40,397 nucleotides of DNA. It comes from a virus. A model generated the notes under the pieces. The model saw only the letters and a list, made by a program, of their open reading frames with translations, was not told the origin of the DNA and did not search any database. Shown here one piece after another: positions 1 through 40,397 of the stretch; positions within the stretch are counted from its first letter, which is position 1; each line of letters opens with the position of its first letter. Both the position numbers and the translations under genes were made by a program. The stretch is taken from positions 1-40,397 of the IMG/VR virus record IMGVR_UViG_3300031772_000096; one strand, 5' to 3'.

Positions 1-127
1 CATAGACTATGATAGTCTTTTCGGGGTTCTTGTTGTCTACTTCCCGCTTCTCTGTGATTATGCCAGCTATCTTGGCTCTGTGTTCGTCAATGCGGTTAAG
101 ATTGGTTATATCCTCTTTCTTAATTGC
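1..127. repeat. left copy of the terminal direct repeat (circular genome overlap)
   Basis: These 127 bases recur exactly at 40271..40397. The repeat lies inside the small terminase gene, whose reading frame continues cleanly from base 1 into 40270 and downwards. An overlap of 127 nt equals the largest k-mer commonly used by short-read assemblers, so this is best read as assembly overlap of a circular or circularly permuted genome (inference), not as a biological terminal repeat. Confidence 0.95.
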
Positions 128-328
128 AAGTTTACGAGTGGCTAATATATCCTCCTTAATCCTCTCAGGGTCAAAGAAGTCAAGTTTCTGCGTTAGTTTA
201 CGTATAATCCTATATTGAGTGCCTGACCTTACAGAAGCTTCAGCATAACCAGCTTTTCTCATTGATTTAGCTATATTAAAATTTTGGTTAGGTAATTCTT
301 TTAGTGTTCTCTTTTGTTTTAGTGTCAT
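1..328 (-). CDS. terS: terminase small subunit, N-terminal 109 codons (gene crosses the contig join)
   Basis: DNA-recognition subunit of the packaging motor, partner of the large subunit at 38099..39451. The start is ATG at 328..326, with AAAGGA about nine bases upstream. The product begins MTLKQKRTLKELPN and has the helix-turn-helix signature MRKAGYAEASVR at residues 23-34, typical of Terminase_2-type small subunits. The frame leaves the window at base 1 and resumes at 40270, ending at TAG 40247..40245. The joined protein is 117 residues, short but normal for phage small terminases. The basic Lys/Arg-rich tail fits DNA binding. The family call comes from the AGYxEAS motif and genome position. 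Confidence 0.8.
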   Translation of the reverse strand, partial: MTLKQKRTLKELPNQNFNIAKSMRKAGYAEASVRSGTQYRIIRKLTQKLDFFDPERIKEDILATRKLAIKKEDITNLNRIDEHRAKIAGIITEKREVDNKNPEKTIIVY

Positions 329-692
329 TGTAGTAATCCTTTGGGCGGAATTAGTTTAAATTGTTATGCTTTCATACTTAAGTATCATTTGTGCTTAAAT
401 CTTTACTCTTTCATACTTTAATGACATTTAATCTTAAAAACCCTCTCTAACAGCTCTCTGGCTTAACGATGTAGTATGTAATGAGTAGTTATATCCTCTC
501 TTTTTGGGCGAAATTATTTATTTATTTTATTTTAACTCTCTATCCTTGCTTGACTTAGGTTATAATTGGCTTAAATTGTTGTAAGTCCTTGCAATATAAC
601 ACTATTTTCTATACCATAAGTTGTGGTTGAGTGAAAATTTTCTCCTATATCTTGTGATTTAACATTTATATATATTTATTTATATAATTTAA
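329..692. other. AT-rich intergenic region between divergent terS and early operon
   Basis: No convincing gene is present. It contains a perfect 12-bp palindrome ATACTTAAGTAT (375..386), two direct copies of TTCATACTT (371..379 and 410..418) and several CTTAAA/TTTAAG elements, which could be operator sites for the leftward terS promoter or the rightward early promoter. A TATAAT hexamer lies at 561..566 but has no clear -35 box. No terminator hairpin was recognised. Confidence 0.5.
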
Positions 693-720
693 TTGACTTT
701 ACTTTCCTATATGATATACT
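693..720 (+). promoter_or_regulatory. strong sigma70-type promoter for the rightward early operon
   Basis: TTGACT (693..698), 16-bp spacer, TATACT (715..720). It sits in very AT-rich DNA, upstream of a ~155-nt leader and the first plus-strand gene at 885. The predicted transcription start is near 727. It is the best promoter candidate for the cluster 885..2295. Confidence 0.7.
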
Positions 721-737
721 TTGATTAGATAAACAAA

Positions 738-750
738 GGCTCTTTGACAA
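738..750 (+). promoter_or_regulatory. boxA-like antitermination element in the early leader
   Basis: GGCTCTTTGACAA closely matches the bacterial rRNA boxA (TGCTCTTTAACAA in Escherichia coli), which binds NusB/NusE. It lies about 15 nt after the predicted transcription start. A short hairpin-forming stretch CCCGCAAGGG with a GNRA-type loop (791..800) follows, roughly where a boxB would be. The resemblance is direct; antitermination is inference. Confidence 0.45.
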
Positions 751-884
751 GTCGGCAAGGCGAGAAGGCGAGTAGAAAAAGAAAAACAGACCCGCAAGGG
801 ATTTAAAACCGTAAGCCGAGAGAGTGCGAAGGGATAACATAATTTAAACAAGCAGTCAATAACAATTAAATAAGAGGTGATAAA

Positions 885-1271
885 ATGTTAAACCTTCAAT
901 CAATTTATTTTGGGCAAAAACATTTAACTTTTGATTTTCACGATATGCTAGTAATTAAATCTATTGCTAGGCTAGCCCATAAACACCAAGTCCAGGCAAC
1001 TAATGATTGTAATGGCGAAGGCTGGGTAAACAATCAACGTTATTTTAATGGAAAGATTGATGATTGGGCTAAGCGAGAATATGGGCAAGATGTTAAAAGT
1101 GCCTATATAGACAATACAGAGGAAACAATATTTATCAAAGAAATGGATAAAATAGAAACGAAAATTGAAAAATTCATTGAAAACAAGCCTTGTTTCAAGG
1201 TTGAATTTCAAGGCGACCCAAGAGGAAACACAGTCAAGTTATACTATGAAGGCGACTTCATAGAGTTATAA
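885..1271 (+). CDS. conserved phage hypothetical protein (DPRG motif)
   Basis: 128 residues, first gene of the rightward early operon. It has an excellent ribosome site: AAGAGGTGATAAA before ATG. The C-terminal segment KVEFQGDPRGNTVKLYY (about residues 104-120) resembles a recurrent phage protein family with a VEFQxDPRGxTVKL motif; no biochemical role is known to me. The N-terminal part has a Cys/Asn-rich stretch (NDCNGEGW). It is separated from the next gene by a hairpin and inverted repeat (1287..1317). Being first after the strongest early promoter suggests an immediate-early host-takeover role, which is inference. Confidence 0.8.
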   Translation: MLNLQSIYFGQKHLTFDFHDMLVIKSIARLAHKHQVQATNDCNGEGWVNNQRYFNGKIDDWAKREYGQDVKSAYIDNTEETIFIKEMDKIETKIEKFIENKPCFKVEFQGDPRGNTVKLYYEGDFIEL

Positions 1272-1286
1272 AATATCGCACTCAAA

Positions 1287-1317
1287 GCCGACTTGTTATC
1301 TTATGCTTTTGGCATAA
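1287..1317 (+). other. intergenic inverted-repeat arm and small hairpin after the first early gene
   Basis: GCCGACTTGT (1287..1296) is the exact reverse complement of ACAAGTCGGC in the leader (747..756, overlapping the boxA-like site). A local hairpin TTATGC-TTTTG-GCATAA follows at 1301..1317. It lacks a U-tract, so it looks more like a processing or stability element than a terminator. Confidence 0.4.
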
Positions 1318-1359
1318 CTGATGAAGCCGTATTTAGGCAGAAATAGAAAGGAGGTGAGA

Positions 1360-1515
1360 ATGAGACACAATAAAAAGTTATATTTAATTAAGGAAATAAT
1401 TAACCAGCGACTTGTGAAGGGTTGGGTAAAAGAAAATAGAATTATTGATGAAGCATTGATGTTAAATAAGCATACCCTTGATTTCTTACAAGATGTAAAA
1501 GATAGAAAAGCTTAA
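1360..1515 (+). CDS. small basic hypothetical protein
   Basis: 51 residues from ATG 1360, chosen because AAAGGAGGTGAG directly precedes it. An in-frame ATG at 1321 would add 13 residues but has no ribosome site and would bury this one. The sequence is helical and Lys/Arg-rich (MRHNKKLYLIKEIINQR..., then DEALMLNKHTLDFLQDVKDRKA). No family recognised. Second gene of the plus-strand early operon. Confidence 0.65.
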   Translation: MRHNKKLYLIKEIINQRLVKGWVKENRIIDEALMLNKHTLDFLQDVKDRKA

Positions 1516-1540
1516 TCTTATAACTTAAAGGAGGGGTAGA

Positions 1541-1741
1541 ATGGCTAAGTTCAAAGTAGGTGATAAAGTAAAATGGAACGACGGAAAATATCATCACGAT
1601 AATAAAAGAATTGATGTGGTAACAAGCATAACAAGTGATTATTTTGGGGATACACGATACTACACAAAGGAAATAAATAATAATCCCAATGAAAAGCCCA
1701 AAATAGGATTAGCTTTTGAAAGCTATCTTGTTTTAGCATAA
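1541..1741 (+). CDS. small SH3/KOW-like hypothetical protein
   Basis: 66 residues with AAAGGAGGGG before ATG. The N-terminus AKFKVGDKVKWNDGKY resembles the opening strand of small SH3-barrel or KOW-like domains (FxxGDxVxW), often found in nucleic-acid or protein-binding phage proteins. The C-terminal half contains FESYLVLA, consistent with a final strand. Function unknown. Part of the 885..2295 operon. Confidence 0.7.
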   Translation: MAKFKVGDKVKWNDGKYHHDNKRIDVVTSITSDYFGDTRYYTKEINNNPNEKPKIGLAFESYLVLA

Positions 1742-1762
1742 CCACTAACTAAAGGAGGAATT

Positions 1763-1957
1763 ATGAAGGAAATAGGAAAATATTTTATTGTAAGAATGGG
1801 ATGGCGTTGCAATATATGCGGGAAAATGTATTATACCAATAAAAAAAGAAAATCCCATTGTAACTCTGCCCCTTATATACAAAGCCAAGATTACCAATGC
1901 GAAATACCAAAAAGTTTATTCTTGAAAATTAAAAAACAAATACGGGGTGAAAAATGA
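1763..1957 (+). CDS. small zinc-finger-like protein
   Basis: 64 residues, AAAGGAGG before ATG. CNICGKMYYTNKKRKSHC gives Cys16-x2-Cys19 and a His/Cys pair about 12 residues on, with another Cys near residue 46, so one zinc site is plausible. The rest is basic, suggesting nucleic-acid binding. Its TGA overlaps the next ATG (ATGA at 1954..1957), indicating translational coupling. Confidence 0.7.
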   Translation: MKEIGKYFIVRMGWRCNICGKMYYTNKKRKSHCNSAPYIQSQDYQCEIPKSLFLKIKKQIRGEK

Positions 1958-2118
1958 CAAATGAATTAGCCATTAAAATACTGGGTTATATGAAAGACCA
2001 CGAGGAAAAGAATTTAATAATATTCGGTGATAAGAAACAAAATGCCGAAGCATTACAATATGGCATAGATGCCTTAATAAATGCACAAGGGGCAAGAGCC
2101 CAGGCAAAGGAGTCCTAA
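1954..2118 (+). CDS. small hypothetical protein
   Basis: 54 residues, MTNELAIKIL..., coupled to the upstream gene by an ATGA overlap. Predicted mostly helical, with an Ala/Gln-rich end (NAQGARAQAKES). No family recognised. TAA (2116..2118) abuts the next ATG, so the three final genes of this operon are probably translated as a coupled set. Confidence 0.65.
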   Translation: MTNELAIKILGYMKDHEEKNLIIFGDKKQNAEALQYGIDALINAQGARAQAKES

Positions 2119-2295
2119 ATGCAAATAAAGAAACGATTGACCTTTACCATTACCGTAACCAATGGTGAAGCCGAGAAAGTAAAGGAATTTAAAGACTCAA
2201 GACCTAACCTGACACACAGAGAAGTCTATTTAAGGGGTATGGAAGGAATTGAGGTTGATGAGCAAGTAACAGAGGATTTAAAGAATAAGGTTTAA
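2119..2295 (+). CDS. small hypothetical protein
   Basis: 58 residues, MQIKKRLTFTITVTNGEAEK..., starting directly after the previous stop. An N-terminal beta strand pair is followed by a charged helical part. No family recognised. It is the last rightward early gene and converges with the leftward gene ending at 2292; the two stop codons overlap, leaving no room for a separate terminator. Confidence 0.6.
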   Translation: MQIKKRLTFTITVTNGEAEKVKEFKDSRPNLTHREVYLRGMEGIEVDEQVTEDLKNKV

Positions 2296-2528
2296 TCCTC
2301 TTTCTTATACTGCCTATCTACCCATTTCTTACCGTATCTTAACTCCATAGCCCGCTTTGAAGCTAAATTCTCAATAAGATGAGAGTCAAAGGGAAAAGTC
2401 TTTCGTTTGTAATGTATATTAGAATATCCTTTCTTAGCTTGAAGTTTATTCAGATATTTTTCTAATTCTGGACAAATCTTTTTACAATCTTTTTTCTTTT
2501 CACAAGTTAAACAAAAAGCGTCTGCCAT
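2292..2528 (-). CDS. small Cys-rich protein, possible transcription-regulator type
   Basis: 78 residues with GGAGGAAAT before ATG. The N-terminus has four cysteines (CLTCEKKKDCKKICPELEKYL, residues 6-26 approximately), a pattern seen in small phage regulators where a zinc knot precedes a helical region; the rest (KRAMELRYGKKWVDRQYKKED) is basic. It is the distal end of the long leftward transcription unit and overlaps the rightward operon end. Specific function not known. Confidence 0.65.
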   Translation of the reverse strand: MADAFCLTCEKKKDCKKICPELEKYLNKLQAKKGYSNIHYKRKTFPFDSHLIENLASKRAMELRYGKKWVDRQYKKED

Positions 2529-2581
2529 ATTTCCTCCAATAGCAAACGCCTCTTTTAAATCAGTTTAATACCTTCTAAAAG

Positions 2582-2725
2582 TCAGCGTGTTATTATTACT
2601 TCTTTATCCCCAATCTCTATTATAATTTTAACAAGCACTCCGTCCTGCACCTCTGCGTGTTTAATGGGATAATTTTTTATTCCTGTTTCGGCTAAGCGTT
2701 TAATTATGTCTTTTTCTTCGGGCAT
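2582..2725 (-). CDS. small acidic hypothetical protein
   Basis: 47 residues: MPEEKDIIKRLAETGIKNYP..., ending KEVIITR. AAAGGAAG lies about ten bases upstream of ATG 2725. An amphipathic helix is followed by two beta strands. It overlaps the 3' end of the Cys-rich ORF 2699..2815 in another frame. No family recognised. Confidence 0.55.
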   Translation of the reverse strand: MPEEKDIIKRLAETGIKNYPIKHAEVQDGVLVKIIIEIGDKEVIITR

Positions 2726-2815
2726 AATAGTCTAACTTCCTTTTACAAAAACAACTATCCGTTCCTATCTTAATCGGGCATTTCTTTTTAAATGGACAGG
2801 GATACTTACTTTCCA
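2699..2815 (-). CDS. tiny Cys-rich protein
   Basis: 38 residues: MESKYPCPFKKKCPIKIGTD..., then SCFCKRKLDYY. The spacing C-x5-C-x8-C-x-C would suit one zinc ion. The ribosome site is weak and it overlaps the next gene by 27 nt, so the call rests mainly on the cysteine pattern, which resembles other tiny proteins in this genome. Confidence 0.4.
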
Positions 2816-2827
2816 TATATATACATT

Positions 2828-3100
2828 TTATCTTGGCACTCCATAAATCCCTGTATGGCGATGTTCTTTGAGTTCTTGGGCTAAATTATTGATTTGTACT
2901 TGGGCTAAATTATTGATTTGTAATTGTAATCCATCCCTTAAATTATCAATCTTCTTAAAACAACCCTCGGGATTTCCTCCCCAAAATCCAAACATTATAA
3001 CTATTTGCCAAAGTATAAATATAACCCATCCCACCGTAAAAAAAGTATCCCCTATTTCATTCTTCTTCGCCATTTCCTTTGTCTCCACTTTCTTTTGCAT
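2828..3100 (-). CDS. single-pass membrane protein with coiled-coil tail
   Basis: 90 residues from ATG 3100, chosen because GGGGTGAGG precedes it; a longer in-frame ORF to 3178 lacks a ribosome site. After a charged N-terminus there is one hydrophobic span (about residues 20-42, FFTVGWVIFILWQIVIMFGF), then a region with an 8-residue tandem duplication (VQINNLAQ twice) encoded by a 24-bp repeat. The topology resembles small phage holin/XhlA-like or inner-membrane proteins, but it is far from the lysis genes. Function unknown. Confidence 0.6.
   Translation of the reverse strand: MQKKVETKEMAKKNEIGDTFFTVGWVIFILWQIVIMFGFWGGNPEGCFKKIDNLRDGLQLQINNLAQVQINNLAQELKEHRHTGIYGVPR
2875..2922. repeat. 24-bp perfect tandem duplication inside the membrane-protein gene
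   Basis: Two adjacent identical 24-bp units (2875..2898 and 2899..2922), each starting CTTGGGCTAAATTATTG, encode repeated QINNLAQ on the minus strand. The identity at third positions indicates a very recent duplication or an assembly artefact. Confidence 0.9.
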
Positions 3101-3201
3101 ATCCTCACCCCAAAAACCCAAAACCAAAATCCTGCCAATAAGATAATCACTACACAAAGCAAAGTATTCGTATTCCAATGGTATCGTATCGCTTCAATCA
3201 A
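3052..3201 (-). CDS. possible overlapping membrane protein with TTG start
   Basis: 49 residues if TTG 3201 is used, with AGAGG about 14 bases upstream. It has a hydrophobic span (LLCVVIILLAGFWFWVFGV) followed by a strongly basic tail (RICKRKWRQRKWRRRMK), i.e. a positive-inside membrane anchor. It overlaps the first 49 nt of the next gene in another frame. No ATG exists between the preceding stop and the span, so the start is doubtful. Confidence 0.3.
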   Translation of the reverse strand: MIEAIRYHWNTNTLLCVVIILLAGFWFWVFGVRICKRKWRQRKWRRRMK

Positions 3202-3219
3202 CCTATTTATAAACGCCTC

Positions 3220-3294
3220 TTACAGTTTGGGGAGTTCGTAGTCAAACCAATCATCTAAATTTTGTGTCCAGCAAAACAAACAAGGAATTTTCAT
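3220..3294 (-). CDS. tiny Trp/Asp-rich peptide
   Basis: 24 residues, MKIPCLFCWTQNLDDWFDYE..., coupled to the upstream gene by ATGA (3291..3294). It contains a CxxC pair. Too short for family assignment; the overlap with a confident gene and the clean start support translation. Confidence 0.4.
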   Translation of the reverse strand: MKIPCLFCWTQNLDDWFDYELPKL

Positions 3295-3494
3295 TTCGCA
3301 CCCCTTATATAATACTCTGGGATAAGTTTTACCTTTCTTTCTCTTTGCAAATATATCAAATCCCTTGTTAAGGTGTATTTAGGAAGTCGGCTCAATCTTA
3401 ATAAGTTTTTGTAGGTGAGTTTCCTGGTGATTAACCTGTATAATCTGGCTCTGCGGAGTTGGACACCAAGTAAGACACCCTTGTTTTTTGTCAT
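3291..3494 (-). CDS. small winged-helix-like DNA-binding protein
   Basis: 67 residues from ATG 3494; AGAGGA is nine bases upstream. A longer in-frame ORF (to 3551) would be translated through micropeptide copy 1 in another frame and is less likely. The segment YKNLLRLSRLPKYTLTRDLI (about 28-47), then YLQRERKVKLIPEYY, reads like a recognition helix and wing. It is very basic. Plausibly a small transcriptional regulator; no specific family identified. Confidence 0.55.
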   Translation of the reverse strand: MTKNKGVLLGVQLRRARLYRLITRKLTYKNLLRLSRLPKYTLTRDLIYLQRERKVKLIPEYYIRGAK

Positions 3495-3496
3495 TC

Positions 3497-3565
3497 TCAC
3501 CATTCCTCTCTGGGACTTCTTGGATACGGACACAACATCACTAATAAGCACAAAAGGTAAGTCAT
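3497..3565 (-). CDS. hydrophobic micropeptide, copy 1 (diverged, extended)
   Basis: 22 codons: MTYLLCLLVMLC then PYPRSPREEW. The first 12 residues are identical to copy 2 (4907..4954). Here a C for T change removes the usual LYL end and stop, extending the frame to a TGA two bases before ATG 3494. It starts with an ATGA overlap of the upstream gene 3562..3786, as do the other two copies. Confidence 0.5.
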   Translation of the reverse strand: MTYLLCLLVMLCPYPRSPREEW

Positions 3566-3786
3566 TTTTTAGTTATCTTTGGGCGAATTTTTAATTTTGG
3601 TAATCCTTCAACACATTGAGTTTGATATTCATATCCTAATTCGACTAAAAGTCTAAAAATTATATCTTCTAATCTTGTAAGGCGAGTAAATATCTGTGGC
3701 AAGTATCCTGTGGAGCCGGTAGTTAAATCAGTATATAATGCACTTTGGATAACTCCTAATTTTTCTCTTAACTTTTTATCTTTCAT
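3562..3786 (-). CDS. small hypothetical protein, paralogue of 4951..5115
   Basis: 74 residues, MKDKKLREKLGVIQS..., with CTAAGGAGGG before ATG inside junction repeat 3789..3812. Its C-terminal half (ELGYEYQTQCVEGLPKLKI) matches ELGYEYQDSCREYLPKLNKI of the gene at 4951, and both start MKDKxLRxxLG, so they are paralogues. Function unknown; likely an amphipathic helical protein. The stop overlaps micropeptide copy 1. Confidence 0.7.
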   Translation of the reverse strand: MKDKKLREKLGVIQSALYTDLTTGSTGYLPQIFTRLTRLEDIIFRLLVELGYEYQTQCVEGLPKLKIRPKITKK

Positions 3787-3788
3787 TT

Positions 3789-3812
3789 TCCCTCCTTAGG
3801 TAGAGTGGGTTA
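3789..3812. repeat. gene-junction repeat type 1, copy A
   Basis: On the minus strand it reads stop TAA, then CCCACTCTACCTAAGGAGGG. The ribosome site of the downstream gene is part of the repeat. The same junction occurs at 5373..5400 and 7412..7440, and half of it at 5118..5138. Confidence 0.85.
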
Positions 3813-4151
3813 TTTCTGTTCTGTTGGTAATGGGTGCTTCCACGGAAACATATCTGTAACACTTTCTAAATTCACAAAGGCAGTTCCTACTGGCTCGACT
3901 TCTTTTAATTCCCCGTTTTTAATCGCTTGCATAAATCTACCGCTATCTGCTACCCAAGATGCTTTCTCTAATTGTAAAAAAGCACCTATCCGTTTTGTAA
4001 CCTTTCCGACTAAATGATATGTTACTGTGCGAAAGAAAAAGTTATGTCCAATAATATCATCATAAGAGGATATATCTATTTTTTCATCTTCTTGTAACTG
4101 ATTTTTAATTCTTTCATAGGTTTCATCTGAAATCTCTAACATTTTTGTCAT
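3810..4151 (-). CDS. conserved phage hypothetical protein (ASWVADSGRF family)
   Basis: 113 residues from ATG 4151 (AAAGGAG upstream). Motifs KASWVADSGRFMQAIKNG and VEPVGTAFVN, then MFPWKHPLPTEQK at the C-terminus, match a widespread phage protein type with an (A/E)SWVADTGRF core and a final HPLPxxQK; to my knowledge its function is undefined. The frame is open upstream through the hexanucleotide array (to 4364), so an N-terminal Val/Glu/Gly extension is possible but no start with a ribosome site was seen there. Confidence 0.75.
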   Translation of the reverse strand: MTKMLEISDETYERIKNQLQEDEKIDISSYDDIIGHNFFFRTVTYHLVGKVTKRIGAFLQLEKASWVADSGRFMQAIKNGELKEVEPVGTAFVNLESVTDMFPWKHPLPTEQK

Positions 4152-4179
4152 TTTATTCTCCTTTTGGTTGATAGTGTTT

Positions 4180-4371
4180 ACCACGACCCCGACCTCGACC
4201 TCGACCACGACCTCGACCTCGACCACGACCTCGACCCCGACCTCGACCTCGACCTCGACCCCGACCCCGCCCCCGACCACGACCCCGACCTCAACCTCGA
4301 CCTCGACCCCGACCACGACCCCGACCTCAACCTCGACCTCGACCCCGACCACGACCCCGACCACGACCTCG
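4180..4371. repeat. 32-unit GC-rich hexanucleotide array
   Basis: 192 bp made entirely of ACCnCG hexamers (ACCTCG, ACCCCG, ACCACG, with two ACCTCA and one CCCCCG). Units 17-22 and 23-28 form an identical 36-bp higher-order repeat. It lies between genes 4417..4707 and 3810..4151, is far more GC-rich than its surroundings, and keeps all frames open; minus-strand frames read as Val/Glu/Gly or as Arg/Ser repeats. A GTG at 4402 with GGGGGTGAGGG upstream could start a 74-residue RS-repeat protein ending at 4178. Confidence 0.95.
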
Positions 4372-4407
4372 AGTTTACATTATTACTTAATATTGCTATC
4401 ACATTCC

Positions 4408-4430
4408 CTCACCCCCTTAATCATTTACCT
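4408..4430. repeat. gene-junction repeat type 2, copy 1
   Basis: 23 bp identical to 5738..5760. The minus strand reads AGGTAAATGATTAAGG followed by GGGTGAG: it contains the TAA of gene 4417..4707 and a ribosome-binding sequence for whatever follows, here the hexanucleotide array. Confidence 0.85.
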
Positions 4431-4707
4431 CCATAAACTCTCTCTTAATTTGTTTTAGGGTTTCGTCTATAATTTTATCTCTATTTTCTATTGGGGCTTC
4501 AAAAAATAATTCAATACAAGTTTTAATTATTTCTCTCGTTTTTCCTCTCCAATTCACCAATTTAGCTATATTGCTAATTATCCAAACCTTATCGGCAATC
4601 GTCTTTGCTATATATAGACTTAAAAACTTATTATGGTCTATATCCTCAACAAGTTCTTTGGTTAGGTTTATTTTGCGAAGCCATTGAATAAATTGAATTT
4701 TAGTCAT
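4417..4707 (-). CDS. hypothetical protein
   Basis: 96 residues, predicted all-helical: MTKIQFIQWLRKINLTKELV..., ending IKREFMEVND. Starts with an ATGA overlap of the upstream gene (4704..4707). Charge is balanced, no cysteine motif, no membrane span. No family recognised. Its final codons lie in junction repeat type 2, so the 3' end may have been exchanged with another gene that used the same junction (the fossil at 5751..5760). Confidence 0.65.
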   Translation of the reverse strand: MTKIQFIQWLRKINLTKELVEDIDHNKFLSLYIAKTIADKVWIISNIAKLVNWRGKTREIIKTCIELFFEAPIENRDKIIDETLKQIKREFMEVND

Positions 4708-4874
4708 TTAATTACTCTAACAAAATTAACTGGTTCATCTCTATCAGCAATCTGTTCTCTTCTAATCTGATAACCACCTGTCCGTTTGTCTACTTTTAGT
4801 AAGAGAAAATGGATTTTACCATTTGTAATTCCACAGTGTATTCGGTCAATAGTGTTATCAAATTCAACAATCAT
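4704..4874 (-). CDS. small hypothetical protein
   Basis: 56 residues, MIVEFDNTIDRIHCGITNGK..., with GAGGGGGAAGAG before ATG 4874. Beta-rich at the start (GKIHFLLLKVDKRTGGYQIR), ending FVRVIK. ATGA overlap with the next gene. No family recognised. Confidence 0.65.
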   Translation of the reverse strand: MIVEFDNTIDRIHCGITNGKIHFLLLKVDKRTGGYQIRREQIADRDEPVNFVRVIK

Positions 4875-4906
4875 CTCTTCCCCCTCACTTCATCCACCCC
4901 AATTCT

Positions 4907-4954
4907 TCATAGATACAGACACAACATCACTAATAAGCACAAAAGGTAAGTCAT
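4907..4954 (-). CDS. hydrophobic micropeptide, copy 2
   Basis: 15 residues, MTYLLCLLVMLCLYL, starting in an ATGA overlap with the stop of 4951..5115. The same peptide with small changes is at 6995..7042 and, extended, at 3497..3565. Its own stop overlaps ATGAAG of a six-codon frame MKNWGG that is also kept in copy 3 as MKRWGG. The sequence would span about one membrane leaflet; a leader-peptide or membrane role is inference. Confidence 0.55.
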   Translation of the reverse strand: MTYLLCLLVMLCLYL

Positions 4955-5115
4955 TTTATTTTATTCAATTTAGGCAAATATTCTCTACAACTATCTTGAT
5001 ATTCGTAACCTAATTCTTTTAAAAGCACTTCAATCTGCCTTTCTATTTTATCTATTCTTTTTAGACTACAATATTTATCCCAGCCTAGCCATCTTCTTAA
5101 ATCTTTATCTTTCAT
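4951..5115 (-). CDS. small hypothetical protein, paralogue of 3562..3786
   Basis: 54 residues: MKDKDLRRWLGWDKYCSLKR..., ending ELGYEYQDSCREYLPKLNKI plus K. Shares start, core and end with the product of 3562..3786 but lacks about 20 residues in the middle. CCTAAGGAGGGATA precedes ATG. The stop overlaps micropeptide copy 2. Function unknown. Confidence 0.7.
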   Translation of the reverse strand: MKDKDLRRWLGWDKYCSLKRIDKIERQIEVLLKELGYEYQDSCREYLPKLNKIK

Positions 5116-5117
5116 TA

Positions 5118-5138
5118 TCCCTCCTTAGGTAGGTCATT
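5118..5138. repeat. hybrid gene junction (micropeptide start joined to ribosome-site junction)
   Basis: The minus strand reads AATGACCTACCTAAGGAGGG: the left half equals the start of micropeptide copy 3 (AATGACCTACCTA) and the right half equals junction repeat type 1 (CTACCTAAGGAGGG). The shared core is CTACCTA. This looks like a recombination scar between the two repeat types. Confidence 0.7.
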
Positions 5139-5140
5139 TG

Positions 5141-5368
5141 TTATATCATATTTGCCTCTTGGGGTGGAGGCACATCTTTTAATGTTAATTTACTACCCTG
5201 CCGTCTTGTTCTACCATACCAATTTTCTCTTGCGACCACAGATTTATCAAAAGCAATTAAGCAATCGGTTAAATATTCAGCAAGAATAAAATCGGGAGTA
5301 TCGGAATTATTCTCTTGGGAATTTCTATTTATCAAGTGTTCCAAACCTTTTCTAAATTCAGTAATCAT
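5141..5368 (-). CDS. conserved phage protein (TPDFILAEYL family)
   Basis: 75 residues; CTAAGGAGGGATGAG before ATG. The stretch LINRNSQENNSDTPDFILAE, followed by YLTDCLIAFDKSV and RENWYG, is a hallmark of a small protein family common in tailed phages and prophages; its role is unknown to me. Full length for the family. It is followed by the hybrid junction at 5118..5138 and preceded by junction copy C. Confidence 0.8.
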   Translation of the reverse strand: MITEFRKGLEHLINRNSQENNSDTPDFILAEYLTDCLIAFDKSVVARENWYGRTRRQGSKLTLKDVPPPQEANMI

Positions 5369-5372
5369 CTCA

Positions 5373-5400
5373 TCCCTCCTTAGGTAGAGTGGGTTAGTAA
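5373..5400. repeat. gene-junction repeat type 1, copy C
   Basis: Same junction as 3789..3812 and 7412..7440. Here the upstream frame reads into it, so the YopX-family protein ends LLTHST with its TAA inside CTACCTAAGGAGGG; the gene 7419..7826 ends with the same six residues for the same reason. Confidence 0.85.
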
Positions 5401-5736
5401 GTCTGGGTTCTCATAGATGTTGCCGATGATTTCCATTGTCTCTGAACCTAACCTGCCGATACTACATCCTGAACCAATCTCTGATTTTTTCTTAAATTCT
5501 CCTTCATTAAAATAAACTTCATCTACACCAAATTCATTTTTAACAATGTCCCCTTCACAAATCTCCTGACCATTCTTGTCTTTAAGACCTGTGAACTCAT
5601 AAAATCTTTCTCCATTAAGGCAGAAAGCGAGATACAGCCCTCTTTGTTCTTCACTCCAAACTTGACCTAATGTAAAATATGCCCACCTCTTTTGCCATTT
5701 ACTCCACACCCTAAACTTTATTGTGCGATTTTCCAT
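5380..5736 (-). CDS. YopX family phage protein
   Basis: 118 residues from ATG 5736, directly after AAGGGGGTGAGT (part of junction repeat type 2). The order of motifs fits the YopX family: IKFRVW near the start, then FYEFTGLKDKNGQEICEGDI, then IIGNIYENPDLL near the end. YopX proteins are common in phages and are thought to form ring-like oligomers; function is unclear. The last residues (LTHST) derive from junction repeat C, so the original terminus has probably been replaced. Confidence 0.88.
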   Translation of the reverse strand: MENRTIKFRVWSKWQKRWAYFTLGQVWSEEQRGLYLAFCLNGERFYEFTGLKDKNGQEICEGDIVKNEFGVDEVYFNEGEFKKKSEIGSGCSIGRLGSETMEIIGNIYENPDLLTHST

Positions 5737-5737
5737 A

Positions 5738-5760
5738 CTCACCCCCTTAATCATTTACCT
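5738..5760. repeat. gene-junction repeat type 2, copy 2
   Basis: 23 bp identical to 4408..4430. In this copy no full-length gene ends in it; the frame reading in (QERYATAIIQVND then TAA) has no start and may be the fossil 3' end of a displaced gene. It provides the ribosome site of the YopX gene. Confidence 0.85.
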
Positions 5761-5794
5761 GAATAATTGCGGTTGCATATCTCTCTTGCTTTTG

Positions 5795-5959
5795 TTAATC
5801 AATATCAATAATATTTCTTATTACTCCTTTAATATCTTTTAATAACTCTCGGCATTTTTTAATATTTTGCGAATTGTCGGAATAGATAATTGTTTCATTT
5901 ATACGATGTTTACATTGCTTTCGCATCTCTTTACACCTTTCACAATAATACCAACCCAT
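5795..5959 (-). CDS. small zinc-finger-like protein
   Basis: 54 residues: MGWYYCERCKEMRKQCKHRI..., AAAGGA before ATG 5959. Cys6, Cys9, Cys16 and His18 form a plausible zinc site; the rest is an Ile/Lys-rich helix. Overlaps the 3' end of the methyltransferase gene by 20 nt. No family recognised. Confidence 0.6.
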   Translation of the reverse strand: MGWYYCERCKEMRKQCKHRINETIIYSDNSQNIKKCRELLKDIKGVIRNIIDID

Positions 5960-6590
5960 CGTTTTCCTTTCTTCTTTTCATTTCATTAAAAATGTGTAAG
6001 CCTATTCTTGGTAATACACAGTTTCTAAGCACTTGTCTTTTATTGGGCAATTTAAAATCTTTTAATTCGTGAAGCGTTAAAAACTCTGGTATCTGTGCTT
6101 CCCGGATTATGGCCTTGCGTTGTTTTTCTTTTGACGCTTGCCTGTTCATAGTGCCTATCTGGTAATCTACTTTAATATCACTTATCTTAAAATTCGCCCA
6201 GAAGTAATGTCGCCCTACTACTTGGGGTGGGTAAAGCGGGGCGTAATAACTTTTGGTATTTTCTACACAATATTTACCCTTAAAGAAATGCTTTAGTAAT
6301 ATAATCTCCTGCCATAAAGATTGGTCTGGATAACGGATAATCCCTTGCCCTTTTAAGAAATGACTACAAACACTATGACTCGGACAAGGCGGGCTACTCC
6401 ATATAAACTCAAACTCCTTAAAGTGGTCTAACAAATACTGGTGTGCATCCGCCACGATAACCTTATCCTGCAAAAAGAAGTCGGAATAAATTTTGGCTAT
6501 CTGGGGATTATTCTCAATGGCAGTTACCTCAACATCTGTCCAAAGTTTACGATTACCTCCGATGCCTGCGTAGAGATTAAGGACTTTCAT
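5940..6590 (-). CDS. DNA cytosine-5 methyltransferase
   Basis: 216 residues. Transfers a methyl group from S-adenosylmethionine to cytosine C5. Motif I NLYAGIGGNRKLW (residues 5-17) for cofactor binding, motif IV SSPPCPSHS with catalytic Cys69, motif VI YCVENTK (Glu110), and GRHYFWANF after it are all visible. It is short compared with restriction-type enzymes (300-400 residues), matching compact phage Dcm-like proteins that act alone to protect phage DNA from host restriction. It is coupled by ATGA to a cytidine deaminase. No cognate endonuclease is seen. The exact target sequence cannot be read from the sequence. Confidence 0.92.
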   Translation of the reverse strand: MKVLNLYAGIGGNRKLWTDVEVTAIENNPQIAKIYSDFFLQDKVIVADAHQYLLDHFKEFEFIWSSPPCPSHSVCSHFLKGQGIIRYPDQSLWQEIILLKHFFKGKYCVENTKSYYAPLYPPQVVGRHYFWANFKISDIKVDYQIGTMNRQASKEKQRKAIIREAQIPEFLTLHELKDFKLPNKRQVLRNCVLPRIGLHIFNEMKRRKENDGLVLL

Positions 6591-6952
6591 AGTTTTGGAT
6601 AATTAGGATATAAGTCTGTTATTAAATATTCTTTTTCGTCTTTGCCATTACTTGTAAGTAAAAGGGTAACCCTACTACTAAACATCATCAACCAATCAAG
6701 ACAAGCACCACAAGGAGCAAAGTCAACACCTTTCGCATAAATAGCAACTCTACTTATCACTTTATCACTATTAGAAATCCTCGAAATAGCACTAACTTCT
6801 GCGTGTAAAGATGTTTGCCAAGAACCCTCAATATTCCAACCTAAAATTATTTCATCATCATCTAATTCAATAGCACAACCTACTTTTATACCACTTCTAG
6901 CGGGAAGTGCATTTTTACTTGCTAACCTCGCTTCATTCAATAAATCTTTCAT
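6587..6952 (-). CDS. cytidine deaminase-like zinc enzyme
   Basis: 121 residues, near the usual size of homotetrameric cytidine deaminases. Catalytic HAE at His50-Ala-Glu52 (TSLHAEVSAISR) and PCGAC at 80-84 give zinc ligands His50, Cys81 and Cys84 and proton shuttle Glu52. The PCGAC form favours cytidine/deoxycytidine deaminase over dCMP deaminase, which usually has PCxxC with longer flanks. It would convert (deoxy)cytidine to (deoxy)uridine and feed thymidylate synthesis. GGGGGTAAAAG precedes ATG. Its stop overlaps the methyltransferase start, so the two cytosine-acting enzymes are made together. Confidence 0.88.
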   Translation of the reverse strand: MKDLLNEARLASKNALPARSGIKVGCAIELDDDEIILGWNIEGSWQTSLHAEVSAISRISNSDKVISRVAIYAKGVDFAPCGACLDWLMMFSSRVTLLLTSNGKDEKEYLITDLYPNYPKL

Positions 6953-6994
6953 CTTTTACCCCCTAACTATCTTCAATTTATCCACCCCATCTCT

Positions 6995-7042
6995 TCATAG
7001 ATACAGACACAACATCACTGCCATGCATAATAGGTAGGTCAT
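6995..7042 (-). CDS. hydrophobic micropeptide, copy 3
   Basis: 15 residues, MTYLLCMAVMLCLYL. Compared with copy 2, three codons differ silently (ACC/ACT, CTA/CTT, TTA/TTG) and two change one hydrophobic residue for another, which suggests selection on the peptide. It starts in an ATGA overlap with the stop of 7039..7197. Followed by the six-codon frame MKRWGG. Confidence 0.55.
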   Translation of the reverse strand: MTYLLCMAVMLCLYL

Positions 7043-7197
7043 TGTTTAGTTCCTAAAGTATTGTCCACTATTTTTTTACATTCAGTTACACCTTTTAAAT
7101 ATCCTTCGGAAAATCCAATCTTGCGACCTTCATCAAATGCGGTCTTATAAGTCATCATCTGTGCATCAACCATATTTTTTAAAAAATCATCTTTCAT
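7039..7197 (-). CDS. small helical protein (MKD... gene before micropeptide 3)
   Basis: 52 residues: MKDDFLKNMVDAQMMTYKTA..., ending IVDNTLGTKQ. Mostly helical (EGRKIGFSEGYLKGVTECKK). Starts in an ATGA overlap with the zinc-ribbon gene upstream. Not clearly similar to the paralogues at 3562 and 4951 beyond the MKD start, but it occupies the same position directly before the micropeptide. Function unknown. Confidence 0.6.
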   Translation of the reverse strand: MKDDFLKNMVDAQMMTYKTAFDEGRKIGFSEGYLKGVTECKKIVDNTLGTKQ

Positions 7198-7406
7198 TTT
7201 AATAACCTCCCATCTTCGCCTTCTTCTCTGTCAATTTCTTCTTGGGTGAATCCCGATGTATGTTCTCCACACTTGGGGCAAAAATCATTGTCAGGGTAAT
7301 CTGGCATTGTGGCTTGACAACAAACACTATAATAAGTGTTATGACAAATTGGACAACCCTCTTTCTGAACTACATGTCCTTTATTACATCTACCTTCTTT
7401 AGTCAT
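7194..7406 (-). CDS. small double zinc-ribbon protein
   Basis: 70 residues with GGAGGGAAGGAG before ATG. Cys pairs CPIC (18-21) and CPKC (43-46), plus Cys29/Cys30 and Cys7/His10, suggest one or two treble-clef or ribbon zinc sites. The C-terminus is acidic. Probably binds nucleic acid or protein; no family recognised. It follows junction repeat D. Confidence 0.7.
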   Translation of the reverse strand: MTKEGRCNKGHVVQKEGCPICHNTYYSVCCQATMPDYPDNDFCPKCGEHTSGFTQEEIDREEGEDGRLLK

Positions 7407-7411
7407 CTCCT

Positions 7412-7440
7412 TCCCTCCTTAGGTAGAGTGGGTTAGTAAA
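7412..7440. repeat. gene-junction repeat type 1, copy D
   Basis: Same junction as 3789..3812 and 5373..5400, with extended identity to copy C (TTACTAACCCACTC on the minus strand). The TAA of 7419..7826 lies inside it, directly followed by GGAGGG of the next ribosome site. Confidence 0.85.
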
Positions 7441-7826
7441 TTGTTCTTTTTTAAATAGAGCCACATTAGGGCGAGGGCATTGGGTAGAGATTTATCTGTT
7501 TCGGCAGTAAAAGTATGCGGATGATAATAGCAAACATCATTCGTATTCTCGTGCAACCTAATCTCTAAAACTGCCCTACAATTATCTTTTAATATTGTTT
7601 TTGGCAACTCCTCCAAAATCTCTGTGGCGAGAGGAGCGGGATATTCTGTATCATCCAACATAACGGGAGTATCTACAATTCTATATTCACCCTTAAAATT
7701 TTCTGCTGGTTTCCCAAAGGTTAAAACGCCATAATAATTATCGCTCCATTGATAAATTGTAGGCTCTTTCCATCCAGCTTCCTTCAAATCCTTACTAATC
7801 TCTAAACTTACGCAATGTTTATCCAT
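7419..7826 (-). CDS. conserved phage hypothetical protein
   Basis: 135 residues. CVSLEISKDLKEAGWKEPTI and YPAPLATEILEELP, then LPNALALMWLYLKKN, match a pattern shared by many phage and prophage proteins (a CVxxxxAxxLKxxGW start, APxxxELLExLP middle, and a final AxAxxWxxL helix); function unknown to me. The final LLTHST comes from junction repeat D, as in the YopX gene. Start ATG 7826, with GAAAGGAAAAC upstream. Confidence 0.75.
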   Translation of the reverse strand: MDKHCVSLEISKDLKEAGWKEPTIYQWSDNYYGVLTFGKPAENFKGEYRIVDTPVMLDDTEYPAPLATEILEELPKTILKDNCRAVLEIRLHENTNDVCYYHPHTFTAETDKSLPNALALMWLYLKKNNLLTHST

Positions 7827-7846
7827 TTAGTTTTCCTTTCGTGGGG

Positions 7847-7945
7847 TTAAAGTTTATAGCAAATTATCCATAATGCCATTGCTATATTTACTAGTAAACC
7901 TAATGTTATACCTACCCAAATCTGTATATCATATTCTCTAATCAC
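7847..7945 (-). CDS. single-span membrane microprotein (GTG start)
   Basis: 32 residues starting with GTG that overlaps the upstream stop as GTGA (7942..7945), with AAGGAGGGTGGG directly upstream. One hydrophobic helix (IWVGITLGLLVNIAMALWII) fills most of the peptide, flanked by IREYDIQ and CYKL. Likely an inner-membrane microprotein; function unknown. Confidence 0.6.
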   Translation of the reverse strand: MIREYDIQIWVGITLGLLVNIAMALWIICYKL

Positions 7946-8313
7946 CCCACCCTCCTTTTCATCTCTTGAATTGCTGAGTTGAAGCCATTGACATAATTTG
8001 AACAATGACCATTTACACCTGTATCGTCTGCTACTAACTCCTCCGGCAGTATCCCCAGATACTTCTCCTTATAGAGTGCGTCTAATTGGGTGCGGGCTTG
8101 AATTTTATGTATCTCTGTTATTGCAGAAGTAACACACCCATCAGCTTTATAAGTGTTCATCAACACTTTCTCCAATTCATCCAACACCTCTTTCACTGTT
8201 TTAAGAACAGAACTATAAATCTCAGGGGATAAAATCCTACCAGTTATATCGTGCTTATAAAATTCCTGTTGCCAATTCTTTCTTGTCCATCCCACCAGAC
8301 TTTTCTTCTTCAT
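7942..8313 (-). CDS. hypothetical phage protein
   Basis: 123 residues, GGAGGTGTAAG before ATG. Helical throughout, with a C-terminal GFNSAIQEMKRRVG that resembles the end of a recurrent small phage protein type (NGxNxAIxxMK). No enzyme motif. A nine-codon frame (8315..8344) with its own good ribosome site lies just upstream and ends two bases before this ATG, and may act as a leader. Confidence 0.65.
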   Translation of the reverse strand: MKKKSLVGWTRKNWQQEFYKHDITGRILSPEIYSSVLKTVKEVLDELEKVLMNTYKADGCVTSAITEIHKIQARTQLDALYKEKYLGILPEELVADDTGVNGHCSNYVNGFNSAIQEMKRRVG

Positions 8314-8344
8314 CTTACACCTCCGAGATAATTTGTTTGTCCAT

Positions 8345-8361
8345 TATTTAACCTCCTTGCT
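8345..8361. repeat. direct repeat flanking the structured-RNA/ORF cassette, copy 1
   Basis: TATTTAACCTCCTTGCT occurs here and at 8500..8516. On the minus strand it is AGCAAGGAGGTTAAATA, i.e. a ribosome site. The two copies bracket the GC-rich cassette at 8361..8495, again suggesting insertion or exchange of a unit at a repeated ribosome-site junction. Confidence 0.8.
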
Positions 8362-8495
8362 TACTTGGCGGTCAGGGTAGGATTTCCACCTACTGGCTCA
8401 TTATTTTGTCGTAGCCGTTCACTTCTGGCTTGGCTAACGCTTAAAGGTTGCGAGTCTTTAAGTCCCCTGCGTTCTTCACGCCACCTAACCGCCAT
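8361..8495 (-). CDS. possible 44-residue protein overlapping the structured RNA
   Basis: ATG 8495 lies 11 bases after AAGGAGG. The product MAVRWREERRGLKDSQPLSV..., ending VGGNPTLTAK, is basic and low in hydrophobics, with no family likeness. It covers the same bases as the candidate structured RNA below. The repeated ribosome site favours translation; the strong pairing favours RNA. Both could hold. Confidence 0.4.
   Translation of the reverse strand: MAVRWREERRGLKDSQPLSVSQARSERLRQNNEPVGGNPTLTAK
8367..8493 (-). ncRNA. candidate structured RNA with five stems
   Basis: A GC-rich 127-nt stretch in AT-rich DNA. Stem P1 pairs GGCGGTTAGG (minus strand, 8493..8484) with CCTGACCGCC (8376..8367), ten pairs with one G.U. 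Inside, in minus-strand order: P2 GCGT/ACGC (8481..8469), P3 CTTAAAG/CTTTAAG (8462..8440), P4 TAGCC/GGCTA plus CG/CG around one bulge (8439..8410), P5 GTAGG/CCTAC (8393..8377). The layout is tRNA-like with an added arm, but no T-loop consensus or sound anticodon arm exists. It lies directly downstream of an HNH/NinG-like gene. Confidence 0.45.
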
Positions 8496-8499
8496 AGTC

Positions 8500-8516
8500 T
8501 ATTTAACCTCCTTGCT
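8500..8516. repeat. direct repeat flanking the structured-RNA/ORF cassette, copy 2
   Basis: Identical to 8345..8361. Supplies the candidate ribosome site for the 44-residue ORF 8361..8495 and lies just after the stop of the HNH gene (8522). Confidence 0.8.
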
Positions 8517-8521
8517 AAAGA

Positions 8522-8875
8522 TTACCTTATTTCCTCTAAGACTTTTAATTTAATCTCTAAATCTTCTATTGTTGGTTTATAAATCAAGTTGTGTGCCTCT
8601 TTGAGCAAATTATATTTATCTTCTCCCAAAAGTTTTCTTACAAATTCCGTGAATAGAATAGGTTGCTTGTGAGCGAAGTTCATATGGCAATCTGGGCAAA
8701 GTGCTAATAAATTATCTAACAACCATCTCGTATTTAAGTAGGTTCTCCCGAAGATGTGGCAACATTGGACATTTTTCTTTCCGCACCTTTGACATTTTCC
8801 TCTTGCCCTGACCACATCTGACACCGCCTTGTCTAATTTTCTCGTTAGTCCCGTTTTGGTAATTTTACGAGCCAT
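8522..8875 (-). CDS. HNH / NinG-like recombination nuclease
   Basis: 117 residues. Zinc-binding CQRCGKKNVQCCHIFGR (28-44) followed by STR-like NTRWLLDNLLALCPDCHMNF fits the NinG/Rap and HNH fold: Cys pair, catalytic His in CCHIFGR, Asn in LDN, and a second CPDC-H site. NinG (Rap) of phage lambda is a structure-specific endonuclease in RecA-dependent recombination. The N-terminus is basic, the C-terminus a long helix (EDLEIKLKVLEEIR). It could also be a plain HNH homing-type nuclease. Confidence 0.75.
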   Translation of the reverse strand: MARKITKTGLTRKLDKAVSDVVRARGKCQRCGKKNVQCCHIFGRTYLNTRWLLDNLLALCPDCHMNFAHKQPILFTEFVRKLLGEDKYNLLKEAHNLIYKPTIEDLEIKLKVLEEIR

Positions 8876-8889
8876 ATTCGCTTTCTGAT

Positions 8890-9057
8890 TTAATGGTCTT
8901 TGTGGTTTTTCTCATATAATTTATCCATCCAAACTTTGTGTCTCGCATACATTTTCTCTTGGCAAGGAATACATACTTGTCTTTGTTTCCAAATAGGATG
9001 CCATCCGTGTAAATCTTTTTTCCCACAAAACTTGCAAGTAACATAAAAATCAAACAT
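8890..9057 (-). CDS. small zinc-ribbon protein
   Basis: 55 residues, MFDFYVTCKFCGKKDLHGWH... with CxxC at 8-11 and CIPC at 29-32, a clean four-cysteine zinc site, ending in a basic helix (MYARHKVWMDKLYEKNHKDH). This frame is preferred over an overlapping 62-residue frame lacking the paired cysteines. Overlaps the upstream gene by 8 nt. Function unknown; nucleic-acid binding is likely. Confidence 0.65.
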   Translation of the reverse strand: MFDFYVTCKFCGKKDLHGWHPIWKQRQVCIPCQEKMYARHKVWMDKLYEKNHKDH

Positions 9058-9229
9058 TTACTTTCTTAAAAATTATAGGTATCCAAGGAGATGCAATTAC
9101 ATCCGCCCTTTCTATTCTTTCACATCTTTCACAATATCGTGTAGTAGTCCAAAAAAGTAAATCAAACATTGGGTCTCCACAACCTTTGCGTTTATATTTC
9201 CATCTATGAAAACCTAATTTACACAACAT
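9050..9229 (-). CDS. DUF1660-like small zinc protein
   Basis: 59 residues. Begins MLCKLGFHRWKYKRKGCGD and later RYCERCERIERAD, the arrangement of small phage proteins of the DUF1660 type (CKLxGHxW ... CxxC). Four cysteines and a histidine could hold zinc. Its ATG overlaps the upstream TAA as TAATG. A distant relative lies at 39448..39582 (LCRLFGHREG ... CSRCKR). Confidence 0.65.
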   Translation of the reverse strand: MLCKLGFHRWKYKRKGCGDPMFDLLFWTTTRYCERCERIERADVIASPWIPIIFKKVNV

Positions 9230-9444
9230 TACAAATGACTCCCCTCTGCCCTGATAATAATTTTTAGGGAATTTATTATTTCTTTTTGGAGTTTTAATTT
9301 AGCTTTATTCTCTGCGTGCCTACCAATAGCGTCATTAAGAACCCCACCGCTTACTATCAATTCAGCGGTCAATCTTTCTACTTCATTGGTAGCTGTAATT
9401 AGTTTTTGCATTTGAGTTGAAGCATCATCGGTATGGTCTAACAT
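9229..9444 (-). CDS. helical hypothetical protein
   Basis: 71 residues, MLDHTDDASTQMQKLITATN..., then LTAELIVSGGVLNDAIGRHA and a Lys/Leu/Ile helix. Predicted helical hairpin or coiled coil. No cysteine motif or membrane span. Linked to the next gene by TAATG. No family recognised. Confidence 0.6.
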   Translation of the reverse strand: MLDHTDDASTQMQKLITATNEVERLTAELIVSGGVLNDAIGRHAENKAKLKLQKEIINSLKIIIRAEGSHL

Positions 9445-9454
9445 TTAGGACTCC

Positions 9455-9631
9455 CTATTCTGCGTTTGTGAATTCAAATATAATTTCATCTAAGCTTCTT
9501 CCCATACTCATAACACTGTCAGGTTTCCAAGTTAATCTAATATTGCTTAATCTCATATAAGGATTTTTATTATATAATTCCCTAATTAACCCCCTGATTG
9601 TTTCTATTTGTTTTTCCATTTCATCTTTCAT
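9455..9631 (-). CDS. small hypothetical protein
   Basis: 58 residues: MKDEMEKQIETIRGLIRELY..., ending SLDEIIFEFTNAE. GGGGGAAGGG precedes ATG. The helical first half and beta second half could form a small alpha/beta domain. Overlaps the upstream gene by 11 nt. No family recognised. Confidence 0.6.
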   Translation of the reverse strand: MKDEMEKQIETIRGLIRELYNKNPYMRLSNIRLTWKPDSVMSMGRSLDEIIFEFTNAE

Positions 9632-9788
9632 CCCTTCCCCCTTCCCAATCCGGTTTCTTATAAATTCCTAACCTCTCTAAAGCCAAAACTCCTTCTTGTA
9701 TATCCCTTAGTTCTTTCTTGGTCAGTTTTGATTTCTTGACCCATTGGGCTTTTCTGGTAATTGATTTCCATTCTTGCTTGGTAGGCAT
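9621..9788 (-). CDS. small basic hypothetical protein
   Basis: 55 residues: MPTKQEWKSITRKAQWVKKS..., ending PDWEGGRDER. Lys/Trp-rich and helical, with KKSKLTKKELRDIQEGVLAL in the middle, likely to bind nucleic acid. Starts at TAATG overlapping the HNH gene stop, so it is coupled to that nuclease. No family recognised. Confidence 0.6.
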   Translation of the reverse strand: MPTKQEWKSITRKAQWVKKSKLTKKELRDIQEGVLALERLGIYKKPDWEGGRDER

Positions 9789-10276
9789 TAGGTATTTGGT
9801 TGATTTATAAAATCGTTCATTTCGCCTAATATAATTGCTTCTTCTTTTTCAATCATTTCTTTTAAAAGCCATTCGTGTATTTGGGCATGGCAAAGCTCAC
9901 AAAGACGAATAAGGTTACATTGCTTGTTAATACCCCCGTTCTTGACTAAAACTATATGGTGGGTAAGGGTAGGTTTATCACCACAAACCCTGCAAGGGAT
10001 ATTGGTCATCCTGTGGCTTGGTTTACGGTTTTTAAGATAACTAAACCAATAATGGTATTTCTGGTAAGAGGCTTCTTTTAATAAATCTAATCTATCTTGG
10101 GAATTTGCATTATTGAATTTGCCCCAAAAGTCGTTCAAATACTTTTTAATGATTTTCTTAGCAAGGGATTTCCGCTGGATATGGTTCTTACGGACAGATT
10201 TCCAAGAAGAATAACAACCGCCCTTGCCTTTAGCAGAGTTTTTATGGAGGTGTTTTTTGAAGTTATAAGTAGGCAT
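9788..10276 (-). CDS. HNH endonuclease
   Basis: 162 residues. The HNH core is at about 94-140: CRVCGDKPTLTHHIVLVKNG, then NKQCNLIRLCELCHAQIHEW, with zinc ligands in CxxC and CxxCH, catalytic His in THHI and Asn in CNLIRLC. The N-terminal ~90 residues are very basic (Lys/His/Asn) and probably bind DNA. Located next to the DnaA-box cluster. Could be a homing-type nuclease or a nicking enzyme used in replication or packaging. The start ATG 10276 was chosen as the first Met of the ORF. Confidence 0.85.
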   Translation of the reverse strand: MPTYNFKKHLHKNSAKGKGGCYSSWKSVRKNHIQRKSLAKKIIKKYLNDFWGKFNNANSQDRLDLLKEASYQKYHYWFSYLKNRKPSHRMTNIPCRVCGDKPTLTHHIVLVKNGGINKQCNLIRLCELCHAQIHEWLLKEMIEKEEAIILGEMNDFINQPNT

Positions 10277-10281
10277 TTAGA

Positions 10282-10412
10282 CTATGCACAGGTTATTAAC
10301 AGGTTATCCACAAGCGAACCCATTGAAACTACGAGGTTTAAGTATTTTTCTATTGAGTTATCCACAAGTTTCTATTATCTTTATTATCTTTAGTATCTAT
10401 TATCTTTATTAT
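10282..10412. promoter_or_regulatory. DnaA-box cluster with AT-rich repeats (candidate replication origin)
   Basis: Two perfect DnaA boxes TTATCCACA (10304..10312 and 10358..10366), one near match TTATTAACA (10293..10301) and one CTATGCACA (10282..10290) sit in a 130-bp gene-free stretch. They are followed by an AT-rich tract of repeated TATTATCTTTA units (10371..10410), a possible unwinding element. The gene just upstream encodes an O-like replication protein. The boxes match the consensus exactly; origin activity is inference. Confidence 0.6.
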
Positions 10413-10414
10413 AT

Positions 10415-10726
10415 TTAAAGTAACCATTCGTCATAATTCTTGTTTATTCCTACTCTTAAACTATTCTCTGCTAAAGGAAAAGTTATAATCAGTTTTGCCC
10501 TTTTAAGTATATCTATTATTTGTCTTATGGTTTCTTCGGGCATTTTAGCCCATTTAGCAATCGTTTTATAACTTGCTTCTACTTCTTTCCTATGGTAGCC
10601 ATAAGTATATCTAATTAAACACATAAAAACCCTTAAACAGTTTGAGTCATTAAATTTTAAACATATAGCTTCTAATAATTCGTTGGAAATCTTGGTATAA
10701 CCATTCTCACATTGAGGGTTTGCCAT
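10415..10726 (-). CDS. phage replication protein O-like, N-terminal domain only
   Basis: 103 residues. The start MANPQCENGYTKISNELLEA and following IRYTYGYHRKEVEASYKTIA match the N-terminal winged-helix domain of lambda O-type replication initiators (Phage_rep_O), which binds origin repeats. The usual C-terminal helicase-loading region is missing, and the protein stops soon after the wing (SLRVGINKNYDEWLL). It is directly next to DnaA boxes, so it may recruit or cooperate with host DnaA. GGAGGAATAA precedes ATG. Confidence 0.82.
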   Translation of the reverse strand: MANPQCENGYTKISNELLEAICLKFNDSNCLRVFMCLIRYTYGYHRKEVEASYKTIAKWAKMPEETIRQIIDILKRAKLIITFPLAENSLRVGINKNYDEWLL

Positions 10727-10907
10727 TTATTCCTCCTTGCTCGTAGTTGTACCATCTTTGAGGACTTTTACTCTTTCCGTGTTGTTCTTTACTTCTTTCT
10801 TTCTTTGGGGAAGTATGGAATCTCTTGCACTTCCCGTCTAAAAGTAAAGGAAGCCCGCAGGTGGGGCAAAATGTATCAGTATGTTTTTCTTGTCCAAATT
10901 CAATCAT
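10707..10907 (-). CDS. small zinc-finger protein
   Basis: 66 residues. CPTCGLPLLLDGKCKRFH (14-31) gives a CxxC plus Cys/His zinc site; the C-terminal half is basic and polar (SPKKERSKEQHGKSKSPQRW). ATGA overlap with the upstream gene; 20-nt overlap with the replication gene. Function unknown, DNA or RNA binding likely. Confidence 0.65.
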   Translation of the reverse strand: MIEFGQEKHTDTFCPTCGLPLLLDGKCKRFHTSPKKERSKEQHGKSKSPQRWYNYEQGGINGKPSM

Positions 10908-11218
10908 TTTTCTATTTCAGCCCAAAGGGTGTTAAAGGTATCAATCATTACTATGGTATCTACTACATCTTGCCATTTATTGATTATTGCTACCATTAAG
11001 TCTTTTCTGTATGAAAGTCGCATATCGGGTTGAAATCCATTGACTTTAGGTTTTTCTATTGGATTATGAACCATTGAAGTCCTTACTTCTGTTCCTTTGG
11101 GCGGATTAAAAGTTTGTCCGCACTCACAAGAATAGAAAGCGTCATAAGCTTTACCTGACTTTTTTGATTTCCCTGCGGGAACTAATTTCATTTCTTTGTC
11201 GCACATTACGCACTCCAC
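10904..11218 (-). CDS. zinc-ribbon protein (GTG start), possible DNA-binding accessory
   Basis: 104 residues from GTG 11218, right behind AGGAGGTCTAA; an internal ATG four codons later is less well placed. The N-terminus CVMCDKEMKLVPAGKSKKSG, then YDAFYSCECGQTFN, is a four-Cys ribbon with the VPAGxSKKSGKxYxAF pattern often seen at the end of phage single-strand-binding or primase-associated proteins. The rest is helical. Lies two genes upstream of the O-like initiator. Confidence 0.7.
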   Translation of the reverse strand: MECVMCDKEMKLVPAGKSKKSGKAYDAFYSCECGQTFNPPKGTEVRTSMVHNPIEKPKVNGFQPDMRLSYRKDLMVAIINKWQDVVDTIVMIDTFNTLWAEIEK

Positions 11219-11377
11219 TTAGACCTCCTTTTTAAATGCCTCTATTTCTTTTTGTAATTTAATATTCTTTAAATCTGCCCAAAAACATTCTACCTCTGTA
11301 TGATATCTAAAAGCTTCGGGAGTTAGTAAAGTCAAACATTTCTCGCAACATCTTTCTTGGTAATCATACCTTCGCAT
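11219..11377 (-). CDS. small Cys-rich protein
   Basis: 52 residues: MRRYDYQERCCEKCLTLLTP..., ending KKEV. Cys10, Cys11, Cys14 and Cys31 could bind zinc; a C-terminal helix follows (LKNIKLQKEIEAFKKEV). The AAAAGGAGG at its 3' end serves the next gene. Overlaps the upstream gene by 14 nt. Confidence 0.6.
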   Translation of the reverse strand: MRRYDYQERCCEKCLTLLTPEAFRYHTEVECFWADLKNIKLQKEIEAFKKEV

Positions 11378-11558
11378 TTTTTACCTCATCCTCTTTGGCT
11401 AAATCATTTAACATTGTGTCTATGCTTTTTAATTCCTTGCGTTTTAATTCGTAAGTTTCGCACATTCGTTGTCTTGTTTCTATTAACCAACTAATAAAAT
11501 CCTGAACCTTATCGCAATCATCTCGGTATTGCTTGTCAAGTTTATCTATTTCGGTCAT
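11364..11558 (-). CDS. coiled-coil hypothetical protein
   Basis: 64 residues, MTEIDKLDKQYRDDCDKVQD..., almost entirely charged helix with heptad-like spacing. GGAGGGAAT before ATG. ATGA overlap with the upstream gene. No family recognised. Confidence 0.6.
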   Translation of the reverse strand: MTEIDKLDKQYRDDCDKVQDFISWLIETRQRMCETYELKRKELKSIDTMLNDLAKEDEVKNAKV

Positions 11559-11707
11559 ATTCCCTCCTCTTTTTGGCGTTCATATTCCATATCTCCCCTG
11601 TCAGTTTCATAACCAAAACATTTTGGACAGAGCATTTTATAATCCTCATTGTTGTAAAGAGTTTTAAATAATGTTTCTACTTCCTTTTCACATAATTCAC
11701 AAATCAT
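11555..11707 (-). CDS. small zinc-ribbon protein
   Basis: 50 residues: MICELCEKEVETLFKTLYNN..., then CPKC at 27-30. Two Cys pairs (3-6 and 27-30) define a compact ribbon; the tail is acidic (DRGDMEYERQKEEGI). ATGA overlaps on both sides. The amidase gene upstream ends in its start codon, so the two are coupled. Confidence 0.65.
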   Translation of the reverse strand: MICELCEKEVETLFKTLYNNEDYKMLCPKCFGYETDRGDMEYERQKEEGI

Positions 11708-12207
11708 TTTGCCCTCCCAACCAAAACAATCTCTTTCTTTACTAAATTATTCCTTACATACTGCATATCCAATCCGTTACCCGGACATTTTTCGTGGTGT
11801 CTTTCAATATGGCTAACCCCTAATTTATTGAGCAAGAAACAAAGGGATTTAATCTGTGCTTTTGTAAAGTGGTCATATCCAGTCAGACATATTCCGATAT
11901 AATTATTCCTACCTTTTGCGTGTGCGCCTTTCATTGTTAAGGGGCGGCCTTTTTCAATATCACCATTAGTTCTAATTACAAAATGATAACCTATACATTT
12001 CCAACCTTTACTTTTGTGGTATTTATCAATTACCTTTGCTGACATATCAGGGCTTGCGGAATGATGAATAACAGCTTTTGAGGTATCAATAATAGGCTCA
12101 CTCGCCCTTGCCTGCGAAAGCAAAGAAGCTATCACCAGAACGGCAATAGCTCCTTTAAAGACGAGTGAGTTTAAGCAATAACGATTTCGCAGGTCTTTAT
12201 TTCTCAT
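11704..12207 (-). CDS. N-acetylmuramoyl-L-alanine amidase (endolysin) with N-terminal export signal
   Basis: 167 residues. Cleaves the amide bond between muramic acid and L-alanine in peptidoglycan. After a basic N-terminus, a hydrophobic segment (GAIAVLVIASLL, about 19-30) ends SQARASEP, a Sec signal peptide or signal-anchor. The Amidase_2/PGRP fold follows: AVIHHSA (zinc His48/49), GYHFVIRTNGDIEKGRP, GAHAKGRNN, IGICLTG, and HHEKCPG with His137/138 and Cys141. The exported form suggests lysis that does not need a large holin hole. It is distant from the holin-like genes near 17 kb. Confidence 0.88.
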   Translation of the reverse strand: MRNKDLRNRYCLNSLVFKGAIAVLVIASLLSQARASEPIIDTSKAVIHHSASPDMSAKVIDKYHKSKGWKCIGYHFVIRTNGDIEKGRPLTMKGAHAKGRNNYIGICLTGYDHFTKAQIKSLCFLLNKLGVSHIERHHEKCPGNGLDMQYVRNNLVKKEIVLVGRAK

Positions 12208-12219
12208 TTTATTTTTTCC

Positions 12220-12248
12220 TTGAAAATTTATTCATTTTGTGTTATACT
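12220..12248 (+). promoter_or_regulatory. sigma70-type promoter for a plus-strand structured RNA
   Basis: TTGAAA (12220..12225), 17-bp spacer, TATACT (12243..12248), with TG in the spacer end (TGTGT). Close to consensus. Predicted transcription start near 12255, opposite in direction to the flanking amidase gene. Confidence 0.65.
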
Positions 12249-12254
12249 TGAAAA

Positions 12255-12346
12255 ACAAAAGGCGACCATCTTGCTAACATTCTGCTAACAAGACAATCGC
12301 CTCTGTTCTTTGAAAACAAATCTCCGTCGGGAAAAAGGAAATTTGT
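12255..12346 (+). ncRNA. candidate structured plus-strand leader or small RNA with boxA-like motif
   Basis: Begins at the predicted transcript start. Hairpin 1: AGGCGA (12260..12265) pairs with TCGCCT (12297..12302) and TCTTG (12269..12273) with CAAGA (12289..12293); its loop repeats GCTAAC twice. Hairpin 2: ACAAATCTCC (12316..12325) with GGAAATTTGT (12337..12346), nine of ten pairs, loop GTCGGGAAAAA. Between them TGTTCTTTGAAAAC (12304..12317) is nearly identical to Gram-positive rRNA boxA. No ORF is convincing here. The 3' end is unknown; a TCTTTTTTTG tract at 12427 could end transcription. Confidence 0.45.
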
Positions 12347-12415
12347 TAGTTTCTTTTGATGTATCTTATGTAAACCCTGCAATCTCACCATAAGCATTAT
12401 TATATAAGAAAACCT

Positions 12416-12601
12416 TTATTTGTCAAGTCTTTTTTTGCACTTCGGGCATCTGGAGTGATTGAACCTCTGGTGGTTTAGGCAACACTTCAGGCAAAGATAG
12501 ACAAAATGGGATAGGCTTAAATGGTGGGTTTCCGCTTCCAATTCCAAGTCCTTTTTTAGTTCCTCGCAGACCCTCACGGAGATATAATTTCCTCGTTTCA
12601 T
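12416..12601 (-). CDS. ribbon-helix-helix-like regulator with C-terminal zinc knuckle
   Basis: 61 residues. YISVRVCEELKKDLELEAET, then LSLSHFVYLCLK, reads as the strand-helix-helix of RHH/CopG-type repressors; the C-terminus adds HSRCPKCKKRLDK, with paired cysteines. There is no ribosome site; the -10 box of its promoter ends six bases before ATG, so the mRNA may be leaderless. Divergent from the gene at 12695 across a palindromic operator, so it is a candidate switch repressor. Confidence 0.65.
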   Translation of the reverse strand: MKRGNYISVRVCEELKKDLELEAETHHLSLSHFVYLCLKCCLNHQRFNHSRCPKCKKRLDK

Positions 12602-12607
12602 TCTGTA

Positions 12608-12636
12608 AATATATCATATCGCTTTAGTTAGCACAA
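12608..12636 (-). promoter_or_regulatory. promoter for the RHH-like gene, apparently leaderless
   Basis: Minus-strand TTGTGC (12636..12631), 17-bp spacer, TATATT (12613..12608). ATG is at 12601, the position expected for transcription start. Confidence 0.55.
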
Positions 12637-12653
12637 GATATTTAAGATATACA
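12624..12653 (+). promoter_or_regulatory. possible rightward promoter facing the RHH promoter
   Basis: TTAGTT (12624..12629), 18-bp spacer, TATACA (12648..12653). It overlaps the leftward promoter, as in compact genetic switches. The -35 box is weak. Confidence 0.35.
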
Positions 12654-12654
12654 T

Positions 12655-12668
12655 TGAAAACGCTTTCA
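12655..12668. promoter_or_regulatory. palindromic operator candidate
   Basis: TGAAAACGCTTTCA, an inverted repeat of TGAAA/TTTCA around a CG centre, the shape of LacI/GalR-type or cre operators. It lies at the expected start of the rightward transcript to 12695. Confidence 0.45.
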
Positions 12669-12694
12669 GAATCACTACAATTTAGGAGGTGGAT

Positions 12695-12988
12695 ATGATG
12701 TCAGTTTATGATAACGAAGGCAAAAGACATCAACTCGGTTTCCGCTTAACAACTCACCAACAGGATAAAGTCAACCACATCTGCGGATTATTCCACATAA
12801 GCCATCAACGGTTGTTTTCTGATATGATTGATTATTTCTTTATGGAATATCTTGATATTCAAAGTGGGCGGATTTCCATATCTCACGCAATTAAAACTAG
12901 TATGTTAGACCTAATGGACGATTACATAAAACTCAAAGAGGTTAAGGGCTTAAAACCTGCCCCTTATGTCAGGGTGGTTAGGGGTTAA
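12695..12988 (+). CDS. possible DNA-binding protein (rightward)
   Basis: 97 residues. AGGAGGTGGAT precedes ATG 12695; ATG 12698 is equally possible and a GTG at 12689 lies within the ribosome site. After a polar start, LGFRLTTHQQDKVNHICGLF then SHQRLFSDMIDYFFMEYL resembles a helix pair of an RHH or plasmid-type DNA-binding protein. One of only three plus-strand islands in the genome, divergent from the RHH-like gene. Convergent with the zinc protein ending at 12985. Confidence 0.65.
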   Translation: MMSVYDNEGKRHQLGFRLTTHQQDKVNHICGLFHISHQRLFSDMIDYFFMEYLDIQSGRISISHAIKTSMLDLMDDYIKLKEVKGLKPAPYVRVVRG

Positions 12989-13152
12989 AAATCTGGAATA
13001 TCAAAATCATATCCTAGAAGAACATCGCATTTTATACACCTAATTTCTACGACTTCGTCATCTCGGACTAACCACAGGGTTTCGGTATTGAGATTTTTCC
13101 ATTCCCCGCAGATTTGGCAGAGGACTTCTGTTTTATCAGGATTGAGGTTCAC
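12985..13152 (-). CDS. small zinc-ribbon protein (GTG start)
   Basis: 55 residues from GTG 13152 behind AGGAGTGGAAAG; an in-frame ATG at 13173 lacks a ribosome site. CQIC and CIKC pairs about 25 residues apart form a zinc ribbon, with EWKNLNTETLWLVRDDEVVE between them. Ends YDFDIPDF. Overlaps the upstream gene by 17 nt. Function unknown. Confidence 0.65.
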   Translation of the reverse strand: MNLNPDKTEVLCQICGEWKNLNTETLWLVRDDEVVEIRCIKCDVLLGYDFDIPDF

Positions 13153-13318
13153 CTTTCCACTCCTCGCCCTCATCTTCTATGTCTCGGTCATCTTGGATTT
13201 TAATGTTTAAGAGCCAGCAGATGTTTCTTAAAAGACATAAGGTATCGTCAATCTCTGATGGTTCGCAAGTGCAAATTCTATCTTCTTTATCAAATGAGGG
13301 ACAATCAAAACATTTCAC
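13136..13318 (-). CDS. small Cys-rich acidic protein (GTG start)
   Basis: 60 residues from GTG 13318, overlapping the upstream stop as GTGA. CFDCPSFDKEDRICTC at residues 3-18 gives four cysteines; then CLLRNICWLLNI. The C-terminus is very acidic. It resembles small phage zinc proteins but no family is certain. Confidence 0.6.
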   Translation of the reverse strand: MKCFDCPSFDKEDRICTCEPSEIDDTLCLLRNICWLLNIKIQDDRDIEDEGEEWKGEPQS

Positions 13319-13593
13319 TTCCTTACTTCCTTACCTTTACAATTCGTTGTATGGTTTAAGAAATCCTTGTATAGTTTCTCACATTCTTTAATACAACTCA
13401 TCGCGTCTCTTAAAGAGTCGCAGGTATCCATAATTAAAAGCGACACACCCCCAAATTTAGATGACTTAATTAAATCCGACCCCTTGTTAACCTTTGATAG
13501 TTTAGTTAACAGAGAGTAATCACCAAGACACAAAATATCAAAATCGGAATAAGGTGTTGGATGTATCACAAAGGTTATATTATTCTTTTTCAT
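13315..13593 (-). CDS. hypothetical protein
   Basis: 92 residues, MKKNNITFVIHPTPYSDFDI... It has an alpha/beta pattern: ITFVIH strand, FDILCLGDYSLLTKLSKV, GGVSLLIMDTC, then a helical Cys/Glu/Lys-rich end. Overlaps upstream gene by 14 nt and the next by GTGA. No family recognised. Confidence 0.6.
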   Translation of the reverse strand: MKKNNITFVIHPTPYSDFDILCLGDYSLLTKLSKVNKGSDLIKSSKFGGVSLLIMDTCDSLRDAMSCIKECEKLYKDFLNHTTNCKGKEVRK

Positions 13594-13759
13594 CTTTTAA
13601 TAAGTATTCATTTATTAAATCAGCTGAAAAGGTTAAAAAACTAGCGATACTAATGAATTTTTGTATTAAATCCTCCATATCTACTTCGTCAGGAAATTCT
13701 AAAACCATTTTCTCCCCATACGCTTCTACTGTAATTTTTATATTTTTAAGTTCTTCCAT
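13580..13759 (-). CDS. small conserved phage-type protein
   Basis: 59 residues: MEELKNIKITVEAYGEKMVL..., then FPDEVDMEDLIQKFISIASF and LTFSADLINEYLL. The strand-strand-helix-helix pattern (KITVEAYGEKM...DVDMEDLIxxF...LTFSADxI) matches a small protein type I recall in many phages; role unknown. GAGAAACTGA precedes ATG. Overlaps neighbours by 14 nt each side. Confidence 0.65.
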   Translation of the reverse strand: MEELKNIKITVEAYGEKMVLEFPDEVDMEDLIQKFISIASFLTFSADLINEYLLKDEKE

Positions 13760-14003
13760 TCAGTTTCTCCCTTATTCCTTTTTCTACATATTCACCTATA
13801 TCACCATAAGAAAGAGCTTTTCTTTTATCTGCATTCCACATTAGGCTTTTAATCATTTCTAAAACGTCTATTTCATTGGCTTTTTTATCTATAACCCGCA
13901 TTATTCGTTTTACAAGAATATCACACCTATCATCACAAATAGATACTTGTTGCTGACACAACCATTCGCCCACTATGTTTTCTATTTCTTCTTTTAGTTT
14001 CAT
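13746..14003 (-). CDS. hypothetical protein
   Basis: 85 residues, mainly helical: MKLKEEIENIVGEWLCQQQV..., then CDDRCDILVKRIMRVIDKKA. GAAAGGAGAAAA before ATG. Two cysteines in CDDRC. No family recognised. Confidence 0.6.
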   Translation of the reverse strand: MKLKEEIENIVGEWLCQQQVSICDDRCDILVKRIMRVIDKKANEIDVLEMIKSLMWNADKRKALSYGDIGEYVEKGIREKLNGRT

Positions 14004-14043
14004 TTTTCTCCTTTCGTGATAACCTTATCACTGGCAGTGAGAA

Positions 14044-14304
14044 CTATTGGTCTTTAATTTTATACTTACCTGCTTCATCCAGCATCTCTATAAGGGTTTC
14101 TGCAACGGGTTTACCTTTTTTAATTATTTTAGACATTATGGCGTTATATTTAGTCATACCTACCTCAAGTGGCATATAATACTTGCAATCCTCTTTATAA
14201 TCAAAATGGGAATAAGATTGATATTCATCTGGTTCAACCATAAAGCGATAACATTTCTTGGCTTTCTTACATCCTTTATTCAAGCAAAGTGTTATATCAG
14301 GCAT
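14044..14304 (-). CDS. small Cys-rich phage protein (CLNKxC...CYRF type)
   Basis: 86 residues. TLCLNKGCKKAKKCYRFMVE, then YKEDCKYYMPLE, follows the pattern CxNxxCxxxxxCYRxxAxP...DCxxF of small phage and prophage proteins, probably one zinc site. C-terminal helical part (MTKYNAIMSKIIKKGKPVAE). Preceded by a promoter at 14317..14344 with a very short leader and no clear ribosome site, so translation may be leaderless or weak. Confidence 0.7.
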   Translation of the reverse strand: MPDITLCLNKGCKKAKKCYRFMVEPDEYQSYSHFDYKEDCKYYMPLEVGMTKYNAIMSKIIKKGKPVAETLIEMLDEAGKYKIKDQ

Positions 14305-14316
14305 AGGTTTTAATCT

Positions 14317-14344
14317 ATATTAAAATAGGTTTTATTTCTGTTAA
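14317..14344 (-). promoter_or_regulatory. promoter upstream of 14044..14304
   Basis: Minus strand TTAACA (14344..14339), 16-bp spacer, TAATAT (14322..14317). ATG of the Cys-rich gene follows 12 bases later. It lies in a ~130-bp gene-free stretch that also carries the twin 18-bp repeats. Confidence 0.5.
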
Positions 14345-14399
14345 TAATCAAAAATGATGTTTTTTGACGATTACGGTAACTTTACATAAATGTTAACTA

Positions 14400-14437
14400 T
14401 GTTCACTTTACTAAACAAGTGTTTACTCTACTAAACA
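14400..14437. promoter_or_regulatory. twin 18-bp operator-like repeats
   Basis: TGTTCACTTTACTAAACA (14400..14417) and TGTTTACTCTACTAAACA (14420..14437), 16 of 18 bases the same, each an imperfect palindrome with TGTT/AACA ends, spaced exactly 20 bp. They face the promoter at 14317..14344 and are likely sites for a dimeric regulator binding on one face of the helix. Confidence 0.6.
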
Positions 14438-14593
14438 TTACCACTTTCCCAAATCGCCTAATGGTGCCATTGGTGGTTCTCTGGAAAAGGTTATCTTGCC
14501 AATCTGGGGTTCTTTCCCTTTTAGTTGGATACCTTTACAATCAAGTTGATGATTAGGTTGATGATTAGGTTGATGTTTTTTCTTTTTTTTCAT
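14438..14593 (-). CDS. small basic protein with HQPN repeats
   Basis: 51 residues: MKKKKKHQPNHQPNHQLDCK..., ending PMAPLGDLGKW. The start encodes a Lys run and a tandem HQPN repeat from a 12-bp DNA repeat. It overlaps the upstream gene by 29 nt and has no clear ribosome site, so it may be translated by coupling. Function unknown. Confidence 0.45.
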   Translation of the reverse strand: MKKKKKHQPNHQPNHQLDCKGIQLKGKEPQIGKITFSREPPMAPLGDLGKW

Positions 14594-14963
14594 CTATTTT
14601 CAGGACTTTTTGTAAAACTTGTCCAATGGCATCCGAGCAACTTGTAGAATGGTCTTTATTTGGTGGACACGCAAGACACTTGTGGTATCTTAGGTTCTTG
14701 ATTATGGATGTGGCTTCGTGTTCGTTTCTAATGCGTCTTATGCTAAAAGTTAGGGTATCTGCAAGGGCTTCCATAAAGGAAACAGGACATCCTCCTTGTT
14801 TTGATGAGGCGATTAAACGGATATAATCTATCTTTTCTGGCTCATCCTCTCTATAAGCGATAGTTATGTAAATATCACAACAAGTGGTTTTCTTGTAAGT
14901 TATTGATTTGCTTATAGTTCCGATTTCTCCCTTTATATCGTTCATTCGTTGAACAGACATCAT
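14565..14963 (-). CDS. TSCPD-domain-like protein
   Basis: 132 residues. GGCPVSFMEALADTLTFSIR, then IIKNLRYHKCLACPPN and STSCSDAIGQVLQKVL, resembles the TSCPD domain found at the end of class II ribonucleotide reductases and in stand-alone proteins: a Gly-Cys loop, a long helix, and the TSCxDAI motif. Cysteines suggest a metal site. No ribonucleotide reductase is present in this phage. The start overlaps the phosphoesterase stop (ATGATG). Role unknown; a link to nucleotide metabolism is inference. Confidence 0.65.
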   Translation of the reverse strand: MMSVQRMNDIKGEIGTISKSITYKKTTCCDIYITIAYREDEPEKIDYIRLIASSKQGGCPVSFMEALADTLTFSIRRIRNEHEATSIIKNLRYHKCLACPPNKDHSTSCSDAIGQVLQKVLKIDEKKEKTST

Positions 14964-15631
14964 AGTTCCATAGGAAACACTTGAGCAAAGCGACCATTGT
15001 CAGTAACCACGCCACAACCTATAATCGGCTTCTTTTTAAAGTCCCGACCATACTCAAAGGCGTAAGTATGCCTATCTATTCCGCATCCGACATTCATTCC
15101 AAATATACAATCTTTCTCATTGGCAAGGTATCCTATTGTCCCGTGTGCGTGAGTATGCCCTATAACCGTAGATTGACGATTGTTATAAGCGGCTTTTAAA
15201 TGGGCGTTATCTCCAGAATAACCTGTTCCGTGTTCAAAGATTACATTATAGAGAGTAAAACTAAAGTCATCTTTCCACCCTTTCGGCAAGTTCCATATTT
15301 CCCTAAAAGGTCTAAAAACGCACTCTGGTAGTCCCTCTGTCCTACCCTTGCGGTCAACCATTCTGTCGTGGTTACCTCTACATAGATAAAGCTTGGGAAA
15401 TGCTTTATACCAGTTCCTTAAACGCTTCTTGGCTTCTTCTATCTCATCTTTGGGGGATTTACCATTGGGGTCGTGTTCGTGGTAGTTTATAGCGTGGTTA
15501 TCTACGAGGTCGCCGATATGAACGAAAGTATTGCATTTACAACGGTGGAAAATCTGTAAACAAAAATCTAAATAATTGGGTAACTCAAAAGGCAAATGGG
15601 TGTCAGAGATTATTCCTATGTGGTCTTTTAT
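14960..15631 (-). CDS. calcineurin-like metallophosphoesterase, apparent AUA start
   Basis: 223 residues if read from ATA 15631. Hydrolyses phosphomono- or diesters with two metal ions. Motifs: IISDTH (Asp10, His12), GDLVDN (Asp41), RGNHD (Asn87, His88), and GHTHAHG (His159, His161). The first motif lies upstream of the first usable TTG (15595), so translation from TTG would remove a metal ligand. Only an ATA codon, four bases behind a perfect AAGGAGG, allows the complete domain; the next in-frame codon upstream of the ribosome site is a stop. Either a rare AUA start or a sequence error of ATG. Substrate unknown. Confidence 0.82.
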   Translation of the reverse strand: MKDHIGIISDTHLPFELPNYLDFCLQIFHRCKCNTFVHIGDLVDNHAINYHEHDPNGKSPKDEIEEAKKRLRNWYKAFPKLYLCRGNHDRMVDRKGRTEGLPECVFRPFREIWNLPKGWKDDFSFTLYNVIFEHGTGYSGDNAHLKAAYNNRQSTVIGHTHAHGTIGYLANEKDCIFGMNVGCGIDRHTYAFEYGRDFKKKPIIGCGVVTDNGRFAQVFPMEL

Positions 15632-15640
15632 AGAACCTCC

Positions 15641-16093
15641 TTATATTAAGAACAATCCTAAACTTGCTACCAGAATAAATCCTCTTAAAAACTCTTCAAG
15701 CCAATCTTTATCAATTAGGTGTGATACCAAACCTACACCTATTGTGCAAACTCCAACTCTTACCCCAAACCATAACCAACTCCCTGTAAAGAACATTAAA
15801 GGAAATATCGCAAAAGAAACCATAAATCCGTGAAGTGAGTAGTGATAAAATTTATAGTCTTTTGGCTTAGGCAGAAAGTAGCGATAAGTTGTTAATGCCC
15901 CATACATTAGCAAGGCACAAGGTAATAAGGATAAGTATTGGATTGGGGTATGAACTACGCCTGTGAGGACTAAAACAAGACAGGATAGGGCAGAAACACC
16001 TAAATCCCGCCACTTTGTCCCTAAAGAAGTGCCTCCCATTCTATTAAGCACTCCCCCAAGAATTGCTCCGACTAAAAGGACGATAAGCTTCAT
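15641..16093 (-). CDS. polytopic membrane protein
   Basis: 150 residues with four or more hydrophobic spans. The beginning GAILGGVLNRMGGTSLGTKW matches a small-membrane-protein type seen in phages with a GGxLNRxRGG loop. It is the most distal gene of the late block, coupled upstream by ATGA. Could act in lysis or membrane remodelling, but no holin family was recognised. Confidence 0.65.
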   Translation of the reverse strand: MKLIVLLVGAILGGVLNRMGGTSLGTKWRDLGVSALSCLVLVLTGVVHTPIQYLSLLPCALLMYGALTTYRYFLPKPKDYKFYHYSLHGFMVSFAIFPLMFFTGSWLWFGVRVGVCTIGVGLVSHLIDKDWLEEFLRGFILVASLGLFLI

Positions 16094-16383
16094 TTTTTGA
16101 CCTCTTTAGGATAATCATATTTCATTATCCCAATATCCCATCCCCAAAGCGTTAAACCTAATCCCAAAACTTTTTTATTCGGGTAATAGTGATATTCTAT
16201 ATTAGTATTAGAACCCCCTGCCTGAACGAGCTGGGAATAATTTTCTGTTTTAGGTGGATACAATAATCTTTTAACCCCAAGTCCTAAAAGAGCAATTACA
16301 GCCAATACACATAATACGGAAAGTGTGCGTTTTATACTATGCCAAACCAGACTTGTTCCTTGTTCTATTAAAGGATTTATCAT
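16090..16383 (-). CDS. single-anchor membrane protein
   Basis: 97 residues, one N-terminal membrane span (LSVLCVLAVIALLGLGV, about 21-37) then a 60-residue soluble domain with Tyr/Gly-rich strands (NTNIEYHYYPNKKVLGLGLT). Topology is inner-membrane anchor with periplasmic domain, like an inner-membrane spanin, though lacking a coiled coil. ATGA overlap with the polytopic protein. Confidence 0.6.
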   Translation of the reverse strand: MINPLIEQGTSLVWHSIKRTLSVLCVLAVIALLGLGVKRLLYPPKTENYSQLVQAGGSNTNIEYHYYPNKKVLGLGLTLWGWDIGIMKYDYPKEVKK

Positions 16384-16391
16384 AGATACCT

Positions 16392-16841
16392 CTAAAATTT
16401 TACTTCCAATTTCACAAATGCCCCGCCAGAAGCCGCCGTAAGTTTAGGTTGGTTAAATATATCCCTTATGTATATGCCTATCGGGTAAAGTGTTATTTTA
16501 AGTTTATCTTTGAATGGAAAAGACAAAGGTAAATATTTACCAAGTGTTCCAAATTCCCTGCCTAACATTATTGCACCATCATTTATTCCTGAAGCATCCC
16601 AAACCGCCCCCACATCAAGAGTCCATCCGTCAATAATGGCGTTCCACTTGCCCCAGCTTTCTACTGGTAATGTATGCACCGTTTCTATGGTGGTAAGGTT
16701 TTTTACTGCGTTATCTTTCCATAGATAAACAAATCCTTGTTTTAATGAGATATTTAAATCCTGTGCAAGTGCTGGTTTTACTTGCCTACATCCAGCAATA
16801 ACGAAGCATATTGCCAATGCTATAAAAATAAGTTTTCTCAT
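16392..16841 (-). CDS. exported beta-rich protein with lipobox-like signal
   Basis: 149 residues. MRKLIFIALAICFVIAGCRQ has a basic start, hydrophobic core and a lipobox (VIAGC), so it may be a lipoprotein; an alternative cleavage after PALAQ exists. The rest alternates polar and aromatic residues and ends AFVKLEVKF, a C-terminal Phe typical of outer-membrane beta-barrel proteins. GGAGGAGAA precedes ATG. Possibly a surface or lysis factor. Confidence 0.65.
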   Translation of the reverse strand: MRKLIFIALAICFVIAGCRQVKPALAQDLNISLKQGFVYLWKDNAVKNLTTIETVHTLPVESWGKWNAIIDGWTLDVGAVWDASGINDGAIMLGREFGTLGKYLPLSFPFKDKLKITLYPIGIYIRDIFNQPKLTAASGGAFVKLEVKF

Positions 16842-16969
16842 TTCTCCTCCTTTTGAAATAGTTTATAAGCCAAATCGTATATACACGAAAATAACATTAC
16901 TATTGGGAAAATAATATAAACAAACAAAGAACATACTGCCTGTGGAATAGGGGAAAGTTTATTGCTCAT
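16838..16969 (-). CDS. small membrane protein
   Basis: 43 residues: MSNKLSPIPQAVCSLFVYII..., one hydrophobic helix (CSLFVYIIFPIVMLFSC), then YDLAYKLFQKEEK. ATGA overlaps both neighbours (16966..16969 and 16838..16841), so it is translated in a chain with the holin-like gene. Function unknown; may modulate lysis. Confidence 0.6.
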   Translation of the reverse strand: MSNKLSPIPQAVCSLFVYIIFPIVMLFSCIYDLAYKLFQKEEK

Positions 16970-17136
16970 TTAGTTCCGTTCTGTGTGCGATCTGCACGGT
17001 TAAAATAAGAAATGAACACCATTGAAATAATGCTAACAGTTGCGTCAGGTGGAATTAACTTACTGTAAACTCCATAGGCAAACACAATCCCGCAAATCAC
17101 CGTTAATAGATACCTGCCACTGGTTAATTTATTCAT
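16966..17136 (-). CDS. holin-like two-span membrane protein
   Basis: 56 residues. SGRYLLTVICGIVFAYGVYS and ATVSIISMVFISYFNRADR form two membrane helices with a short turn and a charged end; the pattern SGRxxLTVxxGxxFxY ... VFxxYFxRxDR recurs in small phage membrane proteins near endolysin genes and is taken for holins. AAGGGGGTGAAG precedes ATG. Best holin candidate in the genome, although the amidase is about 5 kb away. Confidence 0.6.
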   Translation of the reverse strand: MNKLTSGRYLLTVICGIVFAYGVYSKLIPPDATVSIISMVFISYFNRADRTQNGTK

Positions 17137-17147
17137 TCTTCACCCCC

Positions 17148-17324
17148 TTATTCCCTAAATGCTTTCTTAACTTCGCCTAAAGTTTTTATCTCGGTATCAG
17201 TCTGTCTGCGGGCTGGTACTTTCCATTCGCACCCATAAGCAACACAGATTATCTCATCATCTTGTCTGCACAAGAAAACTCTGTCGTGTATAGGACAGCC
17301 AAATTGTTTACGGTTTTCTGTCAT
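17148..17324 (-). CDS. small Cys-containing protein
   Basis: 58 residues: MTENRKQFGCPIHDRVFLCR..., then ICVAYGCEWKVPARRQTDTE. Cys10, His13, Cys19, Cys27 and Cys32 could hold zinc. ATGA overlap with the upstream membrane protein. No family recognised. Confidence 0.55.
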   Translation of the reverse strand: MTENRKQFGCPIHDRVFLCRQDDEIICVAYGCEWKVPARRQTDTEIKTLGEVKKAFRE

Positions 17325-17566
17325 TTCCTCACACTCAATAAAGTGTCAAGTTTTATATCCATTTTAGCGAGAGATAAATCTATTCCCTTTATACATTGTT
17401 GCAATACCGCAATGTCCTTTTTATTCTCTTGGGATAGGTCAGTTGCTCCCTCTGCTAAGTTATAAGTTTTCATAAAGAAAACAGTCAACATTATGGCAAT
17501 AATCCCTGTCAATAAAGCATAGACTATTTTTAGCCCTACATCTTGTCTACGGTCGCCATTCATCAT
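17321..17566 (-). CDS. membrane-anchored coiled-coil protein (spanin/XhlA-like)
   Basis: 81 residues from ATG 17566 behind AAGGGGGAAATT; an ORF extension to 17605 would cover that ribosome site. One membrane span (VYALLTGIIAIMLTVFFM, about 15-32) is followed by a helical region with heptads (NKKDIAVLQQCIKGIDLSLA, KMDIKLDTLLS). This resembles inner-membrane spanins or haemolysin XhlA-type proteins. The neighbouring lipoprotein gene (17992..18204) could be the outer-membrane partner. Confidence 0.55.
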   Translation of the reverse strand: MMNGDRRQDVGLKIVYALLTGIIAIMLTVFFMKTYNLAEGATDLSQENKKDIAVLQQCIKGIDLSLAKMDIKLDTLLSVRK

Positions 17567-17647
17567 AATTTCCCCCTTTATTGTAATTTCCTTTCCCTTC
17601 GCCAAATCAGAATTTTAATATGCACTTTATTTGCCTTGCGGAGTTTT

Positions 17648-17995
17648 TTAATTATCACCGATTTCACCAGTTGGAAGTATAGTATTTTTATCTTCTAAAA
17701 ATAATCCGCCCATAGAAGAAATTTTTTCTCCCAATATATAAATATTCGTGATTTTATAATTTTTGCTAAAATTCCTAACTTCTTCTAAAGTAGAAAATAT
17801 TTTTAAAGAGGCATTGGTTATTGTCCAATAATCATTCCAACAACAATTTATAGTTAAGTTTACTTCTTCCATAGGTGGACAATCACATTTCCAACCCATT
17901 TTTTTTGTTTCTGTCCATTCATATTCTACAAGATAATCTGCAAAACACAGGGCCGGAAGTAAACATAATAAAACAAATAATAGCAATTTTTTCAT
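17648..17995 (-). CDS. exported Cys-rich protein
   Basis: 115 residues. MKKLLLFVLLCLLPALCFAD is a textbook Sec signal peptide with cleavage after CFA. The mature part has several cysteines (CDCPP, INCCWND) and aromatic residues, which could form disulphides in the periplasm. ATGA overlap with the upstream lipoprotein gene. No family recognised. Confidence 0.6.
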   Translation of the reverse strand: MKKLLLFVLLCLLPALCFADYLVEYEWTETKKMGWKCDCPPMEEVNLTINCCWNDYWTITNASLKIFSTLEEVRNFSKNYKITNIYILGEKISSMGGLFLEDKNTILPTGEIGDN

Positions 17996-18204
17996 CTTAT
18001 CCTCTCTGCCATCGCAATCTTTCCTCTCTCGTCAATATATTCTTTAACCATTCCCGCTTTTTTATATTCCGAATACTTTTTAAAATCTGTAAAGCGGATA
18101 TAATTAGATACTGGACTACACCCCAATATAAAAACAAGACCCAGCAACCCTACTCTTATAGAGTTAGAATAAACAAGGTTATTTGATATACTGGGTCTTT
18201 TCAT
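17992..18204 (-). CDS. small lipoprotein (possible outer-membrane spanin)
   Basis: 70 residues. RVGLLGLVFILGCSPVSNYI has a lipobox (FILGC, Cys29) after a basic N-terminus; the 40-residue mature part is a charged helix. Size and type fit outer-membrane spanins or entry-exclusion lipoproteins. Directly follows the tail protein gene (stop 18205). Confidence 0.55.
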   Translation of the reverse strand: MKRPSISNNLVYSNSIRVGLLGLVFILGCSPVSNYIRFTDFKKYSEYKKAGMVKEYIDERGKIAMAERIR

Positions 18205-19437
18205 TTAATTCACAAAAGTTACTGTTGCTGTGTCTACCCCCCCTGCTGGGGTGTAGGTGGCGTAGGCACTTGGAATACGGTTTTCAAAAGTCCCACTCCA
18301 GGGGTCAGGCCAGGTAGTTCCCATTGACTTATAACTTTCCTGTTTAGTTCCGTCATCGTAATGCCAGTAAAATCCAACACTTGTGCTTCCTACTGCCCCC
18401 AACCAGTATTGAGTTGCGGTTAAACTTCCATAACTAATATCAGTAGTGCACCAGTCATCGGCGGCGGGACAAGCAGTTCCCGTTGAGGTATAGGCGAGTC
18501 TTGTAGTAGGAGTTCCTGAAACATCAGAATATAATGCTACCAATAAATCATTTACTCCTTTTCGTCTAATATAATGACTTATACTTGTGAGTGTTCCACC
18601 TGTAGGATTTGTTATTGCTTTTGCAACTATTCCATACCCACTTGAAGCATCTCCTTCTGTTCCACCTATTCCTTGAGTTCCAAACCAATCATTAAACTTG
18701 AGGGGATATTTTGCTGTATCTAATATTTTCTGGTCAACCGTTAAAGTATAAACACCATTTTCAATATGTAAATCCACCCAACAAACAAATTTACCGTCTG
18801 CGTCTAATAATCGTGGTCTATAATAATGACCGAATTTCCCGCATCCATAATTAACTTGTCCGATAATATGATTTGCTTTTGTTTTGTGATATACCGCATA
18901 ACTACCATTTACTTCAACAGGTCTTTTGTTTATTCCACAGTATCCATTATCTTCCCAAGTAGAACCATCAGGGTTTTGGTTTTTAAGTGGCGGTTGATAA
19001 AAGAAATCAAACTCCTCCCACCCCTCTAACTGAAATTGGAATACATTCGTGGCAGGTTTCTCATAGAGGATAAGACCGAATTTAAGGTTCTCTGAATTAT
19101 CAGGGTCGGGATTAGCATACCAACCTATCTTATCCCCTTTGTGTTCAATTTTATTTCCTATGAGTGAGGTTACGGCGTTAGGAATATCAAAGAGGGGTTT
19201 TATGGTGAGGGAGTTTTCTGGCTTGCCAGACTTGTCCTTCCACTTGGTAAAGGTTATCTGGGGCTTAAAAGCAGTAAATTGAGAAGCATTCTTATCGCCT
19301 ATAATAACTTCATCATTGGCTTCGCCCAGAGTAACTTTATATGCTTTAGTATTAGCAATAGGAGTGATATTCTTTTCTTGAGCAAAACAAGTTGAGGTGA
19401 GGAAAAGGAAAGATAAAAGTAGAAAGAGTTTTTTCAT
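18205..19437 (-). CDS. exported tail-associated or adhesin-like protein
   Basis: 410 residues. MKKLFLLLSFLFLTSTCFAQ is a Sec signal peptide (cleavage CFA-QE). Mature protein is Gly/Thr/Asp-rich and beta-rich. The second half, with ITNPTGGTLTSISHYIRRKG, DLLVALYSDVSGTPTTRLAY and ATQYWLGAVG, looks like a carbohydrate-binding or jelly-roll module. It ends the row of tail-fibre genes, so a receptor-binding or tail-tip role is likely, yet it carries an export signal. The 28247 gene has the same FAQEK cleavage context. Confidence 0.65.
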   Translation of the reverse strand: MKKLFLLLSFLFLTSTCFAQEKNITPIANTKAYKVTLGEANDEVIIGDKNASQFTAFKPQITFTKWKDKSGKPENSLTIKPLFDIPNAVTSLIGNKIEHKGDKIGWYANPDPDNSENLKFGLILYEKPATNVFQFQLEGWEEFDFFYQPPLKNQNPDGSTWEDNGYCGINKRPVEVNGSYAVYHKTKANHIIGQVNYGCGKFGHYYRPRLLDADGKFVCWVDLHIENGVYTLTVDQKILDTAKYPLKFNDWFGTQGIGGTEGDASSGYGIVAKAITNPTGGTLTSISHYIRRKGVNDLLVALYSDVSGTPTTRLAYTSTGTACPAADDWCTTDISYGSLTATQYWLGAVGSTSVGFYWHYDDGTKQESYKSMGTTWPDPWSGTFENRIPSAYATYTPAGGVDTATVTFVN

Positions 19438-19438
19438 A

Positions 19439-21562
19439 TTATTGAGTATAGTTAAAAGTTACCCCTACAACTCCGCCAGTTGTCCAGGTAGTTGCCGTGA
19501 TGTGAAATCCTACCCAGTCATTCGCATCTATCGAGGGGTTACTCAAAGATGCGTCATCTGCGGCGTTTGTGCCAGATGTAACAGTTATATCCGTAGCCCC
19601 GTCTACTCCTGCACAGTTCGCCCCATTCGCATCACACTCGTCGAGATGGCAAGTAGCAGACCACGAAGTTCCAGTGGCAGTAACATTGACACTTGTTATA
19701 GTAATCGCCACAGGAGTTTTCCATAAAGTCCCATAATCAGAAGCAGTGGATACTGTGCCTGATAATTGAAAACTCTTACTCAATGGCACTTGTCCCGCAC
19801 CTGTTCCCCAGTCTATATCTACAAGACCTAAACTATCGGCAGGCAAAGTTAATTCGCCATTTCCCGTTCCATCTGTAGTCAAAGCGATAGTATCAGTTGT
19901 AGCATCTCCGATTGTAAAAGAGATATTTCCACTTTTTATATCTCCGCCCGATACAGTAATATCCCCTGAAAATGTAGCCAGTCCTGTCGTCCAAGTAACT
20001 GTATAATCAGTCGCAAGGTCAAAAGTCCATACCTGTTGAGCTCCAGCTCCCCAAGTGGGAGCGATAACTTCGGCAGGAGCAAATTTAAGCACTGCCGTAT
20101 CTATGGCTAAGCCTACGCCTTCTAAATCTGTGCAAGCAGTAACATCAGTTGTAATTATTCCAGCTAATCCATCCAATCGGTCTAATTCGGCGGCTGAAAG
20201 TGTAGTCGGTGTAGAAGTGGTTAAACTTGTAGTAATGGTAGGTGTAGTTAAGTTCCAAGAGGTAACTGCTACGCTATCGTCTATTGTAGGTAAAGCCCAA
20301 GTGCCACCGAGTTCTCCTCCTGGTGTTTCCGTAGAATTGTAAACAGCATTTGTGCCTTCCGTTAAAGTCGCAACATCTACCGTTCCAGAAAATGTCGTTT
20401 TCGCAGTTGTCCAGGTCATTGTTACATCAGTAGCCAAGTCAATAGTCCAAACAATACCTGCACCCGAACCCCAAGTTAAATTTCCAAGTTCAGTAGCGTC
20501 AAAGGTTAAAGTAGTATCTGCGTCAGCACCAGGCAAGACATCATTCTCGCCACCTGAAAGACCTACACCTGCGACTATATCTTTAGCAAGTGTCCCAGCC
20601 ATTTTTCCATTAAAAGTATTCCAATCGGTTGACCATAAATAACCATTTGTTGTAGTGTCTGCTTTTGGTATGGCTATTGTAATGTCTGCTTCTGCTCCAG
20701 GTAAAATATTATCTGTGCCGCCTGTAATGGGTGCAGTCGTAACTAAATCCTTGGCTAAAGTGCCAGCCATTTTATCGTTAAATGTATTCCAATCTGTGCT
20801 CCAAAGATAACCGTTTGTAGTTGTATCTGCTTTAGTGATAGATAAAGTTATATCAGCTTCCGCACCTGGAAGTATGTTGTCGGTCCCACCAGCTAAAGGA
20901 GTGGTAGTTACTAAATCTTTAGCAAGCGTTCCAGCCATTTTGTCATTAAAGGTATTCCAGTCGGTTGACCAGAGATAGCCATTAGTTGAGGTATCGGCTT
21001 TTCCAAGTATCGTCTGAATTTCAGCAGAAGTATCTACTGTGGGGTCGACTTCGGTATGTATAAGTGTTCCCCCTGTGGTAGGAAGTGTCCAAGTAACCGC
21101 ACCTGCAATATCTGGAATAATTAAAGTCCCTGCCCCCTGTGGGTCATAAAAACTGATATAAGTCCCGCCATCTGAGGTGCCGTCAAGACAAGCACCACCT
21201 GTGCAGTCGCCTACATCAGTAACATCACCGGCACCGGCAGGGGCATTTTCAGTGCATACTACCTTACCTCCGCTTTCAATACACCATTTGCCAGTTGTAA
21301 GAGTGCCGATTTTATCGCAACTATCAACTATATTATTAACATCTGTATCGTAGGTGGCTTTGAGCATATCACCAGAACCACCCCCCGAAAAAGTAACTAC
21401 TAATCCTGTGGCGGTATTAGATAATGAAGTATTGGGAAATCTTACTTTGGTAGGAAAAACTGAAGGAGAACCATCTTGTTCAATCCAATTAACAGGCGGA
21501 AAAGCACCGTAAGAATTACTTGCAAAACAGAGTATCGCTAATATAATAAATAATTTACGCAT
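19439..21562 (-). CDS. long tail-fibre protein with 56-residue repeats and a signal peptide
   Basis: 707 residues, Thr/Gly/Ala-rich. MRKLFIILAILCFASNSYGA is a signal-peptide-like N-terminus. Three near-identical 56-residue repeats cover residues 188-355, each with TTNGYLWSTDWNTFNDKMAG and DNILPGAEADIT; the GYLxSTDWNTFN motif is common in phage tail fibres and bacterial adhesins. Later LATDVTMTWTTAKTTFSG and LATDYTVTWTTGLATFSG form a second diverged pair. The C-terminus (VDWGTGAGQVPLSKSFQL... GVTFNYTQ) probably forms the receptor-binding tip. A fibre with an export signal is odd for a virion protein. Confidence 0.78.
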   Translation of the reverse strand: MRKLFIILAILCFASNSYGAFPPVNWIEQDGSPSVFPTKVRFPNTSLSNTATGLVVTFSGGGSGDMLKATYDTDVNNIVDSCDKIGTLTTGKWCIESGGKVVCTENAPAGAGDVTDVGDCTGGACLDGTSDGGTYISFYDPQGAGTLIIPDIAGAVTWTLPTTGGTLIHTEVDPTVDTSAEIQTILGKADTSTNGYLWSTDWNTFNDKMAGTLAKDLVTTTPLAGGTDNILPGAEADITLSITKADTTTNGYLWSTDWNTFNDKMAGTLAKDLVTTAPITGGTDNILPGAEADITIAIPKADTTTNGYLWSTDWNTFNGKMAGTLAKDIVAGVGLSGGENDVLPGADADTTLTFDATELGNLTWGSGAGIVWTIDLATDVTMTWTTAKTTFSGTVDVATLTEGTNAVYNSTETPGGELGGTWALPTIDDSVAVTSWNLTTPTITTSLTTSTPTTLSAAELDRLDGLAGIITTDVTACTDLEGVGLAIDTAVLKFAPAEVIAPTWGAGAQQVWTFDLATDYTVTWTTGLATFSGDITVSGGDIKSGNISFTIGDATTDTIALTTDGTGNGELTLPADSLGLVDIDWGTGAGQVPLSKSFQLSGTVSTASDYGTLWKTPVAITITSVNVTATGTSWSATCHLDECDANGANCAGVDGATDITVTSGTNAADDASLSNPSIDANDWVGFHITATTWTTGGVVGVTFNYTQ
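20498..21001. repeat. three 168-bp repeats in the tail-fibre gene
   Basis: Encode residues 188-355 of the fibre protein. Copies 1 and 2 are nearly identical in protein; copy 3 differs at the end (GVGLSGGENDVLPGADADTT). The DNA has drifted more than the protein, so these are old repeats under selection, not a recent duplication. Confidence 0.85.
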
Positions 21563-21569
21563 AATTCTC

Positions 21570-21893
21570 CTAATAAGTTACATAAAGGAACGCTACGCCA
21601 TCACCGTCAGATGTCGAGTCAATGTAAACTTTATTCAAGTCGTCTATATCAATTTCCACATCTTGTAAGGGAACGAGTTGCTTTCCTCTGCCATTTGCTA
21701 CCGTTGAACCCCCAACCCAGATATTCCCAGAATTAGCCCCTAAAGCAGTAATGAGGACTTTCTTGCAGGGTATTGAAGTTGTAGAGAGTTGAACTGCTGT
21801 TCCTGCGGTGGTTACGGTTTGTGAACCGTCTGAAATTGTATTTGGCGGTGTCTCAAACACACCGAACTCATTCCTTCCTGGTGTTAGCGACAT
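21570..21893 (-). CDS. small beta-rich structural protein
   Basis: 107 residues. TVTTAGTAVQLSTTSIPCKK, VLITALGANSGNIWVGGSTV and a final GVAFLYVTY match a small phage structural protein type (AGTAVQLS ... ANxGxIWVG). It has no signal peptide, unlike its neighbours, and lies immediately upstream of the tail fibre, so it is probably a minor virion or fibre-attachment protein. Confidence 0.7.
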   Translation of the reverse strand: MSLTPGRNEFGVFETPPNTISDGSQTVTTAGTAVQLSTTSIPCKKVLITALGANSGNIWVGGSTVANGRGKQLVPLQDVEIDIDDLNKVYIDSTSDGDGVAFLYVTY

Positions 21894-21902
21894 ATTTACT
21901 CC

Positions 21903-21931
21903 TTGACAAAGTTATGTTTATAGTGTATAGT
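21903..21931 (+). promoter_or_regulatory. near-consensus sigma70 promoter of the moron
   Basis: TTGACA (21903..21908), 17-bp spacer, TATAGT (21926..21931); the best promoter in the window. ATG of the lipoprotein gene starts eight bases after the -10 box, where transcription should begin, so the mRNA is probably leaderless. Confidence 0.8.
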
Positions 21932-21938
21932 TAATTTA

Positions 21939-22271
21939 ATGAAAAAGTTTGTAATCATTTTAGTTTTAATTCCTTTTCTGCAAGGTTGTGCTGTCGGTCT
22001 TTTAGCCGCAGGTATTGGTTATGGTGTCGGTCAGGGTCGCAAAGCATCTGCTCAAATGTTAGAAGCAAAAGGTCAATATGTTTCCCGCTATGACACCTTC
22101 AAAGTTGAAATGGAAAAAATAAATCTTGAACGAGAAAAAGCCAAACTTACCCCTCAACCTATACCTACCTTTGAAGAATGGCTCAATGAACAACCAATGA
22201 GTGCCTCTGAAATTAAGTTATTCCAAAAATACAAGGTAATAACTGCTAAGGATTTGAAAGAGCAAAAATGA
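21939..22271 (+). CDS. moron lipoprotein, oppositely oriented in the tail operon
   Basis: 110 residues. MKKFVIILVLIPFLQGCAVG has a clear lipobox (FLQGC, Cys17). Next is a Gly-rich stretch (GLLAAGIGYGVGQGRKASAQ) and a charged helix, then PTFEEWLNEQPMSASEIKLF, a pattern resembling short C-terminal helical domains that pack on a partner. It has its own strong promoter, runs against the surrounding late genes and has no ribosome site, all typical of a moron expressed outside the lytic programme. By analogy with phage lipoproteins such as T5 Llp, it could block superinfection; this is inference. Confidence 0.75.
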   Translation: MKKFVIILVLIPFLQGCAVGLLAAGIGYGVGQGRKASAQMLEAKGQYVSRYDTFKVEMEKINLEREKAKLTPQPIPTFEEWLNEQPMSASEIKLFQKYKVITAKDLKEQK

Positions 22272-22354
22272 ATATATTAGAAGCAATAAGTATTTCGGTT
22301 CTTGTTGTATGTATGGTATGGATATTGATACTACCCCTGTTTAATTCCCCTTAA
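22268..22354 (+). CDS. membrane peptide coupled to the moron lipoprotein
   Basis: 28 residues: MNILEAISISVLVVCMVWIL..., ending PLFNSP, a single hydrophobic helix. It starts in an ATGA overlap with the lipoprotein stop and ends 14 nt inside the convergent 22341..24719 gene. Probably an inner-membrane partner of the lipoprotein. Confidence 0.5.
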   Translation: MNILEAISISVLVVCMVWILILPLFNSP

Positions 22355-24719
22355 TCTCCTTATATTTCTCCTGCATTTTTTGCCCGAACTTCTTTATCAT
22401 CATATCTGTATAAGTAAGTCCTTTTTTCTTCTGCTCAGGAGTAAGGTCAACCGCCTTAATTACAAAATCTTTCGCTTTTTCTAATTTAGACAATTCATCT
22501 TGTAGAGGTGCGAGTTTTTCACCCATCTTCATTAACTTTTCATTCCTAAGAAATAACCTTCTTGCTTCTTCTTTTCTACCTTGATTAAGTAATTCTTTAG
22601 TGTGTTGTATAACCGACTTTGAAGAATAAACTATTTCTGTGGGAGTCGGAGAATAAGTTTGTAATCCTACTCCAAATATCCCAGGAATACCCATTCCTAT
22701 TCCTTCTAATCCTCGTTCTTTATATAAATCAAACATATCCTGAATTACCATAGGAGTAAATCGTTGAGCAACCTCTTGGGGAATATTAAACTCTTTACCT
22801 AAATTATTTTGTCCCCTTAAAAGTCCAAGAGCAAATGTAACTACGGGTGCTTCTTTTGTTTCTAAAAATCTCCCAAGAATATCGGTTCGTGTTAATGGTT
22901 TATATCCTTCGCCGACAGTAGTCTTTACCCCAGTAGTAGAACTGATATGTTCTCCAGTTATTAGTTGTGTGGCTAATCTAAGATATTGTTGAAAACCACC
23001 CCAAATATCATAACGGGTATTTTCTGTTTTAATCTTAGCGAAATCGGCACTTCTTGATTCTGTCCCTACATTTGCTCCCCCCATCTTTGCCAAAGTCATA
23101 ACTGAAATTGCTGTTCCCGCAAAGGTTAATAAAGACTTCAATGCTTCTTTCCTGACGAATGGGTCAAGTTTCACATAATAAATAGGATTAAGTAGATTTA
23201 TTCTTGAAGCCATAAGACGGGGAGAGAAAAAGACAGAATTTAAAGTTACCGCAGACCTCTCTAATGCTCCAGGTAATTTACCCCTTCCAGTTGCCGCACT
23301 AATAAAATTTCCTATATCCTTTAATAATTTACCTTCTATGGGAAGTCCCTGTTTTTGAGCAAACCCTACCATATCATCAAAAACATCTGCCCTTAGTTTA
23401 TTTAAGAAGCCAGTATATGCCCGATTAGAACCCCTTACTATATGACCTAACACTGGTATTTTTTCGGCAAGATTAGACATAAATTTTTCTTCCCTACCAA
23501 CAAGTGTTGTTCCTATATCGGTAAGTGAAAGACCCCCCTCTTTCATTAAAGAATAAGTAGGTCTTTTGGATATATCTTGCATTAAACCTTGATATGATTT
23601 TTCATTAAAGGCATACTTAAACATATCCCTAAATGCGGGTAACCATTGTTTTGGTCTGCCGATTAAAAATAAACCTTGTCGCAAGGGTGCGGACATATCA
23701 GCACTTGCCATAATTGCACGGGGAACATTTAATACCTCTTCTGTTCCCTCAAATACTTTCTGCATAAGAGGTCTTTTAGATAATACCGTTTTTATAAAAT
23801 CGGGGGGAAATACTTGACCAAGTAGTTTTAATTCTCCCTCAGTTGGAACAGAACCACCCTCTGCACCTAATAATTTACTAAGTCCTGTTTTAGTTGAAAT
23901 CTTTTCATAGGGAGATAATACTGGATGTTGTTCTACTACATTAAATAAAGAGTCAATGTCTGGTTGATTTACTTTACCCCTAATTCCCTCAAATTGAACC
24001 TTTGGTAGTTCACCCTTTAATGCTTTAAGTTGTGCAAAATATCCCTGCTCGCCAGGAACTGTTTGTCCTACTTCAATTATTTGCCCCGCCCTCTTAGACC
24101 TTTCTATGGCGTATAACTTTTCTTGTTGTCCTCTAATTGGTTTGGCTTCTTTTAATGCTTGGGTTATTTTTTGGATAGGGTTTTGTTGTAGTATTTCTTC
24201 TGCGATAGGTTGGGTAACCTTATTTCCCAATTCCCCAACGCCTTTTATAAATCCCTTACCAACTGGAACTTTCGTTGCAATCTCACCTAAAGTAGTTCCC
24301 GCCATAGGTATCTTTCCTAATAATCTACCAATGGGTAATGGAATATAGGAAGCAGGTGTAGTCGCTATATCACCAACATCTCCTGCTACCCCAGTTATAA
24401 AAGACCTTAAAAAAGCGGGTGTATATCTTTCCCCACCCGACTTGGTTGCAAACTTCTCCATTAACTTTTCTTTGGGAGATTTACCACCAAGAGTTTTTGA
24501 GACAGGTTGTAAAACAGTTTTGAAAGGATGTTGTCTAATATAAGAAAGGATATCTTGAGAGATAGGAGATTCTTGGGTAGGAACGACTGTTTGAGTAGTA
24601 GTCGCCTGTTCATATTTATTCCAATCAATATTCTTCTTAACTGGTGTTCCATACTTATCCCAGTTAATATCTTTTTGAGTAGAATTACCCTTTTCGTATT
24701 TTTCCCAATTTATATCCAT
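22341..24719 (-). CDS. large internal virion / ejection protein (LPD38-like)
   Basis: 792 residues from ATG 24719 (GGTGG upstream). The N-terminus has three repeats of (D/N)I(N/D)W(E/D/N)KY. The centre contains a long conserved helical region: LRQGLFLIGRPKQWLPAFRD, SNRAYTGFLNKLRADVFDD, FFSPRLMASRINLLNP and TRYDIWGGFQQYLRLATQLI, the signature of large proteins in podovirus genomes associated with polyvalent domains (LPD38 type). These are packaged in the head and ejected with DNA. The last 100 residues form a charged coiled coil. It is the largest product here. Confidence 0.75.
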   Translation of the reverse strand: MDINWEKYEKGNSTQKDINWDKYGTPVKKNIDWNKYEQATTTQTVVPTQESPISQDILSYIRQHPFKTVLQPVSKTLGGKSPKEKLMEKFATKSGGERYTPAFLRSFITGVAGDVGDIATTPASYIPLPIGRLLGKIPMAGTTLGEIATKVPVGKGFIKGVGELGNKVTQPIAEEILQQNPIQKITQALKEAKPIRGQQEKLYAIERSKRAGQIIEVGQTVPGEQGYFAQLKALKGELPKVQFEGIRGKVNQPDIDSLFNVVEQHPVLSPYEKISTKTGLSKLLGAEGGSVPTEGELKLLGQVFPPDFIKTVLSKRPLMQKVFEGTEEVLNVPRAIMASADMSAPLRQGLFLIGRPKQWLPAFRDMFKYAFNEKSYQGLMQDISKRPTYSLMKEGGLSLTDIGTTLVGREEKFMSNLAEKIPVLGHIVRGSNRAYTGFLNKLRADVFDDMVGFAQKQGLPIEGKLLKDIGNFISAATGRGKLPGALERSAVTLNSVFFSPRLMASRINLLNPIYYVKLDPFVRKEALKSLLTFAGTAISVMTLAKMGGANVGTESRSADFAKIKTENTRYDIWGGFQQYLRLATQLITGEHISSTTGVKTTVGEGYKPLTRTDILGRFLETKEAPVVTFALGLLRGQNNLGKEFNIPQEVAQRFTPMVIQDMFDLYKERGLEGIGMGIPGIFGVGLQTYSPTPTEIVYSSKSVIQHTKELLNQGRKEEARRLFLRNEKLMKMGEKLAPLQDELSKLEKAKDFVIKAVDLTPEQKKKGLTYTDMMIKKFGQKMQEKYKEIKGN

Positions 24720-24720
24720 T

Positions 24721-25539
24721 TTATCTACCACCAAATATTGCTTCCCTCATTTGATTCATACCCGTTTGATTTTTACCATAATATTCTTCTGGAAACAAAA
24801 TCCTTCTAATCTCTGTTGGACTATCTGGATATTTAGCAACAAGTTCATTAAATAAACTATCCTTTTGCTCTGGAGATAATTTAGGCATTAAAACAGTGGC
24901 TTTTGATAAATCACTTTGTAAACTAATTTGTTGTTGTTTATCCCTAGTAGTCAATTTAGTGTTTACTATTTGTGCTTGTTGTGATGTCGCCTCTGCCGAC
25001 GAAGGTTGCCCTAACTTAGACATAACTATATTAGGCACTACCCCCCCAGCGTAATAAGCAGTCTTTCTACCCTGAGAAACATCTTGTAATCCTTCTGGTT
25101 GTGGTTGTCCAGTAAGAGAGTTAATCATTCCTCTTATAAAACCCACATCTGGATTTTGTTGTCCACCTTGTTGTTGACCCATCTGTAAATATGCAGGTGG
25201 TATTCTATTTGAAGTCATACCATATCCAGGCATTGCTTCGCCTTGACCCTGAATTGATTGCCCCATTGGTCCAGGAACTCTTATTCTTCCTAAATCAACA
25301 TTGGGGGTTTGTTCTATGCCATATTTTTTAGGGTCAAAAGCCGTTCCTGCTAACATTTGTGGAGTATTCCCTCCCTTATCAGAAGCAAACGCCTCAGTTA
25401 ATTTTCCTAATCCTGCCCCCTGTTGCATCCTATTTAAACCCCATTTACCAACTGCTGTCGCACCCTTACCTACTGCCTTTGCACCTGTCATTGCGGCAGT
25501 TCCTAACATTTTTAAAATTGCTAATAAAATCGCTGGCAT
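24721..25539 (-). CDS. internal virion protein (Gly/Gln-rich)
   Basis: 272 residues. It begins with an amphipathic, membrane-active-like stretch (AILLAILKMLGTAAMTGAKA), followed by a Gly/Gln/Pro-rich middle (YLQMGQQQGGQQNPD) and a helical end (LSPEQKDSLFNELVAKYPDS). Position between two other internal-protein genes suggests an ejection-apparatus component that interacts with membranes. TAA at 24721 lies two bases before the next ATG. Confidence 0.65.
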   Translation of the reverse strand: MPAILLAILKMLGTAAMTGAKAVGKGATAVGKWGLNRMQQGAGLGKLTEAFASDKGGNTPQMLAGTAFDPKKYGIEQTPNVDLGRIRVPGPMGQSIQGQGEAMPGYGMTSNRIPPAYLQMGQQQGGQQNPDVGFIRGMINSLTGQPQPEGLQDVSQGRKTAYYAGGVVPNIVMSKLGQPSSAEATSQQAQIVNTKLTTRDKQQQISLQSDLSKATVLMPKLSPEQKDSLFNELVAKYPDSPTEIRRILFPEEYYGKNQTGMNQMREAIFGGR

Positions 25540-25550
25540 AATTTACCCCC

Positions 25551-26345
25551 TTAATAACTTCCCCATTGACCTAAAAGACCTAATGATGTTCCTGAACCCG
25601 CTTTAGTTTGAAAATACTGTGGCTGACTTGCCCCATAAATAGCATTATATAAAGTATCAGCACTTGGAACTGCTGATTGATATTGATATGCACTTGTATT
25701 CGGTTGTTGTGTTCCTACCTGCGGATATAAAATTTGCATATAAGGAGTGAGTGCTTGTTGTGCCGCTTGTCCTGCACTCATTCTTCTTTGATAATCTGAA
25801 GTTTCAAACTGACCTAATAAATCTTGCATACTTCTTGCTTCTGCTCCTGCGGCACGACCTCCAAAAAGCCCACCACCTAAATTAGCTCTTTGTCGCATAG
25901 CTTGTTGCATAGCAGAAACCTGTTGACCTCTTTGAGTATCAAGTGCCTGTTGTTCTTGTGGTGTCATATAGTCAGGATTTTGTAATCTTGAGAGTGCCGA
26001 CTGAGCCCCTTGTTCTACAATCTGACTTTGATAGGGATAAAGTTCCTGTTGGGTCTGTTGTTGTGTTTTTGCCATCTGGGGCATATATTGATTATACATA
26101 CTCTGATATAAAGCCGCCTGTTGAGGAACATATTGTTGTTGGATAGCCCAATCAGATGCGGCGGTTAATGGGTCATACTTTAATTTTGCTTCTGCGATTT
26201 GTGCCGCTGACTCACCTGCTGAAGGAGCTGGCGTAGTTGGTGTCGCCTGAATCGTTGTTTCCCCCTTCCAAAGTTTCTTTCCATTTTCCAATGGTTCATA
26301 TTCTTTATGGTGTAAATGCCCTTTTCCAAGTAAATCTTTTAACAT
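25551..26345 (-). CDS. Gln/Ala-rich internal virion protein
   Basis: 264 residues. Long helical Gln-rich centre (QQAALYQSMYNQYMPQMAKT) followed by MTPQEQQALDTQRGQQVSAM and GGGLFGGRAAGAEAR, a pattern I associate with podovirus ejection proteins. The C-terminus is Tyr/Gln/Ser-rich. Lies between the acetyltransferase-like gene and 24721..25539. No catalytic motif. Confidence 0.65.
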   Translation of the reverse strand: MLKDLLGKGHLHHKEYEPLENGKKLWKGETTIQATPTTPAPSAGESAAQIAEAKLKYDPLTAASDWAIQQQYVPQQAALYQSMYNQYMPQMAKTQQQTQQELYPYQSQIVEQGAQSALSRLQNPDYMTPQEQQALDTQRGQQVSAMQQAMRQRANLGGGLFGGRAAGAEARSMQDLLGQFETSDYQRRMSAGQAAQQALTPYMQILYPQVGTQQPNTSAYQYQSAVPSADTLYNAIYGASQPQYFQTKAGSGTSLGLLGQWGSY

Positions 26346-26348
26346 TTA

Positions 26349-26726
26349 TTACCTCCATTTGTTGATAGGTATTAAAAACTTTCTATTATTTTTCTCATCA
26401 TCACAAAAGAATATATGGGTTGCTTCCTCATTATCCTCTACGCCTTTTCGTATCATTCTATTAAGCAATCCCTTGTGTCCTTTTTTGACATAAGCACATT
26501 GGATATAAGCAATTCTTCCTTCTGGGTGTTCAATATATTTATTATCTACCTTCTCTAAGTCCTTTATAAAAAGCCAACAGGAAAACCCTATTATTTCTTT
26601 TCCCTCTACTATTAAAATATACTGACTTTTTGATACACAATTCGTTAATGTTTTTATCCATTGTTCTTCTGTCCATTCGTTACGTCTATCACACAACTTC
26701 GCAATTTGCAGGAGTTCAGATATCAA
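26349..26726 (-). CDS. GNAT-like / phage Gp13-type protein (TTG start)
   Basis: 125 residues from TTG 26726, directly behind AAGGAGTAAA; no ATG fits. The alpha/beta pattern, with EIIGFSCWLFI, RIAYIQCAYVKKGHKGLLNR and ATHIFFCDDEKNNRKF, resembles GNAT acetyltransferases, including the phage T7 Gp13-type proteins encoded among internal virion genes. An acetyl-CoA loop (GHKGLLNRM) is plausible but not a perfect Q/RxxGxG/A. It may act as an assembly chaperone for the internal proteins instead of an enzyme. Confidence 0.65.
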   Translation of the reverse strand: MISELLQIAKLCDRRNEWTEEQWIKTLTNCVSKSQYILIVEGKEIIGFSCWLFIKDLEKVDNKYIEHPEGRIAYIQCAYVKKGHKGLLNRMIRKGVEDNEEATHIFFCDDEKNNRKFLIPINKWR

Positions 26727-26748
26727 TTTACTCCTTAAAATTCTAAGA

Positions 26749-27927
26749 CTATTTAATTATAAGTTTCCTAACCTTGATATAATCAGGAATAGTTTTTACT
26801 AATTCCTTTACCTGTTTATTATCTTCGGTCAAATATTTTCCAGAATGTAGGGGTTTATAAACTTCTTCCTTTGCCATATCTGGTTTGTATAATTCATTTA
26901 CTAAAGTAAGCAAGCTCTTTTCTTTTGTAACCTGTGTCTTCAATTCTGCAATAGTTTCTTGGTCAACAAGGACTATCTCGTGTTTGGTTTCATCGTAAGA
27001 ACCAAAAGGATGAGGCATTTTATCAAAGTCCCCTCCATTTCCATACGCAGGGTGGTCAGGTGCGGAATAAGCACATATAATTTCTTTCGTTACTTTATCT
27101 AATAATAAAAATAACCAATGGTCTGTGCCTGAAGCGGTTACATATCTTTGTTGAATATATCCTACATTAGCCCCAGTGCCAGATGCATAAAAAGATACTA
27201 CTGTTGTATAGGATGTGGGCCACGCTGTATCAGTTCCTCCTACACTATGGATACTGACCCATCCATTTGAAGAAGCACTTTTTATTTGCGGATAAAATCC
27301 ATATTCTCCACCAGGTAAAGTAACACTATAATTATTTCCTGTTCCACTTACTTCTCCTGTCGTTGTTTTAAGGGCGGTGGTATCACAAGAAGCATTGGGT
27401 AAATAACCATCAGCACCTAACACCACCACTCCATTAGCCGCATTAGCCGCCGCAGTTGCACCTGTGCCGCCGTTTCCGACAGGAAGCGTTCCTGTTATAG
27501 CACTTACATTTACTTTAGAAGCGGTGGTTATAGTTGCTAACTTAGTATCCACTATCCCCGCAGAAGAATTTATGTCGGCATTTAATATAGAGTCGGTTAA
27601 TGTTAATTTTGAATAAGGTATTCCAGCAGAGGCGATTATGTCGGCATTTACTATCAAACCAGTAAGATTTAGTTTTGAATAAGCAATCGCCGCCGAACCT
27701 GATATATCTATATTGGCGACTGTTCCGTTTAAAATGTCGTCAGTTGTGATTGTGCTATCTTCATAAACACTAACACCCCTTGTGAGATAATTAAAAATAG
27801 CGTCCTCATTACTTGTAACTTTTGAGGGGTCAATTATCGCCCCAGAGGTGTATGTAAAAACTCTTGAGGGGGAGCCCGCCCAAACTAAAGTCGGAAGTAA
27901 TAAAAATAGTAATAATAACTTTTTCAT
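26749..27927 (-). CDS. tail-fibre protein with signal peptide
   Basis: 392 residues. MKKLLLLFLLLPTLVWAGSP is a typical Sec signal peptide (LVWA-GS). Then come three ~22-residue repeats of the type IxNADIxxSAGIxYSKLxLT (about 65-130), a GGTGATAAANAANGVVVLGA linker seen in tail fibres, and a C-terminal domain with charged helices (LKTQVTKEKSLLTLVNELYK). The repeats and linker support a fibre role; the export signal is unexpected. Confidence 0.75.
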   Translation of the reverse strand: MKKLLLLFLLLPTLVWAGSPSRVFTYTSGAIIDPSKVTSNEDAIFNYLTRGVSVYEDSTITTDDILNGTVANIDISGSAAIAYSKLNLTGLIVNADIIASAGIPYSKLTLTDSILNADINSSAGIVDTKLATITTASKVNVSAITGTLPVGNGGTGATAAANAANGVVVLGADGYLPNASCDTTALKTTTGEVSGTGNNYSVTLPGGEYGFYPQIKSASSNGWVSIHSVGGTDTAWPTSYTTVVSFYASGTGANVGYIQQRYVTASGTDHWLFLLLDKVTKEIICAYSAPDHPAYGNGGDFDKMPHPFGSYDETKHEIVLVDQETIAELKTQVTKEKSLLTLVNELYKPDMAKEEVYKPLHSGKYLTEDNKQVKELVKTIPDYIKVRKLIIK

Positions 27928-27935
27928 TTTATCTC

Positions 27936-28250
27936 CTAAGGTGTTTCATCAGTCCAATATGGAATATATACAATCGTTCCATCACTTTTTTCAACTTGTA
28001 ACCACCCTGCACTATTAGCACTACTCGCTGAACCCATTTTTACAGTTCCCGTTCCAGTAGAAATAACACTTCCTGAATTAAAACTTACCCGACCATTTGT
28101 TACATTCCAAAGTTGCTCTAAGGTTTCGTTCAAAGTAACTAACCCATTCTGGTCAAAGTCAGTTATTCTCTGGGGTTTGGGTGTCCTGTAAGCATAACTA
28201 ATCCCCGTTACTAAAAGACTTCCTAATAAAAATCCGATTATAAATCTCAT
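27936..28250 (-). CDS. exported small structural protein
   Basis: 104 residues from ATG 28250, an ATGA overlap with the upstream gene. MRFIIGFLLGSLLVTGISYA is a signal peptide or membrane anchor. The mature part starts RTPKPQRITDFDQNGLVTLN, then ETLEQLWNVTNGRVSFNSGS, a pattern (ITDFDxNxLxxLNExLExLWNxTNGR) common in small phage tail proteins. It lies between the tail protein and the fibre, so it may link the two. Confidence 0.7.
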   Translation of the reverse strand: MRFIIGFLLGSLLVTGISYAYRTPKPQRITDFDQNGLVTLNETLEQLWNVTNGRVSFNSGSVISTGTGTVKMGSASSANSAGWLQVEKSDGTIVYIPYWTDETP

Positions 28251-30067
28251 AGGTAATCCAAATTCCACAAAAGAAAATTATAGCCGAACAAATCCATTGG
28301 TTCGTCAATGGTATCTTCACTGAATTTAACTTTTATATATCTTCCTGAAACATTTAAAGGAATAATGCTTAACTTAGTAGCACTTCCCGCCCAAGTTGAA
28401 GTTCCCCAAATTGCAGTCCCCCACAAATCCCCAGACGCACCTATATCAACATTGGTTGAGGTTATTGTAGAGTCAAAATCGGTAGCATAATAAACTTGCA
28501 TTGTGGAAGAGGTGTCGGCAGAAGCCCATAGGAAAAGTTCCCCGAAGTTTTTTCTTAGCGGTGCAGAACCCATATCATACCATTTGGTAGTATAATAAGA
28601 CTCTATCGCACCGACAGAATAAGTCGTTCCTGCGACTGCGGTAATAGTCCCTGTAACCATAAGCCCTGTTGAAATCATATCGCAGATCACTGCCTCTGTT
28701 CCTACCCCTGTTCCTGAAGTGAATGATACTATCGCACCCGTAGCGTCTGTGAAAGAAGCCGAAGTATCGTAAAGAATAATTATCCCTGTGGCGGTTGCAC
28801 CAGCATAAGTTCCCTTGCTTGTAATCGTCCCCGTTTCCCCCGTTACATCACTATTCTTATCGGGGTCTATCATCTGATAAATAAAAGATTTATAATTCCC
28901 AAAGTAAACCTGCGGAACTTCATTAGCGTCATTAGCCACACAGAAAGCATTGGCGTCTATCTGAATGTGTTTAGACCACTCCCCTATTCCGTAGTGAAAG
29001 TCTAAAAGTAGATTATTCGTTCCCGTAGAGTCGGTAACACTAAGGTAATAATGGGCGTTTGTTTGGTCGTCTATACTTACAGCATAAGGAAGTCGTGCCG
29101 AAGAAAGACCATCCATAACTTCAGAGATATTGGTTGAAATCTCGGTAACTTTAACCCCATCACAGTAATTTACTGTTTTGTCTCTTGAAAGGAATATAAG
29201 TCCTTCGGAGTTTCCTATCTGAATGTTTTGGATTGAGTTCTTGGCAATACACCCTATTCCTTCGGAAACTTTGGTTACATTGATTAACTCATCTCCGCCC
29301 ACAAGAGAAACTTTATAAATAGAGTCAGTTAAAAAGACATAAAGATTATCATAAAGAGTAGCAAAACCCTCTATCTGTTGACCACCCAAAGAGGCAATAT
29401 CCACATAATCATCATCAGACCAAGTTTCAATCGTTCCTACATTTGACCAACGGATACGGGTGGAATGAACGGTGGTGTTTTCGGTGGTGTTTCCAAAGAT
29501 TAGATAATTCTTCCACCATATTACACATTTAGCATCAGTAACTGCATCAGAAAGCCCAGACCAAGAAAGTGCGGTAGTGGTAAGTCCTGTGGTTCTTATC
29601 GGTGGGTCAACATTATTCGTCCCTATTCCGTAATCTAAAGCAGTAATAAACTGCCATTGATAATCTTCTCCCTCTGTAATAGTAACGCCGCTTGTAATGT
29701 CGGTCTTTACTCCTGCGGAAGTAATAGCGAATAACTTATTTCCACAAGTTGCTATCTTTGTTCTTGTGCCAGTTGATTTGTAGATTTCGTGCATACCCGT
29801 AACTGCTTCAAAGTCATCAACCAAAGCAAGGGTATCTAACCTTGAGTGATATGCATAACCATAGCGTTTTGAAGCACCACCAGTTATATCTAAAGTGATA
29901 TTCTGTAAATCTGCAGAACGCCCATTCGCAAGCGAGGGTGGACTTGTAGTATCATCCAAACCTAAAAAATTTTGAATTCCAGTTTCGGGATAAACTCTCG
30001 CTTTTTCCTGTGCAAAACCACAAGTTAAAGATAATGATAAAAATAATGTAAGTAATAGTTTTTTCAT
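28247..30067 (-). CDS. podovirus tail protein, beta-propeller-like, with signal peptide
   Basis: 606 residues. MKKLLLTLFLSLSLTCGFAQ is a Sec signal peptide (GFA-QE). The body repeats Trp/Tyr/Asp-rich strands: YQWQFITALDYGIGTNN, WWKNYLIFGNT, RIRWSNVGTIETWSDDD, LYDNLYVFLTDSIYKV and VYFGNYKSFIYQM, as in the tail stabilisation or nozzle proteins of P22/T7-like phages that form a propeller below the portal. It follows the head-tail adaptor gene (TAATG overlap), the usual place for this protein. An export signal on a core tail protein is very unusual. Confidence 0.72.
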   Translation of the reverse strand: MKKLLLTLFLSLSLTCGFAQEKARVYPETGIQNFLGLDDTTSPPSLANGRSADLQNITLDITGGASKRYGYAYHSRLDTLALVDDFEAVTGMHEIYKSTGTRTKIATCGNKLFAITSAGVKTDITSGVTITEGEDYQWQFITALDYGIGTNNVDPPIRTTGLTTTALSWSGLSDAVTDAKCVIWWKNYLIFGNTTENTTVHSTRIRWSNVGTIETWSDDDYVDIASLGGQQIEGFATLYDNLYVFLTDSIYKVSLVGGDELINVTKVSEGIGCIAKNSIQNIQIGNSEGLIFLSRDKTVNYCDGVKVTEISTNISEVMDGLSSARLPYAVSIDDQTNAHYYLSVTDSTGTNNLLLDFHYGIGEWSKHIQIDANAFCVANDANEVPQVYFGNYKSFIYQMIDPDKNSDVTGETGTITSKGTYAGATATGIIILYDTSASFTDATGAIVSFTSGTGVGTEAVICDMISTGLMVTGTITAVAGTTYSVGAIESYYTTKWYDMGSAPLRKNFGELFLWASADTSSTMQVYYATDFDSTITSTNVDIGASGDLWGTAIWGTSTWAGSATKLSIIPLNVSGRYIKVKFSEDTIDEPMDLFGYNFLLWNLDYL

Positions 30068-31071
30068 TAGACCTCTGTTATGGTATAACTATCTTCCAAA
30101 CTAATCCACCCACCTTGTTGATTTCTTAACCCTGACCTCAATGTAGGTATATAATCTAAATTTTGCATATCAGCCCGCACCATTGAACGGACACCAGCAC
30201 TATACATACCCTGTGTTGCTGTAAACAATTCAAGTTTCCCTTGATATTGATAAACTTTTGCCATAGCACCTAAACGGATAATCCATATCCATTTCTCGTC
30301 AATGTCAGGCACATCATTATCGCCTTCCAAGTTTCTTATTCGGGTGTAGTATTCAATGTAAACAGAGATTGCTGATGAAGGTATGGGATAAAAAGAAATA
30401 ATTTTAAACCTTGCCGAAAGTTCGGTAGGTGCTAATTGGACTAAAGTAACATCTAAAGTGGCTTTTCTTACTGTGATAATTCCTACTGTGGAGGCGGATT
30501 TGGATATTCTTAACACATCTCCAGCGTTCCAGGTGATAGTTCCAGGCACAAAAGTCTCTCCTGTCAAAGTAAGACTTTCTGTGCGAGATAATCCATTACT
30601 ATCTGTTCCTACTATTCTTACTGTCTGGGTGGTGTCTGAGGACGAAGAAGATAAAACTTCAATCGTATCATCTGCGGTCAACCTTACTGATACCCCTTCT
30701 TCTTCCCATATCCGATACCATTTAGGGTTTCCTGTTGCGGTGGGATTAGGAATGTAATCATAGAATAAGTCATCTGGGATAAAACGAATTTTCTGTGGTG
30801 AGGTAGTCTGACGAATTAAACCGATAGCATCTAAATCTCTTGGAAGTTGGTAGAACTCGGTAGAGGCGACAGTAGCGAGAGTATATTTTCTGCGGTTAAA
30901 AGACCACTTGTGTTCATATCCCTTCTGTCCTGTCTGTTCAAACGCCCAAGCAGGACTTTGGATTTCCTGAACGGTCTGATTTATATACTCATCTATTGTA
31001 GAATTTATCTGTGTTTCTCTTGTGTCAGTAGCGATTTGTGTCCTTAAAGCCAACCGAGTTTTTAGTGCCAT
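30067..31071 (-). CDS. head-tail adaptor / tail tubular-type protein
   Basis: 334 residues, no signal peptide. The N-terminus LALRTQIATDTRETQINSTI, followed by YINQTVQEIQSPAWAF, is the helical start of phage adaptor proteins. FYQLPRDLDAIGLIRQT, PNPTATGNPKWYRIWEE and beta strands follow; the C-terminus has YYTRIRNLEGDNDVPDIDEK, then WIWIIRLGAMAKVYQYQ. This arrangement matches podovirus tail tubular A/gp4-like adaptors that join the portal to the tail. Located after the O-antigen ligase gene, overlapping it by 47 nt. Confidence 0.75.
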   Translation of the reverse strand: MALKTRLALRTQIATDTRETQINSTIDEYINQTVQEIQSPAWAFEQTGQKGYEHKWSFNRRKYTLATVASTEFYQLPRDLDAIGLIRQTTSPQKIRFIPDDLFYDYIPNPTATGNPKWYRIWEEEGVSVRLTADDTIEVLSSSSSDTTQTVRIVGTDSNGLSRTESLTLTGETFVPGTITWNAGDVLRISKSASTVGIITVRKATLDVTLVQLAPTELSARFKIISFYPIPSSAISVYIEYYTRIRNLEGDNDVPDIDEKWIWIIRLGAMAKVYQYQGKLELFTATQGMYSAGVRSMVRADMQNLDYIPTLRSGLRNQQGGWISLEDSYTITEV

Positions 31072-32164
31072 TTACCACCTCATTTTTAATTATATATAAT
31101 CCTGCATAGGACATAAGACCTATTACACTCGTCAACCATAAATGGGCTGGTGATAACATTCCCGATACAAAACAAAATCCGAAAAATATACTCGCCAACC
31201 TAATTGTTAAGTCAGTTTTTAATGGTGTCTTAAAATAATCCCAGATACACCAAAGAACTAAAATCAAACCTATTAAACCTAACTCAAAAACTACCTGTAA
31301 GTATTCGTTATGTAAGTGTTGCCAATGATAATTTGTGCTTCCTATATTGCTTAATGAATAAGTCCCAAGCCCAAACCCTGTGATAAATTTATCTTTAATT
31401 TCCTTACAAACCAAACCCCAAACCCTAAACCTGTCGGAATTAAAAAAGAAACCCTTGTTAACCAACCGTAAGACAGTTAACAAAACGGTTGATACTATTG
31501 AAAAACTTATGGCTAATCTGCGTTTCTTAAAGAATAACCAGAATAAAAATACCCCCAGACCCACAACTAAACCCGTAGCTGAACCCGTTAAAATAATTAT
31601 CAACCATAATAAAATAAGTGATAAGATATTCTCTCGGCTTTTCTCAAAGAACAGAGGTTGTAATATCGCCAATAATCCCGCCAAGTGTATAGGGTTTCCT
31701 ATCGTTCCTGTCAATTCATCGTGTCCTGAAAGTCCTGCAAAAAACTCATCTAATTTAAGGTATTGTAAGGCACAGTAAAAAAGTAGAATTATTACGCTAT
31801 ACTTCAACCACCTTAAAATCATTTCTATGTCATCCTTATTAAGATATTCCGTAATTAACTTATAGAGCCACACAAGGCATAATAGGTTAAAGAAAGGTAA
31901 AAATATCTTGATTGGATAATGTTGGGTCTTAGAGAATACCGTCAACCAACCATAAGCCGTTACTAACCCAGACCAACATATAAAAGAACCCAATGGTTTG
32001 TTCAATATTTGAACATACTTGGGCTTTTCAAAGAACGAATAACAAAACAAAATCAAAATGCTTACTTGGACAAAATGCCCTGTTGAGTGCCAAAGGTCTG
32101 TTGTTCTAAAAAAGAAATTTCCCCAAGGCAACAGAAAAAAGAACAGAATGAATAGATTACTCAT
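31025..32164 (-). CDS. O-antigen ligase/polymerase-like membrane protein (Wzy_C family)
   Basis: 379 residues with about ten membrane spans. It has the conserved loop GTIGNPIHLAG (153-163), GSATG (194-198), RVWG at 247-250 and the long-loop motif FGLGTYSLSN ... HLHNEYLQVVFELGLIGL (263-300), typical of WaaL/Wzy proteins that join or polymerise O-antigen on undecaprenyl carriers. GGGTAGATG-type start overlapping the upstream lipoprotein stop (ATGA 32161..32164). It sits inside the structural operon between capsid genes and head-tail adaptor, suggesting a host-surface-changing function late in infection or in a carrier state. Ligase and polymerase cannot be told apart by eye. Confidence 0.82.
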   Translation of the reverse strand: MSNLFILFFFLLPWGNFFFRTTDLWHSTGHFVQVSILILFCYSFFEKPKYVQILNKPLGSFICWSGLVTAYGWLTVFSKTQHYPIKIFLPFFNLLCLVWLYKLITEYLNKDDIEMILRWLKYSVIILLFYCALQYLKLDEFFAGLSGHDELTGTIGNPIHLAGLLAILQPLFFEKSRENILSLILLWLIIILTGSATGLVVGLGVFLFWLFFKKRRLAISFSIVSTVLLTVLRLVNKGFFFNSDRFRVWGLVCKEIKDKFITGFGLGTYSLSNIGSTNYHWQHLHNEYLQVVFELGLIGLILVLWCIWDYFKTPLKTDLTIRLASIFFGFCFVSGMLSPAHLWLTSVIGLMSYAGLYIIKNEVVNGTKNSVGFKDTNRY

Positions 32165-32373
32165 CTACCCTTGTATAACTTTTCGTAACATTCATTACAT
32201 ATAATTTTCTTTCCATTCATTACCTTAAAAAATCCACATCGTTTATGGCAAAAATTACAGGTTTTTTTAGCCCAGAAATACTCTGTTGTAGCACCACTAT
32301 CACCAGAAGGTTGAAAACGTGGATATGCACAACCTGTTAATAATAAAATTATAATTATAAAAATATATCTCAT
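32161..32373 (-). CDS. lipoprotein carrying a zinc-ribbon
   Basis: 70 residues. MRYIFIIIILLLTGCAYPRF has a lipobox (LLTGC, Cys15). The mature part ends in a two-pair Cys motif (CNFCHKRCGFF then CNEC), a zinc ribbon normally found in cytoplasmic proteins. Coupled to the O-antigen ligase by ATGA, so the two may act together at the envelope. It lies just after a terminator. Confidence 0.65.
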   Translation of the reverse strand: MRYIFIIIILLLTGCAYPRFQPSGDSGATTEYFWAKKTCNFCHKRCGFFKVMNGKKIICNECYEKLYKGR

Positions 32374-32383
32374 ATAAAGACAA

Positions 32384-32401
32384 GAGGGGGTTGCCCCCCT
32401 C
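32384..32401 (-). terminator. terminator or attenuator after the capsid genes
   Basis: Seven-pair GC hairpin: minus strand GAGGGGG/CCCCCTC around a four-base loop, followed by TTGTCTTTATAT. The U-tract is weak, so it may only reduce transcription into the lipoprotein and O-antigen ligase genes after the highly expressed capsid genes. Confidence 0.65.
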
Positions 32402-32413
32402 AGTTATTACTAA

Positions 32414-32959
32414 TTACTCAACGTTAGCTAATGTTGGTTGAATAAATATGAGTGAAGACCCAGCACCGATATCGGCTTCAATGTCGTTTCCAGCGGCACT
32501 TGCTTTGATTACAACACCAAGCATCGCTTCGTCTGAACCCACAACTTCATCTTCCACATAACCAGCGGCACCAGCAGAAACTTCTGTATTTACAGTAGGG
32601 AGTACATTATTGTTATGAACTACCGCAGGACCACGAATAATGATAGTTCCAACTGCACCATTCGCTATCCCTTTTCCTATTGTAGTTACACCAGCTGTCC
32701 ACGGACTTGATTCATCACTACTTGTTTGAACCCAGGCTCCTGTATCATCGTAAATTGTTCCTGCATCAGAATCACAGGCATCAAATGTCCAACTTACGCA
32801 CATACCCGTTGCAATATCAGAACCAGAACCGTTATAGACTAATTCAGTCCATACGGTAGGATAGTTCTTTGGGTCAGTTACTGTTGGTATGTTTGTTGCG
32901 TAACTATTGACTACTCCAAACACTAACAGGAGAGCCAAGACTAAAAATAATTTTCTCAT
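32414..32959 (-). CDS. capsid-adjacent protein with signal peptide
   Basis: 181 residues. MRKLFLVLALLLVFGVVNSY, ending ATN, is a Sec-type signal (NSYA-TN). The rest is Gly/Ala/Val/Thr-rich and beta-rich, with VTTIGKGIANGAVGTIIIRG and EVSAGAAGYVEDEVVGSDEA, reminiscent of head decoration or cement proteins (DUF2190-like). It follows the major capsid gene by 12 bases, the usual site for a cement protein. The combination of position and export signal is a main oddity of this genome. Confidence 0.65.
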   Translation of the reverse strand: MRKLFLVLALLLVFGVVNSYATNIPTVTDPKNYPTVWTELVYNGSGSDIATGMCVSWTFDACDSDAGTIYDDTGAWVQTSSDESSPWTAGVTTIGKGIANGAVGTIIIRGPAVVHNNNVLPTVNTEVSAGAAGYVEDEVVGSDEAMLGVVIKASAAGNDIEADIGAGSSLIFIQPTLANVE

Positions 32960-32971
32960 CTTATCCTCCTA

Positions 32972-33934
32972 TTAGGTTACAACCTGATACGCATTAGTTC
33001 TGCGTGAACCAGTTGTTAGGTTGCCAAAAATATACAACAATGCCACTCTCATTAACTGGTCGTGGGACGGTTGCATTTCTGTCAACTCCATATTGCCTCT
33101 TGCTAATACCTGTAACCAAAGATTGTCCGTATCAACGAAGTAAAGTGAAAGTGCAGGACAATTATCATCAAACACGACAGGCATAGTCTGATACGCTAAG
33201 TGCATAAAACCAGCATCCGCTAATTCGGTGGTTACATAACGGATATTGGAAGTAAGCAAACTTTCGTATTGGCTATACTGTGTCTTGTTTGTTATTACTA
33301 ATCTCGGACCTTGACGACCGTAGGTGCAAGCCGCAACCAATGCTGATAAATTCTTAAAAGTTGTAGCCGCAGTTCCATCAAAGTCGTATGTAGTCCCGAT
33401 TGAATTTCTCCAATAATCATTGCCAGTCGCAGATGCATCAATTCCGCCTACATCTGTTTGTCCTGATGGTGCAGAATGGACCAAGAATGGGAGACCGTCA
33501 AAATCCTTATCCCCAGAACCATCTTTAAACACCTGATTACCCATTTCCTCTGCCATAGAAATCTTTGCACGAGTAACGGTTTCATCTACCAAGTCAATCA
33601 ACTTCTCTTTGTTTCCTGCATTCATCGCTTCTTCAAGTAATGAAATTACGACAGAACCAGCGACAATCTTTATCGGATACTCTGCACGAGTTACATCATC
33701 CATTAAAGGTGTGTCAATGGTATCGGTCTTATTGTAGGATTTGAAAGAAGTGTTAGCTTTGTAGTAAATAGGATGGGTGAAAGAACGCCCACCCGACACT
33801 ACCTTTAAATTGCCTCTTTTCTGAAGCATATAAAGTAGTGCGTTATTCGTAGAAACATTATCAAAAACTTCTGCTGGAAGGTTCTGAAGGGTAGTGGTAA
33901 TCAGTTTTGTAAATGAACTATTACCAGTTGCCAT
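32972..33934 (-). CDS. major capsid protein (HK97-like)
   Basis: 320 residues, no signal peptide. Order of features follows podovirus capsid proteins of HK97 fold: N-terminal FTKLITTTLQNLPAEVFDNV, a spine helix region (KEKLIDLVDETVTRAKISMA, EEMGNQVFKDG), then GRQGPRLVITNKTQYSQYES and the P-domain/A-domain strands MPVVFDDNCP, YFVDTDNLWLQVLARGNMEL. It is preceded by a scaffold-like gene and followed by a cement-like gene. Expected to be the most abundant virion protein. Confidence 0.82.
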   Translation of the reverse strand: MATGNSSFTKLITTTLQNLPAEVFDNVSTNNALLYMLQKRGNLKVVSGGRSFTHPIYYKANTSFKSYNKTDTIDTPLMDDVTRAEYPIKIVAGSVVISLLEEAMNAGNKEKLIDLVDETVTRAKISMAEEMGNQVFKDGSGDKDFDGLPFLVHSAPSGQTDVGGIDASATGNDYWRNSIGTTYDFDGTAATTFKNLSALVAACTYGRQGPRLVITNKTQYSQYESLLTSNIRYVTTELADAGFMHLAYQTMPVVFDDNCPALSLYFVDTDNLWLQVLARGNMELTEMQPSHDQLMRVALLYIFGNLTTGSRRTNAYQVVT

Positions 33935-33960
33935 TAGAAACTCCTTAGATTTTTAGAAAC

Positions 33961-34659
33961 CTAAAACTCCATATCCCTTGCGAGTCGTTCTATCTTTTGT
34001 CGTTGCGTTTCCTTTATTTTTGTAGGAGGAATCGCACTTTGGGGAATAGATGACTGTTCCACATTGGCTTGTTTTTTGGCTTCTATTTTTTGTTTAACAT
34101 TGATGTTTCCTTTTGTCTCGGCTTGGGCAACCTTTTTATCCCACATCACACTACGGTAGGCATCTTCGGGAAGATAACCCATCTGGATTTTTTCGGCAAT
34201 CGCTATTTCTTCGGGAGAGTTTGGTTTTATGTCAGTATGTCCGTCCCTGAATTGTTGGACTTTCATCTGTGCCAATTCCATTCTTCCCGCATCAATAACA
34301 GGACTTATCTGCCTGACTTTCGCTTCGGCAATTTTTTCAGCCCTTTGGTCAACTGCCCTCCAGAAGCGTTCTTCCTCTGGGTTCATACCGCTGTAAGGGT
34401 CTTGTGTAGGTTGTTGTTGTTGTTGAGCAAAACGCTGTTCTAATTGGGTCTTATACCAATTTTTCTCATCAACAACTTCCTTTAACCGAGAATACGGAAC
34501 TCTTGTTTCTTCCGCTTGCTGTTCCTCTTGAGCTACCTCCTCTTTCGCTGGAGTCTGCGTCTCTTGAGGTTCTTCTTTGAGTGCTTCTGGCGAGGAAGCG
34601 ATTGCATCCGCCAATGGAGATTGCGAGTTCTCCTCTACGCTTTTTATTTCTTCTGTCAT
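33961..34659 (-). CDS. scaffolding protein
   Basis: 232 residues, very acidic N-terminal half rich in Glu/Gln (KEEVAQEEQQAEETRVPYSR) followed by YSRLKEVVDEKNWYKTQLEQ, a coiled-coil, and a basic C-terminus (KIKETQRQKIERLARDMEF) of the type that binds capsid protein. Located just upstream of the capsid gene. CAGGAGTTGTA precedes ATG. Typical composition and position for a phage head scaffold. Confidence 0.8.
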   Translation of the reverse strand: MTEEIKSVEENSQSPLADAIASSPEALKEEPQETQTPAKEEVAQEEQQAEETRVPYSRLKEVVDEKNWYKTQLEQRFAQQQQQPTQDPYSGMNPEEERFWRAVDQRAEKIAEAKVRQISPVIDAGRMELAQMKVQQFRDGHTDIKPNSPEEIAIAEKIQMGYLPEDAYRSVMWDKKVAQAETKGNINVKQKIEAKKQANVEQSSIPQSAIPPTKIKETQRQKIERLARDMEF

Positions 34660-34723
34660 TACAACTCCTGTTTTACATCTGGTTCGGGGATGGACCGATT
34701 AGTTAAGTAAGATAACTAATAAT

Positions 34724-35242
34724 CTAACTTGGACTCGGTGATAACCGAGGTCTTGATTGCCTGATAAGGGACTCTAATCTCTGTAAAATTCCGTCAAAGG
34801 CATTAAATAAAACCTTGTTGTTATTGTTTGATACTCTGACTATCTGAGGCTTTAAAGTAATGTTCTTAATGGAATTTTCCAAAGAACTCAACTTAGAAGT
34901 AAAAAGTTTTATTTCTTCCTGACCGTCATCTTTTTCAAGGTTTTTAATCTTTCTTGCAAACTCATCCCTTAATAAATCAATCTTTTCTTTCTGACTATGG
35001 GTCATCATTGACTTATTCATCGCAAGCATTTTATTAAAGTTGCTCATAAAAGAACTTTGCATATTCTCAATTACTTTTATGTAATCGGTCTTGTCAATGA
35101 ATGACTTGTATTGCTGGTCAAGTTTCCTTTCAAGGTTGTCCATACGGGACAAAGCCATCTGGTTGTGTTTTTCGTTTGGTTCTTGACCGCCGACAATAAT
35201 CACCGTAGGGGATTTTATCCCGTTAGGAACCTTAATATTCAT
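34724..35242 (-). CDS. coiled-coil virion or assembly protein
   Basis: 172 residues. After a short beta start (IKVPNGIKSPTVIIVGGQEP) it is one long charged helix (RMDNLERKLDQQYKSFIDKT, KIKNLEKDDGQEEIKLFTSK), ending with a Ser/Pro tail. Between scaffold and small head genes. Possibly an additional scaffold or head-vertex protein; no family recognised. Confidence 0.6.
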   Translation of the reverse strand: MNIKVPNGIKSPTVIIVGGQEPNEKHNQMALSRMDNLERKLDQQYKSFIDKTDYIKVIENMQSSFMSNFNKMLAMNKSMMTHSQKEKIDLLRDEFARKIKNLEKDDGQEEIKLFTSKLSSLENSIKNITLKPQIVRVSNNNNKVLFNAFDGILQRLESLIRQSRPRLSPSPS

Positions 35243-35251
35243 AACTACCTC

Positions 35252-35455
35252 TTAATTTGAACCTAACTTTCCCTTCATTGTTGGTGTCCCTTTTATTGTT
35301 CCGTCTGCTTTTGCAGGATTGGTGTAAGGGCAATTTGGGGGTTCAGAAATGGGTTCAACATCCCTGAAATTTCCGTCTTTTGGTGCACCTTTGCTTTTTT
35401 GTTTCGCTATTTCTATTCCTATTTTTGCATTTTTACCACCACGAATCGTTGCCAT
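35252..35455 (-). CDS. small basic head-region protein
   Basis: 67 residues, Lys/Gly/Pro-rich (MATIRGGKNAKIGIEIAKQK), no predicted fold. GGAGGAAG precedes ATG. Located between portal and scaffold, so probably a minor head or DNA-associated protein. No family recognised. Confidence 0.55.
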   Translation of the reverse strand: MATIRGGKNAKIGIEIAKQKSKGAPKDGNFRDVEPISEPPNCPYTNPAKADGTIKGTPTMKGKLGSN

Positions 35456-35464
35456 ACTTCCTCC

Positions 35465-35746
35465 TTATCTGTTTTTGTAATATTTTGGACAGGTCTTTTG
35501 ACCTGGAATAAAGTAGTAAACACCCCTTTTATCTACTGACTTATCACATCCCTCCATCTTTAGCCCTTTTTCTCTCATATACTGGCGTTTTTCTCCTTTA
35601 GACGAAAACTTTTTGTCCAAGACCATATCAAAGTATCCGCCTTCGGGACAATAAACTGGACCATTAAGCCCGTGATTGGGGTCTGGTGCTATTTCATCTA
35701 TCTCAATCCACTTTTTTTCTTCTGATATCCAACGGTATCTTGGCAT
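35465..35746 (-). CDS. small conserved head-region protein
   Basis: 93 residues. PRYRWISEEKKWIEIDEIAP, then YFDMVLDKKFSSKGEKRQYM and REKGLKMEGCDK, follow a pattern (RYRW...WxE ... YFDxVxxxxFxSKxEKRxYMxExGL) present in many podovirus genomes near the portal; function unknown. The C-terminus YFIPGQKTCPKYY holds one cysteine. Confidence 0.72.
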   Translation of the reverse strand: MPRYRWISEEKKWIEIDEIAPDPNHGLNGPVYCPEGGYFDMVLDKKFSSKGEKRQYMREKGLKMEGCDKSVDKRGVYYFIPGQKTCPKYYKNR

Positions 35747-35885
35747 TTTTAAATCTTCTATCTATATCCTTTTCAAGAGATGTAATCTTGTTTAATATCT
35801 CAATCAATGAACCACGCACCCCTTGAGTAAAATCAAACAATAAATCTTTAAGCATTTCATCTTGGGTCATATTGAATTTACTCAT
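35703..35885 (-). CDS. small helical protein
   Basis: 60 residues: MSKFNMTQDEMLKDLLFDFT..., amphipathic helix plus basic tail (RRFKNAKIPLDIRRKKVD). Starts right after the portal stop (TAG then ATG) and overlaps the next gene by 44 nt. No family recognised. Confidence 0.55.
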   Translation of the reverse strand: MSKFNMTQDEMLKDLLFDFTQGVRGSLIEILNKITSLEKDIDRRFKNAKIPLDIRRKKVD

Positions 35886-37814
35886 CTATGCCAAGGGCGG
35901 CATACCGCCTTTCTCGCCTCCCATACTTGAAATAATGTCCGCAGGTGTCGGTGGATTTGCTTGTCTTTGTTGCGGGACTGCACCTACCCCTGCACCGCCT
36001 GTTCCTTGGGGTTGTCCTCCCTCTGGGGGAGGTAACATCGCCTGTTGCGGGTTTTGTATGGGTTTGATAATCCGTGAAATGTTCGTAAAGACATCAGGAA
36101 ACATCTGTAAGTATTTTTTGAATATCTCGGCAAGTTCTATTTTGTATCCTTGAGCCGCAAATGCTTCAAGAACACCTTTCCCACCTAAAATATTGACCAT
36201 ATTCTCAACTTGCTTTCTTAAAACTGGTAAGTCTGGTTTTTGGGTAGAACCGACTTCAATCTGGAAATCATATTCACCCGTGATTAACTTACCTTCCATA
36301 TCATTATCAATAGGTGCGAGCCAAGAATATCTGGGAGTTCCCGTAACATCATCAAAAGCAGTATCACCTGTAATCAATTCAATTTCTTCCAAGTCAACAA
36401 ATTGACGGATTATTTGCCATAATTTTCTACCCTGACGATTAGAGAAGTCAGCAACCATATCGGCTTTGTCGGAGATACGGAGATTTTGTCCTGCCTGACC
36501 TATCTGGGCTTCGGTGGCGGTCTCTGCGGAAGTCATACCCGTTAACATTGCTCGTGTAATCCCAGTTTCTAATGAGATGATGTCAACCATCTTATCTATA
36601 ATCATCATCAAGTCGCCCTTGACTTGGGTGAAAGCAATCTCTTTTATCGCTTCTGAAGGACTCTTATTACAAGCCACTAATGAACCCAACATACCGTCTC
36701 TTAATGCTTTCTGACCCGCAGTGGTTACGGCAGTTTCATCGTAGGCGAGTTTGGTCATAAACTTATCCAACTGCTCCAAGATGTTTTCAAAAGTATTATT
36801 TATCCTGTCTTGTAAGGGTTTGGTAATGTTGACTTCGGGTTGGGGATAAAGTTTGTGTCCGTGCTTGTTAAAAGTCAGGAGTTCATATTGGAAACCGTCT
36901 ATTTCGTAGATTGATTTGTCGTGGCGTAAAGCAACATAATCCCCTTGGTCTTTAGCCAGAACGAGAATGTTAATCCCTTCTTCGGTCTTGTAGTGGATTT
37001 CATAAAGTTCTATGGGCTTGAAGTTTTCTATCTGTGTATCAGGAATGTCTTTCTGGAAAGTGGGTTCTAAATCCATTCCGTTTAAGTCTTTTGTGTTCTT
37101 GTAATTCTTGTTCCCTTTCACTCGGTCTAAAGTAGTGGTGATTTTTTCATAGACATAATTCGCTTCATAAATAGAGTTAGCCATCGGGTCTATGCCGAAG
37201 TTAAACGGATTAACCCAAGTTACATAAGGGCTTTCTGCAATAATAAACTCATTCAAGTCTATATTCTTCGGTAGTTCTTCTGGCTCTTTGGGTTTTCTTA
37301 AACCTAACTTTTCTAATAAACCTTTTTTCTTTTCCTGTTCCCGTTTCTTTTCTAAGTTTTCATCTTCAATATCCATTCCGAAACGGGTAGCATATCCTAA
37401 TTTGCCAATCCCCATACCTAACACATAAGCGTCAAAGATAATCTGCTGGTTGACTCTTTTCACATCTAACTGTTTGTAGAAATGGTTTACTATCGCCGAA
37501 ACATAAGACGATGAGTCCTCGTCCTGTTTGCGTTTTGGTATGGCTACAATGTAGGGATTTTTGTAATACAACGAGGGGATAACATTCTTGACAATAGGAT
37601 AGATTATATTCAGCGGAACAAGATAATTGGGGTCTATCTTAGAATAATCCGCCAGATACCTTGAAGAAAATCCTTTCTCAAAATATCCGATGTTCTCCCC
37701 TACGCCTTTTATCTCACCTTTTAAACAAGAACCGAACTCGTCGGTCTTAAACTTTTCGGCTTGGTCTATCTCTATTCTCCAGCGTCTTATTTCGTCATCA
37801 TTTATGGGAAGCAT
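35886..37814 (-). CDS. portal protein
   Basis: 642 residues, the usual size for a podovirus portal. Forms the dodecameric ring through which DNA enters. YPIVKNVIPSLYYKNPYIVA, then AYVLGMGIGKLGY, and FIIAESPYVTWVNPFNFGID fit the N-terminal part of podovirus portals; a long helical region (LQDRINNTFENILEQLDKFM) and a Gly/Pro/Gln-rich C-terminus (GGQPQGTGGAGVGAVPQQRQ) follow. Position between large terminase and scaffold supports the call. Confidence 0.82.
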   Translation of the reverse strand: MLPINDDEIRRWRIEIDQAEKFKTDEFGSCLKGEIKGVGENIGYFEKGFSSRYLADYSKIDPNYLVPLNIIYPIVKNVIPSLYYKNPYIVAIPKRKQDEDSSSYVSAIVNHFYKQLDVKRVNQQIIFDAYVLGMGIGKLGYATRFGMDIEDENLEKKREQEKKKGLLEKLGLRKPKEPEELPKNIDLNEFIIAESPYVTWVNPFNFGIDPMANSIYEANYVYEKITTTLDRVKGNKNYKNTKDLNGMDLEPTFQKDIPDTQIENFKPIELYEIHYKTEEGINILVLAKDQGDYVALRHDKSIYEIDGFQYELLTFNKHGHKLYPQPEVNITKPLQDRINNTFENILEQLDKFMTKLAYDETAVTTAGQKALRDGMLGSLVACNKSPSEAIKEIAFTQVKGDLMMIIDKMVDIISLETGITRAMLTGMTSAETATEAQIGQAGQNLRISDKADMVADFSNRQGRKLWQIIRQFVDLEEIELITGDTAFDDVTGTPRYSWLAPIDNDMEGKLITGEYDFQIEVGSTQKPDLPVLRKQVENMVNILGGKGVLEAFAAQGYKIELAEIFKKYLQMFPDVFTNISRIIKPIQNPQQAMLPPPEGGQPQGTGGAGVGAVPQQRQANPPTPADIISSMGGEKGGMPPLA

Positions 37815-37817
37815 AAT

Positions 37818-37922
37818 TTACGCCTCTGTGAAGTTTACATTTCCTGTTTTATTGATTACATTGGGTTCTTCTTTCTTTTCTTCAACCTCAATCCTTAATT
37901 CTTCTTCTCTTTTTCTCGCCAT
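37818..37922 (-). CDS. tiny charged protein
   Basis: 34 residues: MARKREEELRIEVEEKKEEP..., a highly charged helix. AAGGAGGAACAA precedes ATG. Between the large terminase and portal genes. Function unknown. Confidence 0.5.
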   Translation of the reverse strand: MARKREEELRIEVEEKKEEPNVINKTGNVNFTEA

Positions 37923-37932
37923 TTGTTCCTCC

Positions 37933-38097
37933 TTAGTTAGAAACTATAATTCTTCTTTCTACCATATGCTTTTTGAGTTTTTCAATATCAACCTGCAAGT
38001 TATAAGTTCTCAAAGAAAGAGTCTTTATGGACTCATTGGTATCTCGCATAAACTTTTCTAATCTTCCGAGTAATTCTATTGCGTCTTTTTCTTCCAT
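37933..38097 (-). CDS. small helical protein
   Basis: 54 residues: MEEKDAIELLGRLEKFMRDT..., predicted coiled coil (LSLRTYNLQVDIEKLKKHMV). It starts two bases after the large terminase stop. May be a packaging accessory; no family recognised. Confidence 0.55.
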   Translation of the reverse strand: MEEKDAIELLGRLEKFMRDTNESIKTLSLRTYNLQVDIEKLKKHMVERRIIVSN

Positions 38098-38098
38098 T

Positions 38099-39451
38099 TT
38101 AAGAAAAGGCAAGGTCCATCGGAGTTCTTCTTAATCTCCTTGGTAAAGATTGATTGTAAGCAACCTCTTTTTCCCAACTCCTTCTTTCAAGCCAGGCGGG
38201 GGAATTTCTGGGAAGATTATTCTCGGAGTCCTCTTTAGTTTTATAAAGTGCGTAGGACATCCCTCTTATCGCTAATCCCAGGCTTATCACCCCGTCATCG
38301 TGTAATCCTTCAGGTGCGGTGTATCTAAGTTTCCCCGAAGGCAGGAGTTCATAAGTGAAACACTTTAACTCATCTATCAAAAACTTCGTTTCGTTGCAGT
38401 CAGGTATTGACAAAAGACCCTGTTCAATCGCCACAATCAACTGTTCAATCAAGACTTGCTTGGAGGTGTTGGAAAACTTAAATCCCCTGACTATCACTCC
38501 GCTTTTGTTCAGGTCATCACATATCGGGTCTCCAAGACCAGTTGAGTCTATATGGACGATGTTGTTTCGGTAAACCCTTGTTACCGCTTTGATGTGTTCT
38601 TTCTGCAAAGACCAGTCAATCTTGTTAATGCGGTTGATATAAACCAACTCGCCAGTTGATTCTTTAATAACCGTGATAACGGTGAAATCTTCCGCTTTCC
38701 CCAAATCAACCCCAATGGAATACTTTTCTTTTTCTTCATTGGTCTGTAATGAACCCCTGATACATTTGTCAAGGTTTCTAAAGACAGTGGCTTCATCTTC
38801 CAAAAAGTCAGCGTAATACTCCTGCCTTAAGATAAGTTCAGGAGTAGTCTCGGCTATGACTTTCTTTTCGCTTTCAGGAAAAAACGGATTATCAAAAGTC
38901 GTATATCTCCAAGACTTGATTTCCGAGTTCTCTGATTGACCTTTGAGCCAGAGTTCATAAAACCAGTTGCGTCCTTTCGGCGTCGAAATAAATATTGCCC
39001 TGCCTAACTTATCAGAAAGAGCTGGTCTTAAACCTTGTTCCCAAGACTTCTTTGAAACCCTGCTTGCTTCATCAATTACCGCACCATCAAGTCCCGCACC
39101 TCTAAGTCCTTCGTCATCTCTTTCGGCTGATTTAAACTCAAAAAACCCAAAAGGAGAGAAGTCCATACGCATATCAGTAAGACCTTTATGGGTGATAGCG
39201 TCTTTTAAAAGTTCTTCTGCAATGAGCCAATCTTCTCTTACCAGAGGAAAGGTGGGAGCAACTATCCAAATCCTGTGTCTTTGACCGTCTTTCTCATAGA
39301 GCCTTAAAAGCATCTGGAAAGCTTCACGGATTGCTGAAAGGCTCTTTCCCCATCTCCTCCCGCAAGCTACAACCCTGAACCTGTGAGGGTCTTGCTCTAT
39401 CCCCGCTTGAGCAGGATAGGGTGGAAGAATGTAAATGCTTTTTTCTCTCAC
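38099..39451 (-). CDS. terL: terminase large subunit
   Basis: 450 residues. ATP-driven DNA translocase and headful/cos nuclease. ATPase: Walker A CGRRWGKS (30-37), Walker B GAVIDEAS with Asp127/Glu128, coupling motif STPKG (156-160). RNase H-like nuclease: Asp249 in GVDLGKAED, Asp302 in HIDSTGLGD, Asp385/Asp386 in LHDDG. Full length. The start is GTG 39451, which overlaps the upstream stop as GTGA; no ATG is available. Works with TerS (join 328..1/40270..40245), about 0.8 kb upstream. Confidence 0.95.
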   Translation of the reverse strand: MREKSIYILPPYPAQAGIEQDPHRFRVVACGRRWGKSLSAIREAFQMLLRLYEKDGQRHRIWIVAPTFPLVREDWLIAEELLKDAITHKGLTDMRMDFSPFGFFEFKSAERDDEGLRGAGLDGAVIDEASRVSKKSWEQGLRPALSDKLGRAIFISTPKGRNWFYELWLKGQSENSEIKSWRYTTFDNPFFPESEKKVIAETTPELILRQEYYADFLEDEATVFRNLDKCIRGSLQTNEEKEKYSIGVDLGKAEDFTVITVIKESTGELVYINRINKIDWSLQKEHIKAVTRVYRNNIVHIDSTGLGDPICDDLNKSGVIVRGFKFSNTSKQVLIEQLIVAIEQGLLSIPDCNETKFLIDELKCFTYELLPSGKLRYTAPEGLHDDGVISLGLAIRGMSYALYKTKEDSENNLPRNSPAWLERRSWEKEVAYNQSLPRRLRRTPMDLAFS

Positions 39452-39582
39452 TTCAAATGAAATGTCTTGTAATCAAATTCTAATCTCTTACATCTTGAGC
39501 AAACCAAACCCTCACGATGACCAAAAAGGCGGCACAAAAGATGTTTAAAACGGCGAAGATATAGATTAAGATATAGGTTCAA
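39448..39582 (-). CDS. DUF1660-like small zinc protein (TTG start)
   Basis: 44 residues from TTG 39582, four bases behind GGGGG. LCRLFGHREGLVCSRCKRLE contains the CxxFGH and CxxC elements of DUF1660-type proteins, similar to 9050..9229. The stop overlaps the TerL GTG start (GTGA), supporting translation of both. The frame is open upstream without an ATG. Confidence 0.55.
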   Translation of the reverse strand: MNLYLNLYLRRFKHLLCRLFGHREGLVCSRCKRLEFDYKTFHLK

Positions 39583-39691
39583 ATAACCCCCAGGTTCAAC
39601 GAACTCTAAAATACATACAATATCCCTATTTGGTGATTACCCATCAACCTTGCTATGTTTCCGTTGTTTCTTCAAGCACAAAGGGTATACC

Positions 39692-39817
39692 CTACTTGGA
39701 AACTGTCTCTTTCTTCTGGTTGCTCTTAAAGAAAGGACAACGAATAACCTTAATCTGCTCCCATTGTTTACAAGATTGGGTGCATTGAGAACAAAGTTTA
39801 TTAGTTCCTGAAAGCAT
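39692..39817 (-). CDS. small zinc-binding protein
   Basis: 41 residues: MLSGTNKLCSQCTQSCKQWE..., then VIRCPFFKSNQKKETVSK. AAAGGAGTTTTA precedes ATG. The pattern CxxCxxxCKxWxQIKVIxCPxFK occurs in small proteins of many phages and bacteria; one zinc ion expected. Lies between terS and terL. Confidence 0.7.
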   Translation of the reverse strand: MLSGTNKLCSQCTQSCKQWEQIKVIRCPFFKSNQKKETVSK

Positions 39818-40007
39818 TAAAACTCCTTTAAAAGAACTTTTGATTTTGCATTTATTGTTTGTGCGAGTAGAATAAGTATATCTATATTGAAAGGGGTGGG
39901 GTCACGGTGTTTTCTTACTTCTCACCTTCTCCCTCTTAGCTATCTCTGCTCTCTCTGTCTATCCTTGCCTGAATCTGTCTGATGGTCTTCATTCTTTTAT
40001 AACCCAC

Positions 40008-40070
40008 TTATACACAACTTATGCACTGTTTTCATATAAGGATAGGTAAGTCTAAGTAAGTTCATATAAG
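40008..40070. promoter_or_regulatory. DnaA-box-like sites and direct repeats between terS and terL
   Basis: TTATACACA (40008..40016) fits the DnaA consensus TTATNCACA and TTATGCACT (40019..40027) has one mismatch. Two copies of TTCATATAAG follow (40031..40040 and 40061..40070), spaced exactly 30 bp, with GTAAG repeated between them. The 280-bp stretch 39818..40097 has no convincing gene. Could be a second replication or a packaging recognition site. Confidence 0.4.
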
Positions 40071-40097
40071 ATGTAGTTAACATAAGCATTATTATAA

Positions 40098-40205
40098 TTA
40101 CATTAAGGGTTTCTCAAGCCCTAATCTACGATTATAAATAGTGATAACCCTATGGCACACAGAGCATAGTGTTACTATATTTATTTGTGTGTCCTCTCCG
40201 CCCAT
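40098..40205 (-). CDS. HNH-like C-terminal fragment (possible small gene)
   Basis: 35 residues: MGGEDTQINIVTLCSVCHRV... The stretch GGEDTQINIVTLCSVCH equals the last part of an HNH nuclease (GGxxxxxNLVxLCxxCH), but the catalytic HH motif is missing upstream, where an in-frame stop occurs. No ribosome site. Most likely a remnant of an HNH gene between terS and terL, a frequent location in cos phages. Confidence 0.4.
   Translation of the reverse strand: MGGEDTQINIVTLCSVCHRVITIYNRRLGLEKPLM
40138..40178. other. imperfect 41-nt hairpin between terS and terL
   Basis: ATAGTGA pairs with T(T)ACTAT and CTATG (40150..40154) with CATAG (40165..40169) around an internal loop. It lies inside the HNH-like remnant. 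No U-tract. Candidate structural element for packaging or RNA processing. Confidence 0.35.
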
Positions 40206-40244
40206 TACTTGACTTTTTTAGAAATTGTAACCCCTTGTCCTGTG

Positions 40245-40397
40245 CTATGTTACATTAATTGGTTTAGTGCCATAGACTATGATAGTCTTTTCGGGGTTCT
40301 TGTTGTCTACTTCCCGCTTCTCTGTGATTATGCCAGCTATCTTGGCTCTGTGTTCGTCAATGCGGTTAAGATTGGTTATATCCTCTTTCTTAATTGC
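40245..40397 (-). CDS. terS: terminase small subunit, C-terminal part (gene crosses the contig join)
   Basis: Continuation of the gene at 1..328. On the circular map the frame enters at 40270 and ends TAG 40247..40245 with GTKPINVT; 40271..40397 duplicate bases 1..127. In this copy the first codons are missing because the window ends. See the left part for family evidence. Confidence 0.8.
   Translation of the reverse strand, partial: AIKKEDITNLNRIDEHRAKIAGIITEKREVDNKNPEKTIIVYGTKPINVT
40271..40397. repeat. right copy of the terminal direct repeat
   Basis: Identical to 1..127 over all 127 bases. Shows that the sequence closes into a circle of 40270 bp. Confidence 0.95.

Follow-up and report, generated by a model that had tools for sequence, protein, structure and literature searches.

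The closest described counterparts of the locus reported here are the start-associated sequences (SAS) of Cluster K mycobacteriophages (GGGATAGGAGCCC), which occur in 11 to 19 copies and whose function is unproven (PMC3203893). SAS and extended SAS are short asymmetric repeats that lie in one orientation in the non-structural gene region, directly before gene starts; they contain or adjoin a Shine-Dalgarno core, sometimes with the stop codon of the upstream gene, and stand beside unrelated genes, and 17-bp inverted repeats also belong to this kind (PMC3203893). We analyzed a stretch of viral DNA of 40,397 nucleotides (the window), in which three small hydrophobic peptide frames coincide with three copies of a repeated DNA element at gene junctions, here called linker C, among copies of other junction linkers (linkers A and B and a hybrid; Table 1). 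Two further kinds of known system are relevant to the peptide frames: the hydrophobic peptides of type I toxins (Ibs, TimP, and others like them), which are very short, leucine-rich, multicopy small frames, and leader peptides or genes under ATGA translational coupling, in which a stop-start overlap is formed with the upstream gene.

The linkers are like SAS in that they keep one orientation, are confined to the non-structural region, and in some cases hold the stop codon of the upstream gene. Linker A shares with SAS a Shine-Dalgarno core just before the start, whereas in linker C the start signal follows tens of bases later. Unlike SAS, however, the linkers are of unrelated sequence and are present in 3 to 4 copies rather than 11 to 19, and the linker C core precedes the start signal and has no 17-bp inverted repeats. 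The linkers thus resemble SAS in position and kind but are not members of them. The peptide frames are very short, leucine-rich, and multicopy, as type I toxin frames are, but they have no strong ribosome-binding site (absent in two of the three), one copy is broken, and they lie at operon junctions. They overlap the upstream gene through ATGA in the manner of leader peptides and coupled genes, although in copies 2 and 3 the peptide frame ends away from the start of the next gene, the downstream genes have strong Shine-Dalgarno sequences of their own, and ATGA is the ordinary gene junction of this phage.

Phage record and setting of the early region

The window covers a whole virus record. It is bounded by a direct terminal repeat of 127 bases and codes for a Terminase_6-type terminase and a P22/SU10-type portal. 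Nearly all genes of the phage are carried on the minus strand, and the early operon runs leftward. A consensus sigma-70 promoter at 12426-12399 is followed by a terminator-like hairpin at 12303-12259, and these two features probably open the early region. The linker C copies sit in its distal part, amid small genes with few database relatives.

Table 1. Junction linkers, small frames, and adjoining small genes in the window
Feature	Position	Strand	Remarks
Linker C copy 1	3516-3565	-	50-nt match; supplies TGA of gene 3562-3786
Linker C copy 2	4890-4954	-	65 nt; at the end of gene 4951-5115 and before gene 4704-4874
Linker C copy 3	6980-7042	-	63 nt; ends gene 7039-7197; precedes deaminase gene 6587-6952
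Linker A, TAACCCACTCTACCTAAGGAGGGA	3789-3812	-	Shine-Dalgarno of gene 3562-3786
Linker A copy	5373-5396	-	Gives C-terminus THST-stop of YopX-like gene and Shine-Dalgarno of gene 5141-5368
Linker A copy	7412-7435	-	Gives THST-stop of gene 7419-7826 and Shine-Dalgarno of gene 7194-7406
Linker B, GGTAAATGATTAAGGGGGTGAG	4408-4429	-	Ends gene 4417-4707
Linker B copy	5738-5759	-	Before YopX-like gene
Hybrid linker, ATGACCTACCTAAGGAGGGA	5118-5137	-	Linker C head and linker A tail; Shine-Dalgarno of gene 4951-5115
Small frame MTYLLCLLVMLCPYPRSPREEW-stop	3497-3565	-	Copy 1; Shine-Dalgarno pairing -0.9 kcal/mol
Small frame MTYLLCLLVMLCLYL-stop	4907-4954	-	Copy 2; without Shine-Dalgarno sequence, +0.4 kcal/mol
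Small frame MTYLLCMAVMLCLYL-stop	6995-7042	-	Copy 3; weak Shine-Dalgarno match, -4.2 kcal/mol
Second tiny frame MKNWGG	4890-4910	-	Copy 2; without Shine-Dalgarno, +0.3 kcal/mol
Second tiny frame MKRWGG	6978-6998	-	Copy 3; without Shine-Dalgarno, +0.3 kcal/mol
Small gene MKDKKLREKLG...	3562-3786	-	Paralogue of 4951-5115; ATGA end holds copy 1 ATG
Small gene MKDKDLRRWLG...	4951-5115	-	ATGA end holds copy 2 ATG
Small gene MKDDFLKNM...	7039-7197	-	Upstream of copy 3; ATGA end holds copy 3 ATG

Repeated linkers at gene junctions

A 65-nt linker C query, searched within the window, found exactly three places (E values of 8e-30, 9e-18, and 1e-16). Copies 2 and 3 share a 28-nt core without a mismatch, for which the expectation by chance is 0, and 37 nt are identical between copies 1 and 2. 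The repeated linker C DNA is real and far beyond chance. In linker C, a head provides the stop (TGA) of the upstream gene, and about 33 conserved nt (TTTGTGCTTATTAGTGATGTTGTGTCTGTATCT) separate this head from the G-rich signal at which the next gene starts; this signal lies tens of bases past the repeat and is strong in copies 2 and 3.

Besides linker C, the same 4 kb holds other repeated elements at gene junctions, giving at least three linker types. Linkers A and C, in every copy, and linker B, in its two exact copies, lie on the minus strand within 3.5-7.5 kb, and elsewhere we found weak look-alikes only, with at least two mismatches. Linker A places AAGGAGG right before the gene start. The YopX-like protein and the product of gene 7419-7826 are unrelated, yet both terminate in LLTHST, because linker A forms their last codons. 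The linker C head, ATGACYTACCT, which codes for MTYL, was found four times; once, at 5127-5137, it occurs as ATGACCTACCTAAGGAGGGATAATG, where it runs directly into a Shine-Dalgarno sequence as an ordinary junction, and the hybrid linker that contains it is without the hydrophobic peptide. Since the head recurs without the peptide, the MTYL codons are those of the linker head. Furthermore, in a multiple alignment linker C corresponds to an A-type linker plus 33 extra nt placed between ACCT and A(A)GGAG, and we infer that linker C may have arisen by such an insertion.

The linkers folded no better than their shuffles and had no match in Rfam; for the linker C core we found no regulator, and it contained neither a strong dyad nor 17-bp inverted repeats, which weakens the case for a regulatory role. 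Structure prediction for copies 2 and 3 shows the head (ACYUACCU) masking the downstream start signal, a candidate mechanism that we rejected as statistically unsupported.

It seems rather likely that the three places carry one and the same gene-junction linker of the start-associated type, in which the core of about 33 nt is regulatory or a spacer and the peptide frame is mostly a by-product. Such a linker would act at the DNA or RNA level, closing one small-gene cassette and setting up initiation of the next, and its 33-nt core might be a protein- or RNA-binding regulatory element or a spacer, much as has been proposed for the extended SAS of Cluster K mycobacteriophages. The copies may have spread by cassette duplication and recombination, favored by the sequence common to the linkers. 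MTYL would then be a product of the head (stop plus CYTACCT), with the T-rich core accounting for most of the hydrophobic run, and if ribosomes do enter the frame, its likeliest use would be as a relay across the 75-85-nt gap rather than as a membrane peptide. Interchangeable junction linkers that combine a stop codon with a ribosome start signal would allow small-gene cassettes to be shuffled with expression unbroken.

The small frames as candidate peptides

The first-pass annotation of this DNA had described three copies of a hydrophobic micropeptide frame, each starting in the ATGA overlap of an upstream gene that begins with MKD, followed in copies 2 and 3 by a second tiny frame, MKNWGG or MKRWGG, that overlaps the end of the peptide frame in the same ATGA manner. 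All of these frames were confirmed, and all lie on the minus strand. Its description of copy 1 as an extended version is accurate as to length; however, copy 1 is not merely longer: two leucines have become prolines and the stop codon TGA now reads AGA, so that the frame is not intact in every copy.

We regard it as doubtful that the frames encode a translated hydrophobic micropeptide, or a two-step relay (MTYLLC... then MKxWGG), that is ATGA coupled and selected as peptide, with a membrane or ribosome-carrying role. The frame does begin exactly at the repeat boundary, the 5' edge of the linker C repeat being the ATG of the frame, and its hydrophobicity is mildly unusual (about 4% of shuffled open frames reach at least that of the copy 2 peptide), although 15 residues are short for a membrane span. 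An ATGA start, on the other hand, does not single the peptide out, being the normal junction here: among 91 ATGA sites of the early region, 53% are followed by a frame of at least 15 codons, the same share as among shuffled versions of copy 2. A short frame after ATGA is therefore common, and what exceeds chance is the repetition of the DNA and not the occurrence of a frame.

The start signals also weigh against the peptide. Two of the three peptide starts (copies 1 and 2) are without Shine-Dalgarno pairing, the median for genes being -7.3 kcal/mol, and the two genes that follow copies 2 and 3 pair strongly (-11.3 and -10.6 kcal/mol). Some other ATGA genes are likewise without Shine-Dalgarno sequences, among them that of the methyltransferase, whose start has a pairing of +2.0 kcal/mol. 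Since coupled starts can work in this way, the missing pairing is evidence against the peptide and not proof.

The argument for peptide selection from the pattern of substitutions holds only weakly. Within the 48 bases of the frame, copies 2 and 3 show 7 differences, and the reported three silent codons and two hydrophobic swaps (L to M and L to A) are correct. The two amino-acid changes compare with 5.0 expected under random placement (P = 0.008, uncorrected), in the peptide frame only, but the value becomes about 0.05 after six frames are allowed for, in a single 48-nt comparison; moreover, four of the seven changes are packed into five bases, perhaps as a single event. Copies 1 and 2 differ in frame at three bases, all of them nonsynonymous, namely, the two L to P changes and the stop loss. 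The adjoining paralogous genes (3562-3786 and 4951-5115) share 57% amino-acid identity and use different codons at 10 of 30 degenerate identical residues. As copies 1 and 2 nevertheless keep 37 identical nucleotides beside such diverged paralogues, the DNA itself has been conserved or recently copied, and constraint on the peptide alone would not be expected to preserve their synonymous sites so well.

The annotation had also allowed that the identity of the copies might be due only to a repeated DNA element, and this is largely what we found: the junction-linker head recurs without the peptide, copy 1 is broken, and copies 2 and 3 stay identical beyond the peptide stop codon. A search for the peptide in other phages, as the annotation had suggested, gave nothing, in that the back-translated pattern with free codons had no match in IMG/VR. 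The micropeptide interpretation is weakly supported, and because the MTYL head exists without the peptide and copy 1 has lost the peptide end, a conserved peptide, though possible, is not the reading that we favor. The fuller version, in which unrelated genes of the early operon are joined by a repeated cassette linker that is translated into the 15-residue hydrophobic peptide (then MKxWGG) and serves as a relay or membrane micropeptide, is distinctly doubtful.

Other explanations of the conserved core

After the peptide or relay, the next rival is that linker C is a fossil of a deleted gene cassette, the core of about 33 nt and the bases that follow it being a drifting gene-end remnant and the third frame (NDLPFVLISDVVSVSMKNWGG-stop) the old frame. 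This frame, with NDLPFVLISDVVSVS, stays open throughout the three copies and in copy 1 continues into the downstream gene, MKNWGG and MKRWGG would be explained as a single C-terminus, and the hybrid linker shows cassette rearrangement. Nevertheless, the third frame had no protein match among phage records, its four amino-acid changes between copies 2 and 3 are no better than random, and 28 exactly conserved nucleotides are many for a drifting sequence, so we consider a fossil unlikely. That the copies are internal promoters or operators placed ahead of certain early genes is highly improbable: although the copies lie upstream of genes within a long operon, no copy has a minus-strand sigma-70-like match, such matches are fewer in the region than in shuffles (28 versus 37.6), the strong consensus promoter stands upstream, and no good dyad is present.

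Relatives and linkers in another phage

A terminase search identified one record (L005) that is 96.5% identical over the structural half and does not include the early region, and another (L007; 79%) in which the sequence upstream of the terminase is unrelated. Searches with the small genes, alone or concatenated, found no homologue of the region, and the exact 20-mer of linker A had no match in IMG/VR. Scans with the linker C core DNA gave one match in IMG/VR and two in 84,980 genomes, which we attribute to chance, as no similarity extended around the core; short-query matches in phage and plasmid records were at chance level only, and a further, weak match (L070; E = 0.006) was located in a collagen-like repeat and is put down to chance.

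The record IMGVR_UViG_3300035701_000628 (L018) has a methyltransferase 92% identical to that of the window, adjoined by a homologue of gene 7419-7826, and its gene content is otherwise different. The 33-nt core of linker C was not found in this record or in any other sequences searched. L018 has TAACCCCACCAAGGAG twice and ATGACCCACCAAGGAGGGATAA once, and ATGACCCACCAAGGAGGGATAA includes ATGACC, whose TGA is the stop of the preceding gene, with no hydrophobic peptide after it. A short conserved frame within a linker of this kind is not necessarily a gene. The linkers near the shared genes (TAACCCCACCAAGGAGGAGAG, TAACCCCACCAAGGAGAGAATAA, and ATGACCCACCAAGGAGGGATAA) occupy three sites versus 0.05 expected from shuffles, and the presence of homologous linkers around the shared methyltransferase and small gene suggests that junctions may travel with gene cassettes between phages.

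Other features of the window and its relatives

Features of the window by position
Feature	Position (strand)	Description
Hexamer array	4180-4372	193 bp, ACCTCG-type hexamers
C5-methyltransferase-like gene	5940-6590 (-)	216 aa
Promoter and hairpin	12426-12259 (-)	Perfect sigma-70 consensus, TTGACA-16-TATAAT
Large repeat gene	19439-21562	Tail- or fibre-like repeats
Direct repeats	20574-21002	Three, 168 bp each
O-antigen ligase gene	31025-32164 (-)	Wzy_C

The sigma-70 promoter is followed, about 95 bp past the consensus, by a 20-pair terminator-like hairpin, and together these may form the early promoter plus either an attenuator or a site for antitermination. The hexamer array has a higher period of 36 bp, and one minus-strand frame through it would give a long VEVEVG/VVVGVE run entering the gene that ends at 3810.

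The Pfam match of the short methyltransferase-like protein covers only the first quarter of DNA_methylase, and its close relatives (at most 94%) were found across many otherwise unrelated phage contigs (handles L017-L064). In one of these, L018, translations read by eye suggest two radical-SAM-like genes and transketolase-like subunits (4418-7779) adjoining the packaging genes. A separate relative, L005 (IMGVR_UViG_3300032046_000225), showed 96.5% identity across the structural half, and its record is without the early region.

Within the large repeat gene, the direct repeats are of the form TTTNGYLWSTDWNTFND. The ligase gene has structural genes around it, and it is possible that the phage thereby alters the host surface.

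What the first reader, a model, noticed from the sequence alone, without database searches (positions are those of the whole stretch)
3789..7440. Gene-junction repeats and a hybrid junction point to cassette recombination
Junction type 1 (stop plus CCCACTCTACCTAAGGAGGG) recurs at 3789, 5373 and 7412 between unrelated genes; two different upstream proteins even share the terminal residues LLTHST because their frames run into it. At 5118..5138 the start of the micropeptide (AATGACCTACCTA) is fused to the second half of the junction at their shared CTACCTA core. This suggests that short homologies at ribosome sites serve as exchange points for small genes.
Basis: partly seen in the sequence, partly recalled or inferred. 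Interest (0 to 1): 0.65.

Follow-up and report, generated by a model that had tools for sequence, protein, structure and literature searches.

The report
Reused gene-junction linkers in a phage
A bacterial virus reuses a few short stop-and-start linker sequences between unrelated small genes, and comparisons with other viruses suggest that genes are swapped or duplicated between such linkers.

Summary
The 20-mer CCCACTCTACCTAAGGAGGG occurs three times (expected 0), its half CTACCTAAGGAGGGA a fourth time in the hybrid, always as ribosome site of a small minus-strand gene. With two further junction units (B, a 71-nt micro-ORF; C, 23 nt) it recurs in the cyclic order A-B-C-A-(hybrid)-B-C-A-B between mostly unrelated genes. 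Element A belongs to the genome, not to the genes: homologues of both LLTHST proteins mostly end naturally at or near "LL" and none of 18 readable ones has THST; the one full-length relative has a probable A variant between other genes. Two unrelated phages show the same anatomy with other sequences: unrelated proteins ending in EAQDE or EVKP tails before a repeated ribosome site. Recombination and duplication at reused junctions, followed by gene replacement, is the best explanation, but no breakpoint could be mapped in this lineage, and one homology block (the methylase) starts at an ATG without A. A regulatory role like that of cluster K Start-Associated Sequences is the main rival. New variant of a known kind.

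The parts
3788..3812 (-). Junction A, copy 1 (in-frame stop TAA, linker, Shine-Dalgarno), between gene 3810-4154 and gene 3562-3786
   Evidence: exact repeat
5373..5400 (-). Junction A, copy 2 (28 nt); codes LLTHST* of the YopX-like protein and is the ribosome site of gene 5141-5368
7412..7439 (-). Junction A, copy 3 (28 nt); codes LLTHST* of protein 7419-7826 and is the ribosome site of gene 7194-7406
5117..5138 (-). Hybrid junction: micro-ORF start (AATGACCTACCTA) joined at CTACCTA to the second half of A
3496..3566 (-). Junction unit B, copy 1 (71 nt; micro-ORF frame extended in this copy)
4885..4955 (-). Junction unit B, copy 2 (micro-ORF MTYLLCLLVMLCLYL*)
6973..7043 (-). Junction unit B, copy 3 (micro-ORF MTYLLCMAVMLCLYL*)
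4408..4430 (-). Junction unit C, copy 1 (AGGTAAATGATTAAGGGGGTGAG), followed by ATG TGA and a hexamer array
5738..5760 (-). Junction unit C, copy 2, ribosome site of the YopX-like gene
8345..8361 (-). Junction unit D, copy 1 (AGCAAGGAGGTTAAATA), before a 9-codon ORF and gene 7942-8313
8500..8516 (-). Junction unit D, copy 2
7419..7826 (-). Upstream gene of A copy 3; native family end is ...KKNNLL
7194..7406 (-). Downstream gene of A copy 3 (70 aa, Cys-rich; no PHROG match)
5380..5736 (-). YopX-like gene (PF09643), upstream gene of A copy 2 (listed ORF starts at 5754, probable start 5736)
5141..5368 (-). Downstream gene of A copy 2 (phrog_18819); its last 56 bp are shared with an otherwise different gene of G011
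4951..5115 (-). Small gene after the hybrid junction; paralogue of 3562-3786
3562..3786 (-). Small gene after A copy 1; paralogue of 4951-5115
3810..4151 (-). Upstream gene of A copy 1 (113 aa, ATG at 4151); no family
5940..6590 (-). C-5 cytosine methylase-like gene (match to the first part of PF00145), shared with relative G006 where A-like junctions also lie on both sides

Best explanation
The repeats are reused, genome-specific translation junctions (end of upstream gene, stop, strong Shine-Dalgarno, start). They spread and stay alike because recombination and duplication between them copies, deletes or replaces the small genes in between while leaving every reading frame intact. Shown: copies, positions, independence from the genes, shared C-terminal tails, cyclic order, a probable variant in one relative, the same anatomy in two unrelated phages. 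Inferred: that recombination at the junctions (rather than selection on them alone) made the pattern; that the hybrid arose by deletion or exchange at the 7-nt CTACCTA; that a phage or host annealing recombinase acted.
For: Three exact copies, expected 0. The non-overlapping minus-strand exact repeats of 17 nt or more all lie in 2.9-8.5 kb; A, C and D are ribosome sites. The repeat begins at the native end of the upstream proteins: 10 of 14 readable YopX homologues have LL there and 0 of 14 have THST; in the 7419 family 3 of 4 homologues have KKN(N/G)LL, one ends exactly there, 0 of 4 have THST. 0 of 79 stretches holding a homologue of downstream gene 5141-5368 carry ACCTAA(0-3)GGAGG on the gene strand. 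G006 has ACCCACTAACCTAACAGGAGGGA and two partial copies around its methylase with other genes; a gapped A pattern hits only 4 stretches of viral contigs, one being G006; G006 has the best A alignment of 133 loci. G012: 4 of 5 junction-abutting proteins carry EAQDE, the fifth EVRDE; G013: 3 of 3 end EVKP; no similarity apart from the tails. G011: an otherwise different gene shares the last 56 bp (86%) of gene 5141-5368, up to its stop. Cyclic order: 2 of 560 arrangements of AAABBBCC are periodic.
Against: No close relative covers 3-8 kb, so no gain or loss breakpoint is mapped to A. The methylase homology with G006 starts at its own ATG without A. B, C and D were not found in relatives. The match of A with its variant needs two gaps and is only one point above the best reversed-A control (14 against 13). 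Only one relative, G006, has both the structural genes and the early region. The G011 case has one edge inside the coding region.
Confidence: 0.55

Rival explanations
1. Start-associated regulatory element: the repeats are functional translation signals (for example coupled re-initiation, or a site for a protein or small RNA) held identical by selection; gene turnover around them is independent.
For: Position at the ribosome site, strong Shine-Dalgarno, non-structural region only, as in cluster K SAS (PMC3203893, passages) and Microbacterium cluster EF SAS (PMC7302621, passages). A can fold a -6 kcal/mol hairpin that pairs the Shine-Dalgarno, with the stop of the LLTHST genes in the loop. In six K2 genomes SAS counts are the same (8 each) at similar places.
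Against: The hairpin is no better than shuffles (z -0.61 to 0.41 for the three A copies; rank 6-8 of 64 starts). Only four A-type sites in the genome. Identity extends by different amounts on different sides, into the upstream gene (A) or the downstream start (G012).
Confidence: 0.25
2. Simple block duplication: an A-gene-B-gene-C-gene block was duplicated in tandem and the genes diverged beyond recognition while the junctions stayed.
For: Cyclic order A-B-C-A-(hybrid)-B-C-A-B (2 of 560 arrangements periodic); 4951-5115 and 3562-3786 are paralogues in equivalent places before B.
Against: Other genes in equivalent places show no similarity or belong to different families (YopX against 3810-4151; phrog_18819 against 7194-7406); 7039-7197 is not a detectable paralogue. 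Paralogue bodies are 69% identical in aligned bases while a 40-nt stretch of B behind them is 100% identical.
Confidence: 0.15
3. Chance similarity of strong ribosome sites.
For: GGAGGG sites occur before other genes of this genome too.
Against: 24-28 nt identity of which only about 8 nt is Shine-Dalgarno; expected 0.
Confidence: 0.02

Closest known systems
Start-Associated Sequences (SAS) of cluster K mycobacteriophages and Microbacterium cluster EF phages
   Same: Short conserved repeats at the ribosome site of unrelated small genes, confined to the non-structural half, mostly one orientation, function unknown.
   Different: Other sequence; four copies here against 11-19; here the repeat also codes the last residues of upstream proteins; several junction types in cyclic order.
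3'-end repeats at gain/loss sites in mycobacteriophages (Island3 genes 67/68 and Brujita; LRRHood 29-bp repeats; PMC3029335)
   Same: Unrelated neighbouring genes share C-terminal residues because a short DNA repeat covers their ends; gain or loss between repeats inferred.
   Different: There two copies and a close relative with one copy show the event; here three or four copies and no close relative.
Boundary sequences of lambdoid phages
   Same: Short shared sequences at module borders proposed as recombination sites (recalled, and cited as such in PMC3029335).
   Different: Here the repeats lie within one genome between single small genes and coincide with ribosome sites.
PeSL regulatory cassettes of T4-type phages
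   Same: Repeated expression signals between genes proposed to mediate shuffling (recalled; titles seen in a reference list).
   Different: PeSLs are promoter plus stem-loop (title, recalled detail); here promoter-like and terminator-like sites in 2900-8600 are no more frequent than in shuffles.

Membership tests
Start-Associated Sequences | Conserved repeat at the ribosome site within a few nt of start codons | tested here: met
Start-Associated Sequences | Confined to non-structural genes, one orientation, before unrelated genes | tested here: met
Start-Associated Sequences | 11-19 copies of a 13-bp motif, GGGATAGGAGCCC | tested here: not met
   A has 3 full copies and 1 half copy of a different sequence
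Start-Associated Sequences | Kept at orthologous genes in relatives | tested here: inconclusive
   No gene bordering A keeps A in a relative; the 7419 homologue in G006 has none
Boundary-sequence or 3'-end repeat recombination | Short repeat at gene ends, shared C-terminal residues of unrelated proteins | tested here: met
Boundary-sequence or 3'-end repeat recombination | Gain or loss breakpoints in close relatives fall in the repeat | tested here: inconclusive
   G001 (96%) does not reach the region; G006 is too distant
PeSL cassettes of T4-type phages | Early promoter and stem-loop in the repeated unit | tested here: not met
   16 promoter-like sites (shuffles 18.2) and 4 terminator-like sites (3.4); no listed site lies on an A copy

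The most novel reading that the evidence does not exclude
Some phages carry a genome-specific standard linker: any incoming small gene is cut at the last codon of its fold and given the local tail, stop, ribosome site and start, so the linkers form a self-homogenising array of interchangeable slots, like the scar of a cloning standard, each lineage with its own sequence.
Probability: 0.2. Interest if true: 0.75.

Novelty: new variant of a known kind. Interest (0 to 1): 0.48.

Why it matters
How phages keep single-gene mosaicism without breaking neighbouring genes is an old question: short boundary sequences, or random recombination plus selection. Junctions that code a shared protein tail, stop, ribosome site and start, homogeneous within a genome and different between genomes, are a testable substrate for the first view and can be searched for simply by looking for unrelated proteins with identical C-termini. 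They also explain odd shared tails in annotation.

Tried and rejected
Exact 20-mer in viral contigs: no hit. Degenerate micro-ORF pattern in viral contigs: no hit. Megablast of window 1-20000 in phages: no match; distant search of 3000-8600 gave only short hits, the listed ones mostly in YopX or methyltransferase genes. Major capsid profile in genome contigs: no relative. A pattern in genome contigs: 2 stretches, about what chance gives by my estimate, not pursued. The three other viral hits of the A pattern (L139, L140, L141) show no further similarity to the window beyond short stretches; L140 is a real-looking start site. Rfam at E up to 1: nothing; tRNAs: none. Promoter and terminator scan: chance level. 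Hairpin of A: not better than shuffles. Relatives of G012 and G013 in phages: none. A reading of unit B in another frame as the coding one was dropped because the micro-ORF frame shows three synonymous changes between copies 2 and 3 (my reading of the sequences). Assembly artefact was considered and set aside by reasoning only: repeats of 20-71 nt are short compared with usual assembly overlaps.
Full report
What the window is. The window is a virus record of 40,397 bases with identical 127-nt ends, so a circular assembly. It encodes a terminase, portal and major head protein on the minus strand, and is a tailed phage of unknown host; the nearest named capsids are 27-33% identical, in phages of Myxococcus, Bradyrhizobium, Stenotrophomonas and others. 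The finding lies among small minus-strand genes at 3-8 kb.

The observation. Element A, CCCACTCTACCTAAGGAGGG, occurs exactly three times and nowhere else within three mismatches; shuffles gave none. Extended identity is 28, 25 and 24 nt for the three pairs. In each case it is the ribosome site of the next gene. For genes 5380-5754 and 7419-7826 the repeat codes the last residues, LLTHST, and the stop is inside the repeat; for 3810-4151 the stop directly precedes it. I also found unit C (23 nt, 5738 and 4408) and unit D (17 nt, 8500 and 8345), both ribosome sites, and unit B (71 nt, three copies) which holds a micro-ORF. The non-overlapping minus-strand exact repeats of at least 17 nt all lie in 2.9-8.5 kb. 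In transcription order the units run A7412, B7043, C5760, A5373, hybrid 5118, B4955, C4430, A3789, B3566. Leaving out the hybrid, 2 of the 560 arrangements of AAABBBCC are periodic. This test was chosen after seeing the order.

Native ends of the upstream genes. Of 15 viral loci with a YopX homologue, 14 have a readable end: 10 of 14 have LL at the place of the window's LL, the rest LM, LV or LI, and none has THST. Of four homologues of 7419-7826 (G006, G012, L135, L136), three have KKNNLL or KKNGLL, L135 stops exactly there, and none has THST. The repeat therefore starts at the native end of two unrelated proteins. Downstream, none of 79 stretches holding homologues of 5141-5368 carries ACCTAA(0-3)GGAGG on the gene's strand. 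The element belongs to the genome, not to the genes.

The relative G006. G001 is 96% identical but its alignment covers only about 25.0-40.3 kb and does not reach the region. G006 (39.4 kb, about 73% in structural DNA) shares in the early region only the methylase, a metallophosphoesterase, one weaker gene and a 34% homologue of 7419-7826 in a different order. It has ACCCACTAACCTAACAGGAGGGA at about 34365, a 19-nt repeat TAACAGGAGGGAAATATGA at 34858 and 36276, and ACCTAACAGGAGGGAA at 34372 and 36273, on both sides of the methylase. A pattern allowing two gaps hit 4 stretches in viral contigs, one of them G006, and 2 in genome contigs; the pattern was written after seeing both sequences. In a gapped alignment of A with 133 loci (1.87 Mb; left out beforehand: window copies, hits of the A pattern, TM4, Mx8 and the K2 phages) G006 ranked first with 14.0; G001 followed with 12.5; the reversed-A control reached 13.0. 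I call this probable homology. Copies are alike within each genome and differ between genomes. Against the exchange model, the methylase homology starts at its ATG with no A there in either genome.

The same anatomy elsewhere. A scan of 119 stretches for repeats of 16 nt or more at ribosome sites found 15 with at least one pair; L137 (8), the window (7, one of them in the hexamer array) and L089 (6) lead; stretches of one record are partly counted apart. L137 is part of G012, which holds a homologue of 7419-7826: seven copies of AGGAGGCTCAGGATGA at up to two mismatches; five proteins run into them, four carrying EAQDE and one EVRDE. In G013 (L089) three proteins end EVKP at AGAGGTGAAACCATGA. 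Without the last eight residues none of these proteins resemble each other (best E 0.79). The same script found the SAS of TM4 and nothing in Mx8 or in the first 40 kb of G011. In G011 an otherwise different gene shares the last 56 bp (86%) of gene 5141-5368 up to the stop, so one edge is at the gene end and the other inside it.

A test in a known system. In six cluster K2 phages 20 of 114 pairwise breakpoints (not independent) lie within 60 nt of a SAS, against 4% of the sequence (measured on Milly); by my own count about 3 of 9 distinct events. BoostSeason and Findley share the sequence upstream and through the SAS and then carry different genes from the ATG; ZoeJ and Findley part at the left edge of the extended SAS. 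So start-associated repeats are exchange points sometimes, not usually. SAS numbers are equal (8) in all six, which favours function.

Literature. PMC3203893 (passages): SAS, function unknown, role in translation suggested. PMC12699233 (passages): survey of 188 cluster K phages, role unverified. PMC7302621 (passages): SAS-like and other repeated motifs in Microbacterium phages, some kept although the region differs. PMC3029335 (passages and section 13): Island3/Brujita and LRRHood cases and the statement that boundary sequences cannot be found at most mosaic borders. PMC3945230 (abstract and outline): Rad52-like recombinases drive homology-based mosaicism. PMC4503421 (reference list only): cites the T4 PeSL papers, which are not held. 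My searches showed no report of unrelated phage proteins sharing C-termini through a repeated ribosome-site junction beyond Island3; these searches are narrow and I read few of the papers listed.

Mechanism. Best reading: recombination and duplication between reused junctions, with replacement of the genes between them. A carries tail, stop, Shine-Dalgarno and start, so a crossover anywhere in it keeps both frames; this follows from the sequence. G006 encodes a RecT-like annealing protein (phrog_561, E 1e-22); no window ORF matched that place. The hybrid is best read as a deletion or exchange at the 7-nt CTACCTA. A functional role in translational coupling is possible and not exclusive: A can form a -6 kcal/mol hairpin over the Shine-Dalgarno, but no better than shuffles.

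Noticed in passing
window 4180-4372: GC-rich array of about 32 hexamers (ACCTCG, ACCCCG, ACCACG) in an AT-rich region, between junction C (followed by ATG TGA) and gene 3810-4151; it may replace a lost gene.
   Followed up: partly
window 3496-3566, 4885-4955, 6973-7043: Hydrophobic 15-residue micro-ORF MTYLL..VMLCLYL starting at or just after the stop of a small gene; copies 2 and 3 differ by three synonymous and two other codons, which suggests that it is translated. Not found elsewhere.
   Followed up: partly
window 8315-8361: After junction D a 9-codon ORF (MDKQIISEV*) whose end overlaps the ribosome site of gene 7942-8313.
   Followed up: no
window 37927-37940: CTAACTAAGGAGGA, a near relative of the A core, before a small ORF (37818-37922) upstream of the portal gene; kept in G001.
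   Followed up: partly
window 20574-21001: 168-bp repeat, 2.6 copies, inside the large gene 19439-21562.
   Followed up: no
L110 14891-15361 and L147 6496-7050: Related genes (53% over 47 residues) in G006, directly after an A-like junction, and in G012; the G006 copy has AEWEKA-type repeats.
   Followed up: no
window 5141-5368 and L112 7340-7597: Different proteins sharing the tail KLTLKDVPPPQEANMI in two phages, 86% identical over 56 bp.
   Followed up: partly
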